Below are positions 1-64,000 of a DNA stretch of 64,000 bases, piece after piece. Source of the stretch: Tsukamurella sp. TY48 (lineage in GTDB: Bacteria; Actinomycetota; Actinomycetes; Mycobacteriales; Mycobacteriaceae). Within the stretch, counting starts at the first letter, position 1. The number at the start of each line of letters is the position of its first letter. The DNA is taken from positions 2,232,001-2,296,000 of the forward strand of contig NZ_BPMV01000001.1 of assembly GCF_019656655.1 (NCBI RefSeq), read 5' to 3'. The translations under genes were made by a program, and so were the position numbers. The notes beneath the pieces are model-generated. The model had not been told where the DNA came from, ran no database searches, and saw only the letters and a program-made list of their open reading frames with translations.

Positions 1-1291
1 CCGACGAGCTGGAGCCGCTCGAACCGGAGCTACCCGATCCCGAGCTGCTCGATCCGGAGTTACCCGAATCGGAACTGCTCGATCCGGAGCCGCTCGAACC
101 GGAGCTACCCGAACCGGAACTGCTCGATCCCGAGCTGCTCGAATCGGAGCCGCTGGAGCTCGAACGCGATCCGGAACCGCTGGAATCCGAACCGGTCGAG
201 CCGGAACTGCTCGAACCCGCGCCGGTCGAACCGGATTCGGTCGAGCGGGAGCTTCCGGAGTTGCTCGATCCGGAGCCGGACCCCTCCGAACCCGTGCGGC
301 CCGACGACGAGCCGGCGCTGCTCGACGACCCGCCTCGGCCCGCCGCCTTCTGCGCGGCGTCGGCCTGCTCGGACGCGGCGGCAGCGGCCTTCTCGGCGGC
401 GGCGCGCTCGGCGGCCGCGCGCTGAGCGGCCTCCCGGTCCACCGGCTTGCGGGCCGCCTCCTCGGCGGCTCGATCCGCTGCGGCCTTCGCCTCGGCGGCC
501 CGGTCCGCCGCCGCCTTCGCGGCGGCCGCGCCGTCCTGCTGGCCCGTTCCGGCCGCCTCGGCGGCCTTCGTCGCAGCGGCCTGGTCGGCTGCGGCCTTCT
601 GCGCGGTCGCCTTGTCGGCGGCGGCCTTCTCCGCCATCGCTTTGTCCACGGCCGCCTTGTCGGCGGCGGTGCGCTCCGCGGCCGCCTTGGCCGCGTTGGC
701 GCTGTCGGACGCCTCCTTAGCCGCGGTGGCCCGGGCCTGCGCGTCCTTGGCCGCATTCGCTCGGTCGGTGGCCGCCTTGTCGGCGGTTTCCTTGGCTGCG
801 GTGGCCTGGTCGGCTGCGGTCTTGGCTGCTGCTGCCTGGTCGGTTGCCGTGGCCTGTTTGGCGTCGGCGTCCTTCTTGGCGGCGTCGGCGGTGTGGGCTG
901 CTGCGGTCTTGTCGGCTGCGGTCTTGTCGGCGGTTTCCTTTGCTGCGGTGGCCTTGTCGGCTGCTGCGGTGGAGGCGTCGGCGGTTTGCTTGGCGGCGTC
1001 GGCCTTGTCTGCGGCGGTCTTGGCGGCGTCGGTGGCTGCCTGTTGTGCGTTGGCGGCGTCGGCGGCGGACTTGTCTGCCTGGGCTTGGGCCTGGGCGGAG
1101 TTGTCTGCTGCTTGCTTGTCGGCGGTGGCCTTGTCTGCTGCGGTCTTGGCGGCGTCGGTGGCTGCCTTTTGTGCGGCTGCGGCGTCAGCGGCGGACTTGT
1201 CTGCCTGGGCTTGTGCCTGGGCGGAGGTGTTGGCCTGCTGCTTGTCGGCGGTGGCCTTGTCCTGTGCGGTCTTGGCTGCTGCTGCCTGGTC
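1..1291 (-). pseudogene. 3' portion of the giant alanine-rich rod protein gene, cut off by the IS element; runs off the left edge
   Basis: Read on the minus strand, the frame used by the large gene at 2540-13108 stays open from the target duplication (1289-1291) to position 1. The first part, to about 345, keeps the same A/D/K/Q repeats (for example DKATADKQQANTSAQAQAQ). The last ~115 codons change to a Ser/Gly-rich tail made of TCC/AGC/TCG and GGT/GGA codons. No stop is seen before the edge, so the natural C-terminus is outside the window. This part has lost its start codon and signal peptide to the insertion, so it is probably not translated as such; internal ATG codons exist (near 636) but no ribosome site was recognised. 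Copy A3 at 5177-5752 shows what the uninterrupted junction looked like. Confidence 0.85.
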
Positions 1292-1317
1292 GGGTCTGCT
1301 GAAGGTCTAGTTGTCAC
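1292..1317. repeat. Left terminal inverted repeat of the IS element
   Basis: 26-bp terminal repeat matching the right end at 24 of 26 positions. The preceding GTC (1289-1291) is the left target-site duplication. Confidence 0.9.
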
Positions 1318-1363
1318 CTGATCTGTAGCGGTCTGCGGACTGTTGCTGGAAGGATGATCGACC

Positions 1364-2536
1364 ATGCCGAAGGCGTATCCAGAGGAGTTCCGTGCTGATG
1401 TGGTCCGCGTGGCCAGGTCGGGGCAGGTCTCGCTCAAACAGGTAGCGGAGGATTTCGGGATCGCGGAGTCGTGTTTGCGGCGGTGGCTGCGGCAAGACGA
1501 TGTCGATGACGGTGTTCGTCCCGGTGTGAGCCGGGACGAGGCGAAGGAGCTGCGGGAAGCGCGGCGGCGGATCCGGCTGTTGGAGCAGGAGAATGAAGTC
1601 CTTCGGCGGGCGGCGGCGTATTTGTCGCAGGCGAATCTGAAGCTCGGTTCGTCCCCCAAAATGATGTTCCCGCTGGTCCGCGAGCTGGCCGCTGACGGGA
1701 TTGCCGTCGCGGTGACCTGCCGGGTTCTGAAGTTCTCCCGCCAAGCCTTCTATGCCTGGAGCGCTGTTCCAGTCTGTGACCGTGATGTCGATGATGCGGT
1801 GGTGACTAATGCTGCGGTCGATGTCCATCGTGATGATCCGGAGTTCGGGTATCGGTTCATCGCCGACGAACTCGTCGCTGCCGGTCACAGTGTGTCGGAG
1901 CGGCGAGTGTGGCGGCTGTGCTCACAAGCTGGTCTGTTCTCCGCGCACAGCCGCCGGCGCGGCAGCGGCAAACGTCCCGGACCGCCGGTCCATGACGACC
2001 TGGTAGAACGCGAGTTCTCCGCTGAGGCCCCGAACCGTTTGTGGCTCACTGATATCACAGAGCACCACACCCGCGAGGGCAAGTTGTATCTGTGCGCGGT
2101 CAAAGACGTCTATGCGAATCGGATCGTCGGATACTCGATCGACGAACGGATGAAGACCCGCATCGCGGTCAACGCCATCAACAGCGCCGTGACCCGGCGC
2201 GGTGGCCCTGCCGCGGTTGCCGGATGCGTAGTGCACTCGGATCGAGGTAGCCAGTTCCGATCACGCCGGTTCACCGAGCAGCTCAACAGGTTTCAGCTCA
2301 GCGGTTCGATGGGCAGGGTCGGCTCCGCCGGGGACAACGCAGCGATGGAATCGTTCTTCTCGCTGCTGCAGAAGAACGTCCTCGACCGCCAGCAGTGGAC
2401 CACCCGCCAGGAACTGCGGACGGCAATCGTCGTCTGGATCGAACGGACCTACCACCGCCGCCGGCGACAACGCACACTCGGCAAGCTCACACCCATCGAA
2501 TTTGAGATGATCTACACAGCCGCCAACGCGGCCTAA
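1364..2536 (+). CDS. IS3-family transposase, OrfA and OrfB in a single frame
   Basis: The 390-residue product catalyses cut and strand transfer of its own element. Residues 1-45 form an HTH_Tnp_1 helix-turn-helix (MPKAYPEEFRADVVRVARSG), followed by a leucine-zipper-like helix at about 60-90. Residues ~145-205 are HTH_21-like, and the retroviral-integrase (rve) core follows. The DDE triad is visible as D230 (LTDITEH), D293 (HSDRGSQF) and E329 (NAAMESFF), with the usual 35-residue spacing between the last two. Most IS3 elements make OrfAB by a -1 frameshift; here both parts are already fused in frame. The CCCCCAAAA stretch at about 1654 lies near the usual junction. The gene fills the element between its inverted repeats and looks intact. 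Confidence 0.95.
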   Translation: MPKAYPEEFRADVVRVARSGQVSLKQVAEDFGIAESCLRRWLRQDDVDDGVRPGVSRDEAKELREARRRIRLLEQENEVLRRAAAYLSQANLKLGSSPKMMFPLVRELAADGIAVAVTCRVLKFSRQAFYAWSAVPVCDRDVDDAVVTNAAVDVHRDDPEFGYRFIADELVAAGHSVSERRVWRLCSQAGLFSAHSRRRGSGKRPGPPVHDDLVEREFSAEAPNRLWLTDITEHHTREGKLYLCAVKDVYANRIVGYSIDERMKTRIAVNAINSAVTRRGGPAAVAGCVVHSDRGSQFRSRRFTEQLNRFQLSGSMGRVGSAGDNAAMESFFSLLQKNVLDRQQWTTRQELRTAIVVWIERTYHRRRRQRTLGKLTPIEFEMIYTAANAA

Positions 2537-2539
2537 CAA

Positions 2540-5500
2540 TCACTGAGCTGAAGTGACAACGAAACCTTCAGCAGACCCGTCTGCTGCGGTCTTGTCTGCG
2601 GCGGCCCGGTCGGCGGCGGCTTGGTCGGCTGCCTTCTTCGCGGCGTCGGCTGCGGTCTTGTCGGCGGTGGCCTTGTCCTGTGCGGTCTTGGCGGCTGCTG
2701 CCCGGTCGGCGGCGTCCTTCTCCGCAGCCGAGCGTTCGGCTGCTGCCTTGTCGGCGGCCTCCTGGGCGGCACGGGCAGCATCCGCCGCGGCCTGCGCGGC
2801 GTCTGCCGCCGCCTTGTCGGCGGCCTGCGCGTCCGCGGCACTCTTCGCGGCGTCAGCCGCCACCTTCTCCGCCGCTGCCTTCTCGGTTGCCGCCTTGTCG
2901 GCCGCGGCCCTGGCCGCATCAGCCTTGTCCGCGGCTGCGGTGGCGGCATCCGTCGCGCTCTGCGCGGCCGCGGCCCGGTCGGCCGCCGCCTTATCGGCGA
3001 TGGCCTTGTCCGCGGCCGCCTTCTCGGCTGCGGTCTGCGTGGCGGTGGCCTTGTCTGCCGCCGCCTGGGCGGACTTGTCCGCTTGCGCCTGCGCCGTCGT
3101 CGCCTCGGCCTGTGCCTTGTCTGCTGCTGCCTTGGCGGCGTCGGCGTTCTGGGCTGCGGTCTTGGCTGCTGCTGCCTTGTCGGCGGCGGTCTTGTCGGCG
3201 GCGGTGGCGGCGTCGGCGTTGCCGGCGGCGGTCGTCGCGTCCTGACGGGCCTTGGCGGCGTCGGCCGCTGCCTTGTCGGCCTCGGCCTTGGCCTGATCGG
3301 CGGCGGTCTTGGCTGCCGCTGCCTGGTCGGCTGCGGTCTTCGCCGCGTCGGCCTTGGCCGCGGCGTCGTTCGACGCGTTCGCCTGGTCGGCCGACGCCTT
3401 CTCAGCGGCGGACTTCTCCGCGGCGGCCTTATCGGCCATCGCCTTATCGGCGGCCGCCTTGTCGGCCGCGACCTGATCGGCCGTCGCCTTCGCTGCCGCC
3501 GCCTGATCCGAGGCGGCCTTCGCCGCAGCGGTGGCATCCGCGGCCGCCTTGGCCGCATTCGCTCGGTCGGTGGCCGCCTTGTCGGCGGTTTCCTTGGCTG
3601 CGGTGGCCTGGTCGGCGGCGGTCTTGGCTGCTGCTGCCTGGTCGGTTGCGGTGGCCTGTTTGGCGTCGGCGTCCTTCTTGGCGGCGTCGGCGGTGTGGGC
3701 TGCTGCGGTCTTGTCGGCGGCGGTCTTGTCGGCGGTTTCCTTTGCTGCGGTGGCCTTGTCGGCTGCTGCGGTGGAGGCGTCGGCGGTTTGCTTGGCGGCG
3801 TCGGCCTTGTCTGCTGCGGTCTTGGCGGCGTCGGTGGCTGCCTGTTGTGCGTTGGCGGCGTCGGCGGCGGACTTGTCTGCCTGGGTTTGGGCCTGGGCGG
3901 AGTTGTCTGCTGCTTGCTTGTCGGCGGTGGCCTTGTCTGCTGCGGTCTTGGCGGCGTCGGTGGCTGCCTGTTGTGCGGCTGCGGCGTCGGCGGCGGACTT
4001 GTCTGCCTGGGCTTGTGCCTGGGCGGAGGTGTTGGCCTGCTGCTTGTCGGCGGTGGCCTTGTCCTGTGCGGTCTTGGCTGCTGCTGCCTGGTCTGCTGCG
4101 GTCTTGTCTGCGGCGGCCCGGTCGGCGGCGGCTTGGTCGGCTGCCTTCTTCGCGGCGTCAGCAGCGGCCCGGTCGGCATCGGCGCGATCCTTCGCCGATG
4201 CGGCCGCGGCCGCGGCATCTCCCGCAGCCTTATCGGCGGCGGCGCGCTCGGAGGCGGCCCGATCGGCGGCGTCCTTGGCGGCGGCCGCTGCCTCGGTGGC
4301 CTTCTTCGCGGCATCCGCCGCATCCCGATCGGCAGCAGCGGCGTCGCTCTGCGCCTTGTCGGCATCGGCCGCTGCCCGATCCGCGGCGGCCTTCTCCGCG
4401 GTGGCCTTGTCCGCCGCGGTCCGTGCGGCGGAAGCCCGGTCCGCCGCGGCGGTGGCCGCGTCCGCTGCCCGCTGCGCTGCGTCAGCGCTCTCGGCGGCCT
4501 GCTTGTCGGCGGTCGCCTTGGCGGCCGCTGCTTGGTCGGCTGCGGTCTTGGTGGCGGTGGCCTTGTCTGCGGCGGACTTGGCCGCGTCGGCTGCGCGGGT
4601 TTGGGCTGCGGTGGCGTCGGCCTGTGCCTTGTCTGCTGCTGCCTTGGCGGCGTCGGCGTTCTGGGCTGCGGTCTTGGCTGCTGCTGCCTTGTCGGCGGCG
4701 GTCTTGTCGGCGGCGGTGGCGGCGTCGGCGTTGCCGGCGGCGGTCGTCGCGTCCTGACGGGCCTTGGCGGCGTCTGCTGCTGCCTTGTCGGCGTCGGCCT
4801 TGGCCTGATCGGCGGCGGTCTTGGCTGCCGCTGCCTGGTCGGCTGCGGTCTTCGCCGCGTCGGCCTTGGCTGCGGCGTCCTTGGCCGCTGCGGCCTGGTC
4901 GTCGGCGGCCTTCTGCGCGGCCGCCTTGTCCGCTGCGGCCTTGTCGGCCATCGCCTTATCGATCGCGGCCTTGTCCGCGGCAGTCCGCTCGGCTGCCGCC
5001 CGAGCAGCCGCGGCGTCGTTCGCCGTCGAGCCGGCACTCTTCGTCCGCTCCGCGGCGGCGCGAGCCGCATCGGCAGCGTTGGTCGCCGCCTGGTCGGCCG
5101 CGGACTGTGCGGCCGCCGCCTGATCGGCGGACTTCTTCGCGTCCGCCGCGGTAGCCGCGGCCCTCGTCTGCTGCGCGTCGGCGTCCTTCTTGGCGGCGTC
5201 GGCGGTGTGGGCTGCTGCGGTCTTGTCGGCTGCGGTCTTATCGGCGGTTTCCTTTGCTGCGGTGGCCTTGTCGGCTGCTGCGGTGGAGGCGTCGGCGGTT
5301 TGCTTGGCGGCGTCGGCCTTGTCTGCTGCGGTCTTGGCGGCGTCGGTGGCTGCCTGTTGTGCGTTGGCGGCGTCGGCGGCGGACTTGTCTGCCTGGGTTT
5401 GGGCCTGGGCGGAGTTGTCTGCTGCTTGCTTGTCGGCGGTGGCCTTGTCTGCTGCGGTCTTGGCGGCGTCGGTGGCTGCCTTTTGTGCGGCTGCGGCGTC

Positions 5501-8500
5501 GGCGGCGGACTTGTCTGCCTGGGCTTGTGCCTGGGCGGAGGTGTTGGCCTGCTGCTTGTCGGCGGTGGCCTTGTCCTGTGCGGTCTTGGCTGCTGCTGCC
5601 TGGTCTGCTGCGGTCTTGTCTGCGGCGGCCCGGTCGGCGGCGGCTTGGTCGGCTGCCTTCTTCGCGGCGTCGGCTGCGGTCTTGTCGGCGGTGGCCTTGT
5701 CCTGTGCGGTCTTGGCGGCTGCTGCCCGGTCGGCGGCGTCCTTCTCCGCAGCGACGCGGTCCGCTGTTGCGCGGTCCGCCGCCGCCTTGGTCGCGGCGGC
5801 CTGATCCGCCGCCGCCTTGGCAGCGTTCGCGGCCGCCTGGTCGGCGGCAGTCGCATCCTGCTTCGCCTTCGCGGCATCGTCGGCCGCCTTCTGCGCCTTG
5901 GCCTGATCGGCCGCAGCGGCATCCGCCGCCGCCTTGGCCGCAGCCGCCGTGTCGGATGCGGACTTCGCCGCGGCGACTGCATCCTGCTGAGCCTTGGCCG
6001 CATCGGCGGCCTGCTTGTCGGCGGTCGCCTTGGCGGCCGCTGCTTGGTCGGCTGCGGTCTTGGTGGCGGTGGCCTTGTCGGCGGCGGACTTGGCCGCGTC
6101 GGCTGCGCGGGTTTGGGCTGCGGTGGCGTCGGCCTGTGCCTTGTCTGCTGCTGCCTTGGCGGCGTCGGCGTTCTGGGCTGCGGTCTTGGCTGCTGCTGCC
6201 TTGTCGGCGGCGGTCTTGTCGGCGGCGGTGGCGGCGTCGGCGTTGCCGGCGGCGGTCGTCGCGTCCTGACGGGCCTTGGCGGCGTCGGCCGCTGCCTTGT
6301 CGGCCTCGGCCTTGGCCTGGTCGGCGGCGGTCTTGGCTGCCGCTGCCTGGTCGGCTGCGGTCTTCGCCGCGTCGGCCTTGGCTGCGGCGTCCTTGGCTGC
6401 TGCGGCCTGGTCGTCGGCGGCCTTCTGCGCGGCCGCCTTGTCCGCTGCGGCCTTGTTCGCGGCGGCAGTGCTCGCCTGCGCTGCATCGGTGGCGGTCCGA
6501 GCGGCGGAGCGGGCCGCCTCGTCCGCTGCGGCCTGATCCGACGTGGCCTTCTGTGCCGCGGTCGAGTTGGAGCTCACCCGGTCCGCAGCGGCCGCAGCGG
6601 AGGCCGCGGCATCGCGTTGCGCGGCCGCGGCAGCCGAAGCCGCCCGATCGGCATCCGATTTGGCCGTTGCCGCCTGGTCGGCTGCCGCCCGGGCGTCCCG
6701 GGCCTTATCGGCCGCGGCCTGAGCAGCTGCGGACGCCGAATCCTGCTTCGCCGCCGCGTCGGCGGCGGCCTTCTCCGCGGCGGTCTGGGCGGCTGCCGCG
6801 GTGTCCGCAGCGCTCCGATCGGCTGCGGCGGTATCGGCGGACGCCTTGGCGGCGGCGGCCTTCTCCGATGCAACCTTCTCCGCGGCGGCCCTCTCCGCCG
6901 CGGCGCGTTGGGCGTCCTTGTCCGCCGCATCGGCGGCATCGGCCGCGGCCTTGTCGCTCGCCGCTCGTTCCGATGCGGTCTGCTGTGCCTTCGTTGCGGC
7001 CGCACGTGCCGCTTCGGCATCGGCCAGCGCCTTATCGGCGGTGGCGCGCGCAGCCTCGGCAGCTTGCTGATCGGCGGCCGCCTTGTCGGCCGCTGCCTTC
7101 GCGGCGGTGTCGGCATCCCGGCGCGCCGCAGCCGCATCGGCCGCGGCCTTGTCGGCGGCCGCCTTGTCCTGCGCGGCCTTCTCCGCCACGGCCTGGGCCG
7201 AGCTCGCCCGATCGGAAGCGGCCTTCGCCGCGTTCGCCGCGTCCTGCTCGGCCTTCGCTGCATCGGCAGCGGCCTTCTCCGCGGCGGATTTCGCTGCGGC
7301 GGAAGCTGCCTCAGCGGCCTTCGCGTCCGATTCCTTCTTGGCGGCGTTCGTCACGGCTGCCGCAGCGGCGGAGCTGATCGCCTGCCGCTCGGTCTGCGCG
7401 GCATCGGCAGCGGCCTTGTTCGCCGCCGCCCTGTCCGCGGCGGCCTTCGCCGCGGCCGCAGCATCGTTCGGGTTCGCCGCAGCAGCCGCCGCGGACTTAT
7501 CGGCAGTCGCCTGTGCCGCGGCAGCCTTGTCCTTCGCGGCCCGCACCGCGGTGTCGTCGTAGGTCACCTGACCAACGGCGGCAGCGGACCGGTCCGCGGT
7601 CGCCTGCGCGCTGGTCGCCCGGTCGGTCGCCGAGCTCAGCGCTGCATCGGCGTTCTGCTTCGTCGTGTTCGCCCCGGCGAGTTGGTCCTGAGCCGCGGTG
7701 TTCGTGGCGGCCGCGGCCTTCGCCTCATTCGACGCCGCGGTCGCGGTGGTGTTGGCAGTGCCCAGCGCCGCTTGCGCCGCGTTATCGCGAGTGGTTGCGT
7801 CACGGAGCGCATTCCGGGCGTCGGTGAGAGCTTGACGCTCTCTGCGGGCAGAGTCGAATAGCAAATTGATGATCGGGGTCAACAAGCCGCCGGTCTTCGC
7901 GCGCAGCTCGGCCTCGCGCTGCGCGACCAGAGCCTGGGCGTTGCGAACGTCGTTGCTCGTCTGGTTCGCGGTCGCCTGCGCCTGCTGCTCCGCAGTGTTC
8001 GCCGCGGCGGACTTGCTCTGTGCCTCCTGAAGCGCGGCCGCGCTCGACTGGGCTGATCGTTGTGCATCCTGCTGGGCCCGCGCGGCATCCGCCGCCGCCT
8101 GGCTGGCGGTGGCCCGCTCATTCGCCGCCGTCGCCGCCGATGCCGCGTCCTGCTGCGCCTTCACCGCGGCGGCGGAGGTGGCCTGCGCCTTCGTGCTGTC
8201 GGCCGCCGCCTTCTCGGCCGCCGCCTTGTCGGCCGCCGCCTTGTCCGCGGCCGCCTTCGCCGAGGCATCGGCAGCAGCGCGGGTAGCGGTGGCGGTTGCC
8301 GCGCTGCGGTCCGCCGCCGCCCGATCCTCGGCGGCCTTCGTGGCCGCGGCACGCGCGGCATCGTTGCTCGACGATGCCGACGCAGCAGCGGAATCCGCAT
8401 CCTTCTGCCGTGCCGCCGCGGCGGTCGCCGCCTGCCGGGCGTCGGATTCGGCTGCCGCAGAGCGCTCCGCGGCGGCCTCAGCGGCGGTCGCCGCATCGGC

Positions 8501-11500
8501 GGCGGTTCGTGCCGCGGCGGCCTTCTCCGCGGCGGTCTTGTCCGCCGCATCCCGTGCGGCGTTCGCTCGATCCTTCTCGGCGCGGGCGGCGGAAGCGGCC
8601 TGCGCCGCTGCTGCCGCCTTGTCCGCTGCCGCCTTGTCGGCGGCGGCCTTCTCAGCGGCGGCGCGATCCGCCTCCGCGCGCTCACGATCGGCCTTCGCCC
8701 GAGCATCGGCCGATTCGGCGGCCTTCGCGCTCGCTGCCGCGGCGCGATCTGCCGCATCGCTCGCGGCGGCAGACTTCTCCTCGGCAGCACGAGCGGCATC
8801 CGCGGCGACCTTCTCCGCGGCCGCCCGCGCAGCATCGGCGGCGTCGGCATCCGACTTCTTCTGAGCCGCAGTGGCGCCGGCCTGATTCGCGGTCGCAGCC
8901 CTCGCGTCGCTGGCCTTCGCGGCCTCGGCCGCGGTGCGGTCGGCGGCGGCCTGGTCGGCCTGCGCCTTCTGCAGCGCGGCGTTGGCGGCCGTGGTGCGGT
9001 CCGCCGCGGCGCGTGCGGCCGAGGCTCGATCGGCCGCGGCGGTGGACGCGTCGCCGGCCTTGTTGCGAGCGGCGTCCGCAGCCGCAGCGGAGGCATCCGC
9101 CGCGGCCTTCTCTGCGGCAGCCCGTTCGTCGGCTGCCTTCTTCGCCGCGGCAGCGTCCTGCGAGGCCTTGTCCGCGGCAGCGGCGGATTGCTGTGCCGTG
9201 TTCTGCTTCACGGAGGCATTGGCAGCAGCGGAACTCGCGGCTGCGGCCTTCTCGGTGGCGGTCTGCGCCGCCGTCGCCTTCTCCGCCGCGGCAGTCAACG
9301 CGGCGGCCTTGTCCTTGGCAGCCTGCGCGGCGGCGGCGTCGGCCTGCTGCTGCCCGGCGCGGGCGGTGTCCGCCGCGGCGGCGGCGTTCTTGGCCGCGGT
9401 GGTCTTGTCGGCCAGGTCCTTATCGGCCGCCGTCTTGGCATTGTCCGCAGTGGTCTTGGCGGTCTGCGCCTGTGCCGCTGCGGTGTTCGCCGCGTCCGAC
9501 CTCGTCGTCGCGGACGCCGCAGCCTGCGAGGCGCTGGTGGCGTTGCGCGTGGCCTGATCGGCAGCCTGATCGGCGGCGGTCTTGGCTGCGGCCGCGGAGT
9601 CGGAGGCGGACTTGGCACTGGCGGCCTTGTCGGCGGCGTCCTTGGCTGCCGTGGCCTTCTGGTTCGCCGCCGTGGTGGCGTTGTCGAGGTTCTTGGCTGC
9701 GGCAGCCCTGTCGGCGGCGGCCTTATCGGCGGTCGCCTTATCGGCGGCGGCTCGATCGAGGGCGGTCCGCTCGGCGGCGCGCTTGTCGGCGGCGTTCTTG
9801 GCTGCGTCGGCGGCGGACTTCTCCGCGGCGGTCTGCGCGGCGGCGGACTTGTCGGCGGCGTTGTTGGCGTCGGCGGCGGCGGTGTCGGCGGTCTTCTGGG
9901 CGGCCTGCTTGTCGGCGGCGTTCTTGGCTGCGTCGGCGGCGGCCTTCTCTGCGGCGGTCTGTGCAGCGGCGGAGTCGGCAGCGGTGGCCTTGTCAGCGCT
10001 GGCGTTGTCTGCGGCGTTCTTCGCGGCGTCGCGGGCGGCGGTGGCGTTGGAGGTGGCCTGTGCGGCGTCTTTCTGTGCCGTGTCACGGGCCGCTGCCGAG
10101 TCGTTCGCGGTCCGCTTATCGGCGGTCGCCTTGTCGGCGGCGTTCTTGGCGGCGGTGGCGGCGTCGGTCGAGGCCTTGGTGGCGTCGTCGGCGGCCTTCT
10201 GGGCGGCGGCTCGGTCGTCGGCGGCCTTCTGCGCGGCGGCCTTGTCGGCGGCGGCTTGGTTTGTGGCGGTGCGGCGTTCGTTCTCGCGGTCGGCTGCGGC
10301 CTGCTCGGCTGCCTTCTTCTCTGCGGTGGCCTGCTCGGCGGCCTTGGCCGCCTTGTCGGCGGCGGCGGTGGCGTCGTTGAGTTTCTGCTGCGCGTTCGTG
10401 GCGGCGTCGGCAGCGGACTTGTGGGCGGCGTCGGCGGCGGCCTTATCGGCGGCGGCCTTCTGCGCGGCGTCCTCGGCCTGCTTCTGCGCGTCCCGTGCGG
10501 CGGCGAGCCGGTCGGCGGCGGCCTTCGCGGCGGCGGTGTTGTCGGCGGCGGTCTTGTCGGCGTCGGCGCGCTCCTGAGCGGCCTTCGCGGCGTCCGCGGC
10601 GGCCTTCTGCGCGGCATCGTTCGCGGCAGCGAGACGCTCGCCGGCAGCGGTGGCCGCAGCCGCGGCATCCTTCGCGGTCTTATCGGCAGCCGCGGCGGAC
10701 TGTTCCGCCGCGCTCTTCGCAGCCGCGGCCTTGTCGGCGGCGGACGCAGCCGCGGCCGACGCGCTATCAGCGCTGTTCGCAGCCTTCGCCTGGGAGGCGG
10801 CGGCCGAGAGTGCGGCGGCCTTGTCCTTGGCAGCCTGATCGGCGATGGCCGTCGCCTGCTGGTGAGTCGTTCGGGCGGTATCCGCGTCAGCGGTGGCCTT
10901 CGTGGCCGCGGCGGTCTTATCGGCGAGGTCCTTATCGGCCGCCGTCTTGGCGCTATCGGCGTCGGACTTCGCGGCGCGGGCCTGTGCGGCCGCGGAGTCG
11001 GCGTCCTTGGCCTTCGTGGCGGCGGATGCGGCCTGGTCGGCGGCCGATTTCGCCGCGTCGTTGGCCTTGCTGGCTGCGGTGTCCGCCGCGGTCTTGGCGG
11101 TGGCGGCGTTGTTCGCGGCGGTGGTGGATGCCGCGGCCTTATCGGCGGCGTCCTTGGCTGCGGAGGCTGCGGTCGAGGCGTTCTTGGATGCGTTGTCGAG
11201 GTTCTTGGCGGCGGTGGCGCGGTCGGCACTGGCCTTGTCCGCAGCCGCCTTGGCGTCGGATGCGGCGGTGTCGGCGTTCTTCTGGGCGGCCTGCTTGTCG
11301 GCGGCGTTGTTGGCTGCGTCGGCGGCGGCCTTCTCCGCGGCGGTCTGCGCGGCGGCGGACTTGTCGGCGGCGTTGTTGGCGTCGGTTGCGGCGGTGTCGG
11401 CGTTCTTCTGGGCGGCCTGCTTGTCGGCTGCGGTCTTGGCTGCGTCGGCGGCGGCCTTGTCGGCGGCGGTCTGTGCGGCGGCGGAGTCGGCTGCGGTCTG

Positions 11501-13108
11501 CTTGTCGGCGGTGGCCTTGTCTGCTGCTGCCTTGGCGGCGTCGCGGGCGGCGGTGGCGTTGGAGGTGGCCGAGTCGGCCTTGTTCTCCGCGGCCTTCTGC
11601 GCAGCGGCGGAGTCGGCTGCGGTGGCCTTGTCGGTGGCTGCCTTGTCGGCGGCGGCCTTCGCCGTGTCTCGGGCGGTGGTGGCCTTCGATGCGGCGTCGT
11701 CGGCGGCCTTCTGGGCGGCGGCTCGGTCGTCGGCGGCCTTCTGCGCGGCGGCCTTGTCGGCGGCGGCTTGGTTTGTGGCGGTGCGGCGTTCGTTCTCGCG
11801 GTCGTCGGCGGCCTGCTCGGCTGTCTTCTTCTCTGCGGTGGCCTGCTCGGCGGCCTTGGCCGCCTTGTCGGCAGCGGCGGTGGCGTCGTTGAGTTTCTGC
11901 TGCGCGTTCGTGGCGGCGTCGGCAGCGGACTTGTGGGCGGCGTCGGCGGCGGTCTTATCGGCGGCGGCCTTCTGCGCGGCGTCGGCTGCCTTGGACTGGG
12001 CATCACGCGCGGCATTCAGCTGATCCGCAGCCGTCTTGGCCGCGGCGGCCTTCTCCGTCGAAGCCTGCTCGGCTGCGGTGCGATCCTTCGTCGCCTGTTC
12101 TGCTGCCGCGGCGGCCTTCTGCGCGGCCGTATTGGCGGCAGCGAGGCGATCCTCGGCCTTCTTCACGGCGTCGGCGGACGCCGACTGGTTGGCACGCGCG
12201 GCGTCCAACGCCCTGCGCGCCCGGTCCGCCTCGCTCGCAGCCCACTCCGCCGCGATGCGTGCGGCCATCGCGCTCGCGCGCGCCTGCGCCGCGTAGTCGA
12301 TACCCGGAATGCTCACGGGGGAGCGGAGATCGAAGTAACCGCCGATCCCGAAGCCGAACCCGATACCGGGACCCAGACCGATGCCGAAGCCGATGCCGGC
12401 GCCCAGCCGCAGACCGTCGGGCCCGTAGCCCAGGCCCGCGCCCAGACCGAACCCGATACCGACGCCCGGCGCGATGCCGAGGCTGAAACCGGTGCCGAAG
12501 CCGTAGGGCAGGGCGGGACCGAATCCCGGCGTGAGACCGAGATTGAACCCGGGAGTGAACCCGTACCCGGGGCCGAAGCCCCCGCCGAAGCCCACGCCGG
12601 ACCCGAACCCGAAGCCGTTGCCGAGCCCCGCGCCGAAGCCCGCGCCCGCGCCGAAACCGAGCCCGGGGCCGAAGCCGACTCCCGCACCCAGTCCGAAGCC
12701 CGGACCGTCCGTCGGCGCCCCGACGCCCACCCAGGGGCCCAGACCGATCCGCCCGAAGTCAGGGGCATTGCCGATCACATAGGAGCCGTTGCTGTTGTAG
12801 CCGCCGAGTGCGAAGCCACAGCTGAGGTCCAGCGGACTGTTCGCACCGCGCGCGCCCAGCCACACGAGCCGCGTGGGGTAGCACGGTGCGGTGGCGGTCC
12901 CCGCGGACGCGCGATCGGCCACCGCGGCGGACGGCACCTGCACCGAGAACGGAGACCCCATCCAGCCGGCGCTCGCGGGCGTGAGCGCCACCTGTCGCGT
13001 GCTGGAATCGATGAGGTTGTTCTGTGCTGCGGCAACTCCAGCGGAGCCTGAGGTCACCAGGCCCACGACAGTGGTGGTTGCAGCAGCGGCGCGTGCGATC
13101 GACGACAT
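2540..13108 (-). CDS. Giant secreted alanine-rich rod protein (N-terminal ~3,510 residues, truncated by the IS)
   Basis: I do not recognise a named family. Residues 1-28 are a Sec-type signal peptide ending GVAAA-QN. Residues 29-120 hold two cysteines (C76, C97) that could pair. Residues 121-258 are a Gly/Phe/Pro-rich block (GFGPGLGFGAGAGFGAG). From about 272 onward the chain is almost only A, D, K, T, Q, E and R in pentad-like units (AAADK, AAAQK, TAADQ, AAAAK), with occasional seven-residue units. Breaks occur near residues 1735-1760 (GGLLTPIINLLFDS) and 1835-1860. Such sequence should be almost wholly helical. The last 12 residues and stop come from the IS. Without it the protein would exceed 3,900 residues. 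The start has an AAGGA 11 bases upstream. Inference: an extracellular or envelope spacer or fibre. The truncated product might still be exported. Confidence 0.8.
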   Translation of the reverse strand: MSSIARAAAATTTVVGLVTSGSAGVAAAQNNLIDSSTRQVALTPASAGWMGSPFSVQVPSAAVADRASAGTATAPCYPTRLVWLGARGANSPLDLSCGFALGGYNSNGSYVIGNAPDFGRIGLGPWVGVGAPTDGPGFGLGAGVGFGPGLGFGAGAGFGAGLGNGFGFGSGVGFGGGFGPGYGFTPGFNLGLTPGFGPALPYGFGTGFSLGIAPGVGIGFGLGAGLGYGPDGLRLGAGIGFGIGLGPGIGFGFGIGGYFDLRSPVSIPGIDYAAQARASAMAARIAAEWAASEADRARRALDAARANQSASADAVKKAEDRLAAANTAAQKAAAAAEQATKDRTAAEQASTEKAAAAKTAADQLNAARDAQSKAADAAQKAAADKTAADAAHKSAADAATNAQQKLNDATAAADKAAKAAEQATAEKKTAEQAADDRENERRTATNQAAADKAAAQKAADDRAAAQKAADDAASKATTARDTAKAAADKAATDKATAADSAAAQKAAENKADSATSNATAARDAAKAAADKATADKQTAADSAAAQTAADKAAADAAKTAADKQAAQKNADTAATDANNAADKSAAAQTAAEKAAADAANNAADKQAAQKNADTAASDAKAAADKASADRATAAKNLDNASKNASTAASAAKDAADKAAASTTAANNAATAKTAADTAASKANDAAKSAADQAASAATKAKDADSAAAQARAAKSDADSAKTAADKDLADKTAAATKATADADTARTTHQQATAIADQAAKDKAAALSAAASQAKAANSADSASAAAASAADKAAAAKSAAEQSAAAADKTAKDAAAAATAAGERLAAANDAAQKAAADAAKAAQERADADKTAADNTAAAKAAADRLAAARDAQKQAEDAAQKAAADKAAADAAHKSAADAATNAQQKLNDATAAADKAAKAAEQATAEKKAAEQAAADRENERRTATNQAAADKAAAQKAADDRAAAQKAADDATKASTDAATAAKNAADKATADKRTANDSAAARDTAQKDAAQATSNATAARDAAKNAADNASADKATAADSAAAQTAAEKAAADAAKNAADKQAAQKTADTAAADANNAADKSAAAQTAAEKSAADAAKNAADKRAAERTALDRAAADKATADKAAADRAAAAKNLDNATTAANQKATAAKDAADKAASAKSASDSAAAAKTAADQAADQATRNATSASQAAASATTRSDAANTAAAQAQTAKTTADNAKTAADKDLADKTTAAKNAAAAADTARAGQQQADAAAAQAAKDKAAALTAAAEKATAAQTATEKAAAASSAAANASVKQNTAQQSAAAADKASQDAAAAKKAADERAAAEKAAADASAAAADAARNKAGDASTAAADRASAARAAADRTTAANAALQKAQADQAAADRTAAEAAKASDARAATANQAGATAAQKKSDADAADAARAAAEKVAADAARAAEEKSAAASDAADRAAAASAKAAESADARAKADRERAEADRAAAEKAAADKAAADKAAAAAQAASAARAEKDRANAARDAADKTAAEKAAAARTAADAATAAEAAAERSAAAESDARQAATAAAARQKDADSAAASASSSNDAARAAATKAAEDRAAADRSAATATATRAAADASAKAAADKAAADKAAAEKAAADSTKAQATSAAAVKAQQDAASAATAANERATASQAAADAARAQQDAQRSAQSSAAALQEAQSKSAAANTAEQQAQATANQTSNDVRNAQALVAQREAELRAKTGGLLTPIINLLFDSARRERQALTDARNALRDATTRDNAAQAALGTANTTATAASNEAKAAAATNTAAQDQLAGANTTKQNADAALSSATDRATSAQATADRSAAAVGQVTYDDTAVRAAKDKAAAAQATADKSAAAAAANPNDAAAAAKAAADRAAANKAAADAAQTERQAISSAAAAAVTNAAKKESDAKAAEAASAAAKSAAEKAAADAAKAEQDAANAAKAASDRASSAQAVAEKAAQDKAAADKAAADAAAARRDADTAAKAAADKAAADQQAAEAARATADKALADAEAARAAATKAQQTASERAASDKAAADAADAADKDAQRAAAERAAAEKVASEKAAAAKASADTAAADRSAADTAAAAQTAAEKAAADAAAKQDSASAAAQAAADKARDARAAADQAATAKSDADRAASAAAAAQRDAAASAAAAADRVSSNSTAAQKATSDQAAADEAARSAARTATDAAQASTAAANKAAADKAAAQKAADDQAAAAKDAAAKADAAKTAADQAAAAKTAADQAKAEADKAAADAAKARQDATTAAGNADAATAADKTAADKAAAAKTAAQNADAAKAAADKAQADATAAQTRAADAAKSAADKATATKTAADQAAAAKATADKQAADAAKAQQDAVAAAKSASDTAAAAKAAADAAAADQAKAQKAADDAAKAKQDATAADQAAANAAKAAADQAAATKAAADRATADRVAAEKDAADRAAAAKTAQDKATADKTAADAAKKAADQAAADRAAADKTAADQAAAAKTAQDKATADKQQANTSAQAQAQADKSAADAAAAQKAATDAAKTAADKATADKQAADNSAQAQTQADKSAADAANAQQAATDAAKTAADKADAAKQTADASTAAADKATAAKETADKTAADKTAAAHTADAAKKDADAQQTRAAATAADAKKSADQAAAAQSAADQAATNAADAARAAAERTKSAGSTANDAAAARAAAERTAADKAAIDKAMADKAAADKAAAQKAADDQAAAAKDAAAKADAAKTAADQAAAAKTAADQAKADADKAAADAAKARQDATTAAGNADAATAADKTAADKAAAAKTAAQNADAAKAAADKAQADATAAQTRAADAAKSAADKATATKTAADQAAAAKATADKQAAESADAAQRAADAATAAADRASAARTAADKATAEKAAADRAAADADKAQSDAAAADRDAADAAKKATEAAAAAKDAADRAASERAAADKAAGDAAAAAASAKDRADADRAAADAAKKAADQAAADRAAADKTAADQAAAAKTAQDKATADKQQANTSAQAQAQADKSAADAAAAQQAATDAAKTAADKATADKQAADNSAQAQTQADKSAADAANAQQAATDAAKTAADKADAAKQTADASTAAADKATAAKETADKTAADKTAAAHTADAAKKDADAKQATATDQAAAAKTAADQATAAKETADKAATDRANAAKAAADATAAAKAASDQAAAAKATADQVAADKAAADKAMADKAAAEKSAAEKASADQANASNDAAAKADAAKTAADQAAAAKTAADQAKAEADKAAADAAKARQDATTAAGNADAATAADKTAADKAAAAKTAAQNADAAKAAADKAQAEATTAQAQADKSAQAAADKATATQTAAEKAAADKAIADKAAADRAAAAQSATDAATAAADKADAARAAADKAATEKAAAEKVAADAAKSAADAQAADKAAADAAQAAADAARAAQEAADKAAAERSAAEKDAADRAAAAKTAQDKATADKTAADAAKKAADQAAADRAAADKTAADGSAEGFVVTSAQ
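2553..2578. repeat. Right terminal inverted repeat of the IS element
   Basis: 26-bp repeat, reverse complement of the left end with two mismatches. GTC at 2579-2581 is the right target-site duplication. Read on the minus strand, this end supplies 12 foreign codons (GSAEGFVVTSAQ) and the stop that terminates the truncated rod protein. Confidence 0.9.
3546..4158. repeat. Internal repeat family A, copy 2 (rod gene)
   Basis: About 600 bp nearly identical to the stretch at ~750-1291 continued at 2582-2650 (copy 1, split by the IS) and to 5177-5660 (copy 3). On the minus strand it encodes the segment with TADKQQANTSAQAQAQADK and ADNSAQAQTQADK motifs. It gives the pre-insertion sequence CCTGGTCTGCTGCGG at the IS target. 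Confidence 0.85.
4495..4945. repeat. Internal repeat family B, copy 2 (rod gene)
   Basis: About 450 bp nearly identical to 6008-6453 (copy 3), with a shorter related copy at 3101-3370. It encodes the ARQDATTAAGNADAATAADK segment on the minus strand. Near-identity at DNA level, including synonymous sites, points to recent duplication or gene conversion. Confidence 0.82.
5177..5752. repeat. Internal repeat family A, copy 3 (rod gene)
   Basis: Matches copy 1 across the IS insertion point: 867-1291 plus 2582-2727 joined. It shares the CTGCCCGGTCGGCGGCGTCC stretch ending at 2723 and 5747 or so. It confirms that nothing except the IS and one GTC was added to copy 1. Confidence 0.85.
6008..6453. 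repeat. Internal repeat family B, copy 3 (rod gene)
   Basis: Second long copy of family B; differs from 4495-4945 at only scattered bases (for example CTTGTCGGCG against CTTGTCTGCG at about 6076). Confidence 0.82.
10195..10478. repeat. Internal repeat family C, copy 1 (rod gene)
   Basis: About 280 bp repeated at 11694-11981. On the minus strand it encodes the AEQATAEKKAAEQAAADREN and ERRTATNQAAADKAAAQKA stretches. Weaker similarity continues on the low-coordinate side (9700-10060 against 11200-11560), so the duplicated unit may be close to 800 bp. Confidence 0.8.
11694..11981. repeat. Internal repeat family C, copy 2 (rod gene)
   Basis: Second copy of family C, 1.5 kb from copy 1 and nearest the N-terminal end of the rod. 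It reads AEKKTAEQAADDREN where copy 1 reads AEKKAAEQAAADREN. Confidence 0.8.
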
Positions 13109-13324
13109 GTTTTCTTCAGTCCTTTTGGGCAGGGATGCACAGCGCAGTCGTGCATCGTGCCAAAAGTGTCATTGCAAATAGGCCAACGCGGTACCAAATC
13201 AGATTCAATGTCGCGAATTCTTCAAAGTAGGTTTGGGCCACGCGCGACTGCAGATGTAGTCACGAACAGCAGTTCGATGAGCACCTGCTCAGTACGACGC
13301 TTGTTCGTTAGCAACAGGTTCGTT

Positions 13325-13903
13325 CTAGGGCGGCGAGAGCAGCGGCACTCCCGCCGCTTCCGCGGCCTCGCGGTACGCGGCGGCCAGGCTGGACACCGTT
13401 TCGTGGGCGTTGAGGCCGCTCGGATTGGGCAGGACCCACACCGCGGTCTCGCCGAGCCCCCGCGCCTGCCTCCCGACCGTGGCCTTCGGCTGACCGAAGG
13501 CCGTTCGGAACGCGGTGACCCCGAGCACCGCCAGAACCCGCGGGGCGACCCGATCGACCCGGGCCAGTAATGCCTCGCCGCCCTCCCGGAGCTCCGTCGT
13601 CGTCAGTTCGCTCGCCTTCGCCGTGGCCCGCGGGGCGACATTGGTGATGCCGACACCCGCGGCGATGAGCGCCTCGCGGTCCTCCGCGCGCATGCCCTCG
13701 GCGGCGTCGATCACGTGATCGGTGATGCCCGCGGCGTACAGCGCCGGATAGAAGCGGTTGCCGGGACGGGCGAAGTGGGCACCCGTGGCCGCGGTCCACA
13801 GCCCCGGATTGATCCCGGCGAACAGCAGCCGACAGTCCGGACCGATCAGATCGGGTACCTCGGTATCGGCGAAGGCCAGCAGCTGCTCGCGCGTGAATCC
13901 CAT
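13325..13903 (-). CDS. mug: G/U mismatch-specific DNA glycosylase
   Basis: The 192-residue protein belongs to the Mug family of the uracil-DNA glycosylase fold, which removes uracil or ethenocytosine from mismatches in base-excision repair. The two family signatures are both present: motif 1 as FAGINPGLWTAATGAHFARP near residues 28-47 (the N of NPG is the catalytic asparagine) followed by GNRFYPAL, and motif 2 as LPNPSGLNAH near residue 158. Length is typical for actinobacterial members. It is transcribed away from the SnoaL-like gene at 13948, with only 44 bp between start codons, so a shared divergent promoter region is likely. Confidence 0.92.
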   Translation of the reverse strand: MGFTREQLLAFADTEVPDLIGPDCRLLFAGINPGLWTAATGAHFARPGNRFYPALYAAGITDHVIDAAEGMRAEDREALIAAGVGITNVAPRATAKASELTTTELREGGEALLARVDRVAPRVLAVLGVTAFRTAFGQPKATVGRQARGLGETAVWVLPNPSGLNAHETVSSLAAAYREAAEAAGVPLLSPP

Positions 13904-13947
13904 GCAACGGTCCTACCCGCTCGATCGGCCGTGGTCCACTGGGGGAC

Positions 13948-14472
13948 ATGACCGTGGACGAACTCCTGGCCCGCCGCGAGATCCACGACGTGGTCCTCCG
14001 CTACTGCCGCGGCATCGACCGGCTCGACCTGGACGCGGTGCGCGACTGCTACCACCCGGGCGCCGTCGATCATCACACCGGCTTCACCGGGCCGGTGGAG
14101 GACTACGTGCCCTGGGTGCGTGGCCAGCTCACTTCGCTCGGCGGCACGCACCACCAGATCGGGAACCATCTGTGCGAGCCCTCGGGAGACACCGCGGTGG
14201 TCGAGACCTATTGCACGGCAACGCACTGGTCCACCCCGGGCGCGGAACTCCAGGCCTACGTGACGCTGGGCCTGCGCTACGTGGACCGGTTCGAGCGCCG
14301 GGCCGGACGGTGGGCGATCGCCGAGCGTTGGGCCGTCACCGACTGGACACGCTGGGAGAAGGACCTCACCGGACCCCTCGGCGTACCGGAGGCCGGCCCG
14401 CCGCCCGGGCGCGGCGGCGACGATCCCATCGACCTGCTCCGCGCTCAGGTACTGGGGCGCGACCGCTCGTAG
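13948..14472 (+). CDS. SnoaL-like (NTF2 fold) protein
   Basis: The 174-residue protein starts MTVDELLARREIHDVVLRYC, the beginning of the SnoaL_4 / NTF2-like superfamily. RGIDRLDLDAVRDCYHPGAVDHHTG follows the usual first-helix and beta pattern with acidic/His residues in the cone-shaped pocket. Such domains act as isomerases, hydratases or binding proteins, often on polycyclic or steroid-like substrates; no substrate can be assigned here. Its stop lies 28 bp inside the 3' end of the convergent ABC ATPase gene, so the two genes overlap tail to tail. Confidence 0.8.
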   Translation: MTVDELLARREIHDVVLRYCRGIDRLDLDAVRDCYHPGAVDHHTGFTGPVEDYVPWVRGQLTSLGGTHHQIGNHLCEPSGDTAVVETYCTATHWSTPGAELQAYVTLGLRYVDRFERRAGRWAIAERWAVTDWTRWEKDLTGPLGVPEAGPPPGRGGDDPIDLLRAQVLGRDRS

Positions 14473-15407
14473 AGCCGGCGCACCACGTCCTCGATATCGG
14501 GCTCGTCCACCGTGAGATCGCGCACCGTCGCCGTGTGCGAGACCGCGGCCAGAACCTCCGGCAGCGCGCCGCTCAACTCCAATCGTTGACGGAGGCCGCC
14601 GGCCTCGCTGGCGAGGTGCCGCGCACCGTCGACGTGCAGATCCGGAGTGGGACGGTCCAGGTCCAGCACGAGCACCCGCGCGGCACCCACGGTGTCGACG
14701 AGTCCGGGCAGCGTGCCGTCGTAGGCGGTGCGGCCGCGGTCGACCACCACGATCCGGTCGCAGAGGCGCTCCACATCGCCCATATCGTGCGTGGTGAGCA
14801 GCAGCGTGAGGCCGCGCTCGGCGCGCTCGGTGATGAGGAACTCGCGCAGCCGCTGCTTGCTGAGCACGTCGAGACCGATCGTGGGCTCGTCGAGGATCAG
14901 CAGCTCGGGGGAGTGCAGCAGCGCCGCGGCGACCTCCGCACGCATCCGCTGGCCGAGGCTGAGCTGGCGCACCGGCTGATCGAGGAACTCCGCCAGCTCC
15001 AGCCGCTCGACGAGCCGGCCGGTGCGGGCCCGCGCCTCGTCGGGCGTGAGCCGGTGGATGGCCGCGAGGATGTCGAACGAGCGGGAGGTGGGCAGGTCCC
15101 ACCACAGCTGGGAGCGTTGCCCGAAGACCACGCCCACGCGGCGCGCCACCGCGCGGCGCTGGGTGAGCGGATCGAGCCCGACGGTGCGCACCGTGCCGGA
15201 CGTGGGCACCAGGATGCCCATGAGCATCTTGATCGTGGTCGATTTCCCCGCACCGTTCGCGCCGATGTACCCCACCGATTCCCCGGGCGCCAGAGCGAGA
15301 TTCAACCGGTCGACGGCCGTGGTCTCCTTCTTCACCCGGCCGTTCCAGCCGCGCCGGACGAAGGTCCGGGTCAGATCGTGCGTCTCGATGATGTGTGGAC
15401 CGTTCAT
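14445..15407 (-). CDS. ABC-2 type transporter, ATP-binding subunit
   Basis: The 320-residue ATPase drives the two permeases encoded just upstream. Walker A is GANGAGKST at residues 49-57, the signature is LSLGQRMR at about 149, Walker B is LLILDEP near 169-175 and the switch histidine is H207 (TTHDMG). The C-terminal ~90 residues form the extension typical of the COG4586 ATPases that pair with COG3694 and COG4587 permeases. The start ATG at 15407 is chosen because it overlaps the stop of the preceding permease by four bases (ATGA). The export substrate is unknown. Related clusters are annotated as daunorubicin/lipid-type ABC-2 exporters. Confidence 0.88.
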   Translation of the reverse strand: MNGPHIIETHDLTRTFVRRGWNGRVKKETTAVDRLNLALAPGESVGYIGANGAGKSTTIKMLMGILVPTSGTVRTVGLDPLTQRRAVARRVGVVFGQRSQLWWDLPTSRSFDILAAIHRLTPDEARARTGRLVERLELAEFLDQPVRQLSLGQRMRAEVAAALLHSPELLILDEPTIGLDVLSKQRLREFLITERAERGLTLLLTTHDMGDVERLCDRIVVVDRGRTAYDGTLPGLVDTVGAARVLVLDLDRPTPDLHVDGARHLASEAGGLRQRLELSGALPEVLAAVSHTATVRDLTVDEPDIEDVVRRLYERSRPST

Positions 15408-16234
15408 CCGCCCGCCCCTCGGTAGTGCCGAATACCCAGCCGCCAGAAGAAGGCCGCCACCAGCACCGCCCACAGCGTGGCCAGCGGCAACAGCCACGCC
15501 AACCACGGCTGGAAGACGCCCTGGCCGGGCAGCTCCAGCACCACCAGCGTGGGGAGGTAGCCGGTGAAGGCCAGCGGTAGTACGAATCCCAGCGTCACCT
15601 TCAAGGCCGCGGGCATCACCGGTGCGGGTTGCGTGGCCGCGTACCTGCCGCCGTAGACGAAGGCATTGGTGAACTCGGCGCCGTTGACCAGGACGAACTG
15701 CAGCCCGGCGGCGATCACGAAGATGCTCGCGTAGATCACCGGTCCGCACAGCATCGCGAGCACCAGCATGCCGATCGTGGTGGGGCCCCAGTCGATCGGG
15801 TTGTGGGTGAGCGCGTACACCAGCGCGAAGACGCTCACCGCGGGCCGGGTGAGCCGGTTGATCCGGATGTCGCTGGTCATGAGCTGCGCCAGGATCGGCT
15901 GCGGGCGCAGGTAGAAGACGTCCACCGTGCCCTTGCGGATGTACCGGTTCAGCTTGTCCAGATGGCCGAACAGGATGTCGGCCAGGCAGAACGAGCCGTC
16001 GGCCAGCGCGAACACGAGCACCACCGCCGAGAAGGTGAGGCCGCCGATCACCTTGGCGTTGTGGAACAGCAGCCACACCTCGGCGAACTCGACGAGCCCG
16101 AGCACCGCGGCGGTCACCAGGTCGAGGGCCAGGGAGGCGCGGTAGGAGGCCTGCGCCTGGATGCGGGAGGCCAGCACCGCGCGGTAGGGCGCGAGCCGTC
16201 CGGGACGCCGGGACCCGGCGGAGACGTCAGCCAC
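15404..16234 (-). CDS. ABC-2 type permease, second subunit
   Basis: A 276-residue membrane protein with about six hydrophobic segments (for example LVTAAVLGLVEFAEVWLLF, LTFSAVVLVFALADGSFCLA, LPLATLWAVLVAAFFW). It has the conserved middle FGHLDKLNRYIRKGTVDVFY found in COG3694 permeases. It overlaps the next gene by 4 bp and the previous by 8 bp, so the three subunits are translationally coupled. It forms the membrane channel with the product of 16227-17081. Confidence 0.85.
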   Translation of the reverse strand: MADVSAGSRRPGRLAPYRAVLASRIQAQASYRASLALDLVTAAVLGLVEFAEVWLLFHNAKVIGGLTFSAVVLVFALADGSFCLADILFGHLDKLNRYIRKGTVDVFYLRPQPILAQLMTSDIRINRLTRPAVSVFALVYALTHNPIDWGPTTIGMLVLAMLCGPVIYASIFVIAAGLQFVLVNGAEFTNAFVYGGRYAATQPAPVMPAALKVTLGFVLPLAFTGYLPTLVVLELPGQGVFQPWLAWLLPLATLWAVLVAAFFWRLGIRHYRGAGG

Positions 16235-17081
16235 CCTGCACCTCCAGCCGTCGCCGTCCGGCCGAGGTGAGCAACGCGCCCAGCGTCAGGGCGACGACGC
16301 ACCACGCCGCCTGCGCGCCGACCGCCGGCAGGGCTGCGGCCACGTCGATCCGGCCGGAGAGGATGTCGCAGGGCGGCATGAGGATCGACGCGAACGGGGA
16401 GTGCTCGGCGATCGCGGCCAGCCACGCGGGGAACAGGCCGATGGGCACGAACATGCCCATCAGGAAGCTGGAGACGATCACGTAGAACAGCACGATGCCG
16501 CGGGTCTCCACCACCCAGAAACCGAGGATCTCCACCGCGTACAGCAGGGCCCGGCTCAGCACGATGGACAGCAGAATGCTCAGCGCACCCAGGGGGTACG
16601 CCGCGGGTTCGGGAGCCCAGGCCATCATCCCGGTGAGCAGGCCCACCCCGATCAGTGGGGACCAGCGCGGGATCAGCGAGTAGACCGCCCCGCCGAGACC
16701 GGTGGCGAGCGTGGCGAATTGGACGTTGAGCGGCCGCAGGAAATCGACGGCGATATCGCCGGTGCGGATCCGCTCGGGGAGCTCACCGTCGGTGCCGAAG
16801 CCGCCGATCGCGGTCAGCAGCCCCTGGGACAGGAAGATGTAGCTCACCATCAGCTCGGGCGTGTAGCCGCCCGCCATGCCGCCGGCGCCGGCGAGGGTGG
16901 CCAGCAGCACGCCCATCTTGAGGAATCCGAAGACGGTGTTGGTGAACAGCCCGGCCAGCGCCGCGGCCAGGTAGGTGGACTGCTGGCGGAACCCGGCGAC
17001 GGTCAGCCGGGCGTACGGACGGAGAGCTGCGAGGAGGGCGGCACGCCCGGACACTGCGGCCGCGCTGGATTGCGACGACAC
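16227..17081 (-). CDS. ABC-2 type permease, first subunit
   Basis: A 284-residue membrane protein of the COG4587 / ABC2_membrane_6 kind with about six hydrophobic segments (for example LSILLSIVLSRALLYAVEIL and VIVSSFLMGMFVPIGLFPAW). It carries the family-typical stretch RIRTGDIAVDFLRPLNVQ near residue 109. First gene of the exporter trio, starting 35 bp downstream of the acs stop on the same strand, so read-through from acs is possible although the two functions are unrelated. Confidence 0.85.
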   Translation of the reverse strand: MSSQSSAAAVSGRAALLAALRPYARLTVAGFRQQSTYLAAALAGLFTNTVFGFLKMGVLLATLAGAGGMAGGYTPELMVSYIFLSQGLLTAIGGFGTDGELPERIRTGDIAVDFLRPLNVQFATLATGLGGAVYSLIPRWSPLIGVGLLTGMMAWAPEPAAYPLGALSILLSIVLSRALLYAVEILGFWVVETRGIVLFYVIVSSFLMGMFVPIGLFPAWLAAIAEHSPFASILMPPCDILSGRIDVAAALPAVGAQAAWCVVALTLGALLTSAGRRRLEVQGG

Positions 17082-17116
17082 AGTGGACTGACGTTACCGC
17101 CCTCCCGGGCTCGGTG

Positions 17117-19063
<1,947 letters not shown>

Positions 19064-19266
19064 GGATCGATCGTAGTTTTCGGCTCGGGACGTGAGGAGG
19101 GGTTTACCCGAATTGAACCCGGTACGGGTGGGGTTGCAGGGGGTTGCCGGGGCCCTCGGCGGTGCCCGATCGGCGAGGGGCGGCTGTCCGTTAGCAGGAC
19201 AACACAGGTGGAGCGGCCCTAGAGTGCTCACCACCGAAGACAAGCCAAATCAGGCGGAGGTATCAG

Positions 19267-20895
19267 GTGAGAAGACGAAGTAGGTCGACGGCGACGCGGG
19301 CGATCCTCGCGATCGCGGTGGCCGCGAGCCTGGCGGTGTCGGGCTGCAGCATGGACGGCGCGCGGTCCCAGAACACGGTGGGCCCGGACGCGATCATCCG
19401 GGTGAACGGCGGCGAACCGCAGAGCGGCCTGGTGCCCTCGGACACCAACGAGAACATGGGCGGCCGCGTCGCCGACATGTTGTTCACGGGTCTGTACTCG
19501 TACCAGGCCGACGGTAAGCCCGAGCTCGCGAACGCCGAGTCCGTGGACACCACCGACAACAAGCGCTTCCTGGTCAAGCTCAAGCGGGACTGGACCTTCA
19601 CCGACGGTACGCCGGTCAAGGCGCAGAACTACGTGCGCGCCTGGAACTTCGGCGCCGCGATCGGCAACCTGCAGAAGCAGCAGAGCTTCTACGCTCCCAT
19701 CGCCGGTTTCGACGAGGTGTCCGAGAAGGGCGCCACGAAGACCGAGATGCGCGGCCTGCAGGTGATCGACGATTACACCTTCTCCATCGAGCTCGCGCAG
19801 CCCAACATCGACTTCAAGCTGGCCCTGGGCTACCTGCCCTTCGCGCCGCTGCCCGATGTCTTCTTCACCGAGGGCAAGGAGCAGTTCGGCCAGAATCCGG
19901 TGGGCAACGGTCCGTACAAGTTCAAGCAGTGGCGGCACAACGTGCAGCTCGAGATCGTCCGCAACGAGGGTTTCAAGGGACCCAAGCCGAAGAACGGCGG
20001 GCTCACCTTCGTGATGTACGAGTCCTACGATCCCGCGTACGTCGATCTCACCTCGGGCAATCTCGATGCGCTCGACACGATCCCGAACAGTGCGCTGCGG
20101 TCCTTCGAGAAGACGCTGGGCAAGCGCGCGATCACGCGGCCCACGGCGCAGACCCAGTCGTTCGTGATCCCCCAGTTCCTGGAGCACTTCGGCAGCGATG
20201 AAGAGGGCCGCCTGCGGCGCCAGGCCATCTCGATGTCGATCGACCGCCAGCAGGTGATCGACGTGGTCTTCCAGGGATTCCGCTACCCCTCGGTGGACTT
20301 CACCGCACGGTCGATCCCCGGCTGGAGTGCGGACATCCCCGGCAACGAGACCACCAAGTACAACCCGGAACTGGCGAAGCAGCGCTGGGCGCAGGCGAAT
20401 GCGATCAAGCCCTGGACCGGTGCGTTCACGATCGCCTACAACTCCGACGGCGACCACAAGCAGTGGATCGACGCGGTGACGAACCAGATCAAGAACAATC
20501 TGGGGATCGAGGCCGCAGGCAAGCCCTACGCCACGTTCAAGCAGATCCGCGACGAGCTGACCCGCAAGACGCTGCAGTCCGCCGGCCGCAACGGCTGGCA
20601 GGGCGACTACCCCACGCAGCTCAACTTCCTGGAGCCGAACTACCTCACCGGTGGCGGTTCCAACGACGGTGACTACAGCAACCCGGCCTTCGACGCCAAG
20701 ATCGCGCAGGCGCAGCAGGCCCTGGACCCAGTGCAGTCCACCCGCCTCGTCAACGAGGCGCAGTCGATCCTGCTCAACGACCTCCCGGTGGTCCCGCTGT
20801 GGGACTACAAGGCGCCCGCCGGCGTCGCCGAGGGCGTCACGGGCGATCTCACCTGGAACGGCCGCTTCGACTTTACGAACATCACGAAGGAGTAG
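19267..20895 (+). CDS. dppA: Peptide ABC transporter substrate-binding lipoprotein
   Basis: The 542-residue protein is an SBP_bac_5 (DppA/OppA) solute receptor anchored outside the membrane. The lipobox VSGC places the lipidated cysteine at residue 27 after a basic, hydrophobic signal peptide. The start is GTG at 19267, six bases after GGCGGAGG. It captures peptides or similar solutes for the downstream permeases. The order dppA-dppB-dppC-dppD matches the Rv3666c-Rv3663c operon. Substrate range cannot be read from sequence; the mycobacterial system has been linked to peptides and heme. Confidence 0.93.
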   Translation: MRRRSRSTATRAILAIAVAASLAVSGCSMDGARSQNTVGPDAIIRVNGGEPQSGLVPSDTNENMGGRVADMLFTGLYSYQADGKPELANAESVDTTDNKRFLVKLKRDWTFTDGTPVKAQNYVRAWNFGAAIGNLQKQQSFYAPIAGFDEVSEKGATKTEMRGLQVIDDYTFSIELAQPNIDFKLALGYLPFAPLPDVFFTEGKEQFGQNPVGNGPYKFKQWRHNVQLEIVRNEGFKGPKPKNGGLTFVMYESYDPAYVDLTSGNLDALDTIPNSALRSFEKTLGKRAITRPTAQTQSFVIPQFLEHFGSDEEGRLRRQAISMSIDRQQVIDVVFQGFRYPSVDFTARSIPGWSADIPGNETTKYNPELAKQRWAQANAIKPWTGAFTIAYNSDGDHKQWIDAVTNQIKNNLGIEAAGKPYATFKQIRDELTRKTLQSAGRNGWQGDYPTQLNFLEPNYLTGGGSNDGDYSNPAFDAKIAQAQQALDPVQSTRLVNEAQSILLNDLPVVPLWDYKAPAGVAEGVTGDLTWNGRFDFTNITKE

Positions 20896-20899
20896 CGGG

Positions 20900-21826
20900 A
20901 TGACCAGATATCTCCTGAGCAGGCTCGGGCAGTTGGTGATCGTCTTCTTCGGCTCCACCCTGCTGATCTACGCGCTCGTCTTCCTCGTCCCCGCCGACCC
21001 CATCGCGGCGCTCGGCGGCGACCGGAATCTCCCGCCCGAGGTGGTGGAGGGCCTCCGGGCCCAGTACCACCTGGACCAGCCCTTCCTGGTGCAGTACTGG
21101 TACTACATCAAGGGCGTCTTCACACTCGACTTCGGCGTCTCCTTCTCCGGTCAGCCGGTGTGGGACGTGATGAAGCGGGCCTTCCCGGTCACCGTGAACC
21201 TCGCGCTCATCGCGCTCGTGGTGGAGGCCGTGCTCGGCATCTTCTTCGGCGTGATCGCCGGCCTGAAGAAGGGCAAGTGGTTCGACACCACGATCCTGTT
21301 CGTCTCGCTGGTGATCATCGCGGTGCCGATCTTCGTGCTCGGCTTCATTGCTCAGTTCGTCTTCGGCGTGAAACTGCAGTGGTTCCCGGTCACCGTCGGC
21401 GGCAACCTGGACTTCTACCACCTGCTGCTGCCCGGCATCGTGCTCGGCCTGGTGTCCTTCGCCTACGTCGTGCGGCTCACCCGATCGCAGGTCTCGCAGA
21501 ACCTCACCGCCGACTACGTCCGCACCGCCACGGCCAAGGGTCTCCCGCGTTCGCGCGTGGTCCTCGTGCACGTGCTGCGGAACTCGCTGATCCCGGTGGT
21601 CACCTTCCTCGGTGCCGACATCGGGGCGCTCATGGGCGGTGCCCTCGTGACCGAGGGCATCTTCAACATCCCCGGCGTCGGCGGCACCATCTACCAGGCC
21701 ATCATCCGTGGCGAGGCCACCACCGTGGTCTCTTTCGTGACGGTTCTCATCGTCATCTACCTCATCTGCAACGTGGTGGTCGACCTGCTCTACGCCGCCC
21801 TCGACCCGAGGATTCGCTATGCCTGA
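20900..21826 (+). CDS. dppB: Peptide ABC transporter permease DppB
   Basis: The 308-residue inner-membrane permease begins MTRYLLSRLGQLVIVFFGST, a typical first transmembrane helix of DppB/OppB proteins. The EAA loop, which contacts the ATPase, is at about residues 205-225 (YVRTATAKGLPRSRVVLVH). The ATG at 20900 follows GAAGGAG and lies four bases after the dppA stop. Its end overlaps dppC by 8 bp (ATGCCTGA). Confidence 0.94.
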   Translation: MTRYLLSRLGQLVIVFFGSTLLIYALVFLVPADPIAALGGDRNLPPEVVEGLRAQYHLDQPFLVQYWYYIKGVFTLDFGVSFSGQPVWDVMKRAFPVTVNLALIALVVEAVLGIFFGVIAGLKKGKWFDTTILFVSLVIIAVPIFVLGFIAQFVFGVKLQWFPVTVGGNLDFYHLLLPGIVLGLVSFAYVVRLTRSQVSQNLTADYVRTATAKGLPRSRVVLVHVLRNSLIPVVTFLGADIGALMGGALVTEGIFNIPGVGGTIYQAIIRGEATTVVSFVTVLIVIYLICNVVVDLLYAALDPRIRYA

Positions 21827-22768
21827 CAATCAGACCTACCCCGGACAGGAACGCTTCGTCGCCGCTGCCGACGATGTGGTGGTCGGCGCGATCGACGCCG
21901 TCGATCAGGACGTGGAGCCCGCGGGCTTCTGGAAGACGGCGTGGCAGCAGCTCAGGGGACGGCCGCTGTTCTGGGTCTGCGTCGCTCTGCTCACGCTGAT
22001 CCTGCTGGTCGTGATCTTCCCGAGCGTCTTCGCCTTCGGGAAGGACCCCCACGAGGCCTCGCTCGACCGATCCCTGTTGCCGCCCAGTGGCGCCCACTGG
22101 TTCGGCACCGATCTGCAGGGCTACGACATCTACGCCCGCACCATCTACGGCGCCCGCGCCTCGGTGCTGGTGGGCGTGCTCACCACCCTCGCGGTGGTCG
22201 TGATCGGCGGCCTGCTCGGCGCCACCGCCGGGTTCTACGGCGGCTGGCTCGATTCGGTGATCGCGCGGCTCTCGGACATCTTCTTCGGCGTCCCGCTGAT
22301 GCTGGCAGCCGTGGTGGTCATGCAGATGGTCACCACCCGCACGGTGCTGTCAGTGGTCTTGGTGCTCACCATCTTCAGCTGGCCGCAGATCGCCCGCATC
22401 GCGCGGTCGGCGGCCATCTCGGTGCGCAACGAGGAGTTCATCACCGCATCGAAATCGTTGGGGGCCTCCAAGGTTCGCACGCTCTTCACGCACGTGATCC
22501 CCAACTGCCTCGGTCCCGTGATCGTGGTGGCCACCGTGGCCCTCGGCATCTACATCGTCACCGAGGCCACGCTCTCCTACCTCGGCATCGGCCTGCCGGC
22601 CAGCACCGTGTCCTGGGGTATGGACATCGCGGACGGGCAGACCCTGCTCCGCGAGGGCAATCCCATCCTGTTCTTCCCCGCGGCTGCTCTCGCGCTCACC
22701 GTGCTCACCTTCATGATGCTCGGTGACGTCCTGAGTGATGCGCTCGATCCGAAGGCGAGGACCCGCTG

Positions 22769-22769
<1 letters not shown>
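21819..22769 (+). CDS. dppC: Peptide ABC transporter permease DppC
   Basis: The 316-residue partner of DppB has a cytosolic N-terminal tail, a first transmembrane helix near residue 50 (LFWVCVALLTLILLVVIFPS) and the OppC_N sequence HWFGTDLQGYDIYAR. The permease EAA loop is EEFITASKSLGASKVRTLFT near residues 205-225. It overlaps dppB at its start and shares one base with dppD at its end (TGATG). Confidence 0.94.
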
Positions 22770-24538
<1,769 letters not shown>

Positions 24539-24584
24539 CGCCAGCGTCGAGGCAACGACGGCGGGCGGGCTACCCTGGATCATC

Positions 24585-25322
24585 GTGACCGATCCGCTGA
24601 GCCCGCTCGCCGCCGTCCCCGCCGTCGCGGAGGCGGCGTCCGCCGCGCGGGAGGCGCTGGCGCAGGTGCACCGTCACCCCGCCAACCGGCGGGAATGGCG
24701 CGCCACCGCCACCGAATCCTCCCTGCGTGGAGCCCGCGCATCGGCGGCACTCGACGGCGGCGCCGTGGAACTGAGCCGCGACGAACTCGTCACCGATCCG
24801 GTGCTGGCGGGCGCGATGCGCGTCTACCAGGCGATCGACGGTGATTCCCTCGATGCCACCGTGGCGGTGTGGCGGCGCGCGCCGCTGCAGGTCCTCGCCC
24901 GGTTGCACACGCTGGCCGCTGCCGATCTGGTGGACGGCGATGACGAGCGCCTGGGCCGCCCCCGGCAAGGGGCGGGGGAGCGGCTCGGTCTGCTCGCGCA
25001 GCTGGTGACCGGCGGCACGCAGGCGCCCGCCCCGGTACTGGCGGCCGTGGTGCACGGCGAACTGCTCTCGCTCCGCCCGTTCGAGGTGGCGGACGGGGTG
25101 GTGGCCCGCGCCGCATCACGCCTGGTCACGGTGTCGTCGGGCCTGGACCCGCACGCGCTGGGAATCCCGGAGACCACGTGGCTGAAGTTCGCGCCGAGCT
25201 ACGCCGAGGCGGCCGATACCTTCGGATTGGGTGGCACCGACGGCGTGGTGGCGTGGGTGGTGCTGTGCTGCCAGGCGCTGGAGGCCGGTGCGCGGGAAGC
25301 GCTCGCCCTCGCGGAGCGCTGA
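24585..25322 (+). CDS. Degenerate Fic-like protein (Rv3662c-type)
   Basis: The 245-residue protein corresponds by position and length to M. tuberculosis Rv3662c, a conserved hypothetical. It is predicted helical. Near residues 164-175 it has RPFEVADGVVAR, which lines up with the Fic motif HPFxxGNGRxxR but lacks the catalytic histidine (R164), the GNG asparagine (D170) and its arginine (V172). Upstream, residues 36-60 (REWRATATESSLRGARASAA) resemble the N-terminal helix of Fic/DOC proteins. Inference: a Fic-fold protein without AMP-transferase chemistry. GTG at 24585 is the start. It lies 46 bp after dppD on the same strand and may be co-transcribed. Confidence 0.7.
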   Translation: MTDPLSPLAAVPAVAEAASAAREALAQVHRHPANRREWRATATESSLRGARASAALDGGAVELSRDELVTDPVLAGAMRVYQAIDGDSLDATVAVWRRAPLQVLARLHTLAAADLVDGDDERLGRPRQGAGERLGLLAQLVTGGTQAPAPVLAAVVHGELLSLRPFEVADGVVARAASRLVTVSSGLDPHALGIPETTWLKFAPSYAEAADTFGLGGTDGVVAWVVLCCQALEAGAREALALAER

Positions 25323-25369
25323 CCTACCCCGAACACGCGCAACGGCGACCCGGCCTGAGCTCCAGGGCT

Positions 25370-25663
25370 CACACCACAGGTGGTGCGTCCTGAAGAACGG
25401 GTCCGAATCGCCGTTCGCAAGCACGGATCCCGGTTACCAAGCGTGCTGGGTGGGCTGTGTGTGCGGCCTCGGCGTACACCGATGGAAAGGTCCACTATCC
25501 GCAGACCTCATCAGCTGAATGTTCCTCGGTGCCGCAGGCCCACAGCGCTTTCTGCCAACGTGGCGTGCTCCGCGTGGGTGCCTGGTGTCCGTGCTGGGAG
25601 CCTTGACGCTCGGGAACCCTCGACCTTCTCTTCCGGTGGGGGTTTGGCTTTGCGCCGCTCCGT
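25370..25663 (-). ncRNA. Candidate Ms1 (MTS2823-type) RNA-polymerase-binding sRNA
   Basis: In mycobacteria the abundant ~300-nt sRNA Ms1/MTS2823, which binds sigma-free RNA polymerase, is encoded between the Rv3661 and Rv3662c orthologues and on the Rv3661 strand. This is the same interval (HAD gene at 25733, Fic-like gene ending 25322) and the minus strand carries a strong promoter at its start. No convincing protein frame fills the interval. From the predicted +1 (about 25663) to a small hairpin CACCAC-CT-GTGGTG (25372-25385) is about 294 nt. A GCGCAA near the 5' end can pair with UUGCGC near 25340, so the 3' end could be somewhat further left. Sequence homology was not tested. Confidence 0.65.
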
Positions 25664-25669
25664 GATTCA

Positions 25670-25698
25670 TTTGTACCTTGTGGCCGCGGTCACATCAA
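25670..25698 (-). promoter_or_regulatory. Predicted sigma-A promoter of the sRNA
   Basis: On the minus strand TTGATG (25698-25693) and TACAAA (25675-25670) are separated by 17 bases, a near-consensus housekeeping promoter. Initiation is expected around 25664-25662. It lies just past the stop of the HAD gene. Confidence 0.65.
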
Positions 25699-25732
25699 GG
25701 GGTTGGAGCGAAAATTTCCGCGAGTGCGGTTG

Positions 25733-26554
25733 TCAGCTCCGCTTGCGGTGCAGCACAAGATATGTCGCCACGCTCGCGCCCGCGGCGACCACGCCGAGCC
25801 CCGCGGTGGCGAGCACCGAGGTCCGGGACGGCGAGGGAAGGCGGTCCCGCAGCGGCACCGGGTTCGAGAAGGACAGCACCGGCCAGCCGCGGTCGGCGGC
25901 CTCCTTGCGCAGCCCGCGGTCCGGGTTCACCGCGGTGGGGTGCCCCACCGCCGCCAGCATCGGCACATCGGTCACCGAATCGGAGTAGGCGAAGCACTGG
26001 TCGAGGTCGTAGCCGTGCTCGGCGGCCAGCCGCTCCATCGCGGTCACCTTGTTCTCGCCGTAGCAGTAGAACTGCACCTCGCCGGCGTACTTGCCGTCTT
26101 CCACGGACATCACCGAGCCCACGGAGTAGTCCGCGCCCAGCATCTCGGCGATGGGACCCACCATCTCCTCGCCCGACGCCGAGACCACCACCACATCGTG
26201 GCCGCGGGCGTGATGGCCGGCGATCAGCTCGGCGGCTTCCGCGAAGACCAGCGGATTGACCACGTCGTGCAGCGTCTCGCGCACGATCGACTTCACCTGC
26301 TCCACGTTCCAGCCCTCGCACATCTGCGTGAGGTGATCACGCATGCGCTCCATCTGATCGTGATCGGCGGCCGTGAGCATCATGAGGAACTGCGCGTAGC
26401 TGGATTTGAGGACCGCGCGGCGATTGAGCAGCCCCTCGTCGAAGAAGGGCCGGGAGAAGGCCAGCGCGGACGATTTCGCGATGATCGTCTTGTCCAGGTC
26501 GAAGAACGCGGCGACCCGGCGCACCGGGGCCTGATCGGGCGCGGTTGGACTCAC
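25733..26554 (-). CDS. HAD-IB family phosphatase with C-terminal membrane segment (Rv3661-type)
   Basis: The 273-residue protein is a HAD subfamily IB hydrolase related to SerB-like phosphatases. Motif I is FFDLDKT (nucleophile D and acid D) near residue 17, motif II is the VVSAS of DVVVVSASGEEMVG, and motif III/IV is YSDSVTDVPML with K earlier in GENKVTAME. A C-terminal hydrophobic stretch LATAGLGVVAAGASVATYLVL followed by HRKRS would anchor it in the membrane. The start is taken as GTG at 26554 (VSPTAPDQ); the open frame extends further upstream but reads as non-coding. The substrate is unknown. It is divergent from the Tad operon. Confidence 0.85.
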   Translation of the reverse strand: MSPTAPDQAPVRRVAAFFDLDKTIIAKSSALAFSRPFFDEGLLNRRAVLKSSYAQFLMMLTAADHDQMERMRDHLTQMCEGWNVEQVKSIVRETLHDVVNPLVFAEAAELIAGHHARGHDVVVVSASGEEMVGPIAEMLGADYSVGSVMSVEDGKYAGEVQFYCYGENKVTAMERLAAEHGYDLDQCFAYSDSVTDVPMLAAVGHPTAVNPDRGLRKEAADRGWPVLSFSNPVPLRDRLPSPSRTSVLATAGLGVVAAGASVATYLVLHRKRS

Positions 26555-26606
26555 GACGTTCAGCGTACCGCCGTTGCTGTCGCGAACACCCCGCAAGAGC
26601 CGAGAG

Positions 26607-26652
26607 CGGATTCCTCCACAGGTTTCTCGGAGCACCCGGATTCCTCCACAGG
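26607..26652. promoter_or_regulatory. Two 16-bp direct repeats in the HAD / Tad intergenic region
   Basis: CGGATTCCTCCACAGG occurs at 26607-26622 and again, identical, at 26637-26652, a 30-bp period (about three helical turns). They sit between the divergent HAD gene and the ssd-tadA operon. TCCTCCACA resembles a DnaA box (TTGTCCACA in mycobacteria, 7 of 9). They are a candidate tandem operator; the binding protein is unknown. Confidence 0.55.
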
Positions 26653-26702
26653 CGAGGTCGTCGGCGACGGTTTCCGGCCGCCGGCGGGGTGAGGCTGGAG
26701 GC

Positions 26703-27770
26703 ATGCGAGGAATCGAGATCGGGATGGCGGTGGCCGACGGTGCGCTCGCGGACGATGTCCGGCGGGCCGCGGCGGCCGCCGCGCGCACCGTCACCGATGT
26801 CGACCGCGGGCAACCGCGGGCGGCGTGGGCCACGGCGAGCGGGCTGGTGCTCGACCTCGCGGCAGCCCAGGTGATGGCCGCCGCGGCCCGGGCCGGCGGC
26901 TTGCCCCGCCGGGAGGGCGTCGCGATGGTGGCGGCGCAGGCCGGGCTCCCGGAGTTGGCCGCAGCGGTCGACGTGGGGGCGGCCCAGGTCTTCGAATTGC
27001 CCGCGCAGGTCCGCGACCTGGCCCGGTTCCTCGCCGCGCGCGAGCCCGACGACGGTGCCCGGTCCCGGGTGGTGGCGGTCCTCGGCGGGCACGGCGGAGC
27101 GGGGGCGTCGGTGCTGGCCGCGGCCGTCGCGGTGGCGGCGCCGGGGCGCGGGATCACGGCGCTCGCGGTGGACGCCGATCCCTGGGGCGGCGGCCTCGAC
27201 CTGCTCCTGGGCTGCGCCGATCTCCCCGGCCTGCGCTGGGGCGATCTCGCCCTACGCGGCGGGCACGTGCCCTCGGAGGCGCTCGTGGCCGCGCTGCCGG
27301 GGCGCGCGGACGCCGTCGCCGTGCTCGCGGCCGGCGGTTCCCCCGCACCCGAGATCCCGGCGGAGGCGCTACTCGCGGTACTCGATGCGGGACGCCGCAG
27401 CGTGGGGGTCACGGTGGTCGACCTGCCGCGCCGCTCCGATGCCGCCACCGATGCCTGCCTGGAGGTGGCCGATGTGGTGCTCGTGGTGTGCGGTGCCACG
27501 GTGCGGGCCTGCGCGGCGGCCCGCTCGGTGGCCGACGGGGTGGCGCGCCGGGCGCGAGCGGCGCGGCTCGTGGTGCGGGGTCCGGCACCGGGCGGCCTGT
27601 CCGCTCGGGACGTCGAACGGGCCGTCGGCCTGCCCCTGCTCACATCGATGCGGCCGCAGCCGGGGCTCGACGCCCAGCTCGATGAGGGAGGCCTGCGCCT
27701 GCGCCGCGGTTCGCCGCTCGCCGCCGCGGCCGGCCGCGTACTCGACGGTGTCCGCCGGGGCGCCGCATGA
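26703..27770 (+). CDS. ssd: Ssd/CpaE-like septum-site-determining or Tad ATPase (Rv3660c-type)
   Basis: The 355-residue protein has an N-terminal receiver-like half and a C-terminal MinD/ParA-type half from residue ~125 (VVAVLGGHGGAGASVLAAAV). The deviant Walker A reads GGHGGAGAS and lacks the lysine seen in active ParA proteins. AVDADPWGGGLDLLLG follows as the switch region. In M. tuberculosis Ssd (Rv3660c) affects septum formation, and homologues act as Tad localisation factors (TadZ/CpaE). The ATG at 26703 follows GGGGTGAGG by eight bases. First gene of the Tad cluster; it overlaps tadA by four bases. Confidence 0.82.
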   Translation: MRGIEIGMAVADGALADDVRRAAAAAARTVTDVDRGQPRAAWATASGLVLDLAAAQVMAAAARAGGLPRREGVAMVAAQAGLPELAAAVDVGAAQVFELPAQVRDLARFLAAREPDDGARSRVVAVLGGHGGAGASVLAAAVAVAAPGRGITALAVDADPWGGGLDLLLGCADLPGLRWGDLALRGGHVPSEALVAALPGRADAVAVLAAGGSPAPEIPAEALLAVLDAGRRSVGVTVVDLPRRSDAATDACLEVADVVLVVCGATVRACAAARSVADGVARRARAARLVVRGPAPGGLSARDVERAVGLPLLTSMRPQPGLDAQLDEGGLRLRRGSPLAAAAGRVLDGVRRGAA

Positions 27771-28951
27771 ATCCCGCCACGAGTGCGGACCTGCTGGCTC
27801 GGGTGCGGGAACGGCTCGCGCACACCGCGGCCGTGCTCACCCCCGACGTCATGGCGGCCGCGCTCCGTGCGGAGTGCGGCGGGGTGCTGGGCGATACCGA
27901 GCTGCTCGACGGTCTGGCCTACCTGGAGACCGAGCTGGTCGGCGCGGGCCGCCTGGAGCCGCTGCTCGCCGATCCGGCGGTCGCGGACGTGCTGGTCGCG
28001 GGGCCCGACAGGGTGTGGATCGATCGCGGGGCCGGTCTCGAACGCACGGAGGTGACCTTCGAGGACGACGATGCGGTTCGCCGCCTCGCCGCCCGGCTCG
28101 CGCTCGCGGCGGGCCGCCGGATCGACGACGCCCAGCCCTGGGTGGACGGGCACCTCCCCGCCGGGCCCGGCGGCCGCGCGGGCAGCGGCATCCGGCTGCA
28201 CGCCGTGCTGCCACCGCTCGCGCACGGCGGCACCTGCATCTCACTGCGCGTCCTGCGGCCCGCCACCCAGAGCCTCACCGCGCTGATCGCCTCCGGTGCG
28301 GTGCCGCCCGAGGTGGCCGAGACGGTGCGCGCGGTGGTGTCCGCGCGGCTCGCCTTCCTCGTGGTCGGCGGCACCGGCAGCGGCAAGACCACCTTGCTCA
28401 ACGGCCTGCTGGGCGAGGTGTCCCCCGGTGAGCGCGTGCTCTGCGTGGAGGACGCGCACGAACTCGATCCCGTTCATCCCCATGTGATCTCGCTGATCGC
28501 GCGCGGCGCCAACGTGGAGGGCGTCGGCGAGGTCACGGTGCGCGATCTGGTGCGGCAGTCGCTGCGGATGCGGCCGGACCGGATCGTGGTGGGCGAGGTC
28601 CGCGGCGCGGAGGTGGTCGACCTGCTGACCGCGCTCAACACCGGGCACGACGGCGGCGCGGGCACCGTTCACGCCAACTCGCCGCGCGAGGTCCCGGCGC
28701 GCCTGGAGGCGCTCGCGGCCCTGGGCGGGCTCGGTCGGGAGGCGCTGCATGCGCAGCTCGCCGCCGCCTTCCAGGTGGTCTTCGCGGTGCATCGCTGGCC
28801 CGACGGGCGCCGCGGGTTGCGCAGCATCGGCGTGGTCGACAGAGCCGACGACGGGTACGTGCGGGTGCGTCCGGCGTGGGATCGGGACGAGGGTTTCACC
28901 GGTGCCGTCGCTGTGCTCCGGGAGCTGCTGGCCGAACGGGGCGCAGCGTGA
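27767..28951 (+). CDS. tadA: Tad/Flp pilus assembly ATPase
   Basis: The 394-residue secretion ATPase of the CpaF/TadA family powers pilus assembly. Walker A is GGTGSGKTT at 201-209. The Asp box ERVLCVEDAHELDP, the Walker B region RIVVGEVRGAEVVDLL and the His box GTVHANSP follow in order. It corresponds to Rv3659c. ATGA overlaps link it to ssd upstream, and its TGA overlaps a GTG at 28948 that is the probable tadB start. Confidence 0.93.
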   Translation: MNPATSADLLARVRERLAHTAAVLTPDVMAAALRAECGGVLGDTELLDGLAYLETELVGAGRLEPLLADPAVADVLVAGPDRVWIDRGAGLERTEVTFEDDDAVRRLAARLALAAGRRIDDAQPWVDGHLPAGPGGRAGSGIRLHAVLPPLAHGGTCISLRVLRPATQSLTALIASGAVPPEVAETVRAVVSARLAFLVVGGTGSGKTTLLNGLLGEVSPGERVLCVEDAHELDPVHPHVISLIARGANVEGVGEVTVRDLVRQSLRMRPDRIVVGEVRGAEVVDLLTALNTGHDGGAGTVHANSPREVPARLEALAALGGLGREALHAQLAAAFQVVFAVHRWPDGRRGLRSIGVVDRADDGYVRVRPAWDRDEGFTGAVAVLRELLAERGAA

Positions 28952-29755
28952 GCGGGGCGGTCGCGGTGCTCGCAGTGGCCGCACTCCTGTGGCCGGGCGG
29001 CGCCGGTGCGGCCCGGCTGCGTGCCGCGCACCGTCCGGCGCGGCGCGAACGCGTGCTGCGGTGGGGGCTGGCTCGCGCTCGCGGTACCCGCCGGGGCGCT
29101 GCTGGTCGGCCCCGCGCAGGCCCTCGCCGCGGCGCTCGCCGCCGGGACCGTGCGCGAGCTGTGGTCGCGGAACCACGCCCGCCGGGCCAGGGCCGACCGG
29201 CTGACCGCGATCCTCGCCGGCGTCGATGCGATGGTCGCCGAGCTGTCGGTCGGCGCGCACCCCGCCGCCGCGTGCGCCACCGCCGGGCGCGACGCCGAGG
29301 ATCGGCACGTCCGGGACGTCTTCGCGGAGATGGCGGGCCGCGCCGAGCTCGGGGGCGATGTGGCCGCAGGCCTGCGCGGGCACGCGGGCGAGAGCGCCGC
29401 CTGGTCGCGTCTCGCGGCCGCCTGGGACACGGGGACGCGGCACGGCATCGGCATGGGCGAGCTGCTGGCCTCGGTCCGCGAGGATCTGCGGGCCCGCGAG
29501 CGGTACGAACGCCGTGCGCACTCCGCGCTCGCGGGAGCGCGCGCCACCGCACAGGTGCTGGCGGCGCTCCCGGTGCTCGGGGTGGCGATGGGGCAACTGA
29601 TCGGCGCGAATCCGCTGCGCACCCTCCTCGGCACCGGGGCCGGCGGAATCCTGCTGGTGGTGGGGGTGTGTCTGACCTCGGTGGGGCTGCTGTGGTCGCG
29701 GTCGATCGCCGACGGTGCGGCGGGCAGCGACCAGGGCGAAGGAGTGCCGGCATGA
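28948..29755 (+). pseudogene. tadB: TadB-like pilus assembly membrane protein with an apparent 1-base frameshift
   Basis: The GTG at 28948 overlaps the tadA stop and starts a plausible N-terminus (VSGAVAVLAVAALLWPGG), but that frame turns into Arg/Pro-rich nonsense after residue 40. The conserved body (LALAVPAGALLVGPAQALAA, then the T2SSF helices to 29755) is in another frame, starting just after the five-G run at 29063-29067. Dropping one G there joins the two as RWGWLALAVPAGA and gives a normal TadB-like protein of about 268 residues (Rv3658c type). Either the base is a sequencing or assembly error, or the gene is phase-broken. A start at GTG 29006 would give a shorter product with an implausible Cys/Arg-rich N-terminus. 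Confidence 0.75.
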
Positions 29756-30348
29756 GCGGATACGGTCCGTTCGCGGCGGCGTTCGCCCTCATCGCGACCG
29801 CGCTGGTGGCCCTGCCCGTGCAGGCGCGTGCTCGGCTGCACCGGTCCGGTGACGGCTCCGATTCCCGCCGTCGGCACCTGCCGCGGCGCGCGCCGAAGCC
29901 CGATCCGTTCGAGGCCGCCGCCGCGTACGACCTGTTCGCCGTGTGTCTTCGCGCGGGCATGCCCACCGCGGACGCGGCCCGCGCCGTGGGGGCCACCGCG
30001 GCGCCGGCCCTGGCCGCGGTGCTGCACCGGGCGGCGGAACTGCTGGCGCTCGGTTCCGATCCGGAGACCGCCTGGCGCACCGAGTCCGACGACCCGCAGG
30101 TGGTCGCGCTCACGCGGATGCTGCGCCGCTCCGCACGCGCCGGTTCCTCGCCCGCGGCCGGCCTCGCGGATCTCGCGCGCACGGAGCGGGCGCAGGCCGA
30201 GGACCGCGCGGTGGCGGCGGGTGAACGAGCGGGGGTCATGGTGGCCGGCCCGCTCGGATTGTGCTTCCTACCGGCGTTCGTGTGCCTCGGCATCGTTCCG
30301 GTGGTGATGGGACTCGCGGGCAAAGTGCTCGGTGAGGGGCTGCTGTAG
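29752..30348 (+). CDS. tadC: TadC-like type II secretion F-domain protein
   Basis: The 198-residue inner-membrane protein (Rv3657c type) has an N-terminal membrane helix (FAAAFALIATALVALPVQA), a T2SSF-like helical domain (DPFEAAAAYDLFAVCLRAGM onward) and a C-terminal hydrophobic segment (GPLGLCFLPAFVCLGIVPVV). With TadB it would form the platform for pilin assembly. It overlaps the tadB end by four bases (ATGA). Confidence 0.87.
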   Translation: MSGYGPFAAAFALIATALVALPVQARARLHRSGDGSDSRRRHLPRRAPKPDPFEAAAAYDLFAVCLRAGMPTADAARAVGATAAPALAAVLHRAAELLALGSDPETAWRTESDDPQVVALTRMLRRSARAGSSPAAGLADLARTERAQAEDRAVAAGERAGVMVAGPLGLCFLPAFVCLGIVPVVMGLAGKVLGEGLL

Positions 30349-30371
30349 CGGCCCGACGTTAGGGGGATGGA

Positions 30372-30566
30372 ATGTGGATTCGTCTGCGGTGCACGATGAC
30401 CGAACTGATGATGCAGGAGGAGGGGATGAGCACGGTGGAGTACGCGATCGGGACGATCGCGGCCGCGGCCTTCGGTGCGGTGCTCTACGGCGTGGTCACC
30501 GGCGACAACATCGTCAGCGGCCTCACGTCGATCATCGGGAAGGCGCTGGGCACCTCCACCGGCTAG
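30372..30566 (+). CDS. Flp-type pilin (DUF4244, Rv3656c-type)
   Basis: The 64-residue prepilin has the class III processing site G-M-S-T-V-E: cleavage after G18 leaves glutamate at +5. It is followed by a hydrophobic helix YAIGTIAAAAFGAVLYGVV and a short tail ending TSTG. It is the likely structural subunit of the pilus built by TadA-TadC. ATG at 30372 is used; M9 at 30396 is an alternative. No prepilin peptidase gene is present in the window. Confidence 0.85.
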   Translation: MWIRLRCTMTELMMQEEGMSTVEYAIGTIAAAAFGAVLYGVVTGDNIVSGLTSIIGKALGTSTG

Positions 30567-30589
30567 CCGGCGATGCGGGCGCGGTCACC

Positions 30590-30898
30590 GTGGAGGCCGC
30601 GCTCGCCGTCGCCAGCCTGATCACGGTGCTGGTGCTGAGCGTCGGGGCGATCGTCGGCGTCACCGCCCAGGTGCGGTGTGTTGACGCCGCACGCGAGGCC
30701 GCCCGGCTCACCGCCCGCGGCGACGATGCCCTTGCCGCCGAGGCGATCTCCGCGGTGGGACCGCCCGGCGCCACGGCATCGACGACACGGTCCGGCGACA
30801 CGGTGACCGTGCGGGTGCAGGCACCCGTGCCCGCGCTGCCGGGCCTCACGGTCTCGGCCACGGCGGTCGCGGCGCTCGAACCGGGGGAGGCGGGGTGA
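30590..30898 (+). CDS. tadE: TadE-like minor pilin (start uncertain)
   Basis: The TadE-like protein (Rv3655c type) has a hydrophobic N-terminal helix (EAALAVASLITVLVLSVGAI), then VRCVDAAREAARLTARG, a characteristic TadE stretch. The only normal start in frame after the pilin stop is GTG at 30590, giving 102 residues. However, the codons just before it read GDAGAVTV, which with the following E forms a perfect prepilin site (cleavage after G, E at +5). The real N-terminus should therefore begin further upstream, where no ATG, GTG or TTG lies in frame close by. A non-standard start or a local base error is possible. Confidence 0.7.
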   Translation: MEAALAVASLITVLVLSVGAIVGVTAQVRCVDAAREAARLTARGDDALAAEAISAVGPPGATASTTRSGDTVTVRVQAPVPALPGLTVSATAVAALEPGEAG

Positions 30899-31248
30899 GA
30901 CGGGTACTCCGTGATGACGACGGGGTCGCCACGGTGCTGGGCGCAGTGATGGTGGCCGTGATCGTGGTGGTGGCGGTGATGATCATCGACGTGGGCGCCG
31001 CCGTGTCGGCGCGGCACCGCGCGCAGGCGGCGGCCGATCTCGCCGCGCTCGCGGGAGCCGCCGATGCGCTCGACGTCGATGCGGCCTGTGCGGCGGCGAC
31101 TCGTCTGGCGCAGGAGAATTCGGCGCGACTACTTGCGTGCACGGTGGAGCGGGAGTTCGAGGTCACCGTCCGGGTGGGTGTGCCCGTCGCCTTCTCGGTG
31201 TTCGGCGACGGCGAGGCGGTCGCGATGGCGCGGGCAGGTCCGGAATGA
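30895..31248 (+). CDS. TadG-like / Rv3654c-type helicase-secretion neighbourhood protein
   Basis: The 117-residue protein starts with GTG overlapping the tadE stop (GTGA). DDDGVATVLGAVMVAVIVVV is followed by SARHRAQAAADLAALAGAAD, the pattern of the Tad-secretion-linked family that includes Rv3654c. One N-terminal membrane helix is predicted, with the rest outside. Last gene of the Tad operon, ending 12 bp before the convergent MerR gene. Confidence 0.85.
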   Translation: MRRVLRDDDGVATVLGAVMVAVIVVVAVMIIDVGAAVSARHRAQAAADLAALAGAADALDVDAACAAATRLAQENSARLLACTVEREFEVTVRVGVPVAFSVFGDGEAVAMARAGPE

Positions 31249-31260
31249 CGGTCCGGCCCG

Positions 31261-31674
31261 CTAGCGGTGCTGCGCCCGGTCGCTGAGCACCGCCGCGAAC
31301 TCCTCCGCCATCGCCAATTGCGTGCGGAGTTCGGCACATCGCTGCTGGGCGGCGGCCGAGCACTGGTCGATGAATTCCGCGGCATCGGAACGGACCTCGC
31401 CATCGGTGTCCGGATCGGCGAGGGCGTCGAGCGCCGACAGCAGATCACGCATCTGCTCGAGGGTGAAGCCGAGCGGCTTCATCCTGCGGATCACCAGGAG
31501 ACGTTCGACGTCGGCCGCGGTGTACAGCCGGAAACCTCCGGGGCTGCGCTCCGACGGTTCGACCAGGCCCATCTCGTCGTAGTGCCGGATCGTCTTGAGG
31601 GAGAGCCCGGTGGCCTCCGCGACCTGGCCGATCTGCAGCAGCCGGGCCTCGGGCAGGCGCATCTGATCAGCCAT
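31261..31674 (-). CDS. MerR-family transcriptional regulator
   Basis: The 137-residue regulator has the MerR winged helix at residues 12-80 (LQIGQVAEATGLSLKTIRHY then DEMGLVEPSERSPGGFRLYT) and a coiled-coil dimerisation helix after residue 95. C105 and C113 are the only cysteines, so metal or thiol sensing is possible but not shown. It begins 10 bp after the SulP gene on the same strand and is probably in its transcript. A dyad lies in the spacer of the SulP promoter, the usual place for a MerR operator, so it likely regulates its own operon. Confidence 0.85.
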   Translation of the reverse strand: MADQMRLPEARLLQIGQVAEATGLSLKTIRHYDEMGLVEPSERSPGGFRLYTAADVERLLVIRRMKPLGFTLEQMRDLLSALDALADPDTDGEVRSDAAEFIDQCSAAAQQRCAELRTQLAMAEEFAAVLSDRAQHR

Positions 31675-31684
31675 GCCCTCGAGC

Positions 31685-33184
31685 CTAGTGGCCTGCGCCC
31701 AGCCTGCCGGTCAGGCGCCCGTGGCGTTCCGCCGAGGCCGGGTTGAGGCCGGTGAAGACCACCGTCTTGCCGCGGGCCCGGTACTTCATCTCGATCGCGT
31801 CCAGCGTCGCCACCGTGGACGCGTCCCACACGTGGGTGTCGGACAGGTCGACGAGCACCCGCTCGGGATCGTCCGCGTAGTCGAATCGATGCACGAGATC
31901 GTTGCTGGACGCGAAGAACAGCTCGCCCCGCACACGATAGGTCCGCGTGCCATCCGCTCCCTCGGGAGACCGTGAGACCTCGGTGAAGTGCGAGACCCGG
32001 CGGACGAACAGCAGTGTCGCGACGATCACGCCGCCGATCACCCCGTAGGCCAGATTGTGCGTGGCCACGGTGATCGCCACGGTCACGAGCATCACCGCGG
32101 TCTCGCTGCGTGGCATCCGGCGGAGCGTGGCGGGGGCGATGCTGTGCCAGTCGAAGGTGCCCACGGCCACCATCACCATCACCGCCACGAGTGCCGCCAT
32201 CGGGATCCTCGCCACCAGGTCTCCGAGCCCGACCACGAGGATCAGCAGGAACAGACCGGCGAGGAAGGTGGAGATCCGCGTGCGCGCGCCGGAGCTCTTG
32301 ACGTTGATCATCGTCTGGCCGATCATCGCGCATCCGCCCATCCCGCCGAAGAATCCGGTGACCACGTTCGCTACCCCCTGGCCCCAACCCTCCCGGGTCT
32401 TATCAGAGGGGGTATCGGTGATGTCGTCGACGAGGGTGGCGGTCATCAGTGATTCGAGGAGGCCCACCAGCGCCATGGCCAGCGCGTACGGGGCGATCAG
32501 TCGCAAGGTCTCGAGGGTGAACGGGACGTCCGGAATCAGCCACTGCGGCAACGTACTAGGCAATTCGCCCTCGTCGCCCACGGTGGGCACGGTGAGTCCG
32601 GAGGCGAGCGTGAACCCGGTGAGGACGACGATCGCCACGAGGGGCGCCGGCACCGCCCGGGTCAGCTTCGGCAGGCCGACCATGAGCACGAGACCCGCGG
32701 CGATCAGCGGGTAGACGGCCCAGGGAACGCCGGTCATGTGGGGGAGCTGAGCGAGGAAGATGAGAATCGCGAGGGCGTTGACGAAGCCGATCATCACGCT
32801 GCGGGGGATGAAGCGCATCAGCTTCGCCACCCCGAGCATGCTCAGCAGCACCTGCAGGATGCCCGCGACGATCACAGTGGCCAGCAGGTAGTCGAGCCCG
32901 TGTTCGCGGGCGATCGGCGCGATGACCAGCGCGATGGCGCCCGTCGCGGCGGAGATCATCGCGGGTCGGCCGCCGACGACGGCGATGGTCACCGCCATGG
33001 TGAACGATGCGAACAGGCCGACCCGCGGATCGACGCCCGCGATGATCGAGAACGAGATGGCCTCGGGGATCAGCGCGAGCGCGACGACGAGCCCGGCGAG
33101 CGTCTCGGTGCGCAGCCGCTGCGGGCTTCGCAGAGCCGCGAGCACCTCGCTCCGTTGCGCTGCGCGTGCGAATCGCGTGATCAT
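31685..33184 (-). CDS. SulP-family anion transporter with STAS domain
   Basis: The 499-residue inner-membrane protein has the SulP transporter core (GLVVALALIPEAISFSIIAG and onward, about 12 hydrophobic segments). A C-terminal STAS domain follows (VLVDLSDTHVWDASTVATLD near residue 445). Family members carry sulfate, bicarbonate or other anions; the short first segment SFSIIAGVDPRVGLFASF is family-typical. The specific substrate is not visible. The ATG at 33184 follows GGAGGGCCGCC. It is the first gene of a SulP-MerR pair. Confidence 0.9.
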   Translation of the reverse strand: MITRFARAAQRSEVLAALRSPQRLRTETLAGLVVALALIPEAISFSIIAGVDPRVGLFASFTMAVTIAVVGGRPAMISAATGAIALVIAPIAREHGLDYLLATVIVAGILQVLLSMLGVAKLMRFIPRSVMIGFVNALAILIFLAQLPHMTGVPWAVYPLIAAGLVLMVGLPKLTRAVPAPLVAIVVLTGFTLASGLTVPTVGDEGELPSTLPQWLIPDVPFTLETLRLIAPYALAMALVGLLESLMTATLVDDITDTPSDKTREGWGQGVANVVTGFFGGMGGCAMIGQTMINVKSSGARTRISTFLAGLFLLILVVGLGDLVARIPMAALVAVMVMVAVGTFDWHSIAPATLRRMPRSETAVMLVTVAITVATHNLAYGVIGGVIVATLLFVRRVSHFTEVSRSPEGADGTRTYRVRGELFFASSNDLVHRFDYADDPERVLVDLSDTHVWDASTVATLDAIEMKYRARGKTVVFTGLNPASAERHGRLTGRLGAGH

Positions 33185-33206
33185 GGCGGCCCTCCGTTGC
33201 TGCGGA

Positions 33207-33240
33207 GGGTAAATCTACCCTCCCGTGAGGGTAAGGTTAA
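33207..33240 (-). promoter_or_regulatory. Promoter with MerR-type dyad upstream of the SulP gene
   Basis: On the minus strand TTAACC and TAGATT are 17 bases apart, and the spacer contains TACCCTC-ACGG-GAGGGTA, a 7-4-7 inverted repeat whose right arm runs into the -10 element. This is the arrangement used by MerR regulators, which distort the spacer. A further ACCCTCC follows. Confidence 0.6.
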
Positions 33241-33282
33241 CGAGGGCCGGTGCGGATGACGAATCGGACGGAGCCCGTGCGG

Positions 33283-33759
33283 TCAGTCCTTGTCTCTGAG
33301 TTCCTGGGCGTAGGCGCGCGCCGAGCGCTGATAGCGGGTCATTCCCTCGGCCACGGTGTCGATCAGGAGCGCCACCGCCTCGTCGGTGCGCCGTAGGTCG
33401 GTCAGGCAGAGGGCCCGGAAGACCGCGATGGCGGGATCGAGGCCGTCGCCGAGAGTGCGGTCGAGGCCGTCCAGCAGCATCAGCCCGTCGCCGGGCTCGC
33501 CCAGGTTGCGCAGCGAGCTGGCCAACTGGATCGTCGCCTGCCGCGCGCGGCTCTCGTCGAGACCCGCGGCGAGGGCGCGCCGGTAGCCCGGGACCGCCCG
33601 CTCGGGGTGCCCCGTCGAATCCTCGACACCCGCGCGCTCGAACTCCGCGACGCCCTCGGGGACCGCGGGATCGCCCACGATCCGACCGATCCGGGCCCGC
33701 AGTTCGTCCTCGCCGAGGTCCGCCGCCCACGCCGCCTCGAGATCGTCTTCCCAGGTCAT
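33283..33759 (-). CDS. Tetratricopeptide-repeat protein (TPR_5 type)
   Basis: The 158-residue, all-helical protein has paired helices such as VAEFERAGVEDSTGHPERAV, PGYRRALAAGLDESRARQAT and DPAIAVFRALCLTDLRRTDE, which fit the small bacterial TPR_5 family. Such proteins are protein-interaction scaffolds of unknown partner. It lies between the SulP promoter and the TfoX-like gene, transcribed towards SulP's upstream side with 98 bp between them. Confidence 0.75.
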   Translation of the reverse strand: MTWEDDLEAAWAADLGEDELRARIGRIVGDPAVPEGVAEFERAGVEDSTGHPERAVPGYRRALAAGLDESRARQATIQLASSLRNLGEPGDGLMLLDGLDRTLGDGLDPAIAVFRALCLTDLRRTDEAVALLIDTVAEGMTRYQRSARAYAQELRDKD

Positions 33760-33825
33760 CGCGCCCCCTCCGATCGATACGCTTGGAACCTAGCAGCGTC
33801 GAGCGCACGCGCGCACACTGAATCC

Positions 33826-34155
33826 ATGGCGTACGACGAGGGCCTGGCCGATCGGATCCGCGACGCACTGGGGGTGGCCCCGGACATCACGGAGAAGAAG
33901 ATGTTCGGCGGCCTCGCCTTCCTGGTGGACGGCCACATGAGCATCGCCGTCCGCAACGACGGTGGCGCCATGGTCCGGCTGCCGCGCGAGGTGGCCGACG
34001 AGTACATCGGCGAGCACGTCTCGCTCGGCGTGATGGGCGGACGGGAGATGCGCGGCTGGCTCGTGCTCGACGAGGAGGAGATCGCCTCCGATATCGACCT
34101 CGCGGAGTGGGTGCGGCGCACCGTCGACTACTCGCGGACGCTGCCGCCGAAGTAG
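33826..34155 (+). CDS. TfoX N-terminal-domain protein
   Basis: The 109-residue protein consists of a TfoX_N domain alone: DGLADRIRDALG-type start, then ITEKKMFGGLAFLVDGHMSI and the characteristic MRGWLVLD stretch. In gammaproteobacteria TfoX controls competence, but stand-alone actinobacterial members have no assigned role. ATG at 33826 (MAYDEGLAD) is preferred to a longer upstream frame that reads as non-coding and overlaps the TPR gene. Confidence 0.85.
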   Translation: MAYDEGLADRIRDALGVAPDITEKKMFGGLAFLVDGHMSIAVRNDGGAMVRLPREVADEYIGEHVSLGVMGGREMRGWLVLDEEEIASDIDLAEWVRRTVDYSRTLPPK

Positions 34156-34159
34156 CGGA

Positions 34160-36523
34160 TCACCCCCGGGCCAGAGCGGCCAGCACCAGGTCGAGCACCA
34201 CGATCGCGCCGGCCTTGTCGAGTGGGTCGTTCCCGTTGCCGCACTTGGGGGATTGCACGCACGACGGGCAACCCGCCGGGCATTCGCAGGCGGCCACGGC
34301 ATCGCGGGTGGCGAGCAGCCACGTCGCGAGCGCCTCATAGCCGCGCTCGGCGAAGCCGGCGCCGCCCGGGTACCCGTCGTAGACGAAGATCGACGGCAGG
34401 CCGGTGTCCTCGTGCAGCGCCGTCGAGAGCCCGCCGATGTCCCACCGGTCGCACGAGGCCACGAGCGGCAGCAGGCCGATCGCCGCGTGCTCGGCGGCGT
34501 GCAGCGCGCCCGGCCAGTGCTCCGGGGCGAGGTCCGCGGCCAGCAGGGCCTCCGGATCGATCGTGATCAGCGCAGCCTGCGTGGCCAGCGAGGTCTCCGG
34601 CAGGTCCAACTCCACCGCATCGAGTACCTCGCCGGTGCGCAGCGTGCGCAGGTATCCCACCACCTGGCTGGTGACCTCCACCGAGACGAACCGCGCCGTG
34701 ACCGCCCCCAGCTCCTCGGTCTGGTGCACCGCCGTGATCCGGACATCGGAGTCCTCGCGGGCCGAGGTGGTCCACTCCGGCTCCTCGGCGTGCACCATGG
34801 CCAGGCCCTCGTCGAGATCGAGCTCGTCGACCACGTACGACTCGCTCTGATGCACGTGCACCGCGCCCTGGTACACCGTGGACAGCGCGCGATGGAAATC
34901 GACGGTGCCCAGCAGCCGGCCGGTGGACTCCTCCACGATCAGTACCTCGCTGCCCGCCCCGCCTCGGATGTTCACGCGCGCATGGGGATCGATCCCGGCG
35001 GCCAGGAAGTACCCGGCGGGCCGCTCCCGCAGCAGGCCGTCGGCTGCGAGCCGTCCCACCACGTCCACCGCGCCCAGGGTGGCCACCTCCTCGCGGGTCA
35101 GCGGCAATTCGCCCGCGGCGCAGAGCAGCTGCGGCCCAAGGACGTACGGGTTCCACGGATCGGTGATCGTGGCCTCCACCGGACGGCCCAGCAGCGACTG
35201 CGGGTGGTGCACCAGGTACGTGTCCAGCGGATCATCGCGCGCGATCAGCAGGATCAGCGAACCCTGCCCGCGGCGCCCACTGCGCCCGGCCTGCTGCCAG
35301 AACGAGGCCACCGTCCCCGGGAAACCCGCCATCAGCACGGCATCCAATCCCGCTATGTCCACGCCCAATTCGAGCGCGTTGGTGGTGGCCACCGCCAGCA
35401 GCTCACCGTCGCCCAGGCCGCGTTCCAGGGCCCGACGATCCTCCGCGAGGTACCCGGCGCGATAGGCGGCCACGCGGCCGGCGAGTTCCGGTGTGGCCTC
35501 GGCCAGCATCCGCCGGGCGGACAGCGCGACGGTCTCCGCGGACCGTCGGGAACGGACGAAGGCCAGTGTGCGGGCGCCCTCCACCACGAGATCGGCGATC
35601 ATCCGGGACGCCTCCGTGGTGGCCTGCCGCCGCACCGGGGCGCCGTTCTCGCCCTCCAGGTCCGGGATCAGCGGCGGCTCCCACAGCACCACGGTGCGCG
35701 GCCCGTGCGGAGAGGAATCGGTGTCCACCGCCACGCAGTCCGCGCCGATGAGACGGGAGGCGGCGCCAGCGGGATCGGACGTGGTGGCCGAGGCGCAGAT
35801 CACCGTGGGGGCGGCGCCGTACTTCGCCGCCACCCGCAGCAGCCGCCGCAGTACCAACGCCGTGTGCGATCCGAAGACGCCGCGGTAGTGATGGCACTCG
35901 TCCACCACCACGTACTTCAGTCCTCGTAGGAAACGTGCCCACTTCGCGTGCCGCGGAAGCATTCCCACGTGGATCATGTCGGGGTTCGTGAACACCCACC
36001 GGCTGTCGGACCGCGCCCACCGCCGCATCTCCTGCGAGGTGTCGCCGTCGTACATCGCCGGCGATACGGTGTCCGAACCGTCGAACAGCGACATCAGGCG
36101 CACCGCGGCGGCGTGCTGATCGGTGCCCAATGCCTTGGTGGGAGAGAGGTAGAGGACGGTGGCGCGCGGCTCGTCGGCCAGCGCCGTCAGCACGGGAAGC
36201 TGATACGCCAAGGACTTTCCTGACGCCGTACCGGTGGAGATCACCACGTGCCGGCCGGCGTGAGCGTGCTCGGCGGCCTCCACCTGGTGCCGCCACGGCC
36301 GTTCGACCCCGGTCTCGATGAGGCCGTCGCGGATGTCCGCCGGGAGCCAGGTGGGCCACTCCCCGAATTCCGCTCGCCGTGACGGGATGTCCGCGATGTG
36401 GGTGATCCCATCGCCCCCGGCGCCGGTGCCCGCCTGGATCCGGGCCAGCAGCTCGCGCCCGAAGGTGTTGTGCTCCACTGCGATTGCCCCCGACGCTGCA
36501 CCTGTACCGATCGCCCCGCGCAT
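34160..36523 (-). CDS. DEAD/DEAH-box helicase with DUF1998 cysteine cluster (Rv3649 / MrfA-like)
   Basis: The 787-residue protein has a superfamily 2 helicase core: Walker A GTASGKS at 98-104, DECH at 208-211, QAGRSGRRGQGSLILL as motif VI in the second RecA domain. A DUF1998 region closes with C746, C748, C752, C755 and C761 (CECPAGCPSC and QSPKC). The family includes B. subtilis MrfA, a mitomycin-damage repair helicase, and M. tuberculosis Rv3649. The start is taken as ATG 36523; GTG near 36480 (VEHNTFGREL) is an alternative, and an 88-residue further extension reads as non-coding. Its stop is four bases from the TfoX-like stop. Confidence 0.9.
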   Translation of the reverse strand: MRGAIGTGAASGAIAVEHNTFGRELLARIQAGTGAGGDGITHIADIPSRRAEFGEWPTWLPADIRDGLIETGVERPWRHQVEAAEHAHAGRHVVISTGTASGKSLAYQLPVLTALADEPRATVLYLSPTKALGTDQHAAAVRLMSLFDGSDTVSPAMYDGDTSQEMRRWARSDSRWVFTNPDMIHVGMLPRHAKWARFLRGLKYVVVDECHHYRGVFGSHTALVLRRLLRVAAKYGAAPTVICASATTSDPAGAASRLIGADCVAVDTDSSPHGPRTVVLWEPPLIPDLEGENGAPVRRQATTEASRMIADLVVEGARTLAFVRSRRSAETVALSARRMLAEATPELAGRVAAYRAGYLAEDRRALERGLGDGELLAVATTNALELGVDIAGLDAVLMAGFPGTVASFWQQAGRSGRRGQGSLILLIARDDPLDTYLVHHPQSLLGRPVEATITDPWNPYVLGPQLLCAAGELPLTREEVATLGAVDVVGRLAADGLLRERPAGYFLAAGIDPHARVNIRGGAGSEVLIVEESTGRLLGTVDFHRALSTVYQGAVHVHQSESYVVDELDLDEGLAMVHAEEPEWTTSAREDSDVRITAVHQTEELGAVTARFVSVEVTSQVVGYLRTLRTGEVLDAVELDLPETSLATQAALITIDPEALLAADLAPEHWPGALHAAEHAAIGLLPLVASCDRWDIGGLSTALHEDTGLPSIFVYDGYPGGAGFAERGYEALATWLLATRDAVAACECPAGCPSCVQSPKCGNGNDPLDKAGAIVVLDLVLAALARG

Positions 36524-36844
36524 CCCTTCCGAGGCGGTATCCCACTCTACTCTCGGGTAGGAACTCGGATACGATTCGACGCCCGCCGGGTTAACAGCAG
36601 GCGAATTCACCCCGCCCGCTGTCGCTCGATTCGAAATCGTGATTGACTGTATGCGGTCGCAGCTCCCGCCGGGGGTCCGAGTGGACCATCGGGGGATCGA
36701 TGTTGCGGGCGTGGTACTGAAGGTTTTTGTGTGCGGACTCCGCAAACGGCTCCAGAAAGTATGGCGGCCGGAACCGGCCAGGAACACGCCCTCATCTTGG
36801 GTGAGTTCCTACACCGGTAGTAAGACAAGTTAGGAAACATCTCA
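36524..36844. other. Non-coding region between helicase and cspA, including the long cspA leader
   Basis: No protein frame is convincing in these 321 bases. The region is less GC-rich than its surroundings and must hold divergent promoters. Cold-shock mRNAs usually have long structured leaders, and the distance fits. TTGACT at 36643 has no clear -10 partner. The cspA ribosome site is AGGAAAC just before the ATG at 36845. Confidence 0.5.
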
Positions 36845-37048
36845 ATGGCACAGGGCACTGTGAAGTGGTTCAACGCGGAGAAGGGCTTCGGCTTCATCGC
36901 TCCCGCCGACGGCTCGGATGACGTGTTCGTCCACTACTCGGAGATCCAGGGCAACGGCTTCCGTACGCTCGAGGAGAACCAGCAGGTCGAGTTCGAGGTC
37001 GGCCAGGGCACCAAGGGCCCGCAGGCCACCGGCGTCCGCGCTATCTAA
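36845..37048 (+). CDS. cspA: Cold-shock protein
   Basis: The 67-residue single cold-shock domain (OB fold) binds single-stranded RNA/DNA and acts as an RNA chaperone. RNP1 is KGFGFI and RNP2 is VFVHYS; the opening [10 protein letters not shown] is standard. It corresponds to Rv3648c and has the same neighbours (helicase, Rv3647c, topA). It is followed after 33 bp by a strong hairpin terminator, so it is monocistronic. Confidence 0.97.
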
Positions 37049-37081
37049 GAAACCTCCGCACCACGCGATAAGCGTTTCTCG

Positions 37082-37115
37082 CGACACCCCCTCACCGCAC
37101 GGTGAGGGGGTGTCG
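37082..37115 (+). terminator. Intrinsic-type terminator of cspA
   Basis: A perfect 15-bp stem, CGACACCCCCTCACC (37082-37096) with its complement (37101-37115), closes on a GCAC loop. No U-tract follows, which is usual in actinobacteria. Confidence 0.85.
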
Positions 37116-37194
37116 TGCATTCGCGACCGGTTCGCGACGCGATCGAGATCGTGTCGGCACCGGGCGGGGCGTGCGGGCGAACTACTCTTAACCG

Positions 37195-37773
37195 GTGTCC
37201 CAACTGTCACTCTTCTCCGCCGAGCAGACCGCGCCGTCGCCGCGCGACCTCGCCGGAGTCCTGGCGGCCCCGGGGCAGATCGTGCAGCTCGGCGGTAGCG
37301 CCCGGATCTCCGTGGTCGTCTCCGCCCCCTGGCGCGCCGACGCCCTGGCCGCGATGATCGCCGAGGCCGGCCTCCGCGGCGAGACCGGCACCTCCGACGA
37401 GGGATCGCCCCTGGTCCGGACGCTGGCCAGCCCCGAACTGCAGCCGCTCGCGCTCGAGTGGACCCGCGGCGCCGCCAAGGTGGCCCCGCCCACCTGGGTG
37501 CCCGGACCCCGCGCCCTGCGCGCCTGGGCCCTGGCCGCCGGCGAGCCCGACGGGGCGCACTATCTTCTCCACCTCGACCCGCACACGCCCGAGACCGCGC
37601 CCGTGCTCGCGACCGCCCTCATGCGCGCGGGCATCGCTCCCACCCTGGTGGGCACCCGCGGTAATCGCCCCGCGCTGCGGGTGTCCGGGCACCGTCGGCT
37701 GCTGCGCCTGCGGGAGAGCATCGGCGACCCGCCGCCCGTCCCGGAGGCATCCGCCGAGTGGCCGGTTCCCTGA
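37195..37773 (+). CDS. Conserved hypothetical protein (Rv3647c-type)
   Basis: The 192-residue protein lies between cspA and topA as Rv3647c does. It starts MSQLSLFSAEQTAP and contains a mixed alpha/beta pattern (ISVVVSAPWRADALAAMIAE and HYLLHLDPHTPETAPVLATA), but I recognise no catalytic motif. The GTG at 37195 has no ribosome site; TACTCT ends six bases before it, so the mRNA is probably leaderless. Function unknown. Confidence 0.8.
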   Translation: MSQLSLFSAEQTAPSPRDLAGVLAAPGQIVQLGGSARISVVVSAPWRADALAAMIAEAGLRGETGTSDEGSPLVRTLASPELQPLALEWTRGAAKVAPPTWVPGPRALRAWALAAGEPDGAHYLLHLDPHTPETAPVLATALMRAGIAPTLVGTRGNRPALRVSGHRRLLRLRESIGDPPPVPEASAEWPVP

Positions 37774-37950
37774 CCGCCGACTGGCGAGGATCCGGCTGTG
37801 CGCGGCGTGCACGGCACCCCTAGATATAAGGTGTCCGGTAGCAAGTCCGATTCGGGTGCGGCAGAATGGGCACCCGTGACCCCAGCGTCGGAGGAGACGT
37901 ACGGGGTGCAGGTGGCGCGAGGCGACCACCGGTAACAGGCAGGAGGGTCC

Positions 37951-40917
37951 ATGGCGGCACGCGGGAAGGCAGCAGGCGAGGACGGCTTGCATCGTCTGGT
38001 GATCGTGGAGTCCCCTGCCAAGGGCAAGAAGATCGGCGATTACCTGGGGCCGAACTACACCGTCCGGGCGTCCATGGGACACATCCGGGACCTCCCCAGC
38101 CGCGACAACCCGCTGCCCGAGGCCGATCAGGGCAAGTCCTGGTCCCGACTCGGCGTGGACGTCGACCACGACTTCGAGGCCCACTACGTGACCTCCGCGA
38201 GCAAGCGCTCCACGGTCTCCGAGCTGAAGTCGCTGCTCAAGCAGGCCGACGAGCTGTACCTCGCGACAGACGGTGACCGCGAGGGCGAGGCCATCGCGTG
38301 GCACCTGCAAGAGGTGCTCAAGCCCAAGGTCCCGGTCAAGCGGATGGTCTTCCACGAGATCACCCAGCAGGCCATCCAGGCCGCGGCGCAGGAACCCCGC
38401 GAACTCGACATGAACCTCGTCGACGCGCAGGAGACCCGCCGCATCCTCGACCGCCTCTACGGCTACGAGGTCAGCCCCGTGCTGTGGCGCAAGGTGAACC
38501 AGGGCCTCTCGGCCGGCCGCGTGCAGTCCGTCGCCACCCGCATCATCGTCGACCGCGAGCGCGAGCGGATCGCCTTCCGCACCGCCGGCTACTGGGACAT
38601 CGCCGCGCAGCTCGACGCCGGCGCGCAGGCCACCCCGCGCACCTTCGGCGCCCGCCTCGTGGGCGTGGACGGCAACCGCGTGGCCACCGGCCGCGACTTC
38701 GACGCGCAGGGCCAGCTCAAGAAGCCGGCCGGCACCACCGTGCTCGACGGTGCGCGGGCCAACGCCCTGGTCGCAGGCCTGCAGAACGCGACCCTCACGG
38801 TGAACTCCGTCGAGGAGAAGCCCTACACCCGCAAGCCCTACGCGCCCTTCATGACTTCCACGCTGCAGCAGGAGGCCAGCCGCAAGCTGCGGTTCAACAC
38901 CGACCGCACAATGCAGGTGGCGCAGCGCCTCTACGAGGGCGGCTACATCACCTACATGCGTACCGACTCGACCACGCTGTCCGAGACGGCCATCGCCGCC
39001 GCCCGCGATCAGGCGCGGCAGCTGTACGGCGACGAGTACGTGCACCCCACCCCGCGGCAGTACACCCGCAAGGTGAAGAACGCGCAGGAGGCGCACGAGG
39101 CGATCCGCCCCGCCGGCGAGGTCTTCCAGACCCCCGGCGCGCTGAACTCCGTGCTGGGCACCGACGAGTTCCGGCTCTACGAGCTGATCTGGCAGCGCAC
39201 CGTCGCCTCCCAGATGGCCGACGTCAAGGGCACCACCCTGAGCCTGCGCATCGGCGGCACCGCGACCAGTGGCGAGACGGTGGAGTTCGCCGCCTCCGGC
39301 CGCACCATCACCTTCCCCGGCTTCCTCTCGGCCTACGTCGAGACCGTCGACGATCAGGCGGGCGGCGAGGCCGACGACGCGGAATCGCGTCTGCCGCAGC
39401 TCACCAAGGGCCAGAGCGTGACCGCCGCCGAGCTCATCGCCGCCGATCACGTGACCAGCCCGCCCGCCCGCTACACCGAGGCCTCGCTGGTCAAGACCCT
39501 CGAAGAGCTGGGCATCGGCCGCCCGTCCACCTACGCCTCGATCATCAAGACGATCCAGGACCGCGGCTACGTGGTGAAGAAGGGTAACGCCCTCGTGCCG
39601 CAGTGGGTCGCCTTCGCCGTGATCGGCCTGCTGGAGGGCCACTTCGGCGGCCTCGTGGACTACAACTTCACCGCCTCCATGGAGGACGATCTCGACGAGA
39701 TCGCCGGCGGCCGCGAGGGCCGGGTCGACTGGCTCACCCGATTCTACTTCGGCGACAACGGCGATGCCGCAACGGTTTCCGCCGACGGCCCCGGCCCCGA
39801 CAGCCCCGGCCTGAAGAACCTCGTCGCCGCCAACCTGGACGCGATCGACGCCCGCGAGATCAACTCGATCCCGCTGTACACCGACACCAACGGCAACGTG
39901 GTCTACGTGCGCGTGGGCCGCTACGGCCCGTACCTGGAGCGCACCGTCGCCCCCCAGGACGGGGAGACCGAGCCCGGCGAGCCCACGGTCCAGCGGGCCA
40001 ACATCCTCGCTTCGATGACCCCGGACGAGCTCACCGAGGAGGTCGCGGAGAAGCTGTTCGCGACCCCGCAGGACGGCCGCCCGCTGGGCGTGGACCCGGC
40101 GACGGGCCACGAGATCGTCGCCAAGGAGGGCCGTTTCGGCCCGTACGTCACGGAGATCCTGCCGGAGCCCGAGACCGATCCCGAGGCGGAGAACCTCGAC
40201 GAGGCGGCGACCACCAAGGCCAAGCGCAAGAAGAAGACCGATGCGCCGAAGCCGCGCACCGGTTCACTGCTCAAGACCATGGACATCGAGACGGTGACCC
40301 TCGAGGACGCGCTGCGGCTGCTGTCGCTGCCCCGCGTGGTGGGTGTCGATCCCGAGTCCAAGGAGGAGATCACCGCGCAGAACGGCCGCTACGGGCCGTA
40401 CCTGAAGAAGGGCACCGACTCCCGGTCGCTGGCCACCGAGGAGCAGCTGTTCACGGTGACCCTCGACGAGGCGCTCAAGCTGTACGCCGAGCCGAAGCGA
40501 CGGGGCCGTGGCGCCGCCGCCGCGCCGCCGCTGCGGGAGCTGGGCAACGACCCGGTGTCCGGTGCCGCGATGGTGATCAAGGACGGCCGGTTCGGTCCGT
40601 ACGTCACCGACGGCGAGACCAACGCCTCGCTCCGCAAGGGCGACGAGGTCGCGTCGATCACCGACGAGCGCGCCTCCGAGCTGCTCGCGGACCGTCGCGC
40701 CCGCGGACCGGTGAAGAAGAAGGCCACCAAGAAGGCGGCGGCCAAGAAGGCGCCCGCGAAGAAGGCACCGGCCAAGAAGGCCGCGGCGAAGAAGGCAGTG
40801 GCGAAGAAGACGGTGGCGAAGAAGACCACCGCCAAGAAGGCCGCGCCCGCGAAGAAGGCACCGGCGAAGAAGGCACCGGCCAAGAAGGCCGCACCGGCGG
40901 CCGACGAGACCGTCTAG
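37951..40917 (+). CDS. topA: DNA topoisomerase I (type IA)
   Basis: The 988-residue enzyme relaxes negative supercoils by single-strand passage. The Toprim domain starts [20 protein letters not shown] and has [13 protein letters not shown] for metal binding. The catalytic tyrosine is Y335 in [11 protein letters not shown], with R337 beside it. C-terminal repeats GRYGPYL / GRFGPYVT (four) replace zinc fingers, as in mycobacterial TopA. The last ~65 residues are a Lys/Ala/Pro-rich tail ([12 protein letters not shown]) that binds DNA. The ATG follows GGAGGG. Essential in relatives; corresponds to Rv3646c. Its TAG shares the CTAG with the convergent cyclase stop. Confidence 0.97.
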
Positions 40918-42446
40918 TCGTCGTAGAGGGGGCGCGCCAGCTGCGTGAGCTGGCCGCGTCCCCGCAGCTCGATCGCCTCACCCAGCGTCCACAGGGCCTG
41001 CTCGGCCTCCGTCGCCGCCTGTACCGCGCGACCGGCGGCGAGCAACGACGAGGGCTCCGACTTCGCGATCTCGGTGATCCGCGCCGCCTCGTTCACCGGA
41101 TCGCCGATCACGGTGTACTCGAACCGCGCCTTCGCGCCGATGTGCCCGGCCACCACCTGACCGGCGGAGACACCGATGCCGAAGCCGGTGCCGCCGAGCA
41201 CGTCCCGCAGCTGGAACCGCATCTCCCGCGCCGCCGCCAGCGCGGCGCCCGCGGAATCGGGGTGCGGCAGCGGGGCACCGAAGATGGCCAGCGCCGCATC
41301 GCCCTGGAACTTGTTGACGAAACCGCCGTGCAGGTCGACGAGGTCGACGACAACCTTGAAGAAGTCGTTGAGCAGGTCGACCACCGCGGCCGGCTCCTCG
41401 GTGACGGCCAGCTTGGTGGAGCCGACCAGGTCGACGAACAGCACGCCCACCTCGCGGGTCTCGCCGCCCAGGTGGGTGCCGTGCTCCAGCGCCTGCCGCG
41501 CCACGTCCTCGCCCACGTACCGGCCGAACATGTCGCGCATCCGCTGCCGCTCGGCCAGATCGTGCACCATGTCGTTGAAACCGGCCTGCAGCAGCCCCAG
41601 CTCGCTGGAGTCGTAGATCTTCACCGAGGTGTTGAAATCACCGTCACGCACGCGGCGCTGCGCCCGGAACAGGTCGCGGATCGGATCGCCGATGGACTTC
41701 GCCGCCCGCACCATGCCGAGCAGGCCGGCGGCCAGCGCCACCAGCGACAGCAACAGGATGGGGTCGATCATGCTGGGCGCATCGGGATCGACCAGGCCGA
41801 AGTGCTGCAACAGGATCACCATGAGGATGCCGATGATCGGCACCGCGGTGCCCAGCAGCCAGCTGAGCATGATGCGCGTGTTCACGGACAGTCCGGCGGT
41901 GCCCTGCGGCTCCTGCGCCAGCGCCGCCACCGTGATCGGCCGCAGCACCCGCTCGGTCTGCATGTAGCTCAGCGCGCACGTGGTCGCTGCGCCCAGGAAG
42001 ACCGTCATCGCGATCACCGCGGGGGTGCCGGTGGGGGCGTCGTAGTTGATCACCACGAAGATCGCGCCGCCCACGATCCACAGGATCGCCTGCAGCAGCG
42101 CCATCCGGCTGGGCAGCGCCAGCACCCGCTGGGAGATGTCGAGGTCGTTGGGGGCGCTGCGGCGGTGCCAGCGCAGCACGGGCAGCACCAGACGCAGGCC
42201 CACGATGGTGCCGATCGCGGTCGCGAACAGCAGATAGGACACGAACACCAGCAGGTTCACACCGCTGATCTGCTGGATCTGCACCGACTGGTTGACCGGC
42301 AGCGCGAACCGCAGGAAACCGAAGACGAAAACCGCGCCCAGGATGTTCGACCGCAGGATGTCCAGCGCGAAGATCGGCCACGGGGTCTTGGCCAGCCAGC
42401 GCGCCAGCCGCATGAAGCGACTGAACCTGCTAGCTGGCGTGACCAC
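40914..42446 (-). CDS. Membrane-bound class III adenylate cyclase with HAMP domain (Rv3645-type)
   Basis: The 510-residue protein has six membrane helices in residues 25-245, a HAMP linker at about 248-300 and a class III cyclase domain from ~325. All key residues are seen: metal-binding D339 (FVDLVGST) and D383 (KFQGDAA), adenine-selecting K379 and D449 (IGDPVN), and transition-state N452 and R456. It should therefore be an active ATP cyclase making cAMP. It matches Rv3645 by order beside topA and holB. The start is GTG at 42446, 52 bp from the divergent holB start. Confidence 0.92.
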
Positions 42447-42498
42447 GGGTCCAACTTAGCTTGCACTCGGCTCGTGGGACGAGGGCTAGGCTGGTGGC

Positions 42499-43719
42499 GT
42501 GAGTGGGGTGTTCAGTCGGCTGGTCGGGCAGGACGCGGTGGTGACGGAGCTGCGCGCGGCCGCGGTGGCCGCACGTGAGGTCGCGGCCGGGTCCGGCACC
42601 GTCGCCGATCTGGCCGGGTCCGCGATGACCCACGCCTGGCTGTTCACCGGCCCGCCCGGCTCCGGACGGTCGGTCGCCGCCCGCGCCCTGGCGGCCGCGT
42701 TGCAGTGCGAGACCCCGGGCGAGCCGGGCTGCGGCGAATGCCGCGCCTGCACCACTGTGCTCGCCGGAACCCACGCTGACGTGCGCGGAATCGCGCCGGA
42801 CGGGCTGTCGATCGCGGTCAAGCAGATGCGTGAGGTGGTGGCCGATGCGTCGCGGCGGCCGTCCGTGGGCAGCTGGCAGATCGTGCTGATCGAGGACGCC
42901 GACCGCCTCACCGAGCAGGCCGGTAACGCGTTGCTGAAGATGGTCGAGGAGCCGCCCGCGCAGACCATCGTGCTGCTGTGCGCGCCCACCGTCGATCCCG
43001 AGGACATCTCCGTCACGCTGAAGTCGCGATGTCGGCATGTGCCGCTCGTCACGCCGTCGGCGGAGGCGATCGCGGCGGTGCTCGAACGCGACGGCATCGA
43101 CCCCGAACGCGCCGCCTGGGCGGCCGGGGTGTGCGGCGGCCACGTGGGCCGCGCGAAGCGCCTCGCCACCGATCCGGAGTCGCAGAAGCAGCGCCGGCAG
43201 GCCCTGGGCGTGGCCCGGGCCGCCACCTCCGAGGGCGTCTACGGCGTGGTCGAGCAGTTGCTGCGCGATGCCGAGTCCACCGCCAAGGAGCTCAACGCCG
43301 ACCTCAACGAACGCGAGACCGAGGAACTGCGGACCGCGCTCGGTGCGGGCGGCACCGGCCGCGGCACGGCCGGGGTCATGCGCGGTAGCGCGGGACAGCT
43401 CAAAGACCTGGAGAAGCGGCAGAAGGCGCGCAGCACCCGGGCCGTGCGCGATGCGCTCGACCGGGCGCTCATCGACCTGGCCGCGCTGTTCCGCGATGCC
43501 CTGGTGCAGGGTTCCGGTGCGCGGGTCACGCTGATGCATCCCGACGAGGCCGAGCAGACCAGCCGGCTGGCCGGCTACGCGCGGCCCGAGGGGCTGCTGC
43601 GCTGCGTGGAGTCGGTGCTCGACTGCCGCGAGGCCATCGACCTCAACGTCAAGCCGGTGGTGGCGCTGGACGCGATGGCCGCCGGGGTGTCCTCGGCGCT
43701 GCGCGATTACCGCCGCTAG
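42499..43719 (+). CDS. holB: DNA polymerase III subunit delta'
   Basis: The 406-residue clamp-loader subunit has the AAA+ fold. The P-loop region is GPPGSGRS at 51-58, with arginine where active ATPases have lysine, as expected for the non-hydrolysing delta' stator. Four cysteines (C70, C78, C81, C84; CGECRAC) bind zinc. The sensor-like region ADRLTEQAGNALLKMVEEPP is diagnostic. Start GTG at 42499. It corresponds to Rv3644c and ends in a CTAG shared with the convergent kinase gene. Confidence 0.94.
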   Translation: MSGVFSRLVGQDAVVTELRAAAVAAREVAAGSGTVADLAGSAMTHAWLFTGPPGSGRSVAARALAAALQCETPGEPGCGECRACTTVLAGTHADVRGIAPDGLSIAVKQMREVVADASRRPSVGSWQIVLIEDADRLTEQAGNALLKMVEEPPAQTIVLLCAPTVDPEDISVTLKSRCRHVPLVTPSAEAIAAVLERDGIDPERAAWAAGVCGGHVGRAKRLATDPESQKQRRQALGVARAATSEGVYGVVEQLLRDAESTAKELNADLNERETEELRTALGAGGTGRGTAGVMRGSAGQLKDLEKRQKARSTRAVRDALDRALIDLAALFRDALVQGSGARVTLMHPDEAEQTSRLAGYARPEGLLRCVESVLDCREAIDLNVKPVVALDAMAAGVSSALRDYRR

Positions 43720-45356
43720 TCTCCGCGCAGCTGCACCTGGTCGATGGTGGTCTGCCACTTGCCGCCCGAGATCTGCGAGAGCCCGGTGATCCACACCAGC
43801 ACGTAGCGGGTCTTCTCCGAGGCGCCGGCCGCGAAGGCGGTGTCGCCGCTGCTCAGCGTGCCGTCCCACACCGTCGAGGTCTGATCGAGCGAGCTCACCG
43901 ACGCCGACGATGCCGTGCGCACCTGCACCGTCGATCCCGCGCTGGGCGAGGTGATGGTGCCGGAGGTGACCGAGGCCTCGCGGTCCAGGGTGATCAGGAA
44001 GCCGACGCCGGACTTGAGCCCGCCGAACTTCGGTCCGCTGAAGTACTGGTCGGTCTTCCAGGACGGCGAGGCACCGGTCAGCACGTTCCGGAGATTGGGC
44101 GACGAATCGTTCGTGCCCTGGAAGTTCACCAGCTGGACCGAGGTGCCGGTCAGCGGCGAACCACTGGCCGCGCCGCCCTTTCCGGTCGGGGAGAACAGGT
44201 AGAAACCGCCCGCCACCAGCGCCACGATCACGATAAGCGCACCGATCACGATCGGCAGGCTGCGCTTGCGGGGCTTGGTATCGCCGCGGTACTCGGCGGG
44301 CGGGTACTGCTCCGCCGGATAGCGTTCGGCCGCGGTCGCCGGGGGATAGGCCTGCGCGCGGGTGGGGGCGGGCTGCGGCGCGGTGTGCCGGGGCGGCGGG
44401 TACGCGCCCGGCGGCGGACCGTAGGAGCCGGTGGCGGGACCGTACGAGCCGGTGTCGCCGCCGCCGGCCGGGTAGGCGCCGGTCGACGGTGACGGGTGCT
44501 CGGCCGTCCCCGCCTGCGCCGGCATCGTCGGGACCTCGCCGCGCAGGCCGGCGACGAACTCCGCGCAGGAGGCGTAGCGGTCCTCGGGCCGCTTCGCGAG
44601 AGCCTTGCGGAAGACGAGGTCGAGATGCGGCGGGAGATCCGGATTGCGCGAGGTGATCTTCGGGGCCGGCTGATTCAGGTGTGCGGAGATCACCGCGGCG
44701 GGCGAATCGCCCGGAAAGGGCGGGGTGCCGGTGAGCAGCTCGAAGACGGTGCAGCCCAGCGAGTACAGGTCGGCCCGGTTGTCCAGGTTCTTGTTGTCGA
44801 AGGCCTCCGGCGACATGTAGGCCATCGTCCCCACGGTGACGCCGGTGGAGGTGACGCCGAGCGCTTCGCCCGCGGCCTTCGCGATGCCGAAATCGGCGAG
44901 CTTGACCTGCGGCGCACCGTCGGCGTCGAAGGCCACCAGGATGTTGGCGGGCTTCACATCGCGGTGGGTGATGTTCGCGTGCCGGTACGCGTAATCCAGC
45001 CCGGCGCCCGCGCCCGCCGCGATCTCGATCGCCAGGGGCAGCGGCATGGGCCCGCGTTCGGCGAGCATCTGCGCGGTGTCCGGTCCGGCCACGTACTCCA
45101 TCGCGATCCACAGCCGGCCGTCGTGCTCGCCCCGGTCGTACAGGTGGATGATGTTGCGGTGGTTGAGCTGGGCCAACAGGTAGGCCTCGCGCTCGAAGCG
45201 GGCCTTGTACTGGGGGTTGCTGCTCACCGAGGAGTGCAGCAGCTTGAGCGCGTCCTGGCGGGGCAGCCGGGGGTGCTCCACGAGGTACACCTCACCCATG
45301 CCGCCACCGCCCAGGCGGCGCACCACGCGGTATCCCGCGATGTACTGCTCGTTCAT
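43716..45356 (-). CDS. Receptor-type Ser/Thr protein kinase
   Basis: The 546-residue Hanks-type kinase has the Gly loop LGGGGMGEVY (15-24), catalytic lysine K38, HRDVKPAN (131-138), DFG (155-157) and GTMAYMSPE, so it should be active. A Pro/Tyr/Gly-rich juxtamembrane linker runs from ~295 to 365, then one membrane helix (PIVIGALIVIVALVAGGFYL). An outer domain of ~150 residues follows (VWDGTLSSGDTAFAAG and YVLVWITGLSQISGGK), which resembles a discoidin/F5-8C-like beta sandwich. The ATG at 45356 (MNEQYIAGYR) follows GAGGGAG; an ATG 13 codons upstream is the alternative. The ligand is unknown. Confidence 0.9.
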   Translation of the reverse strand: MNEQYIAGYRVVRRLGGGGMGEVYLVEHPRLPRQDALKLLHSSVSSNPQYKARFEREAYLLAQLNHRNIIHLYDRGEHDGRLWIAMEYVAGPDTAQMLAERGPMPLPLAIEIAAGAGAGLDYAYRHANITHRDVKPANILVAFDADGAPQVKLADFGIAKAAGEALGVTSTGVTVGTMAYMSPEAFDNKNLDNRADLYSLGCTVFELLTGTPPFPGDSPAAVISAHLNQPAPKITSRNPDLPPHLDLVFRKALAKRPEDRYASCAEFVAGLRGEVPTMPAQAGTAEHPSPSTGAYPAGGGDTGSYGPATGSYGPPPGAYPPPRHTAPQPAPTRAQAYPPATAAERYPAEQYPPAEYRGDTKPRKRSLPIVIGALIVIVALVAGGFYLFSPTGKGGAASGSPLTGTSVQLVNFQGTNDSSPNLRNVLTGASPSWKTDQYFSGPKFGGLKSGVGFLITLDREASVTSGTITSPSAGSTVQVRTASSASVSSLDQTSTVWDGTLSSGDTAFAAGASEKTRYVLVWITGLSQISGGKWQTTIDQVQLRGD

Positions 45357-45466
45357 CCGCTCCCTCTGCGCCACGGCCAGACTGTCTTCACGCATCCGTT
45401 CCACGGTAGCGGGACACCCTGAGCTTGCCATGTTCTTGCAGGTCAGGGAGGCGGAACGGGTGCGGC

Positions 45467-46012
45467 TCAGGTCGCGGCGGGCCCGTACGCCAGGTGCAGC
45501 ACGCCGTTGTCGTAGGACTGCGACTCCTGCAGCGTGAGGGTGAGCTCCTGGTCGGTGAACAGGCGCTCGCCGCGGCCGAGCACCACGGGGTACACGAACA
45601 GGTGCAGCGAGTCGAGCAGGCCGTCGTGCAGCAGCCCGCGGACCAGCTGGCCGCTGCCGCTGATGTAGATGTCGCCCTGCGCCGTGGCCTTGAGGTCGGC
45701 GATGGCCGCGGGGTCGTAGGCGCCCAGCGCGACGGTGTTGTTCCACTGCTCCACGAGCGGGTTCGCGCCCACCACGTGCTTGGTGGTGTCGTTGAAGAAG
45801 GGTGCGCCCGGATCGTCGTCGGGGGTGCGGTCCCGCCATGCGGGCGCGAACATCTCGTAGGTCTTGCGGCCCAGCAGGATATCGCTCGCGGCGCCGGTGA
45901 TCGCCCCCAGTGTCTCGCCCATGGCCGGATCGAATCCGAACGGGAAGGTGAAGCTGGGGTCGTCGAAATAGCCGTCGAGCGTGACGAATTCGTGTGCGTG
46001 AATGGTGCCCAT
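45467..46012 (-). CDS. Dihydrofolate-reductase-like (RibD C-terminal) protein
   Basis: The 181-residue protein fits the RibD_C/YyaP family, which shares the DHFR fold and is predicted to bind NADPH. It opens MGTIHAHEFVTLDGYFDDPS, has DILLGRKTYEMFAP and ends with GDIYISGSGQLVRGLL, the cofactor loop. Substrate unknown. It stands alone, 110 bp after the monooxygenase gene on the same strand. Confidence 0.85.
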   Translation of the reverse strand: MGTIHAHEFVTLDGYFDDPSFTFPFGFDPAMGETLGAITGAASDILLGRKTYEMFAPAWRDRTPDDDPGAPFFNDTTKHVVGANPLVEQWNNTVALGAYDPAAIADLKATAQGDIYISGSGQLVRGLLHDGLLDSLHLFVYPVVLGRGERLFTDQELTLTLQESQSYDNGVLHLAYGPAAT

Positions 46013-46122
46013 GATCCCTCTTCCGGATAGACCGACGCGCCCTCTCGGCGTCCGCAGCGAAGGTACCCCGCGCGGGTGCGCGGTGCTGCGGAACGCGGGA
46101 GAGGGCGCGTCGGTGGAACCGG

Positions 46123-47619
46123 TCAGACGCTCGCGGGCGCCGTCCGCGTGCTCGACGACAGGCGCAGGCCCGAGCTCTCGTCCAGCGACAGTTCGCTGCT
46201 GAGCCGCTTGGCGTCCTCGAAGTAGCTCATCGACATGCGCCAGTCATCGGCCTCGCCCTGCCGCGGCAGCTCGGCGAGGGCGCGCTGCACGTAGCCGGCC
46301 TCGAAATCGAGGGCGGGGCGGGTGGCCATATCGGGATCGGCCACGGCCACGGCCACGTCCTGCCCCTGCCGGTCCATGGTGTTGATCAGCTTGGTGATGT
46401 ACTTCCACAGCATGCCCACCTTGAGCGTCCACGACGAGTTCGTGTAGCCGATCGCCAGCGCGGCGTTCGGGACGCCGGAGAGCATCGCGCCGCGGTGGAT
46501 CACGGCGTTCGGCACGTCCACCTCACGTCCGTCGACCGAGAGCGTCACGCCGCCGAGCAGCTTCAGCTTCAGGCCCGTGGCCGTCACGATGATGTCGGCG
46601 TCCAGGCGCTCGCCGCTGGCCAGCTCGATGCCGGTCTCGTCGAACGTGGCGATCTTGTCGGTGGCCACATCGGCCTTGCCGCTGCGGATCGCTTTGAACA
46701 GGTCGCCGTCGGGCACGGCGCACAGCCGCTGGTCCCAGGGGTTGTAGGGCGGGTTGAAGTGCACGTCCACCGGGAAGTCCTTGGGCAGGCGCTTGGCGTT
46801 CTCGTTGCGGATGATCTTGCGGGCCGCCTTCGGGAAGCGCTGCGCGAAGACGTACACGCCGCGCTGCTGCCAGATGAAGCGCTTGCGGGACAGATCGTGA
46901 CCGATCTTGTGGCCGAACACCTTGTGCAGGGTGTTCGTGATGGGGTCCTGCTTGGGCACCGGCATGATGTACGTCGGCGTGCGCTGCAGCATGGTGACGT
47001 GGCCGGCGGTCTTGTCGCCGGTCAGCAGCGACGGGACCAGGGTCACGGCGGTGGCGCCGGAGCCGATCACCACCACCTTCTTGCCCGTGTAGTCGAGGTC
47101 CTCGGGCCAGAACTGCGGGTGGATGATCTGGCCGGCGAAGCGGTCGCGGCCGGCGAACTCGGGGGTGAAGCCCTGCTCGTAGTCGTAGTAGCCGCTGCCG
47201 AACAGGATCCAGTTCGCGGTCAGCGTGGTGGGCTCGCCGTCGCGCTCGATGGTCAGTGTCCAGCGGGCGTCCTCGCTCGACCAGTCGGCCGAGATCACCT
47301 TGTGGTTGTAGCGGATCTTGTCGCCGAGGTCGTTCTCGTCGATCGTCTCCTGCAGGTAGTCGATGATCTTGTGCGCGTCGGCGATGGAGTCCTTGCTCTC
47401 CCAGGGCTTGAACTCGTAGCCGAAGGTGTGCAGGTCGGAGTCCGAGCGGATGCCGGGGTACTTGAACAGGTCCCAGGTGCCGCCGAAGGTGTCGCGGCCC
47501 TCGAGGATCGCGAAGGACTTGGTGGGCAGCTCGGTGCGGATGTAGTGGCCGGCGCCGATGCCGGAGATGCCGGCGCCGATGACCAGGATGTCGAGGTGCT
47601 CGGGGGTGCTGCTCGTCAT
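46123..47619 (-). CDS. Baeyer-Villiger-type FAD monooxygenase, EthA-like
   Basis: The 498-residue flavoprotein uses FAD, NADPH and O2 to insert oxygen next to a carbonyl or to oxidise sulfur. The FAD Rossmann motif is GAGISG at 15-20, the BVMO fingerprint FAGQIIHPQFWP is at 161-172, and the NADPH motif GSGATA is at 186-191. Segments such as GGTWDLFKYPGIRSDSDLHT and YNPWDQRLCAVPDGDLF are strongly EthA-like, the M. tuberculosis activator of ethionamide. No EthR (TetR) gene is adjacent. The regulators upstream are PucR and XRE types. AGGAGAAACAG precedes the ATG. Confidence 0.92.
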   Translation of the reverse strand: MTSSTPEHLDILVIGAGISGIGAGHYIRTELPTKSFAILEGRDTFGGTWDLFKYPGIRSDSDLHTFGYEFKPWESKDSIADAHKIIDYLQETIDENDLGDKIRYNHKVISADWSSEDARWTLTIERDGEPTTLTANWILFGSGYYDYEQGFTPEFAGRDRFAGQIIHPQFWPEDLDYTGKKVVVIGSGATAVTLVPSLLTGDKTAGHVTMLQRTPTYIMPVPKQDPITNTLHKVFGHKIGHDLSRKRFIWQQRGVYVFAQRFPKAARKIIRNENAKRLPKDFPVDVHFNPPYNPWDQRLCAVPDGDLFKAIRSGKADVATDKIATFDETGIELASGERLDADIIVTATGLKLKLLGGVTLSVDGREVDVPNAVIHRGAMLSGVPNAALAIGYTNSSWTLKVGMLWKYITKLINTMDRQGQDVAVAVADPDMATRPALDFEAGYVQRALAELPRQGEADDWRMSMSYFEDAKRLSSELSLDESSGLRLSSSTRTAPASV

Positions 47620-47827
47620 AGCTGTTTCTCCTGCTGATGGGGCTCAGTGATAGAACCGATGCCCTACTCTCTCGCGGCGGCGGTGGCGCGGGCCACAGCA
47701 GAATGCACCCGGTTGCCCTACGGCGTTGTGCAGATCGTCACGCGGTGCCTCGCGAAAATGCACACCACAGGGCCGCCGCGGACACTATGTCCACGCCCCG
47801 CCGCTGCGGAGCAGTTTCACGCGCCGC

Positions 47828-49045
47828 TCAGGGCGCCAGCCAGCGCAGTACGTCGAGGGCGACGGCCACCCCGGTCGGGTTCTCGGCGAGCGGGCGGGGG
47901 AGCAGCTCGTCGGCGCGGGCCAGGCGGCGGATCACCGTGTTGCGGTGGGTGTACAGCCGCTCCGCGGTGCGGGAGGTGTTGAACTGCTCGCTCACGTAGG
48001 TGGCCACGGTGTCGCGGGTGTCCTGGTCGGCGGTCAGCAGCTCGCCCAGGGTGTCGTGCACGAACTCGTCGGCCTTGGCGGTGTCGGCCGTGATCAGTGA
48101 GATCAGCGCGATGTCGTCGTAGCGGGCCACGCGCCGCGGCGAGCCGAGCCGGCTGAGGAGGCGCTGCGCCGCACCGGCGTCGAGGTGGCTGCGCCGGAAG
48201 CCGTCGAGGTCGTCGCCCGGCCGGCCCAGTGCCACCCGGACCTCGGGGTGATCGGCCAGTTCGCGTGCCAGTTCGGCGCTGTGGGGGACCACGGTGCCGG
48301 GGAGCCATACCCACAGGGCCGAGGCGCTGGCCACCACGGTGAGCGGTCGCGCGGTCCCCGCGTGCCGGGCCAGGGCCTGCGCGGCGGCGTCGAGGTCGGC
48401 GGCGTCGCCGGTGGTCCAGACGACGGCGGCCGTGTGCGGTCCGGTGAGGCGGTAGCCGAGCTGTTGTTCGGCCCGGTCCCGGGCGATGGGCGCGCCCTGC
48501 AGGACCAGAGAGATCGTGGCCAGACGGTCCGCGTTGGTCCCGGTGGTCAGTTGGTCGCGTTCGGCGGCCATGCGCACGGCGATCGCGGTGATGGTGTCGT
48601 CGATGTACACCGACATCGATTCCCAGGTCACGGCGAGCAGGTCGCGCAGTTCCTCCGGATCGTCGGTGAGGGTGAAGCACAGCTCCATCCAGCGTCGCCA
48701 CGCCGCGTTCAGTCCGGTGCGGTAGGAGTCGATGCCGTGCAGGTCGAGGCCCCGTCGCACCAGGTCACGGGCGACGGCGAGGGCCTCGTCGTCGGTGTTG
48801 GGCGGTACCCGGGCGCCGGGGTGGCGCAGGTTGTGGGTGGCCCACAGCAGCATCGCGGCGGTGTTGGACTGGCGGACCAGTTCGGCGAGCGTGGGATCGG
48901 CGGCGATGCCCTGCATGATGGCCCCGGCCAGCGTCGCGTCGTGGAGCTCGGCCACCCACTCCTCGGGCGGATTGCTCGCGATCTCCGCGCCACGGCGGAT
49001 CAGCTCCTTCACCCGCTCCGACGGTTCGGGCCAGGTCTTGCGCAT
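47828..49045 (-). CDS. PucR-family transcriptional regulator
   Basis: The 405-residue regulator ends with the PucR helix-turn-helix (VATYVSEQFNTSRTAERLYT then HRNTVIRRLARADELL). A GGDEF-like CdaR segment precedes it at about 190-320. Such proteins usually activate catabolic genes in response to a metabolite. ATG at 49045 follows GAAGGGACC; a 30-residue extension upstream is less likely. Its gene lies just before the monooxygenase on the same strand, 208 bp away, which makes that gene a candidate target. Confidence 0.85.
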   Translation of the reverse strand: MRKTWPEPSERVKELIRRGAEIASNPPEEWVAELHDATLAGAIMQGIAADPTLAELVRQSNTAAMLLWATHNLRHPGARVPPNTDDEALAVARDLVRRGLDLHGIDSYRTGLNAAWRRWMELCFTLTDDPEELRDLLAVTWESMSVYIDDTITAIAVRMAAERDQLTTGTNADRLATISLVLQGAPIARDRAEQQLGYRLTGPHTAAVVWTTGDAADLDAAAQALARHAGTARPLTVVASASALWVWLPGTVVPHSAELARELADHPEVRVALGRPGDDLDGFRRSHLDAGAAQRLLSRLGSPRRVARYDDIALISLITADTAKADEFVHDTLGELLTADQDTRDTVATYVSEQFNTSRTAERLYTHRNTVIRRLARADELLPRPLAENPTGVAVALDVLRWLAP

Positions 49046-49153
49046 CGAGGTCCCTTCGATCTGTCCGTCGATTCTCGCGCAGGCGTCAGCGGCCCGGGTC
49101 CACCGGGCCGGACTCGTCCCGGGGACGACGGTCACCGGGGCGCAGTGAGGATG

Positions 49154-49744
49154 TCAGGTCGGGGCGTGGTGCCGCGTCACGGTGGTCACGAGGAGTGCGG
49201 TGGCCGGGGTCTCGGACAGTGAGCGGAGCCGGTGGGGCAGCGTCGCGGAGAAGTATGCGCAGTCGCCGGTCTCGAGCGGTGTCTCGGTGCCGTCCACGGT
49301 GAGACCGAGGGTGCCGGCGATGACGTAGACGAATTCGTCGCCGTCGTGGTGCACCGGGTCGGACTTCTCGTGCGGGGGATGGACCACGAAGGGATGCATC
49401 TGCTTGCCCGAGAGTGCCGCGGCGACCGGGTCGTAGATCGGACGGTCGGCCCGGCCCGGGGTGATGCGCTGTGCAGCGCGTTCGATGGTGACGCCGCCGG
49501 AATCGGTCTCATCCCGGTCCACGAAGATCTCGGCGGCGTCCACGCCGAGCGCCTCGGCGATCCGCAGCGCGATCGCGATCGACGGTGTGCTGCGGCCTCG
49601 TTCGACCTTCGACAGGTAGCTCTTCGTGACCCCCACGCGCTCGGCGAGGGCGTCGAGGGTCAGTCCCGCGCTCAATCGTCGCGCCCGCACCATCGCCGAC
49701 ATCGGTCTCGCCCGCCCTGTTCTTCTTCGTTGCGTGTGCTCCAT
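49154..49744 (-). CDS. XRE-family regulator with cupin sensor domain
   Basis: The 196-residue protein has an HTH_3 domain at about 18-75 (LDALAERVGVTKSYLSKVER and GRSTPSIAIALRIAEALGV) and a C-terminal cupin (HHDGDEFVYVIAGTLGLTVD). Such repressors sense a small ligand in the cupin. It is divergent from the aldolase-DapA pair, and an 18-bp palindrome overlaps that pair's promoter, so it probably represses them and itself. Confidence 0.9.
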   Translation of the reverse strand: MEHTQRRRTGRARPMSAMVRARRLSAGLTLDALAERVGVTKSYLSKVERGRSTPSIAIALRIAEALGVDAAEIFVDRDETDSGGVTIERAAQRITPGRADRPIYDPVAAALSGKQMHPFVVHPPHEKSDPVHHDGDEFVYVIAGTLGLTVDGTETPLETGDCAYFSATLPHRLRSLSETPATALLVTTVTRHHAPT

Positions 49745-49781
49745 CCGGTAGCGGGATCGATCCTACCGCACAGGACCCCAG

Positions 49782-49810
49782 TTGACGATAGGACACAAGT
49801 GTCCTACGGT
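49782..49810 (+). promoter_or_regulatory. Promoter with palindromic operator for the aldolase operon
   Basis: TTGACG (49782-49787) and TACGGT (49805-49810) are 17 bases apart. Between them TAGGACAC-AA-GTGTCCTA (49789-49806) is a perfect 8-2-8 palindrome filling the spacer and touching the -10. It suits repression by the divergent XRE-cupin protein. Confidence 0.7.
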
Positions 49811-49860
49811 GGGAATCGGGTTCGACCAGCGGACCCGGAACTGAAAGGTCTTGTGCTGAT

Positions 49861-50640
49861 ATGGCATCGACGATGGGGCTCGGCAAACAGGAGTTGATGG
49901 ACACCGCCCAGCGGGCGATGGACACGACGATGATCACGCAGGAGTGGACCGATCGGCAGAAGCTCGCGCTCACCTGCCGCGCCCTGTACGACGCGGGGCA
50001 CGATTCCGGGCTCGCCGGGCAGATCTCCGCCCGCGGAGACGAGCCGGGCACCTTCTGGACGCAGCGGCTCGGCCTCGGTTTCGACGAGATCACCGCCGAC
50101 AACCTCCTACTGGTCGACGAGGATCTCACCGTCCTCGCCGGCGACGGCATGGCCAACCCCGCGAACCGTTTCCACAGCTGGGTCTACCGCGCGCGGCCGG
50201 ATGTGAACTGCATCGTGCACACGCATCCGCTGCACGTCGCCGCGCTGTCGATGCTCGAAGTGCCGCTGCAGGTCTCGCAGATGGACATCGCGCCGCTGTA
50301 CGACGACTGCGCATTCCTCAAGGACTGGCCGGGTGTCCCCGTCGGGAACGAGGAGGGCGAGATCATCTCCGAGGCGCTCGGCGATAAGCGCGCGATCCTG
50401 TTGGCCCACCACGGCCAGCTGGTGGTGGGCGCGACGATCGAGGAGGCCTGCTCGCTGGCCCACCTGATCGAGCGGGCGGCCCGCCTGCAACTGCTCGCCA
50501 TGAGCGCGGGCGAGATCGCTCCGCTGCCACCGCGGCTCGCCCGCGAAGCCCACGACTGGACCCTGTCGCACCGCCGCAGCGAGGCGAATTTCCAGTACTA
50601 CGCGCGCCGCGCCCTCCGCACCCACCCCGACGCCGTCTGA
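49861..50640 (+). CDS. Class II aldolase/adducin-family protein
   Basis: The 259-residue protein has the class II aldolase fold, with zinc ligands H120 and H122 (IVHTHPLH) and a third histidine in LLAHHGQLVVG. The catalytic glutamate of fuculose-phosphate aldolase (E73, four residues before a conserved HxxxY histidine) is replaced by A101 in NPANRFHSWVY. It may therefore act as a decarboxylase, dehydratase or other lyase instead of a sugar-phosphate aldolase. It is co-directional with the DapA-like gene 30 bp downstream and under the palindromic promoter. Confidence 0.85.
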   Translation: MASTMGLGKQELMDTAQRAMDTTMITQEWTDRQKLALTCRALYDAGHDSGLAGQISARGDEPGTFWTQRLGLGFDEITADNLLLVDEDLTVLAGDGMANPANRFHSWVYRARPDVNCIVHTHPLHVAALSMLEVPLQVSQMDIAPLYDDCAFLKDWPGVPVGNEEGEIISEALGDKRAILLAHHGQLVVGATIEEACSLAHLIERAARLQLLAMSAGEIAPLPPRLAREAHDWTLSHRRSEANFQYYARRALRTHPDAV

Positions 50641-50670
50641 GCGTCAACACCGACCCGTGAAGGAAATCGC

Positions 50671-51552
50671 ATGACCGTCTCCGGCATCGTCGCCTATCCC
50701 ATCACCCCGTTCGCCGCGGACGGGACCGTGGATCATCTCGCCCTGCACCGAGTGCTCGACCGCCTCGTGGACGGTGGCTGTTCCGCCGTGGCCCCGCTCG
50801 GGAGCACCGGCGAATCCGCGTATCTGGACCTCACGGAGTGGACGCAGGTGGTGGCGAGCACCGTGACCCACATCGGCGGCCGCGTCCCCACCGTGGTCGG
50901 GGTCTCCGATCTCACCACGCGCGGGGCTGCGGAACGGGCCCGGATCGCCGAGGGGCTCGGCGCCGATGTGGTCATGGCACTGCCGGTCTCGTACTGGAAG
51001 CTCACCGCGGCCGAGGTGCAGCGGCACTTCGAGGCGATCGCGGGGGCCGTGTCGATCCCCGTGATGGTCTACAACAATCCGGCGACCGCGGGGATCGATC
51101 TCACGCCCGAACAGCTCTGGGAACTGGTGCGTGATGTCGAGAACATCACCATGGTCAAGGAGTCCACCGGCGATATCGACCGCATGCACCGGCTCCGCGA
51201 GCTCAGCGGAGGAACGCTGCCCTTCTTCAACGGCAGTAACCCGCTCGCACTCAAGGCCTTCCAGGCGGGTGCGGCCGGATGGTGCACTGCCGCGCCGTGT
51301 CTGATCCCGGAGCAGGTTCGCGATTTCCACGCCGCCGTCGCGGCGGGCGACGACGCCCTCGCCGAAGAACGCTTCGCGCAGATCCGGCCGCTTCTGGAGT
51401 TCATCGTCGCGCGTGGACTGCCGACCACCGTGAAGGCGGGGCTCACGCTCACGGGCATCGCCGCGGGCCATCCTCGGCGACCCCTGCTGCCGCTCGACGA
51501 CGCCGAGGCGGAGGAGCTGAGCAGGCTCCTCACCGCCGCCGGCGTGGGCTGA
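50671..51552 (+). CDS. DapA-like (dihydrodipicolinate synthase/N-acetylneuraminate lyase family) aldolase
   Basis: The 293-residue class I aldolase has the family's GSTGE loop (44-48), catalytic tyrosine Y134 (YNNP) and Schiff-base lysine K163 (MVKESTGD). It condenses or cleaves pyruvate-type substrates. Position in an inducible operon with a class II aldolase-like protein suggests catabolism of a keto acid, not lysine synthesis. GAAGGAAATCGC precedes the ATG. Actual substrate unknown. Confidence 0.87.
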   Translation: MTVSGIVAYPITPFAADGTVDHLALHRVLDRLVDGGCSAVAPLGSTGESAYLDLTEWTQVVASTVTHIGGRVPTVVGVSDLTTRGAAERARIAEGLGADVVMALPVSYWKLTAAEVQRHFEAIAGAVSIPVMVYNNPATAGIDLTPEQLWELVRDVENITMVKESTGDIDRMHRLRELSGGTLPFFNGSNPLALKAFQAGAAGWCTAAPCLIPEQVRDFHAAVAAGDDALAEERFAQIRPLLEFIVARGLPTTVKAGLTLTGIAAGHPRRPLLPLDDAEAEELSRLLTAAGVG

Positions 51553-51562
51553 CGCGCCCGGG

Positions 51563-52336
51563 TCAGATGCGGGCGGGCCCGACGGTGGCCAGGGTGAGGC
51601 CACCGGCGCGGGCCAGCGAGTCGCTCACGGTCCAGTAGTAGGTCCTGGCCACGGCGGGGTCACCGGTCAGGATCGACGAGACGATGCCGAGCGCGGCCCC
51701 GTCGGACAGCCGGATCAGGGGCCCGCCACTGTCGCCCTGCCGCGAGGCGATATCGGTCGCGATCTGCCGGGCATCGGCCTTGATCACCACACCGCACCGC
51801 CACCCGGTGGTCACGCCCTGCTGGCACACGCGGTCGCCGGCGCGAGCGATGCCCACGCTCCGGGGCTGGACCGCGCCCTTGCCCGCGGTGGTAGTGACGT
51901 TCGGGCGGAACTCGAGCACCGCCCAGTCGGGGGCCGACGGGTCGGCAGGGCCGCGCTTGCCGGTGTCCGGGTTGACGCGAGTCGGCGGGTTGGACGAGTT
52001 CGCGACCCGCCCGATCTCGCGGATCGTGTTCGGCTTGCCGGGAGCGGGGACGCCGATGCGCTGCCCGGTCGTGCCGCAGTGACCGGCGATGAGGCCCACG
52101 CGGCTGCCGTCCGGACGCACGGCGATGAAGCCCAGGGTGCAGCGCGAAGCATCGACGGTGCCGTCCGGGTTCTCCTTCTTGGCGATGCTGATCGCCGAAC
52201 CGGGGCCCACGGTGACGGCCGGTGCGGGCGCAGGCGGTGCGGGCACTGCCTGGGCGGCGGGAGCGCCGAGCCCGGCTGTCAGGATCGCGGTGATGGTTCC
52301 GGCGATCGCGCCTGGCAGAGCTGACCGTGCTCGCAT
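51563..52336 (-). CDS. Secreted trypsin-like (S1) serine protease
   Basis: The 257-residue protease has a signal peptide ending APAAQA (residue 30). The catalytic triad is H86 (AGHCG), D137 (PDWAVLEF) and S203 (GDSGGPL). Paired cysteines C66/C87 and C171/C181 fit the disulfides of actinobacterial alpha-lytic-like proteases. No pro-domain long enough to be a folding chaperone is seen. ATG at 52336 is preferred to one 10 codons upstream, with GGGGGACAGCA before it. Confidence 0.9.
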   Translation of the reverse strand: MRARSALPGAIAGTITAILTAGLGAPAAQAVPAPPAPAPAVTVGPGSAISIAKKENPDGTVDASRCTLGFIAVRPDGSRVGLIAGHCGTTGQRIGVPAPGKPNTIREIGRVANSSNPPTRVNPDTGKRGPADPSAPDWAVLEFRPNVTTTAGKGAVQPRSVGIARAGDRVCQQGVTTGWRCGVVIKADARQIATDIASRQGDSGGPLIRLSDGAALGIVSSILTGDPAVARTYYWTVSDSLARAGGLTLATVGPARI

Positions 52337-52696
52337 TGCTGTCCCCCGTCTCGTTCTGCACCGCACTCCGGTGCGGCGGAATTCCTGGCCGGAGTTTAGG
52401 GTAGCGGATCAACGCATTTCGCTCTACGGCACAGTGAATTCACGAATCCGCGTGCGCGGGGATGGAACGCGCGACAGAGGGTGCGGAGGGTGATCGAGGA
52501 CGATCACCCTCGCATGGCGGTCGAGCTTCGGGACGCGACCGCCGCGGTCAAACGAGTGATCTGACACCGGTTTCGCCGAATCCGGCCCGCACGGACGTTG
52601 GCGGCGAGGGAGCGGTTCTGGGTGTACATGGATCTGGGTGAGCCCTGCGGTGAAGATCTGGTGGGCGTTTGGTGGGCCCGTCGCGATGGCCCCTGT
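52337..52696. other. Non-coding stretch between the protease and the orphan gene
   Basis: These 360 bases hold no convincing gene. They contain the hairpin at 52486-52511. A short plus-strand open frame at about 52565-52700 (RTLAARERFWVYMDLGEP) looks like a relic, possibly of a transposase N-terminus, but I cannot place it in a family. Confidence 0.4.
52486..52511. terminator. Hairpin, probable terminator of the orphan gene
   Basis: A perfect 11-bp stem GAGGGTGATCG (52486-52496) and CGATCACCCTC (52501-52511) closes on AGGA. It lies 3' of the minus-strand gene at 52697-53521. Confidence 0.65.
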
Positions 52697-53521
52697 CTAG
52701 CTTTGTAGCGCAGCCAACGTGTTTCGCATCTCCTCAAGGGTAGGATTTCCGCACGCTCGATGCACGGACTCGGCCATCTCGAATGTGAAATCCTCGGGAT
52801 TCTTTCCTAGTTGGAGAAAGCTGTACCCGAATTCATCTGAGGGAGTCCAATCAACTCCATCGGTGAGCAACTCGGGAAACTTCAAAGTTGTCGTTTGTAG
52901 AGTATTCATCCATCCGATGTCGGAAACGCTCGACAGGGTATTTGGTTGGGGACGAGGTGGCGGCATTTCGCCGCGCAGAAGGGATTCGACCTCTATGTCG
53001 GTAAATATTTGGGCTCGTTCTCGGGTGCGTTGGATTTCTCTCTGCTTGAAACTGACGGCCGTGGCTTCGGTGACGGGCCACGTGGCGCGACCGGTTGAGT
53101 ACCAGTCGACGACTGCTGCGGTGATCGCATTCGGCGCGACGACGCTCGAAAGGTCACTCACTGTGGCCCGTCCATCCCTGTAAACAAGGCCGCACTGATA
53201 GTCGCCGTGGCATTCCAGGTGAACGATGCCCCTATCCCGGTGGGCGTCAAACTGATCAATCAGTGTGTTCGCTGCAAGATCGGGAGAGCCGGGGAGCGCT
53301 GTCGTGTCGTAGCCCGTTTCGGAACCTACGCCCACGAACCACTCTGACCCGGGGGCGACGGTGAACAAGAAAGTTGCGAGCGTGAAAGCTCGTTCGTAAG
53401 GGGTGTCGGTGTCGTCGTTGACATTGAACCCGATCGCTGGGGATCCCCAGTGGATTCGCCATCGCTGATAGTTCACTAGGTGGCTTCCATCTTTAAGATT
53501 GTCGGCATCGATAACGTTCAT
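52697..53521 (-). CDS. Orphan hypothetical protein in a low-GC patch
   Basis: I do not recognise this 274-residue protein. It opens MNVIDADNLKDGSHLVNYQR, has a hydrophobic stretch FTLATFLFTVAPGSEWFVG, a central acidic/His stretch (GIVHLECHGDYQCGLVY) and an Arg-rich helix FKQREIQRTRERAQIFTDIE. No signal peptide is seen. Codon usage is clearly less GC-rich than neighbours, and it lies beside a tRNA gene, which suggests acquired DNA. It stands alone between a hairpin and a long gap. Confidence 0.65.
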   Translation of the reverse strand: MNVIDADNLKDGSHLVNYQRWRIHWGSPAIGFNVNDDTDTPYERAFTLATFLFTVAPGSEWFVGVGSETGYDTTALPGSPDLAANTLIDQFDAHRDRGIVHLECHGDYQCGLVYRDGRATVSDLSSVVAPNAITAAVVDWYSTGRATWPVTEATAVSFKQREIQRTRERAQIFTDIEVESLLRGEMPPPRPQPNTLSSVSDIGWMNTLQTTTLKFPELLTDGVDWTPSDEFGYSFLQLGKNPEDFTFEMAESVHRACGNPTLEEMRNTLAALQS

Positions 53522-53908
53522 ATCTCTTCGTAGTTCCCTCGTAGTGGTGGCTGGTTGTCAACTCAGGAGGGCGTGCGGATTGGGTAGGCTCGTTGGGCAA
53601 AGCCACCGTCAGCTAGCGGTCTGCGCGCAGCGACCTTCCGACTCGCTATTGGCGCGGGCCGAACTGCCACCAACACCGCGCGCCGCGCAGGCCCCTTCTC
53701 CGCGTCCATGGCTCGACGGTAGGTGGACAGTCTGACGCGCGTCGGTATTGAGTTCTCGACCAGCGGGTCCGCGCGGCTCCCTGTTTGCTGCCGATCGGTA
53801 CCCGTCGGGACTGAGCTGGGCCTTTGTGTCCCATTTTGGGGCCGCATCCGGCGCTCGCATCGACAAAGGCCAGGGCAGAAAATGTCTCTGACCTGGCCTT
53901 TATCTGGG
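53522..53908. other. Gap between the orphan gene and tRNA-Thr, no gene found
   Basis: These 387 bases are of mixed composition with only short frames on either strand. The last part is the tRNA terminator. No integrase gene and no duplicated tRNA end were seen in or around it. Confidence 0.45.
53865..53901 (-). terminator. Terminator of tRNA-Thr
   Basis: AAAGGCCAGG (53865-53874) and CCTGGCCTTT (53892-53901) form a 10-bp stem just 3' of the tRNA; the intervening 17 bases can pair further (CAGA with TCTG). Confidence 0.75.
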
Positions 53909-53981
53909 AGCCGCCTGGGGGAATCGAACCCCCGACCTTTTCATTACGAGTGAAGCGCTCTACCGACTGAGCTAAGGCGGC
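53909..53981 (-). tRNA. tRNA-Thr (anticodon CGU)
   Basis: On the minus strand a 73-nt cloverleaf begins GCCGCCTTAGCTCAGTCGG and ends with the T-arm GGGGGTTCGATTCCCCC and acceptor AGGCGGCT. The anticodon loop is CTCGTAA, so the anticodon is CGU, reading ACG. No CCA is encoded. A related tRNA is near holB in mycobacteria; here it is 10 kb away. Confidence 0.95.
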
Positions 53982-54049
53982 GTGGCCCTACCGAGGCAGG
54001 ACCGAGGACCAAGTGTACTGATCGTCCCGGCGGGCACCAAACGCACGGC

Positions 54050-54550
54050 TCAGCTGGGCCGCTTCGCCAGCACCTGCTCGCGCAGGATGTCGGCGTGCCC
54101 GAGGTGCTGCGCGTACTCGCGCAGAGCGTGGAGGTACACCCACTGGAGCGGCAGTGGCCCGAGTCGGTGCCCGGGGAAGACATGATCGAGACCAAGGCCC
54201 GCGGTGGCGCGCCGTGACGCCGAACAGGCGTCCGTGTGTGCGGCGAGCACCGCCGCGATGGTGTCGCTGTCGTCGAGAACGAAGGACTCGTCGGGGGTCT
54301 GCGGTATGCCGATCTCTGCCCGGCTCCGGCCGGACAGTGCGGAGTCGAACCACACCTTCTCGACGAACGCGGCGTGTTTGACCAGTCCCAGCAGCGTGGT
54401 GCGGGAGGGCACGAGCGCCGCCCGCGCCTCATCCTCTGTGAGTCCATCGAGAGTGGCCGCCAGCCGGGATCGATGTTCGTCGAGGAAGACCTCGAGCTGT
54501 TGTCGCAGTGGCGCTTCGATTGCGGCGCGCTCGATCGTCGGCTGCGTCAT
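54050..54550 (-). CDS. DinB-like (DUF664) protein
   Basis: The 166-residue four-helix-bundle protein belongs to the DinB/YfiT superfamily. Metal-ligand-type histidines occur in LGLVKHAAFVEK and in LREYAQHLGHADIL. Related enzymes use thiols such as mycothiol as co-substrate, and DUF664 members are mostly uncharacterised. Gene stands alone next to the tRNA. Confidence 0.85.
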   Translation of the reverse strand: MTQPTIERAAIEAPLRQQLEVFLDEHRSRLAATLDGLTEDEARAALVPSRTTLLGLVKHAAFVEKVWFDSALSGRSRAEIGIPQTPDESFVLDDSDTIAAVLAAHTDACSASRRATAGLGLDHVFPGHRLGPLPLQWVYLHALREYAQHLGHADILREQVLAKRPS

Positions 54551-54613
54551 GAGATGAATCTAGCAGCGGCGCATCGGACTCCACCCGTCGGTAAGTCGCG
54601 GTGTGCGGCAGGA

Positions 54614-54841
54614 TCAGTTGTTCTGCGACGGGCGACCAGGCCCGCGCATCGGGCGGGCCTTGGCGGGCATGCGCCCGGCATCGTCGAGCGCGCGGCGCAG
54701 CAGGAATTCGATCTGCGCGTTCACGCTGCGCAGATCGTCGGCCGCCCACTTCGCGAGCGCCTGGTAGACCGCCGGGTCGATCCGGAGCGGAACCGCCTTG
54801 CGGCCCCGCTCCGGACGCTCGGGTGCGTGCTCGGAATCCAC
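54614..54841 (-). CDS. Ribbon-helix-helix (Arc-type) DNA-binding protein
   Basis: The 75-residue protein has [20 protein letters not shown] followed by [16 protein letters not shown], a typical RHH/Arc strand-helix-helix. A basic tail ends it. GTG at 54841 overlaps the stop of the SPFH gene by one base, so the two are co-translated. It may bind the palindrome in front of the operon. Confidence 0.8.
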
Positions 54842-55761
54842 TAGCTGTACAGGCTGCCCGTGTTCACCACCGGGGTGGTGCGACTGTCGGAGCAGAGCAC
54901 CACCAGCAGGTTCGAGACCATCGCGGCACGCCGCTCGTCGTCGAGCTCGACGGTGCCGTTGTCCTCGAGCCGGGTGAGCGCGTTCTCGACGATGCCCACC
55001 GCGCCCTCCACGATCTTCTCCCGCGCCGCGAGCAACGCCGAGGCCTGCTGCCGCTGCAGCATCGCCTGGGCGATCTCGGGGGCGTAGGCCAGCGAGGAGA
55101 TGCGGGCCTCGAGGATCTCCAGGCCGGCCAGCTCGACGCGCGCGGCCACCTGTTCGGCGAGCTCGGCGGCCACCTGGTCGGTCGATCCGCGCAGGCTCGT
55201 GGCGTCGGTATCGGCATCGTCGGCGTCGTAGGGGTGGCTCGTGGTCACGTGCCGCAGGGCCGATTCCGCCTGCGAGATGATGAACTCCTCGTAGTCCTCC
55301 ACGGCGAACGTGGCGCGGGCGGTGTCGGCCACCTGCCACACGATGATCGACGCGATGTTCACGGGATTGCCGGTGGAGTCGTTCACCTTGAGCTCGGCGG
55401 TCTCGAAGTTGTGCACGCGCACCGACACCTGGCGCCGGGTGGTGAGCGGGACGACCAGGCCGAGGCCCGTGGAGCGGACCGTGCCGAGGTACTTGCCGAA
55501 CAGCTGCACCACCAGGGTGTGGCCGGGCGAGACCATGACGATCATGCTGGCCAACAGCGCGGCGGCGATCACCAGGATCACGGTGCCCGCGATGAACCCC
55601 GGCGCGGACTGCTTGGCCGCGAGTGCCACGAAGCCCGCGGCGCCCCCGAGCAGCACGATGACCCCGAAGAACGCTGCGACGGCCGCCCCCGAGCCGGCGT
55701 GCCAGGCGGGTCGCTCGGAGATGGCCACCTGCGTGTCCTCGGGTTGAACGATGTCGGTCAT
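54841..55761 (-). CDS. SPFH/band-7 domain membrane protein
   Basis: The 306-residue protein has two N-terminal membrane helices ([20 protein letters not shown] and [20 protein letters not shown]) and an SPFH (stomatin/prohibitin) domain from about residue 85. A helical stretch with [20 protein letters not shown], typical of slipins, follows. Such proteins form large membrane-microdomain scaffolds. The ATG at 55761 follows GGAGGGGTG. It is co-transcribed with an RHH regulator. Confidence 0.85.
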
Positions 55762-55776
55762 CACCCCTCCTTTTTC

Positions 55777-55802
55777 TGATATCACTTATTTAAGTGATAT
55801 CA
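55777..55802. promoter_or_regulatory. 26-bp perfect palindrome upstream of the SPFH-RHH operon
   Basis: TGATATCACTTA, two bases TT, then TAAGTGATATCA: both arms of 12 match exactly. It contains two TGATATCA octamers, 18 bp apart, in an AT-rich patch of a GC-rich genome, 15 bp upstream of the start codon. Likely operator, possibly for the RHH protein. Confidence 0.75.
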
Positions 55803-55888
55803 GTTTCTTGGAGCGGGCGTCAAGGAGTCGTCAGGAACGCGTCAAGCTCCCTGTTCTGCGATCGCACTCGGATCTAGCGTCTTCTCCC

Positions 55889-55990
55889 ATGACCTTCCTG
55901 CTGATCCTCCTGGGCGTGCTGCTGATCCTGCGCCTGGTCAACGAGCTGTACTACCGCCGCTCGGACCGGCGAGTGATCCAACCACGCTGA
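55889..55990 (+). CDS. Possible 33-residue membrane microprotein
   Basis: A small frame beginning MTFLLILLGVLLILRLVNEL and ending with YYRRSDRRVIQPR gives one membrane helix with a positive tail, as in many bacterial small membrane proteins. No strong ribosome site is seen (TCTTCTCCC before the ATG). It lies between the SPFH operator and the SnoaL-like gene. Could be chance. Confidence 0.35.
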   Translation: MTFLLILLGVLLILRLVNELYYRRSDRRVIQPR

Positions 55991-55999
55991 ATCGAAGCC

Positions 56000-56019
56000 T
56001 TGACCTCAACCGGGGTTGA
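56000..56019 (+). promoter_or_regulatory. TTGACC with MerR-like dyad before the SnoaL-like gene
   Basis: TTGACC (56000-56005) is followed directly by TCAACC-GG-GGTTGA (56006-56019). MerR-family operators commonly have this form right after the -35 box. The gene start is at 56037, so its leader would be very short. Confidence 0.5.
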
Positions 56020-56036
56020 TAGGCGAGCCTTGAGGC

Positions 56037-56510
56037 ATGTCTGACGACGCATTCGATCGCGCTGCCCCGGAGATCCTCGGCGATGGCGCTCCCGCCGATA
56101 CCGCGGCGATCGTCGAGTTCGTGGCCGAGGTGCTGGAGGCGCAGCGGACCGGCAGTGTTCCGCGCGTGCGCACGCTGTTCCGCGACGACGCGGTGTGGAC
56201 CACCGCGCACGGCCGGCGCCTGCACGGCCGCGCCGCCATCGACGCCTTCGTCGCCCGCACCGTCAGCGGGTCGATGCGCCGCGGCGGTGCGCACTACCGG
56301 GTCGAGCGCATCCTCTTCGTCCGGCCCGATGTGGCCGCGGTCAGCGTGCGGGTGCGGCCCCTCGGGCTCGACGGTGCGCCGCTGCCCGGCGCCCCGGATT
56401 CGGCCCCGCTGTACGTGCTGTCCAAGGACGACGGGGCCTGGCGCATCGCCGCGGCCCAGTCCACGGCCGTCTTCGACGATCCCGCCGCGCGGCAGTCGCG
56501 CGCCGGGTAG
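56037..56510 (+). CDS. SgcJ/NTF2-like protein
   Basis: The 157-residue protein has the SnoaL/NTF2-like pattern typical of the SgcJ/EcaC family: IVEFVAEVLEAQRTGSVPRV, RTLFRDDAVWTTAHGRRLHG and DGAWRIAAAQSTAVF. Role unknown; relatives bind or isomerise small ligands. ATG at 56037 is nearly next to the predicted promoter dyad. Confidence 0.75.
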   Translation: MSDDAFDRAAPEILGDGAPADTAAIVEFVAEVLEAQRTGSVPRVRTLFRDDAVWTTAHGRRLHGRAAIDAFVARTVSGSMRRGGAHYRVERILFVRPDVAAVSVRVRPLGLDGAPLPGAPDSAPLYVLSKDDGAWRIAAAQSTAVFDDPAARQSRAG

Positions 56511-56548
56511 GTTCGCACCCGATCGATCTGCGGAAACCCCACCCGCGG

Positions 56549-56574
56549 CAGAACTGGAACGTGTTACAGTTCTG
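56549..56574. promoter_or_regulatory. KstR-type operator before the Mce-associated gene
   Basis: TGGAACGTGTTACA (56555-56568) matches the KstR consensus TNNAACNNGTTNNA. The flanks extend it to a 26-bp near-palindrome (CAGAACTGGAAC / GTTACAGTTCTG, one mismatch). KstR is the TetR repressor of cholesterol catabolism and uptake genes. Confidence 0.7.
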
Positions 56575-56646
56575 CTCACATAACCGCATCCGTAGTGGCT
56601 CTCAGCTGGGCTTATGTCGGTGATCATGCGGGGAAGGGGACTCGAA

Positions 56647-57342
56647 ATGGCCACCACATCGGAGACCGACGAGAAGACCGGCGCCGTCGGCACTGCCGAG
56701 CCGGGCACGCCGGACGATCAGCCCGAGGCCGTCACCAAGCGCGTGTCGGCGCGCACGTCCGCCGCGCCGAAGCCGGCTCCGGACCAGCGGCAGGCGAAGG
56801 GCGTCACCGTCTCGCCGCTCGCGATGGGTCTCGCCGCCGCGGTCGTGGTGCTCGCCGTGATCGCCACCGCCCTCGGATTCCTCTGGTCCTCCGCGGCCTC
56901 GGAGCGCGACGACGCCGGGGCGCAGCTCACGGCGGTGCAGGCCACCGAGGATCAGAACAAGCGGGCCGAGGATGTGGCCACGAAGTACGCGGTGGGTGCC
57001 GCCACGGTGGACTACCAGAACCTCGCCCCGTGGCGGACGGCGCTGGGCGCCAATACCACTCCGTCGCTCGCGACCTCCCTGCAGCAGGCGTCCACGGAAC
57101 TCGAGCAGGTCTTCGTGCCGATGCAGTGGCAGTCCACCGCCACCCCGCTCGGTTCGGTGGTGAAGTCGAATCAGGACGGCGTGATCCAGGCCAACGTCTT
57201 CGTCAACGTGATCACCAAGAGCACGCAGCGGCCGCAGGGTATTCCGTCGGTCGCCACCTACGCGGTCACCATCGACACCAAGCAGAACTGGATCATCACC
57301 GACGTCAGCGGCATCGATTCCGCGCTGGGCGGCGGCAAGTAA
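56647..57342 (+). CDS. Mce-associated membrane protein
   Basis: The 231-residue protein has a charged, disordered N-terminus, one membrane helix (PLAMGLAAAVVVLAVIATAL) near residue 65, and an outer domain with the Mas/Mam pattern (DVATKYAVGAATVDYQNLAP and WIITDVSG). Mce-associated proteins stabilise Mce lipid importers. In the Mce4 system the cargo is cholesterol. The KstR-type box 80 bp upstream supports a steroid-related role. ATG at 56647 follows AAGGGGA; ATG 11 codons upstream is the alternative. Confidence 0.82.
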   Translation: MATTSETDEKTGAVGTAEPGTPDDQPEAVTKRVSARTSAAPKPAPDQRQAKGVTVSPLAMGLAAAVVVLAVIATALGFLWSSAASERDDAGAQLTAVQATEDQNKRAEDVATKYAVGAATVDYQNLAPWRTALGANTTPSLATSLQQASTELEQVFVPMQWQSTATPLGSVVKSNQDGVIQANVFVNVITKSTQRPQGIPSVATYAVTIDTKQNWIITDVSGIDSALGGGK

Positions 57343-57969
57343 TCAGGGCTGGCCGGGGAGCAACTGCACCATGAGGCCCTCGCCGTCGGCGAGCAGGGTG
57401 CCGTCCTCCTCGGTGAGCCGCGCCGTGATGAAGGTCTTGCGGCCGTCCACACGGTCCACCTTGCCCTCGATCACCAGAGGCACGTTCAGCGGAGTCACCT
57501 TGCGGTAGTTGACGTGCAGGTACGCGGTGCGGCTGATCGGCCGCTTCGCCGCGTACACCACCATGCCGAAGTTGTCGTCGAAGATCAGGGGCAGTACACC
57601 GCCGTGCGCCACGCCGCCCCCGCCCAGGTGGTAGCGCCGCAGGACGCCTGTGGCGACCACGGACTCCTCGTCGAACTTCTCCACCTTCCACGGCGGCATC
57701 AGCAGGCTGCCGCGGCCGGGTAGCTGCATCGACCGGTTCGCGGGGCCCTTGCCCTCGCGCGCCTCGAACGGGGCCAGCAGCTCGATCAGTTCGGCGGTCT
57801 TCTCCTGCGCGGCGGCGTACACCTCGTCGGGCGCGTCGATGCTCACCGCGAGGTCCTGCAGCCGGCGCATGTTCTCCACGAACTCGCCGAACGCCGCCGG
57901 CGGGGTGGCCGGCTTGAACCGCGGAATCTCGCTCCGCAGGTCCACCTTCTCCGAATCGGCCTCAGTCAT
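57343..57969 (-). CDS. PaaI-type hotdog thioesterase
   Basis: The 208-residue protein has a C-terminal 4HBT hotdog domain: HLGGGGVAHGGVLPLIFDDN carries the HGG(x)-D pattern of acyl-CoA thioesterases. The first ~75 residues are helical. Position as the last gene of the steroid side-chain operon suggests it releases a CoA-bound intermediate, or recycles CoA. Its stop touches the stop of the convergent Mce-associated gene. It begins three bases after the ltp2 stop. Confidence 0.82.
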   Translation of the reverse strand: MTEADSEKVDLRSEIPRFKPATPPAAFGEFVENMRRLQDLAVSIDAPDEVYAAAQEKTAELIELLAPFEAREGKGPANRSMQLPGRGSLLMPPWKVEKFDEESVVATGVLRRYHLGGGGVAHGGVLPLIFDDNFGMVVYAAKRPISRTAYLHVNYRKVTPLNVPLVIEGKVDRVDGRKTFITARLTEEDGTLLADGEGLMVQLLPGQP

Positions 57970-57972
57970 GGA

Positions 57973-59145
57973 TCAGACCTTACTCAGCACCAAACCGCTG
58001 GTCGGAACCCCGGTCCCCGCGGTCACCACGGCCCTCGACGCCCCGGCCACCTGGTTCGCGGCGGTGCCGCGCAGCTGGCGCACCGCCTCCGCGATGCCGT
58101 TCATGCCGTGGATGTACGCCTCGCCGAGCTGCCCGCCGTGCGGGTTGAGCGGCAGCGCACCGTCGAGCTCGCAGCTACCGGCCGCCAGGTATCCCGGTGC
58201 CTCGCCGCGCCCGCAGAAGCCGAGCTCCTCGAGCTGCATGAGCACGTACGGCGTGAAGTGGTCGTAGAGCACCGCGAGGTCCATGTCCTGCGGGGTGAAC
58301 CCCGACTGCGACCACAGCTGCCCACCCACCACGCCCATCTCGGGGAGCCCGGTGAGGCCGTCGCGGTAGTAGCTGGTCATCACGTACTGATCGGGTCCGC
58401 TGCCCTGGGCGGCCGCGGCGATCACGGCCGGCGTCTGCTTCAGGTCGCGTGCGCGCTCGGCGCTGGTGATCACCAGCGCGACACCGCCGTCGGACTCCTG
58501 GCAGCAGTCCAGCAGGTGCAGCGGTTCCGCCACGAACTTCGACGCCTGGTGCTCCTCCAGCGTGATCGGCTTGCCGTGGAACCAGGCCAGCGGATTCGTC
58601 GCGGCGCGGGCCCGGTCGATCACCGCCACCCGGCCGAAGTCCTCGCTGGTGGCCCCGAAGTCGTGCATGTAGCGGCGCGCCGCCATCGCGACGGTGGCTG
58701 CGGGCGTGGCGATTCCGGCCGGGTAGTGGAAGGCGTTGTCGATGCCGTTGGTGTTCACCTGCTGCGCCGCGGCGCTCGACACCTGGCCGAAGCGGTGGCC
58801 CGAGCGTTCGTTGAAGGCGCGGTAGGCCACCACCACATCGGCCACGCCGGTGGCCACCGCCATGGCCGCCTGCTGCACCGTGGCTGCGGCGGCGCCGCCA
58901 CCGAAGTTGATGCGGCTGAAGAACTTCAGCTCGGGGATGCGCAGCTCACGGGCCACGGCGATCTCCGAATTGGTGTCCATCGTGAAGGTGGTCAGCCCGT
59001 CCACGTCCTGCGGTGTGAGGCCGGCGTCGTCCAGCGCCGCCCGCACGCATTCGACCGCCAGCCGCAGCTCGCTGCGGCCGGAGTCCTTGGAGAACTCGGT
59101 GGCGCCGATACCGGCGATCGCGGCCCGGCCGCTCAGCGCGCTCAT
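57973..59145 (-). CDS. ltp2: Ltp2-like thiolase-fold aldolase of cholesterol side-chain degradation
   Basis: The 390-residue protein fits the lipid-transfer/thiolase-like family that includes Ltp2 (Rv3540c). Ltp2 cleaves the 17-hydroxy-3-oxo-pregnane-carboxyl-CoA intermediate, releasing propionyl-CoA and the 17-ketone. Sequence landmarks are IAGIGATEFSKDSGRSELRL, NFGGGAAAATVQQAAMAVAT and YDHFTPYVLMQLEELGFCG. The family active complex needs the DUF35 part of ChsH2, encoded two genes upstream. It overlaps chsH1 by four bases. Confidence 0.88.
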   Translation of the reverse strand: MSALSGRAAIAGIGATEFSKDSGRSELRLAVECVRAALDDAGLTPQDVDGLTTFTMDTNSEIAVARELRIPELKFFSRINFGGGAAAATVQQAAMAVATGVADVVVAYRAFNERSGHRFGQVSSAAAQQVNTNGIDNAFHYPAGIATPAATVAMAARRYMHDFGATSEDFGRVAVIDRARAATNPLAWFHGKPITLEEHQASKFVAEPLHLLDCCQESDGGVALVITSAERARDLKQTPAVIAAAAQGSGPDQYVMTSYYRDGLTGLPEMGVVGGQLWSQSGFTPQDMDLAVLYDHFTPYVLMQLEELGFCGRGEAPGYLAAGSCELDGALPLNPHGGQLGEAYIHGMNGIAEAVRQLRGTAANQVAGASRAVVTAGTGVPTSGLVLSKV

Positions 59146-59558
59146 GCGGGCAGCTCCACCGTCGCGGTCCCGGTGATGTGGTCGCCGAGGCTGTCCTTCG
59201 CGGTCACCGCCACGGTCACGCGGTCGCCCTCGACCGCGGTCACGGTGCCGGAGAAGGTGAGCGTGTCGTAGGCGTAGCAGGGCACGCCGAGCCGGATGTC
59301 GATGGCGCGCACGAACGCCTCCGGTCCCGCCCAGTCGGTCACGTACCGCTGCACGAGGCCGTTGTCGGTGAGGATGTTCACGAAGATGTCCTTGCTGCCG
59401 CGGGCGTGCGCCGCATCGCGGTCGTGATGCACGTCCTGGAAGTCGCGGGTCGCGATCGCCGTACTCGTCACGAACGTGGGCGTGGCGTGGATCTGGAGGG
59501 GCGGCAGTGGTGTTCCCACCGTTACATCACCGGCGCGCAGGGTCTGCGGAGCGCTCAT
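59142..59558 (-). CDS. chsH1: ChsH1-like MaoC-fold enoyl-CoA hydratase subunit
   Basis: The 138-residue single-hotdog protein has the MaoC pattern with catalytic D and H in TRDFQDVHHDRDAAHARGSK. In M. tuberculosis ChsH1 (Rv3541c) pairs with ChsH2 to hydrate the C22 unsaturated side chain. The gene order chsH2-chsH1-ltp2 is the same. ATGA overlaps join it to both neighbours. Confidence 0.88.
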   Translation of the reverse strand: MSAPQTLRAGDVTVGTPLPPLQIHATPTFVTSTAIATRDFQDVHHDRDAAHARGSKDIFVNILTDNGLVQRYVTDWAGPEAFVRAIDIRLGVPCYAYDTLTFSGTVTAVEGDRVTVAVTAKDSLGDHITGTATVELPA

Positions 59559-60541
59559 GCCACCTCCCAGGCGGGCAGGGTCAGGTCGTCGTCCACACGG
59601 AGGAAGACCGCGTGCACGGCCATGCCGATCCGCACGTCGGCGGGGTCGACGTCGATCAGTTCGCCCAGCACGCGTACGCCCTCGTCGAGTTCCACGAGGG
59701 CCACCACGAAGGGGAGTCGCTTGCCGGGCACCTTCGGGTGGTGGTGCACCACGAAGCTGAACACCGTGCCGGTGCCGGGGGAGACCACGTAGTCGGGCAC
59801 CGCCGCGAGGTCGCCGTTCGGGTCCATCGGTCCGGGCGGGTGTCGTAGCGTCGGCGAGCCCGTCGCGCCCCAGCGTTGGATGCGCAGCTCGCCCACCTTG
59901 GCGCCCTCCCAGTAGAAGGCGGTGTCGCGCGAGATCACCGGGCGCAGCACGCCGCCCGCGTATCCGGAGGCGTCCACGATCCGTCCGCTCGGCCCGGCAT
60001 CCGGGATCGAGGGGGCGTCGGCGGACGGTGGCCGGAACTTCAGCAGCCGGAAGACCATCTCGGCCACCACCTCGTCGCCCACCCGCCACAGCGTGCGGGT
60101 GGTGAAGAACCAGCCCTCGCCGAGGGCGGTCTTCTTGGGGCCCACCACGTCCTCCAGGCGGGACGAGGCGGTCACCTCCTCGCCGATGCGCAGGTGCCGG
60201 TGGTAGGTCTGGTTCGAGTTGGTGGCCACCACCGACGTGTAGCCGGCCTCGTCGAGGGCGGCGGTGATCAGGCCCAGCGGATCGTCGTCGGCGCGCGTGC
60301 CGTGCAGCCCGTTCATGGTCCACACCTGCGCCATCGCCGGTGGCGCGACCGCCCCGCCGAACCGCGAGCGCTCCGCGAACGCCGGGTCCGAGTACAGCGG
60401 ATTGGTGTCGCCGATGGCCTCGGTCCAGTTGTTGATCATCGGCTGGTTCACCGGATCCCGGCCGGTGCGCGGTGCGGAATCGCCGAGGGCGCGAATGCGT
60501 TCCGCGGCCGCGAGCACCGCGTCCGTCTCGGGCGCGCTCAT
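59555..60541 (-). CDS. chsH2: ChsH2-like hydratase / DUF35 fusion
   Basis: The 328-residue protein has an N-terminal MaoC-like hotdog domain (residues ~15-160) and a C-terminal OB-fold DUF35 domain (~195-325; AFYWEGAKVGELRIQRWGAT). The DUF35 part lacks the CxxC zinc-ribbon cysteines seen in some family members. It works with ChsH1 as hydratase and through DUF35 with Ltp2 as aldolase, so one protein links two steps. It overlaps the dehydrogenase gene by four bases. Confidence 0.88.
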   Translation of the reverse strand: MSAPETDAVLAAAERIRALGDSAPRTGRDPVNQPMINNWTEAIGDTNPLYSDPAFAERSRFGGAVAPPAMAQVWTMNGLHGTRADDDPLGLITAALDEAGYTSVVATNSNQTYHRHLRIGEEVTASSRLEDVVGPKKTALGEGWFFTTRTLWRVGDEVVAEMVFRLLKFRPPSADAPSIPDAGPSGRIVDASGYAGGVLRPVISRDTAFYWEGAKVGELRIQRWGATGSPTLRHPPGPMDPNGDLAAVPDYVVSPGTGTVFSFVVHHHPKVPGKRLPFVVALVELDEGVRVLGELIDVDPADVRIGMAVHAVFLRVDDDLTLPAWEVA

Positions 60542-62793
60542 CGCGGCACCCGCGGCAACTGCAGGCCCATGAGGGCGATCAGCTCGCGCTGGATCTCGTT
60601 GACGCCACCGCCGAAGGTGAGCACCAGGTTCCGCTTGGCCTGCACGTCCAGCCAGTGCAGCAGCTCGCCCGTGGCCGCCTCCCCGGGATCGCCGTGGGTG
60701 CCCACCACGTCCTCGAGCAGCGCGGTGAGGCCCTGGATCCGGTCGGAGCCGAAGACCTTGGTGGCGGAGGCGTCCGCCACGTCCACGGGGCCGCCCGCCT
60801 CGGCGGCGGCCACCTGCCAGTTCAACAGCTCGTTGATGAGCTCGGCGGCGCGCACCTTCGCGAGTGCCGCGGCCACATCGGGGTCGGTGTCGAGGCCGTG
60901 GTCCGCCGCCCAGGCGGTCACCCGGTCGTACAGCGAGCCGATCCGGCCGGACGGGCCGAGCATGACCCGCTCGTGATTGAGCTGGGTGGTGATCAGCTTC
61001 CAGCCCTCGTTCTCGACGCCCACCAGCATGTCCACCGGCACCCGGACGTCGTTGTAGTACGTGGCGTTCACGTGATGCGCGCCGTCGGCGGTGATGATCG
61101 GGGTCCAGCTGTACCCGGGATCGCTCGTGTCCAGGATCAGGATCGAGATGCCCTTGTGCTTGGGGGCGTCCGGGTCGGTGCGCACCGCCATCCACACGTA
61201 GTCGGCGTCGTGTCCGCCCGTGGTGAAGATCTTCTGCCCGTTCACCACGTAGTGGTCCCCGTCGCGGACGGCGGTGGTGCGCAGCGAGGCGAGGTCGGTG
61301 CCCGCCTCGGGCTCGGTGTAGCCGATCGCGAAATGCACTTCGCCCGAGAGGATCTTCGGAAGGAACTGCGCCTTCTGGGCATCGGTGCCGAAGGCCTGCA
61401 GCGTGGGGCCCACGGTCTGCAGGGTCACCGAGGGCAGCTGCACATCGGCGCGGGAGGCCTCGTTGACGAACAGGTACTGCTCGATGGGGCCGAAGCCCTG
61501 CCCGCCGAACTCGGTGGGCCATCCCACGCCCAGGCGGTCGTCGAGCCCCATGCGGCGCACCACGTTCCGGAACACCTCGCCGTGCCGCTGCACCAGCATC
61601 GCGGTGCGCTCCTCCGGCGTCATCAGGGTGGAGAAGTAGTCGCGCAGTTCGGACTGCAGGGCGCGCTGCGCGTCCGTGAGGGCGATGAACCTGCCGTCTT
61701 CGCCGCCGGCTACGGAATCGTCCCGGTCGGCGATCGTGAGATCGCGCAGCGTTGCGACCTCGCCGCCCACGAACCGGACGAGATCCTTGAGCTGCGAGGA
61801 GAACCGGTGCAGCGGGTAGGTCGCATCCACGCCGACGCCGCCGTGCAGGTGATGGCACGTGCGCGCGGCCGCCGGTGCCTCGGCGGCCAGCCAGTACGCG
61901 GCGAGCGCGGTGGCCTCGTCGGCCGCCGATCCGGTGCCCACGCGCCATGCCGCGCTGGTGGCGGCCAGGTGCAGGGTGCGTGAGGCGATGTACACATCGG
62001 CGATCTGCTGCGCGACGGCCTGGAAGGCCGCCAGCGGCCGCCCGAACTGTTCCCGCTTGCGCAGATGGTCCACGGTGAGCGCGAGGGCCCCGGCGAGCGC
62101 ACCGTCGGCCAGCGCGGCGGCACCGAGTAGGCCGTACTCGCGCACCGATCGAGCGACCACGCCGTCGACGTCGGCGCCGAGCACCGCGTCGTCCGGCACT
62201 GCGACCGCATCGAGGTAGACGGTGGCCTCGGGCGCCGAGGACGAGGTGGGGCTCGGCCGCACGGTGACGCCGGGCGCCTCGGGATCCACGAGGAAGACCG
62301 CGGCTCCGGAATCGGTGGTCGCGCTCACCAGCAGGTGTGTCGCGTGCTGGCCGTAGCCGACCGCCACCTTGCGGCCGGTGAGCGTCCAGCCCTCGGCGGT
62401 GCGCTCCGCGCGGGTGCGGGGCCGGCGGGGCAGCGCGGCCCCGGCCTCGTTGAGGGCGCCCACCACGAGCTGTTCGCCGCGCAGCGCCGCGGGCAGGAGT
62501 CGCTGTTGCTGCTCCTCGGTGCCGTACGCGGCCACCGGGGCGATGCCCAGTGCCAGCGCGGGCAGCAGGGGAGCGGTGCTGTGCAGCCGCCCCGCCTCGG
62601 TGAGGACTGCGGCCACCTCCTCCGCGCCGAGCCCGGCGCCGCCGGCACTCTCCGGTGCCGGCAGGCCCAGCAGGTCGGCGCGCGCGAGGTCGGTCCAGGT
62701 GGCGCGCCAGTCGTCCTGCTCCGTCGAACGCGCGAGCACGTCCGCCGCCAGACCGGCGACGGCGGCCTGGTTCTCGTCCGGGTGGAAGTCCAC
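60538..62793 (-). CDS. chsE1-chsE2: Fused ChsE1-ChsE2 (FadE28-FadE29) acyl-CoA dehydrogenase
   Basis: One 751-residue chain joins two acyl-CoA dehydrogenase domains. Residues 1 to ~360 resemble FadE28/ChsE1 (LAAFQAVAQQIADVYIASRT, CHHLHGGVGVDATYPLHRF). Residues ~370-751 resemble FadE29/ChsE2 (FVNEASRADVQLPSVTLQTV, YTEPEAGTDLASLRTTAVRD, ending LQLPRVPR). In M. tuberculosis these are two genes whose products form a heterotetramer that desaturates the three-carbon side chain of the steroid CoA ester. Fusion order matches the gene order. GTG at 62793 with CAGGAG is chosen over a longer frame. First gene of the operon and next to a KstR-type box. Confidence 0.88.
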   Translation of the reverse strand: MDFHPDENQAAVAGLAADVLARSTEQDDWRATWTDLARADLLGLPAPESAGGAGLGAEEVAAVLTEAGRLHSTAPLLPALALGIAPVAAYGTEEQQQRLLPAALRGEQLVVGALNEAGAALPRRPRTRAERTAEGWTLTGRKVAVGYGQHATHLLVSATTDSGAAVFLVDPEAPGVTVRPSPTSSSAPEATVYLDAVAVPDDAVLGADVDGVVARSVREYGLLGAAALADGALAGALALTVDHLRKREQFGRPLAAFQAVAQQIADVYIASRTLHLAATSAAWRVGTGSAADEATALAAYWLAAEAPAAARTCHHLHGGVGVDATYPLHRFSSQLKDLVRFVGGEVATLRDLTIADRDDSVAGGEDGRFIALTDAQRALQSELRDYFSTLMTPEERTAMLVQRHGEVFRNVVRRMGLDDRLGVGWPTEFGGQGFGPIEQYLFVNEASRADVQLPSVTLQTVGPTLQAFGTDAQKAQFLPKILSGEVHFAIGYTEPEAGTDLASLRTTAVRDGDHYVVNGQKIFTTGGHDADYVWMAVRTDPDAPKHKGISILILDTSDPGYSWTPIITADGAHHVNATYYNDVRVPVDMLVGVENEGWKLITTQLNHERVMLGPSGRIGSLYDRVTAWAADHGLDTDPDVAAALAKVRAAELINELLNWQVAAAEAGGPVDVADASATKVFGSDRIQGLTALLEDVVGTHGDPGEAATGELLHWLDVQAKRNLVLTFGGGVNEIQRELIALMGLQLPRVPR

Positions 62794-62825
62794 GCACACT
62801 CCTGGTTCATACGGCTGAAAATCAG

Positions 62826-62839
62826 TGAAACGTGTTCTA
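62826..62839. promoter_or_regulatory. KstR-type operator between the side-chain operon and the F420-type gene
   Basis: TGAAACGTGTTCTA fits TNNAACNNGTTNNA at every fixed position. It lies between the divergent chsE1-chsE2 (start 62793) and the gene at 62927, so one repressor could control both. Confidence 0.75.
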
Positions 62840-62926
62840 TTTTTAGCAAGGTGGGCGCAGCGCCCGCAAGCGAGTCGGGAAACTGACCGGCAGCTCACAG
62901 AGAGCGGATCGAGAGACGGGACCACG

Positions 62927-63793
62927 ATGCGATTCACCTACGCGGAGGCGATGACGGATCCGGCCTTCTACGTGCCCCTGGCGCAAGCGGCGGAGGAGGC
63001 GGGCTACCACGGCATGTGCGTGGCCGACAGCGTGGCCTATCCGGAGGTCTCCGACTCGACCTACCCGTACACCCCGGACGGTAGCCGGGAGTTCCTGGAC
63101 GGGAAGGAGTTCGTGGAGACCTTCGTGCTGGCCGCCACGCTCGCCGCCTCCACCACCACGCTGCGGTTCACCCCGTTCGTGCTCAAGCTCCCCATTCGGC
63201 CGCCGGTGCTGGTCGCCAAGCAGGCGGCCTCGCTCGCCGCGATCAGCGGCAACCGCTTCTCGCTCGGCGTGGGAATCAGTCCGTGGCCCGAGGACTTCGA
63301 GATCATGGGCGTGCCCTTCGAGCGGCGAGGCAAGCGCATGGACGAGTGCATCGAGATCGTCCGCGGCCTGTCCACCGGGGAGTACTTCGAGTACCACGGG
63401 GAGTTCTACGACATCCCCTCGATCAAGATCTCGCCGGTGCCCACTGAGCCGCTGCCGATCCTGGTGGGCGGCCATGCCGACGCTGCCCTGCGGCGGGCGG
63501 TGCGGCTGTGCGACGGCTGGATGCACGCCGGCGGCGACGGCGAGGAGCTCGACCGGATGCTGGCCCGGATCGACGAGCTGCGCGCCGAACACGACAAGAA
63601 GGACTTCGAGATCCACGTGATCTCGCTCGACGCCTACACGGTGGACGGCATCAAGCGGCTGGAGGACAAGGGCGTGACCGATGTGATCGTGGGCTTCCGG
63701 CTGCCCTACCAGCTGGGCCCCGATACGGAGCCGCTGCAGCCGAAGATCGACAACCTGCGCCGCTACGCCGATTCCGTGATCAGCAAGTTCTAG
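62927..63793 (+). CDS. LLM-class (F420-type) oxidoreductase, Rv3520c-like
   Basis: The 288-residue luciferase-like TIM-barrel protein has RFSLGVGISPWPEDFEIMG and ILVGGHADAALRRAVRLCDG, typical of F420-dependent members such as Rv3520c, which lies in the mycobacterial cholesterol gene cluster. The substrate is unknown. ATG at 62927 (MRFTYAEAMTDP) is chosen; a 34-codon upstream frame would overlap the KstR-type box. Confidence 0.85.
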   Translation: MRFTYAEAMTDPAFYVPLAQAAEEAGYHGMCVADSVAYPEVSDSTYPYTPDGSREFLDGKEFVETFVLAATLAASTTTLRFTPFVLKLPIRPPVLVAKQAASLAAISGNRFSLGVGISPWPEDFEIMGVPFERRGKRMDECIEIVRGLSTGEYFEYHGEFYDIPSIKISPVPTEPLPILVGGHADAALRRAVRLCDGWMHAGGDGEELDRMLARIDELRAEHDKKDFEIHVISLDAYTVDGIKRLEDKGVTDVIVGFRLPYQLGPDTEPLQPKIDNLRRYADSVISKF

Positions 63794-63801
63794 GAGACAC
63801 G

Positions 63802-64000
63802 ATGAACGAAGACCACCCCGCCGTCCGTGCCGGCCGCGCCTCGCAGGCCGCCGCCAGCGCCCACGACAAGCAGGCCTGGCTCGATCTGTTCGCCCCCGAC
63901 GGGGTGGTCGAGGATCCGGTGGGCCCATCGGGATTCGACCCGGAGGGCAAGGGGCACCACGGGCGCGAGGAGATTGCGGCGTTCTACGACAAGACCATCG
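63802..64000 (+). CDS. NTF2/SnoaL-like ketosteroid-isomerase-like protein, partial
   Basis: Only 66 codons are present. HDKQAWLDLFAPDGVVEDPV and HHGREEIAAFYDKTI show the SnoaL/KSI-like beginning. It starts eight bases after the F420-type gene and is likely co-transcribed with it, hence probably KstR-controlled. Runs off the right edge. Confidence 0.8.
   Translation, partial: MNEDHPAVRAGRASQAAASAHDKQAWLDLFAPDGVVEDPVGPSGFDPEGKGHHGREEIAAFYDKTI

Follow-up and report, generated by a model that had tools for sequence, protein, structure and literature searches.

The window analysed here is a stretch of 64,000 nucleotides from the genome of Tsukamurella sp. TY48, and its left part carries a giant gene for an alanine-rich rod protein. 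The open reading frame lies on the minus strand at 2540-13108 and encodes 3,522 residues. Most of it is the rod of residues 272-3509, in which 1,565 of the 3,238 residues are alanine (48%), with aspartate (383) and lysine (316) next in frequency; the alanine-rich rod of more than 3,000 residues announced in the original prediction is real. The rod is preceded, as was also predicted, by a signal peptide and a Gly/aromatic block. Residues 1-29 (13022-13108, minus strand) read by eye in the translation as a signal peptide of the Sec type, and this leader is kept in two of the related genomes described below (G013 and G010). Residues 30-265 (12314-13021, minus) form the N-terminal domain, which consists of a short part with two cysteines, C76 and C97, followed by the Gly/aromatic block at residues 135-258 (12335-12706, minus; 44% Gly, with a strict Gly-X run of 41). 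C97 is invariant across the four sequences of this type, called type A, and C76 is invariant in the three that reach that far.

The rod falls into two arms on either side of a central break near residues 1722-1882, and the idea of one continuous rod had to be given up. The N-arm, an alanine heptad rod delimited by constant heptad phase, power and composition, covers residues 271-1738 (7895-12298, minus) and holds a tandem 504-residue repeat in two copies at residues 322-1270 (9299-12145, minus; limits at a mismatch penalty of 2.0). The break opens with the presumed hairpin tip, residues 1722-1760 (7829-7945, minus), located around the turn sequence TGGLLTPIINLLF by hydrophobic density and alignments. 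A second and a third helix break, VGQVTYDD and NPND, follow at residues 1845-1882 (7463-7576, minus) and are recognised by their spacing in all six proteins compared. The C-arm, traced by heptad phase and power, occupies residues 1883-3510 (2579-7462, minus) as far as an insertion sequence (IS). From residue 2218 it carries a tandem 504-residue repeat (2579-6457, minus), the third copy of which runs on past the IS.

The IS of 1,287 bp (1292-2578, plus strand) splits the rod gene. Its transposase frame lies at 1364-2536, the 3-bp target repeat GTC is found at 1289-1291 and 2579-2581, and terminal inverted repeats are present; the ends were set by comparison of four of the ten genomic copies, the window copy included. 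The transposase has the domains rve and HTH_Tnp_1, a pair which we take to denote the IS3 type. As the ten copies, spread over both contigs of the genome, are near-identical, the element has probably been active recently. The rod frame stops within the IS, which encodes its final 12 residues. Past the IS, the remaining C-arm can be followed in its reading frame for 281 residues (449-1291, minus), ending before KPVDR, and near the IS this piece has 99% DNA identity to the corresponding parts of C-arm copies one and two. The tail, with 46% Ser and 21% Gly over 177 residues, takes up positions 1-448 (minus), with its stop codon about 90 bp beyond the left edge of the window. The predicted Ser/Gly tail does exist, but past the IS and not as part of the open reading frame. 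The uninterrupted gene would have counted about 3,968 codons (3,504 + 464, by addition). The disrupted copy is probably inactive in this strain, where its role may still be filled by a paralogue that is intact.

The type A gene is present in four of 16 Tsukamurella genomes at one syntenic site, namely in TY48 (G000), G004, G010 (T. paurometabola DSM 20162) and G013. A fifth profile match, in G015, is weak and Gly-rich. In all 12 negative genomes both flanks stand on one contig and the gene is missing, so the absence is real and an assembly gap behind it is ruled out; the flanks are about 0.9 kb apart in eight of these genomes and under 0.1 kb apart in four. Ten of the 12 gene-free sites were read, and at this variable slot (L053-L060) each of the eight larger gaps is occupied by a short gene resembling, by eye, a ketopantoate reductase. 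The type A frame comprises 3,437 residues in G013 and 2,382 in G010. In G004 an in-frame stop occurs near the N-terminus, and type A is thus broken in two of its four genomes.

A profile of the break region, applied at E 1e-8, found 4 of the 401 genomes of a family sample and 2 of the 397 of an order sample, two samples that overlap, and all of the genomes found are Tsukamurella. The same profile revealed a paralogue, type B, at syntenic sites in TY48 (3,074 aa) and G010 (2,309 aa). The intact TY48 copy is encoded on the minus strand at 4155-13376 of L041 (G000:C1:979000-997000). Type B has a lipoprotein-like N-terminus and no Gly block, with the same break and the same PVDR-type end as type A; the start of the TY48 copy, MTKSRAV...LITASAC, fits by eye what we take to be the relaxed lipobox pattern. 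In the window copy, the X positions of the Gly-X block are mostly hydrophobic over long runs, and it is this block that is missing in the lipoprotein-like paralogue. A profile of the N-terminal domain was positive in 35 of 401 genomes, 30 of them outside Tsukamurella. These 30 matches, together with G015 and a second place in the TY48 genome, were taken as Gly-rich chance matches; none of seven inspected loci (L007, L016-L019, L022, L030) has the rod architecture, and two scans of genome contigs with N-terminal profiles gave no confirmed relative. The protein is apparently genus-specific, as far as these profiles indicate. Leader, rod and tail are kept by the homologues of the genus, and the helical and presumably exported spacer or fibre proposed at the outset is well supported.

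No Pfam or NCBIfam family lies above its curated cut-off in the window frame or in TY48 paralogue B, both of which were scanned whole; the sole sub-threshold match is Extensin_1 in paralogue B, at 23 bits against a cut-off of 105. Sequence searches of the PDB gave no match for the N-terminal domain (E up to 0.1) or the break region (E up to 0.001). The strand opposite the rod genes contains very long open frames, at 2621-7861 and 8060-13051 (plus) in the window and at 4821-13748 (plus) in L041, which reach 2,975 codons from stop to stop. Such frames are a by-product of Ala-rich and GC-rich coding and a trap for gene finders.

The order of the rod is described by the coherent Fourier power of alanine, computed within arm limits that were chosen post hoc. 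At a period of 3.5 residues this power amounts to 66.0 in the N-arm and 81.9 in the C-arm of the window copy, where 300 permutations per arm gave no more than 6.2 and 300 order-3 Markov strings per arm no more than 13.3. Values of 18.0-58.0 were obtained for the remaining six long arms of type A, and across all eight the control maxima are 6.5 for permutations and 13.3 for Markov strings (300 each). No control string reaches the heptad power of any of the eight long type A arms, or that of either C-arm of type B. Ahead of the tip, the limits skip 94-101 residues in type A proteins and 117-120 in those of type B; they also skip 18-33 residues after NPND, 39-85 residues before the end in the five complete C-arms and about 140 residues at the rod start of G013, where the phase shifts. 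The N-arm heptads of type B are weak, with a power of 9.7 in TY48 (Markov maximum 7.3; C-arm 25.8) and of 4.8 in G010, which is not above chance (Markov maximum 8.8; C-arm 13.7). The arm piece past the IS, with 8.7, is inside its Markov range (maximum 9.8). The heptad as an artefact of repeat copies is ruled out by single-copy controls, since the power is still 35.2 with one N-arm copy left out and 24.3 inside one C-arm unit.

The heptad phase of alanine and large hydrophobic residues in the window copy stays at 1.0-1.8 over residues 271 to about 1,593 and at 0.1-0.7 over about 1,887 to 3,505. In G010 and G013 the phase is kept less tightly, and in G013 it shifts near residue 400. The core position holds 80-81% Ala and 4-6% Ser (85-86% together), and the partner position 62-68% Ala, accompanied by K/R/Q and little D/E/T. 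Acids make up 2-5% at these two heptad positions and 13-24% at the remaining five. Across the eight long type A arms the best heptad position is 73-82% Ala, and it is weaker in type B (61-74%). Acid-poor positions that keep a constant phase over more than 1,000 residues per arm suggest a buried stripe and paired helices. Such a pattern speaks for a coiled coil packed around an alanine core and not for a single helix of the EAAAK type. Alacoils are defined as antiparallel, closely packed helices with a small residue at each seventh position, and a small residue recurs at every seventh position of the window copy. Single alpha-helices of the EAAAK type have no buried stripe; here the constant acid-poor positions point to one.

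The local grammar of the rod is that of pentads. The charges recur every five residues (lag 5: 0.33 for K/R, 0.21 for D/E), so the pentad pattern of the original prediction holds for the charges, and it fails for the long-range order of alanine, which is heptad. Of the autocorrelation peaks expected at 5 and 7, the first was found for the charges, and plain alanine is flat at lag 7 (-0.01). The power at period 5.0 is weak in the window copy (1.5 in the N-arm, 5.1 in the C-arm), which rules out a pure pentad order. A second peak stands at 5.25, that is 21/4 (54.8 and 25.3), and it is strong in most arms. The pentads close on 21 and 42 residues, or three and six heptads, and in this way stay in heptad register; the pentad and the heptad view are both right, on different scales. 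The placement of lysine four residues before an acid was confirmed too, with acids at i+4 from Lys/Arg at 3.31 times expectation in the N-arm of the window copy. AAADK- and AAAEK-like local grammar is known from TolA domain II and from designed EAAAK linkers, which are much shorter and without a heptad-locked pair of kilo-residue arms. A single EAAAK-type alpha-helix of about 480 nm, at a helix rise of 0.15 nm per residue, would agree with the alanine content, the pentad charge spacing and the 3.3-fold i+4 enrichment. A lone helix, however, has no need of a heptad that stays coherent, and poor in acids at two positions, through more than 1,300 residues of each arm, and this heptad persists in the single-copy controls. 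Together with the equal duplications round the central break, considered below, the acid-poor stripe speaks against the lone helix, which now appears quite improbable.

The central break shows one order of landmarks in all six proteins, in which the hydrophobic turn is followed by YDD 106-112 residues on and by NPND 29 further. YDD reads YDN in one protein and NPND reads HPDD in one. The densest 30-residue window of L/I/F/W/Y/M within the rod overlaps the turn in each of the six. The window copy has two prolines in residues 272-3512, one at the turn and one in NPND, and the other proteins have one to three more. The break region of the other copies is 43-66% identical to that of the window copy. 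The tip of TY48 paralogue B, KGLIYNALDKILLQRIKKAQ, is identical in the T. paurometabola paralogue, while the arms diverge. Exactly two of the three breaks reversing the chain would leave the arms parallel.

The two arms are expanded by tandem duplications, which were scanned in each arm over every offset from 30 to 1,099. Each expanded arm has one dominant unit, and the units of the N- and C-arm are equal in all three expanded proteins: 504/504 in the window copy, 504/504 in G013 type A and 378/378 in TY48 type B (scores 388-1,536). The three unexpanded proteins have no unit in either arm, as no offset but 42 scores above 66. Both 504 and 378 are multiples of 42, and DNA repeats of 42 residues could themselves favour units of such multiples. 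When whole units are subtracted by hand from the landmark distances, the base length from rod start to tip is 936, 965, 964, 964, 963 and 963 residues, and that from NPND to the end 904, 905, 904, 904, 872 and 904 (G010 A, G004 A, G013 A, window copy, G010 B and TY48 B, respectively). Arm lengths along the rod, by hand and with the 29-residue YDD-NPND stretch taken as a side turn, are 936/987 in G010 A, 965/982 in G004 A, 1468/1490 in G013 A, 963/954 in G010 B, 1341/1364 in TY48 B and 1468/1994 in the window copy. The last, with its unequal arms, is one of the two copies that are now broken.

These lengths bear on the view that the rod is a low-complexity expansion with no selected architecture, in which matched arms are a coincidence of repeat slippage. 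The patchy occurrence in four of 16 genomes and the two broken copies, one by the IS and one by the G004 stop, would fit such an origin. Against it stand the nearly constant break spacing, base N-arm (936-965) and base C-arm (872-905), all held despite a break region of only 43-66% identity, and the frames of more than 2,300 codons that remain open in four copies. An unselected expansion is accordingly given very little credence, the least of all the readings considered.

The position of the repeats was measured as distance from the tip. At a mismatch penalty of 2.0 the repeats of the two arms roughly mirror each other: they span 180-971 (N) vs 178-976 (C) in TY48 type B and 472-1408 (N) vs 493-1510 (C) in G013 type A, where the far ends differ by 102; the near ends in the window copy are 469 (N) vs 479 (C). 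At a penalty of 2.5 the N-arm near end of the window copy moves from 469 to 627, which counts against a hairpin. A penalty of 3.0 puts the near ends of the N-arm repeats at 629, 574 and 381 (window copy, G013, TY48 B) and the mirror match is lost, and the C-arm near ends stay at 479, 495 and 178. The N-arm stretches shrink at higher penalty because the N-arm copies are more diverged. Copy numbers are equal between the arms in two of the three expanded proteins. The window copy, with three units in its C-arm and two in its N-arm, was unequal by 504 residues before the IS, which likewise counts against a hairpin. A further point against it is that in TY48 type B likeness between copies is 99% in the C-arm and 77% in the N-arm, so that duplication or homogenisation did not happen jointly in both arms. 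The copies cluster by species, their likeness being greater within than between species; the duplications are therefore recent or homogenised, and as few as two of the matched events may be independent of one another. Under a rough random model the probability of two equal length pairs is 0.002-0.01, and about 5e-5 once positions are included, with tolerances set in knowledge of the observed differences and each position figure resting on about ten hits in 200,000. The sample as a whole consists of six proteins from four genomes with shared ancestry.

The equal duplications that flank the central break suggest that the chain folds back over a length of about 0.2 micrometre. If the arms lie side by side and antiparallel, equal and mirrored duplications are to be expected. 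In the favoured reading, the N-arm would run outward from the cell, the chain would turn at the short hydrophobic tip, and the C-arm would return antiparallel next to the N-arm. The N-terminal anchor domain and the Ser/Gly tail would thereby end up together at the cell surface; the Gly-X block could anchor the protein in the mycolate layer as a beta or polyglycine structure. The tip would stand off by about 140 nm in the unexpanded proteins to about 220 nm in the expanded ones (G013), the length of the rod being tuned by equal tandem duplication in both arms. A likely role would be that of a spacer, or of an adhesin with a binding tip, reaching beyond the mycolate envelope. That the protein is an exported giant with an alanine-core, Alacoil-like coiled coil, folded as an out-and-back hairpin and serving as spacer or adhesin, seems slightly on the probable side. 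The narrower proposal, an out-and-back rod of about 0.2 micrometre whose length is set by mirrored duplications in multiples of 42 residues (six heptads) for the stand-off of a hydrophobic tip from the mycolate cell, is tentative and falls somewhat short of an even chance.

The same arm statistics would be expected of an antiparallel dimer of two extended chains, in which each N-arm lies against the C-arm of the partner chain and equal arms are likewise demanded. In such a dimer, however, a chain anchored at one end must set its partner the other way round, and the hydrophobic, turn-like break finds no explanation; the arrangement is regarded as improbable.

The pattern of charges was compared for parallel and antiparallel pairing. 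Parallel pairing in register is charge-unfavourable in all 12 arms, with z of 1.4-6.4 and two arms below 2. The best parallel stagger is favourable at 2-3 heptads in nine of the 12 arms and amounts to 8-9 heptads in three, namely the two N-arms of type B and the type B C-arm of G010. The antiparallel score between the arms repeats every 42 residues. Four of its best registers fall to one side of the tip register, by 16.6, 8.4, 3.6 and 2.4 residues, and two to the opposite side, by 8.8 and 1.5 (range 21), the side having been worked out by hand from the phase, and they show no convincing clustering at the tip register. In myosin, a 28-residue charge repeat drives staggered parallel assembly. 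An extended parallel homodimer or trimer, with like arms paired and perhaps staggered, would by analogy build lateral filaments or a rod that may reach about 500 nm, and both the 42-residue charge repeat and the favourable stagger of nine arms agree with it. Yet it leaves the equal duplications of the two arms unexplained, its in-register form is unfavourable throughout, and the conserved hydrophobic break would idle in the middle of the rod. Such an oligomer is considered unlikely, though it deserves more weight than the antiparallel dimer.

The closest known system to the fold-back rod, by analogy, is the stalk of antigen I/II (SpaP), in which an Ala-rich heptad region is intertwined with a Pro-rich one and lifts the apex by more than 50 nm, according to the part of the source considered (PMC7732690). 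The likeness lies in a secreted adhesin stalk with an Ala-rich heptad arm, a second region intertwined with it and a lifted apex, and the Ala-rich helical heptad arm is present in the window copy. The second strand of antigen I/II is Pro-rich, whereas both arms of the rod would be Ala helices; a Pro-rich return strand is absent, with two prolines in residues 272-3512. Antigen I/II, as outlined there, has a globular V domain at its apex and an LPXTG anchor. In place of a V domain, the rod has at its apex some 30 residues of hydrophobic turn, flanked by helix-like stretches, and no LPXTG sorting signal was found in the six tails, read by eye. With three of the four defining features tested missing, membership of the antigen I/II family was rejected. 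As a hairpin, the rod would have about three to four times the length of the stalk described.

The coiled-coil arms of SMC proteins are intramolecular and antiparallel. Their length is constrained and varies in steps, with an arm of about 47-49 nm in the portion of the source considered (PMC5344682). The length constraint is of the same kind as that proposed here, and Rad50 is comparable; SMC proteins, however, are cytoplasmic ATPases with hinge and heads, and have no family match to the rod protein. The giant surface proteins of Apilactobacillus kunkeei include predicted alpha-helical rods, one of about 0.2 micrometre, in the sections of the source considered (PMC12863079). They resemble the rod as bacterial giant repeat proteins of this scale, but are parallel alpha-helical repeat stacks (a single long helix in Giant5), Asn-rich and with beta-solenoid domains, and those sections describe no mirrored arms. 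Long coiled coils also act as spacers in giantin (about 0.5 micrometre) and Omp-alpha (50 nm), as the excerpt of PMC5082667 reports; these have other anchors, alanine is nowhere mentioned in that review, and the excerpt describes no fold-back. Among the literature matches listed, no such rod, no named Tsukamurella surface rod and no matched arm duplication was recognised.

If the fold-back reading is true, the protein would be a natural rigid spacer several times the length of the antigen I/II stalk, with a core almost purely of alanine, and a candidate adhesin for Tsukamurella. It would also be a case in which protein structure marks genome rearrangement, duplications being retained mainly as matched pairs, and it would offer a natural long Ala-core hairpin for materials design. 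Elsewhere in the window, an ABC ATPase frame with two ABC2_membrane_6 permeases lies near the rod gene (14445-17081, minus). A type II/IV secretion ATPase (T2SSE) that may belong to a Tad-like pilus locus is encoded at 27767-28951 (plus), and a DNA topoisomerase with a histone-H1-like (HC2) tail at 37951-40917 (plus).
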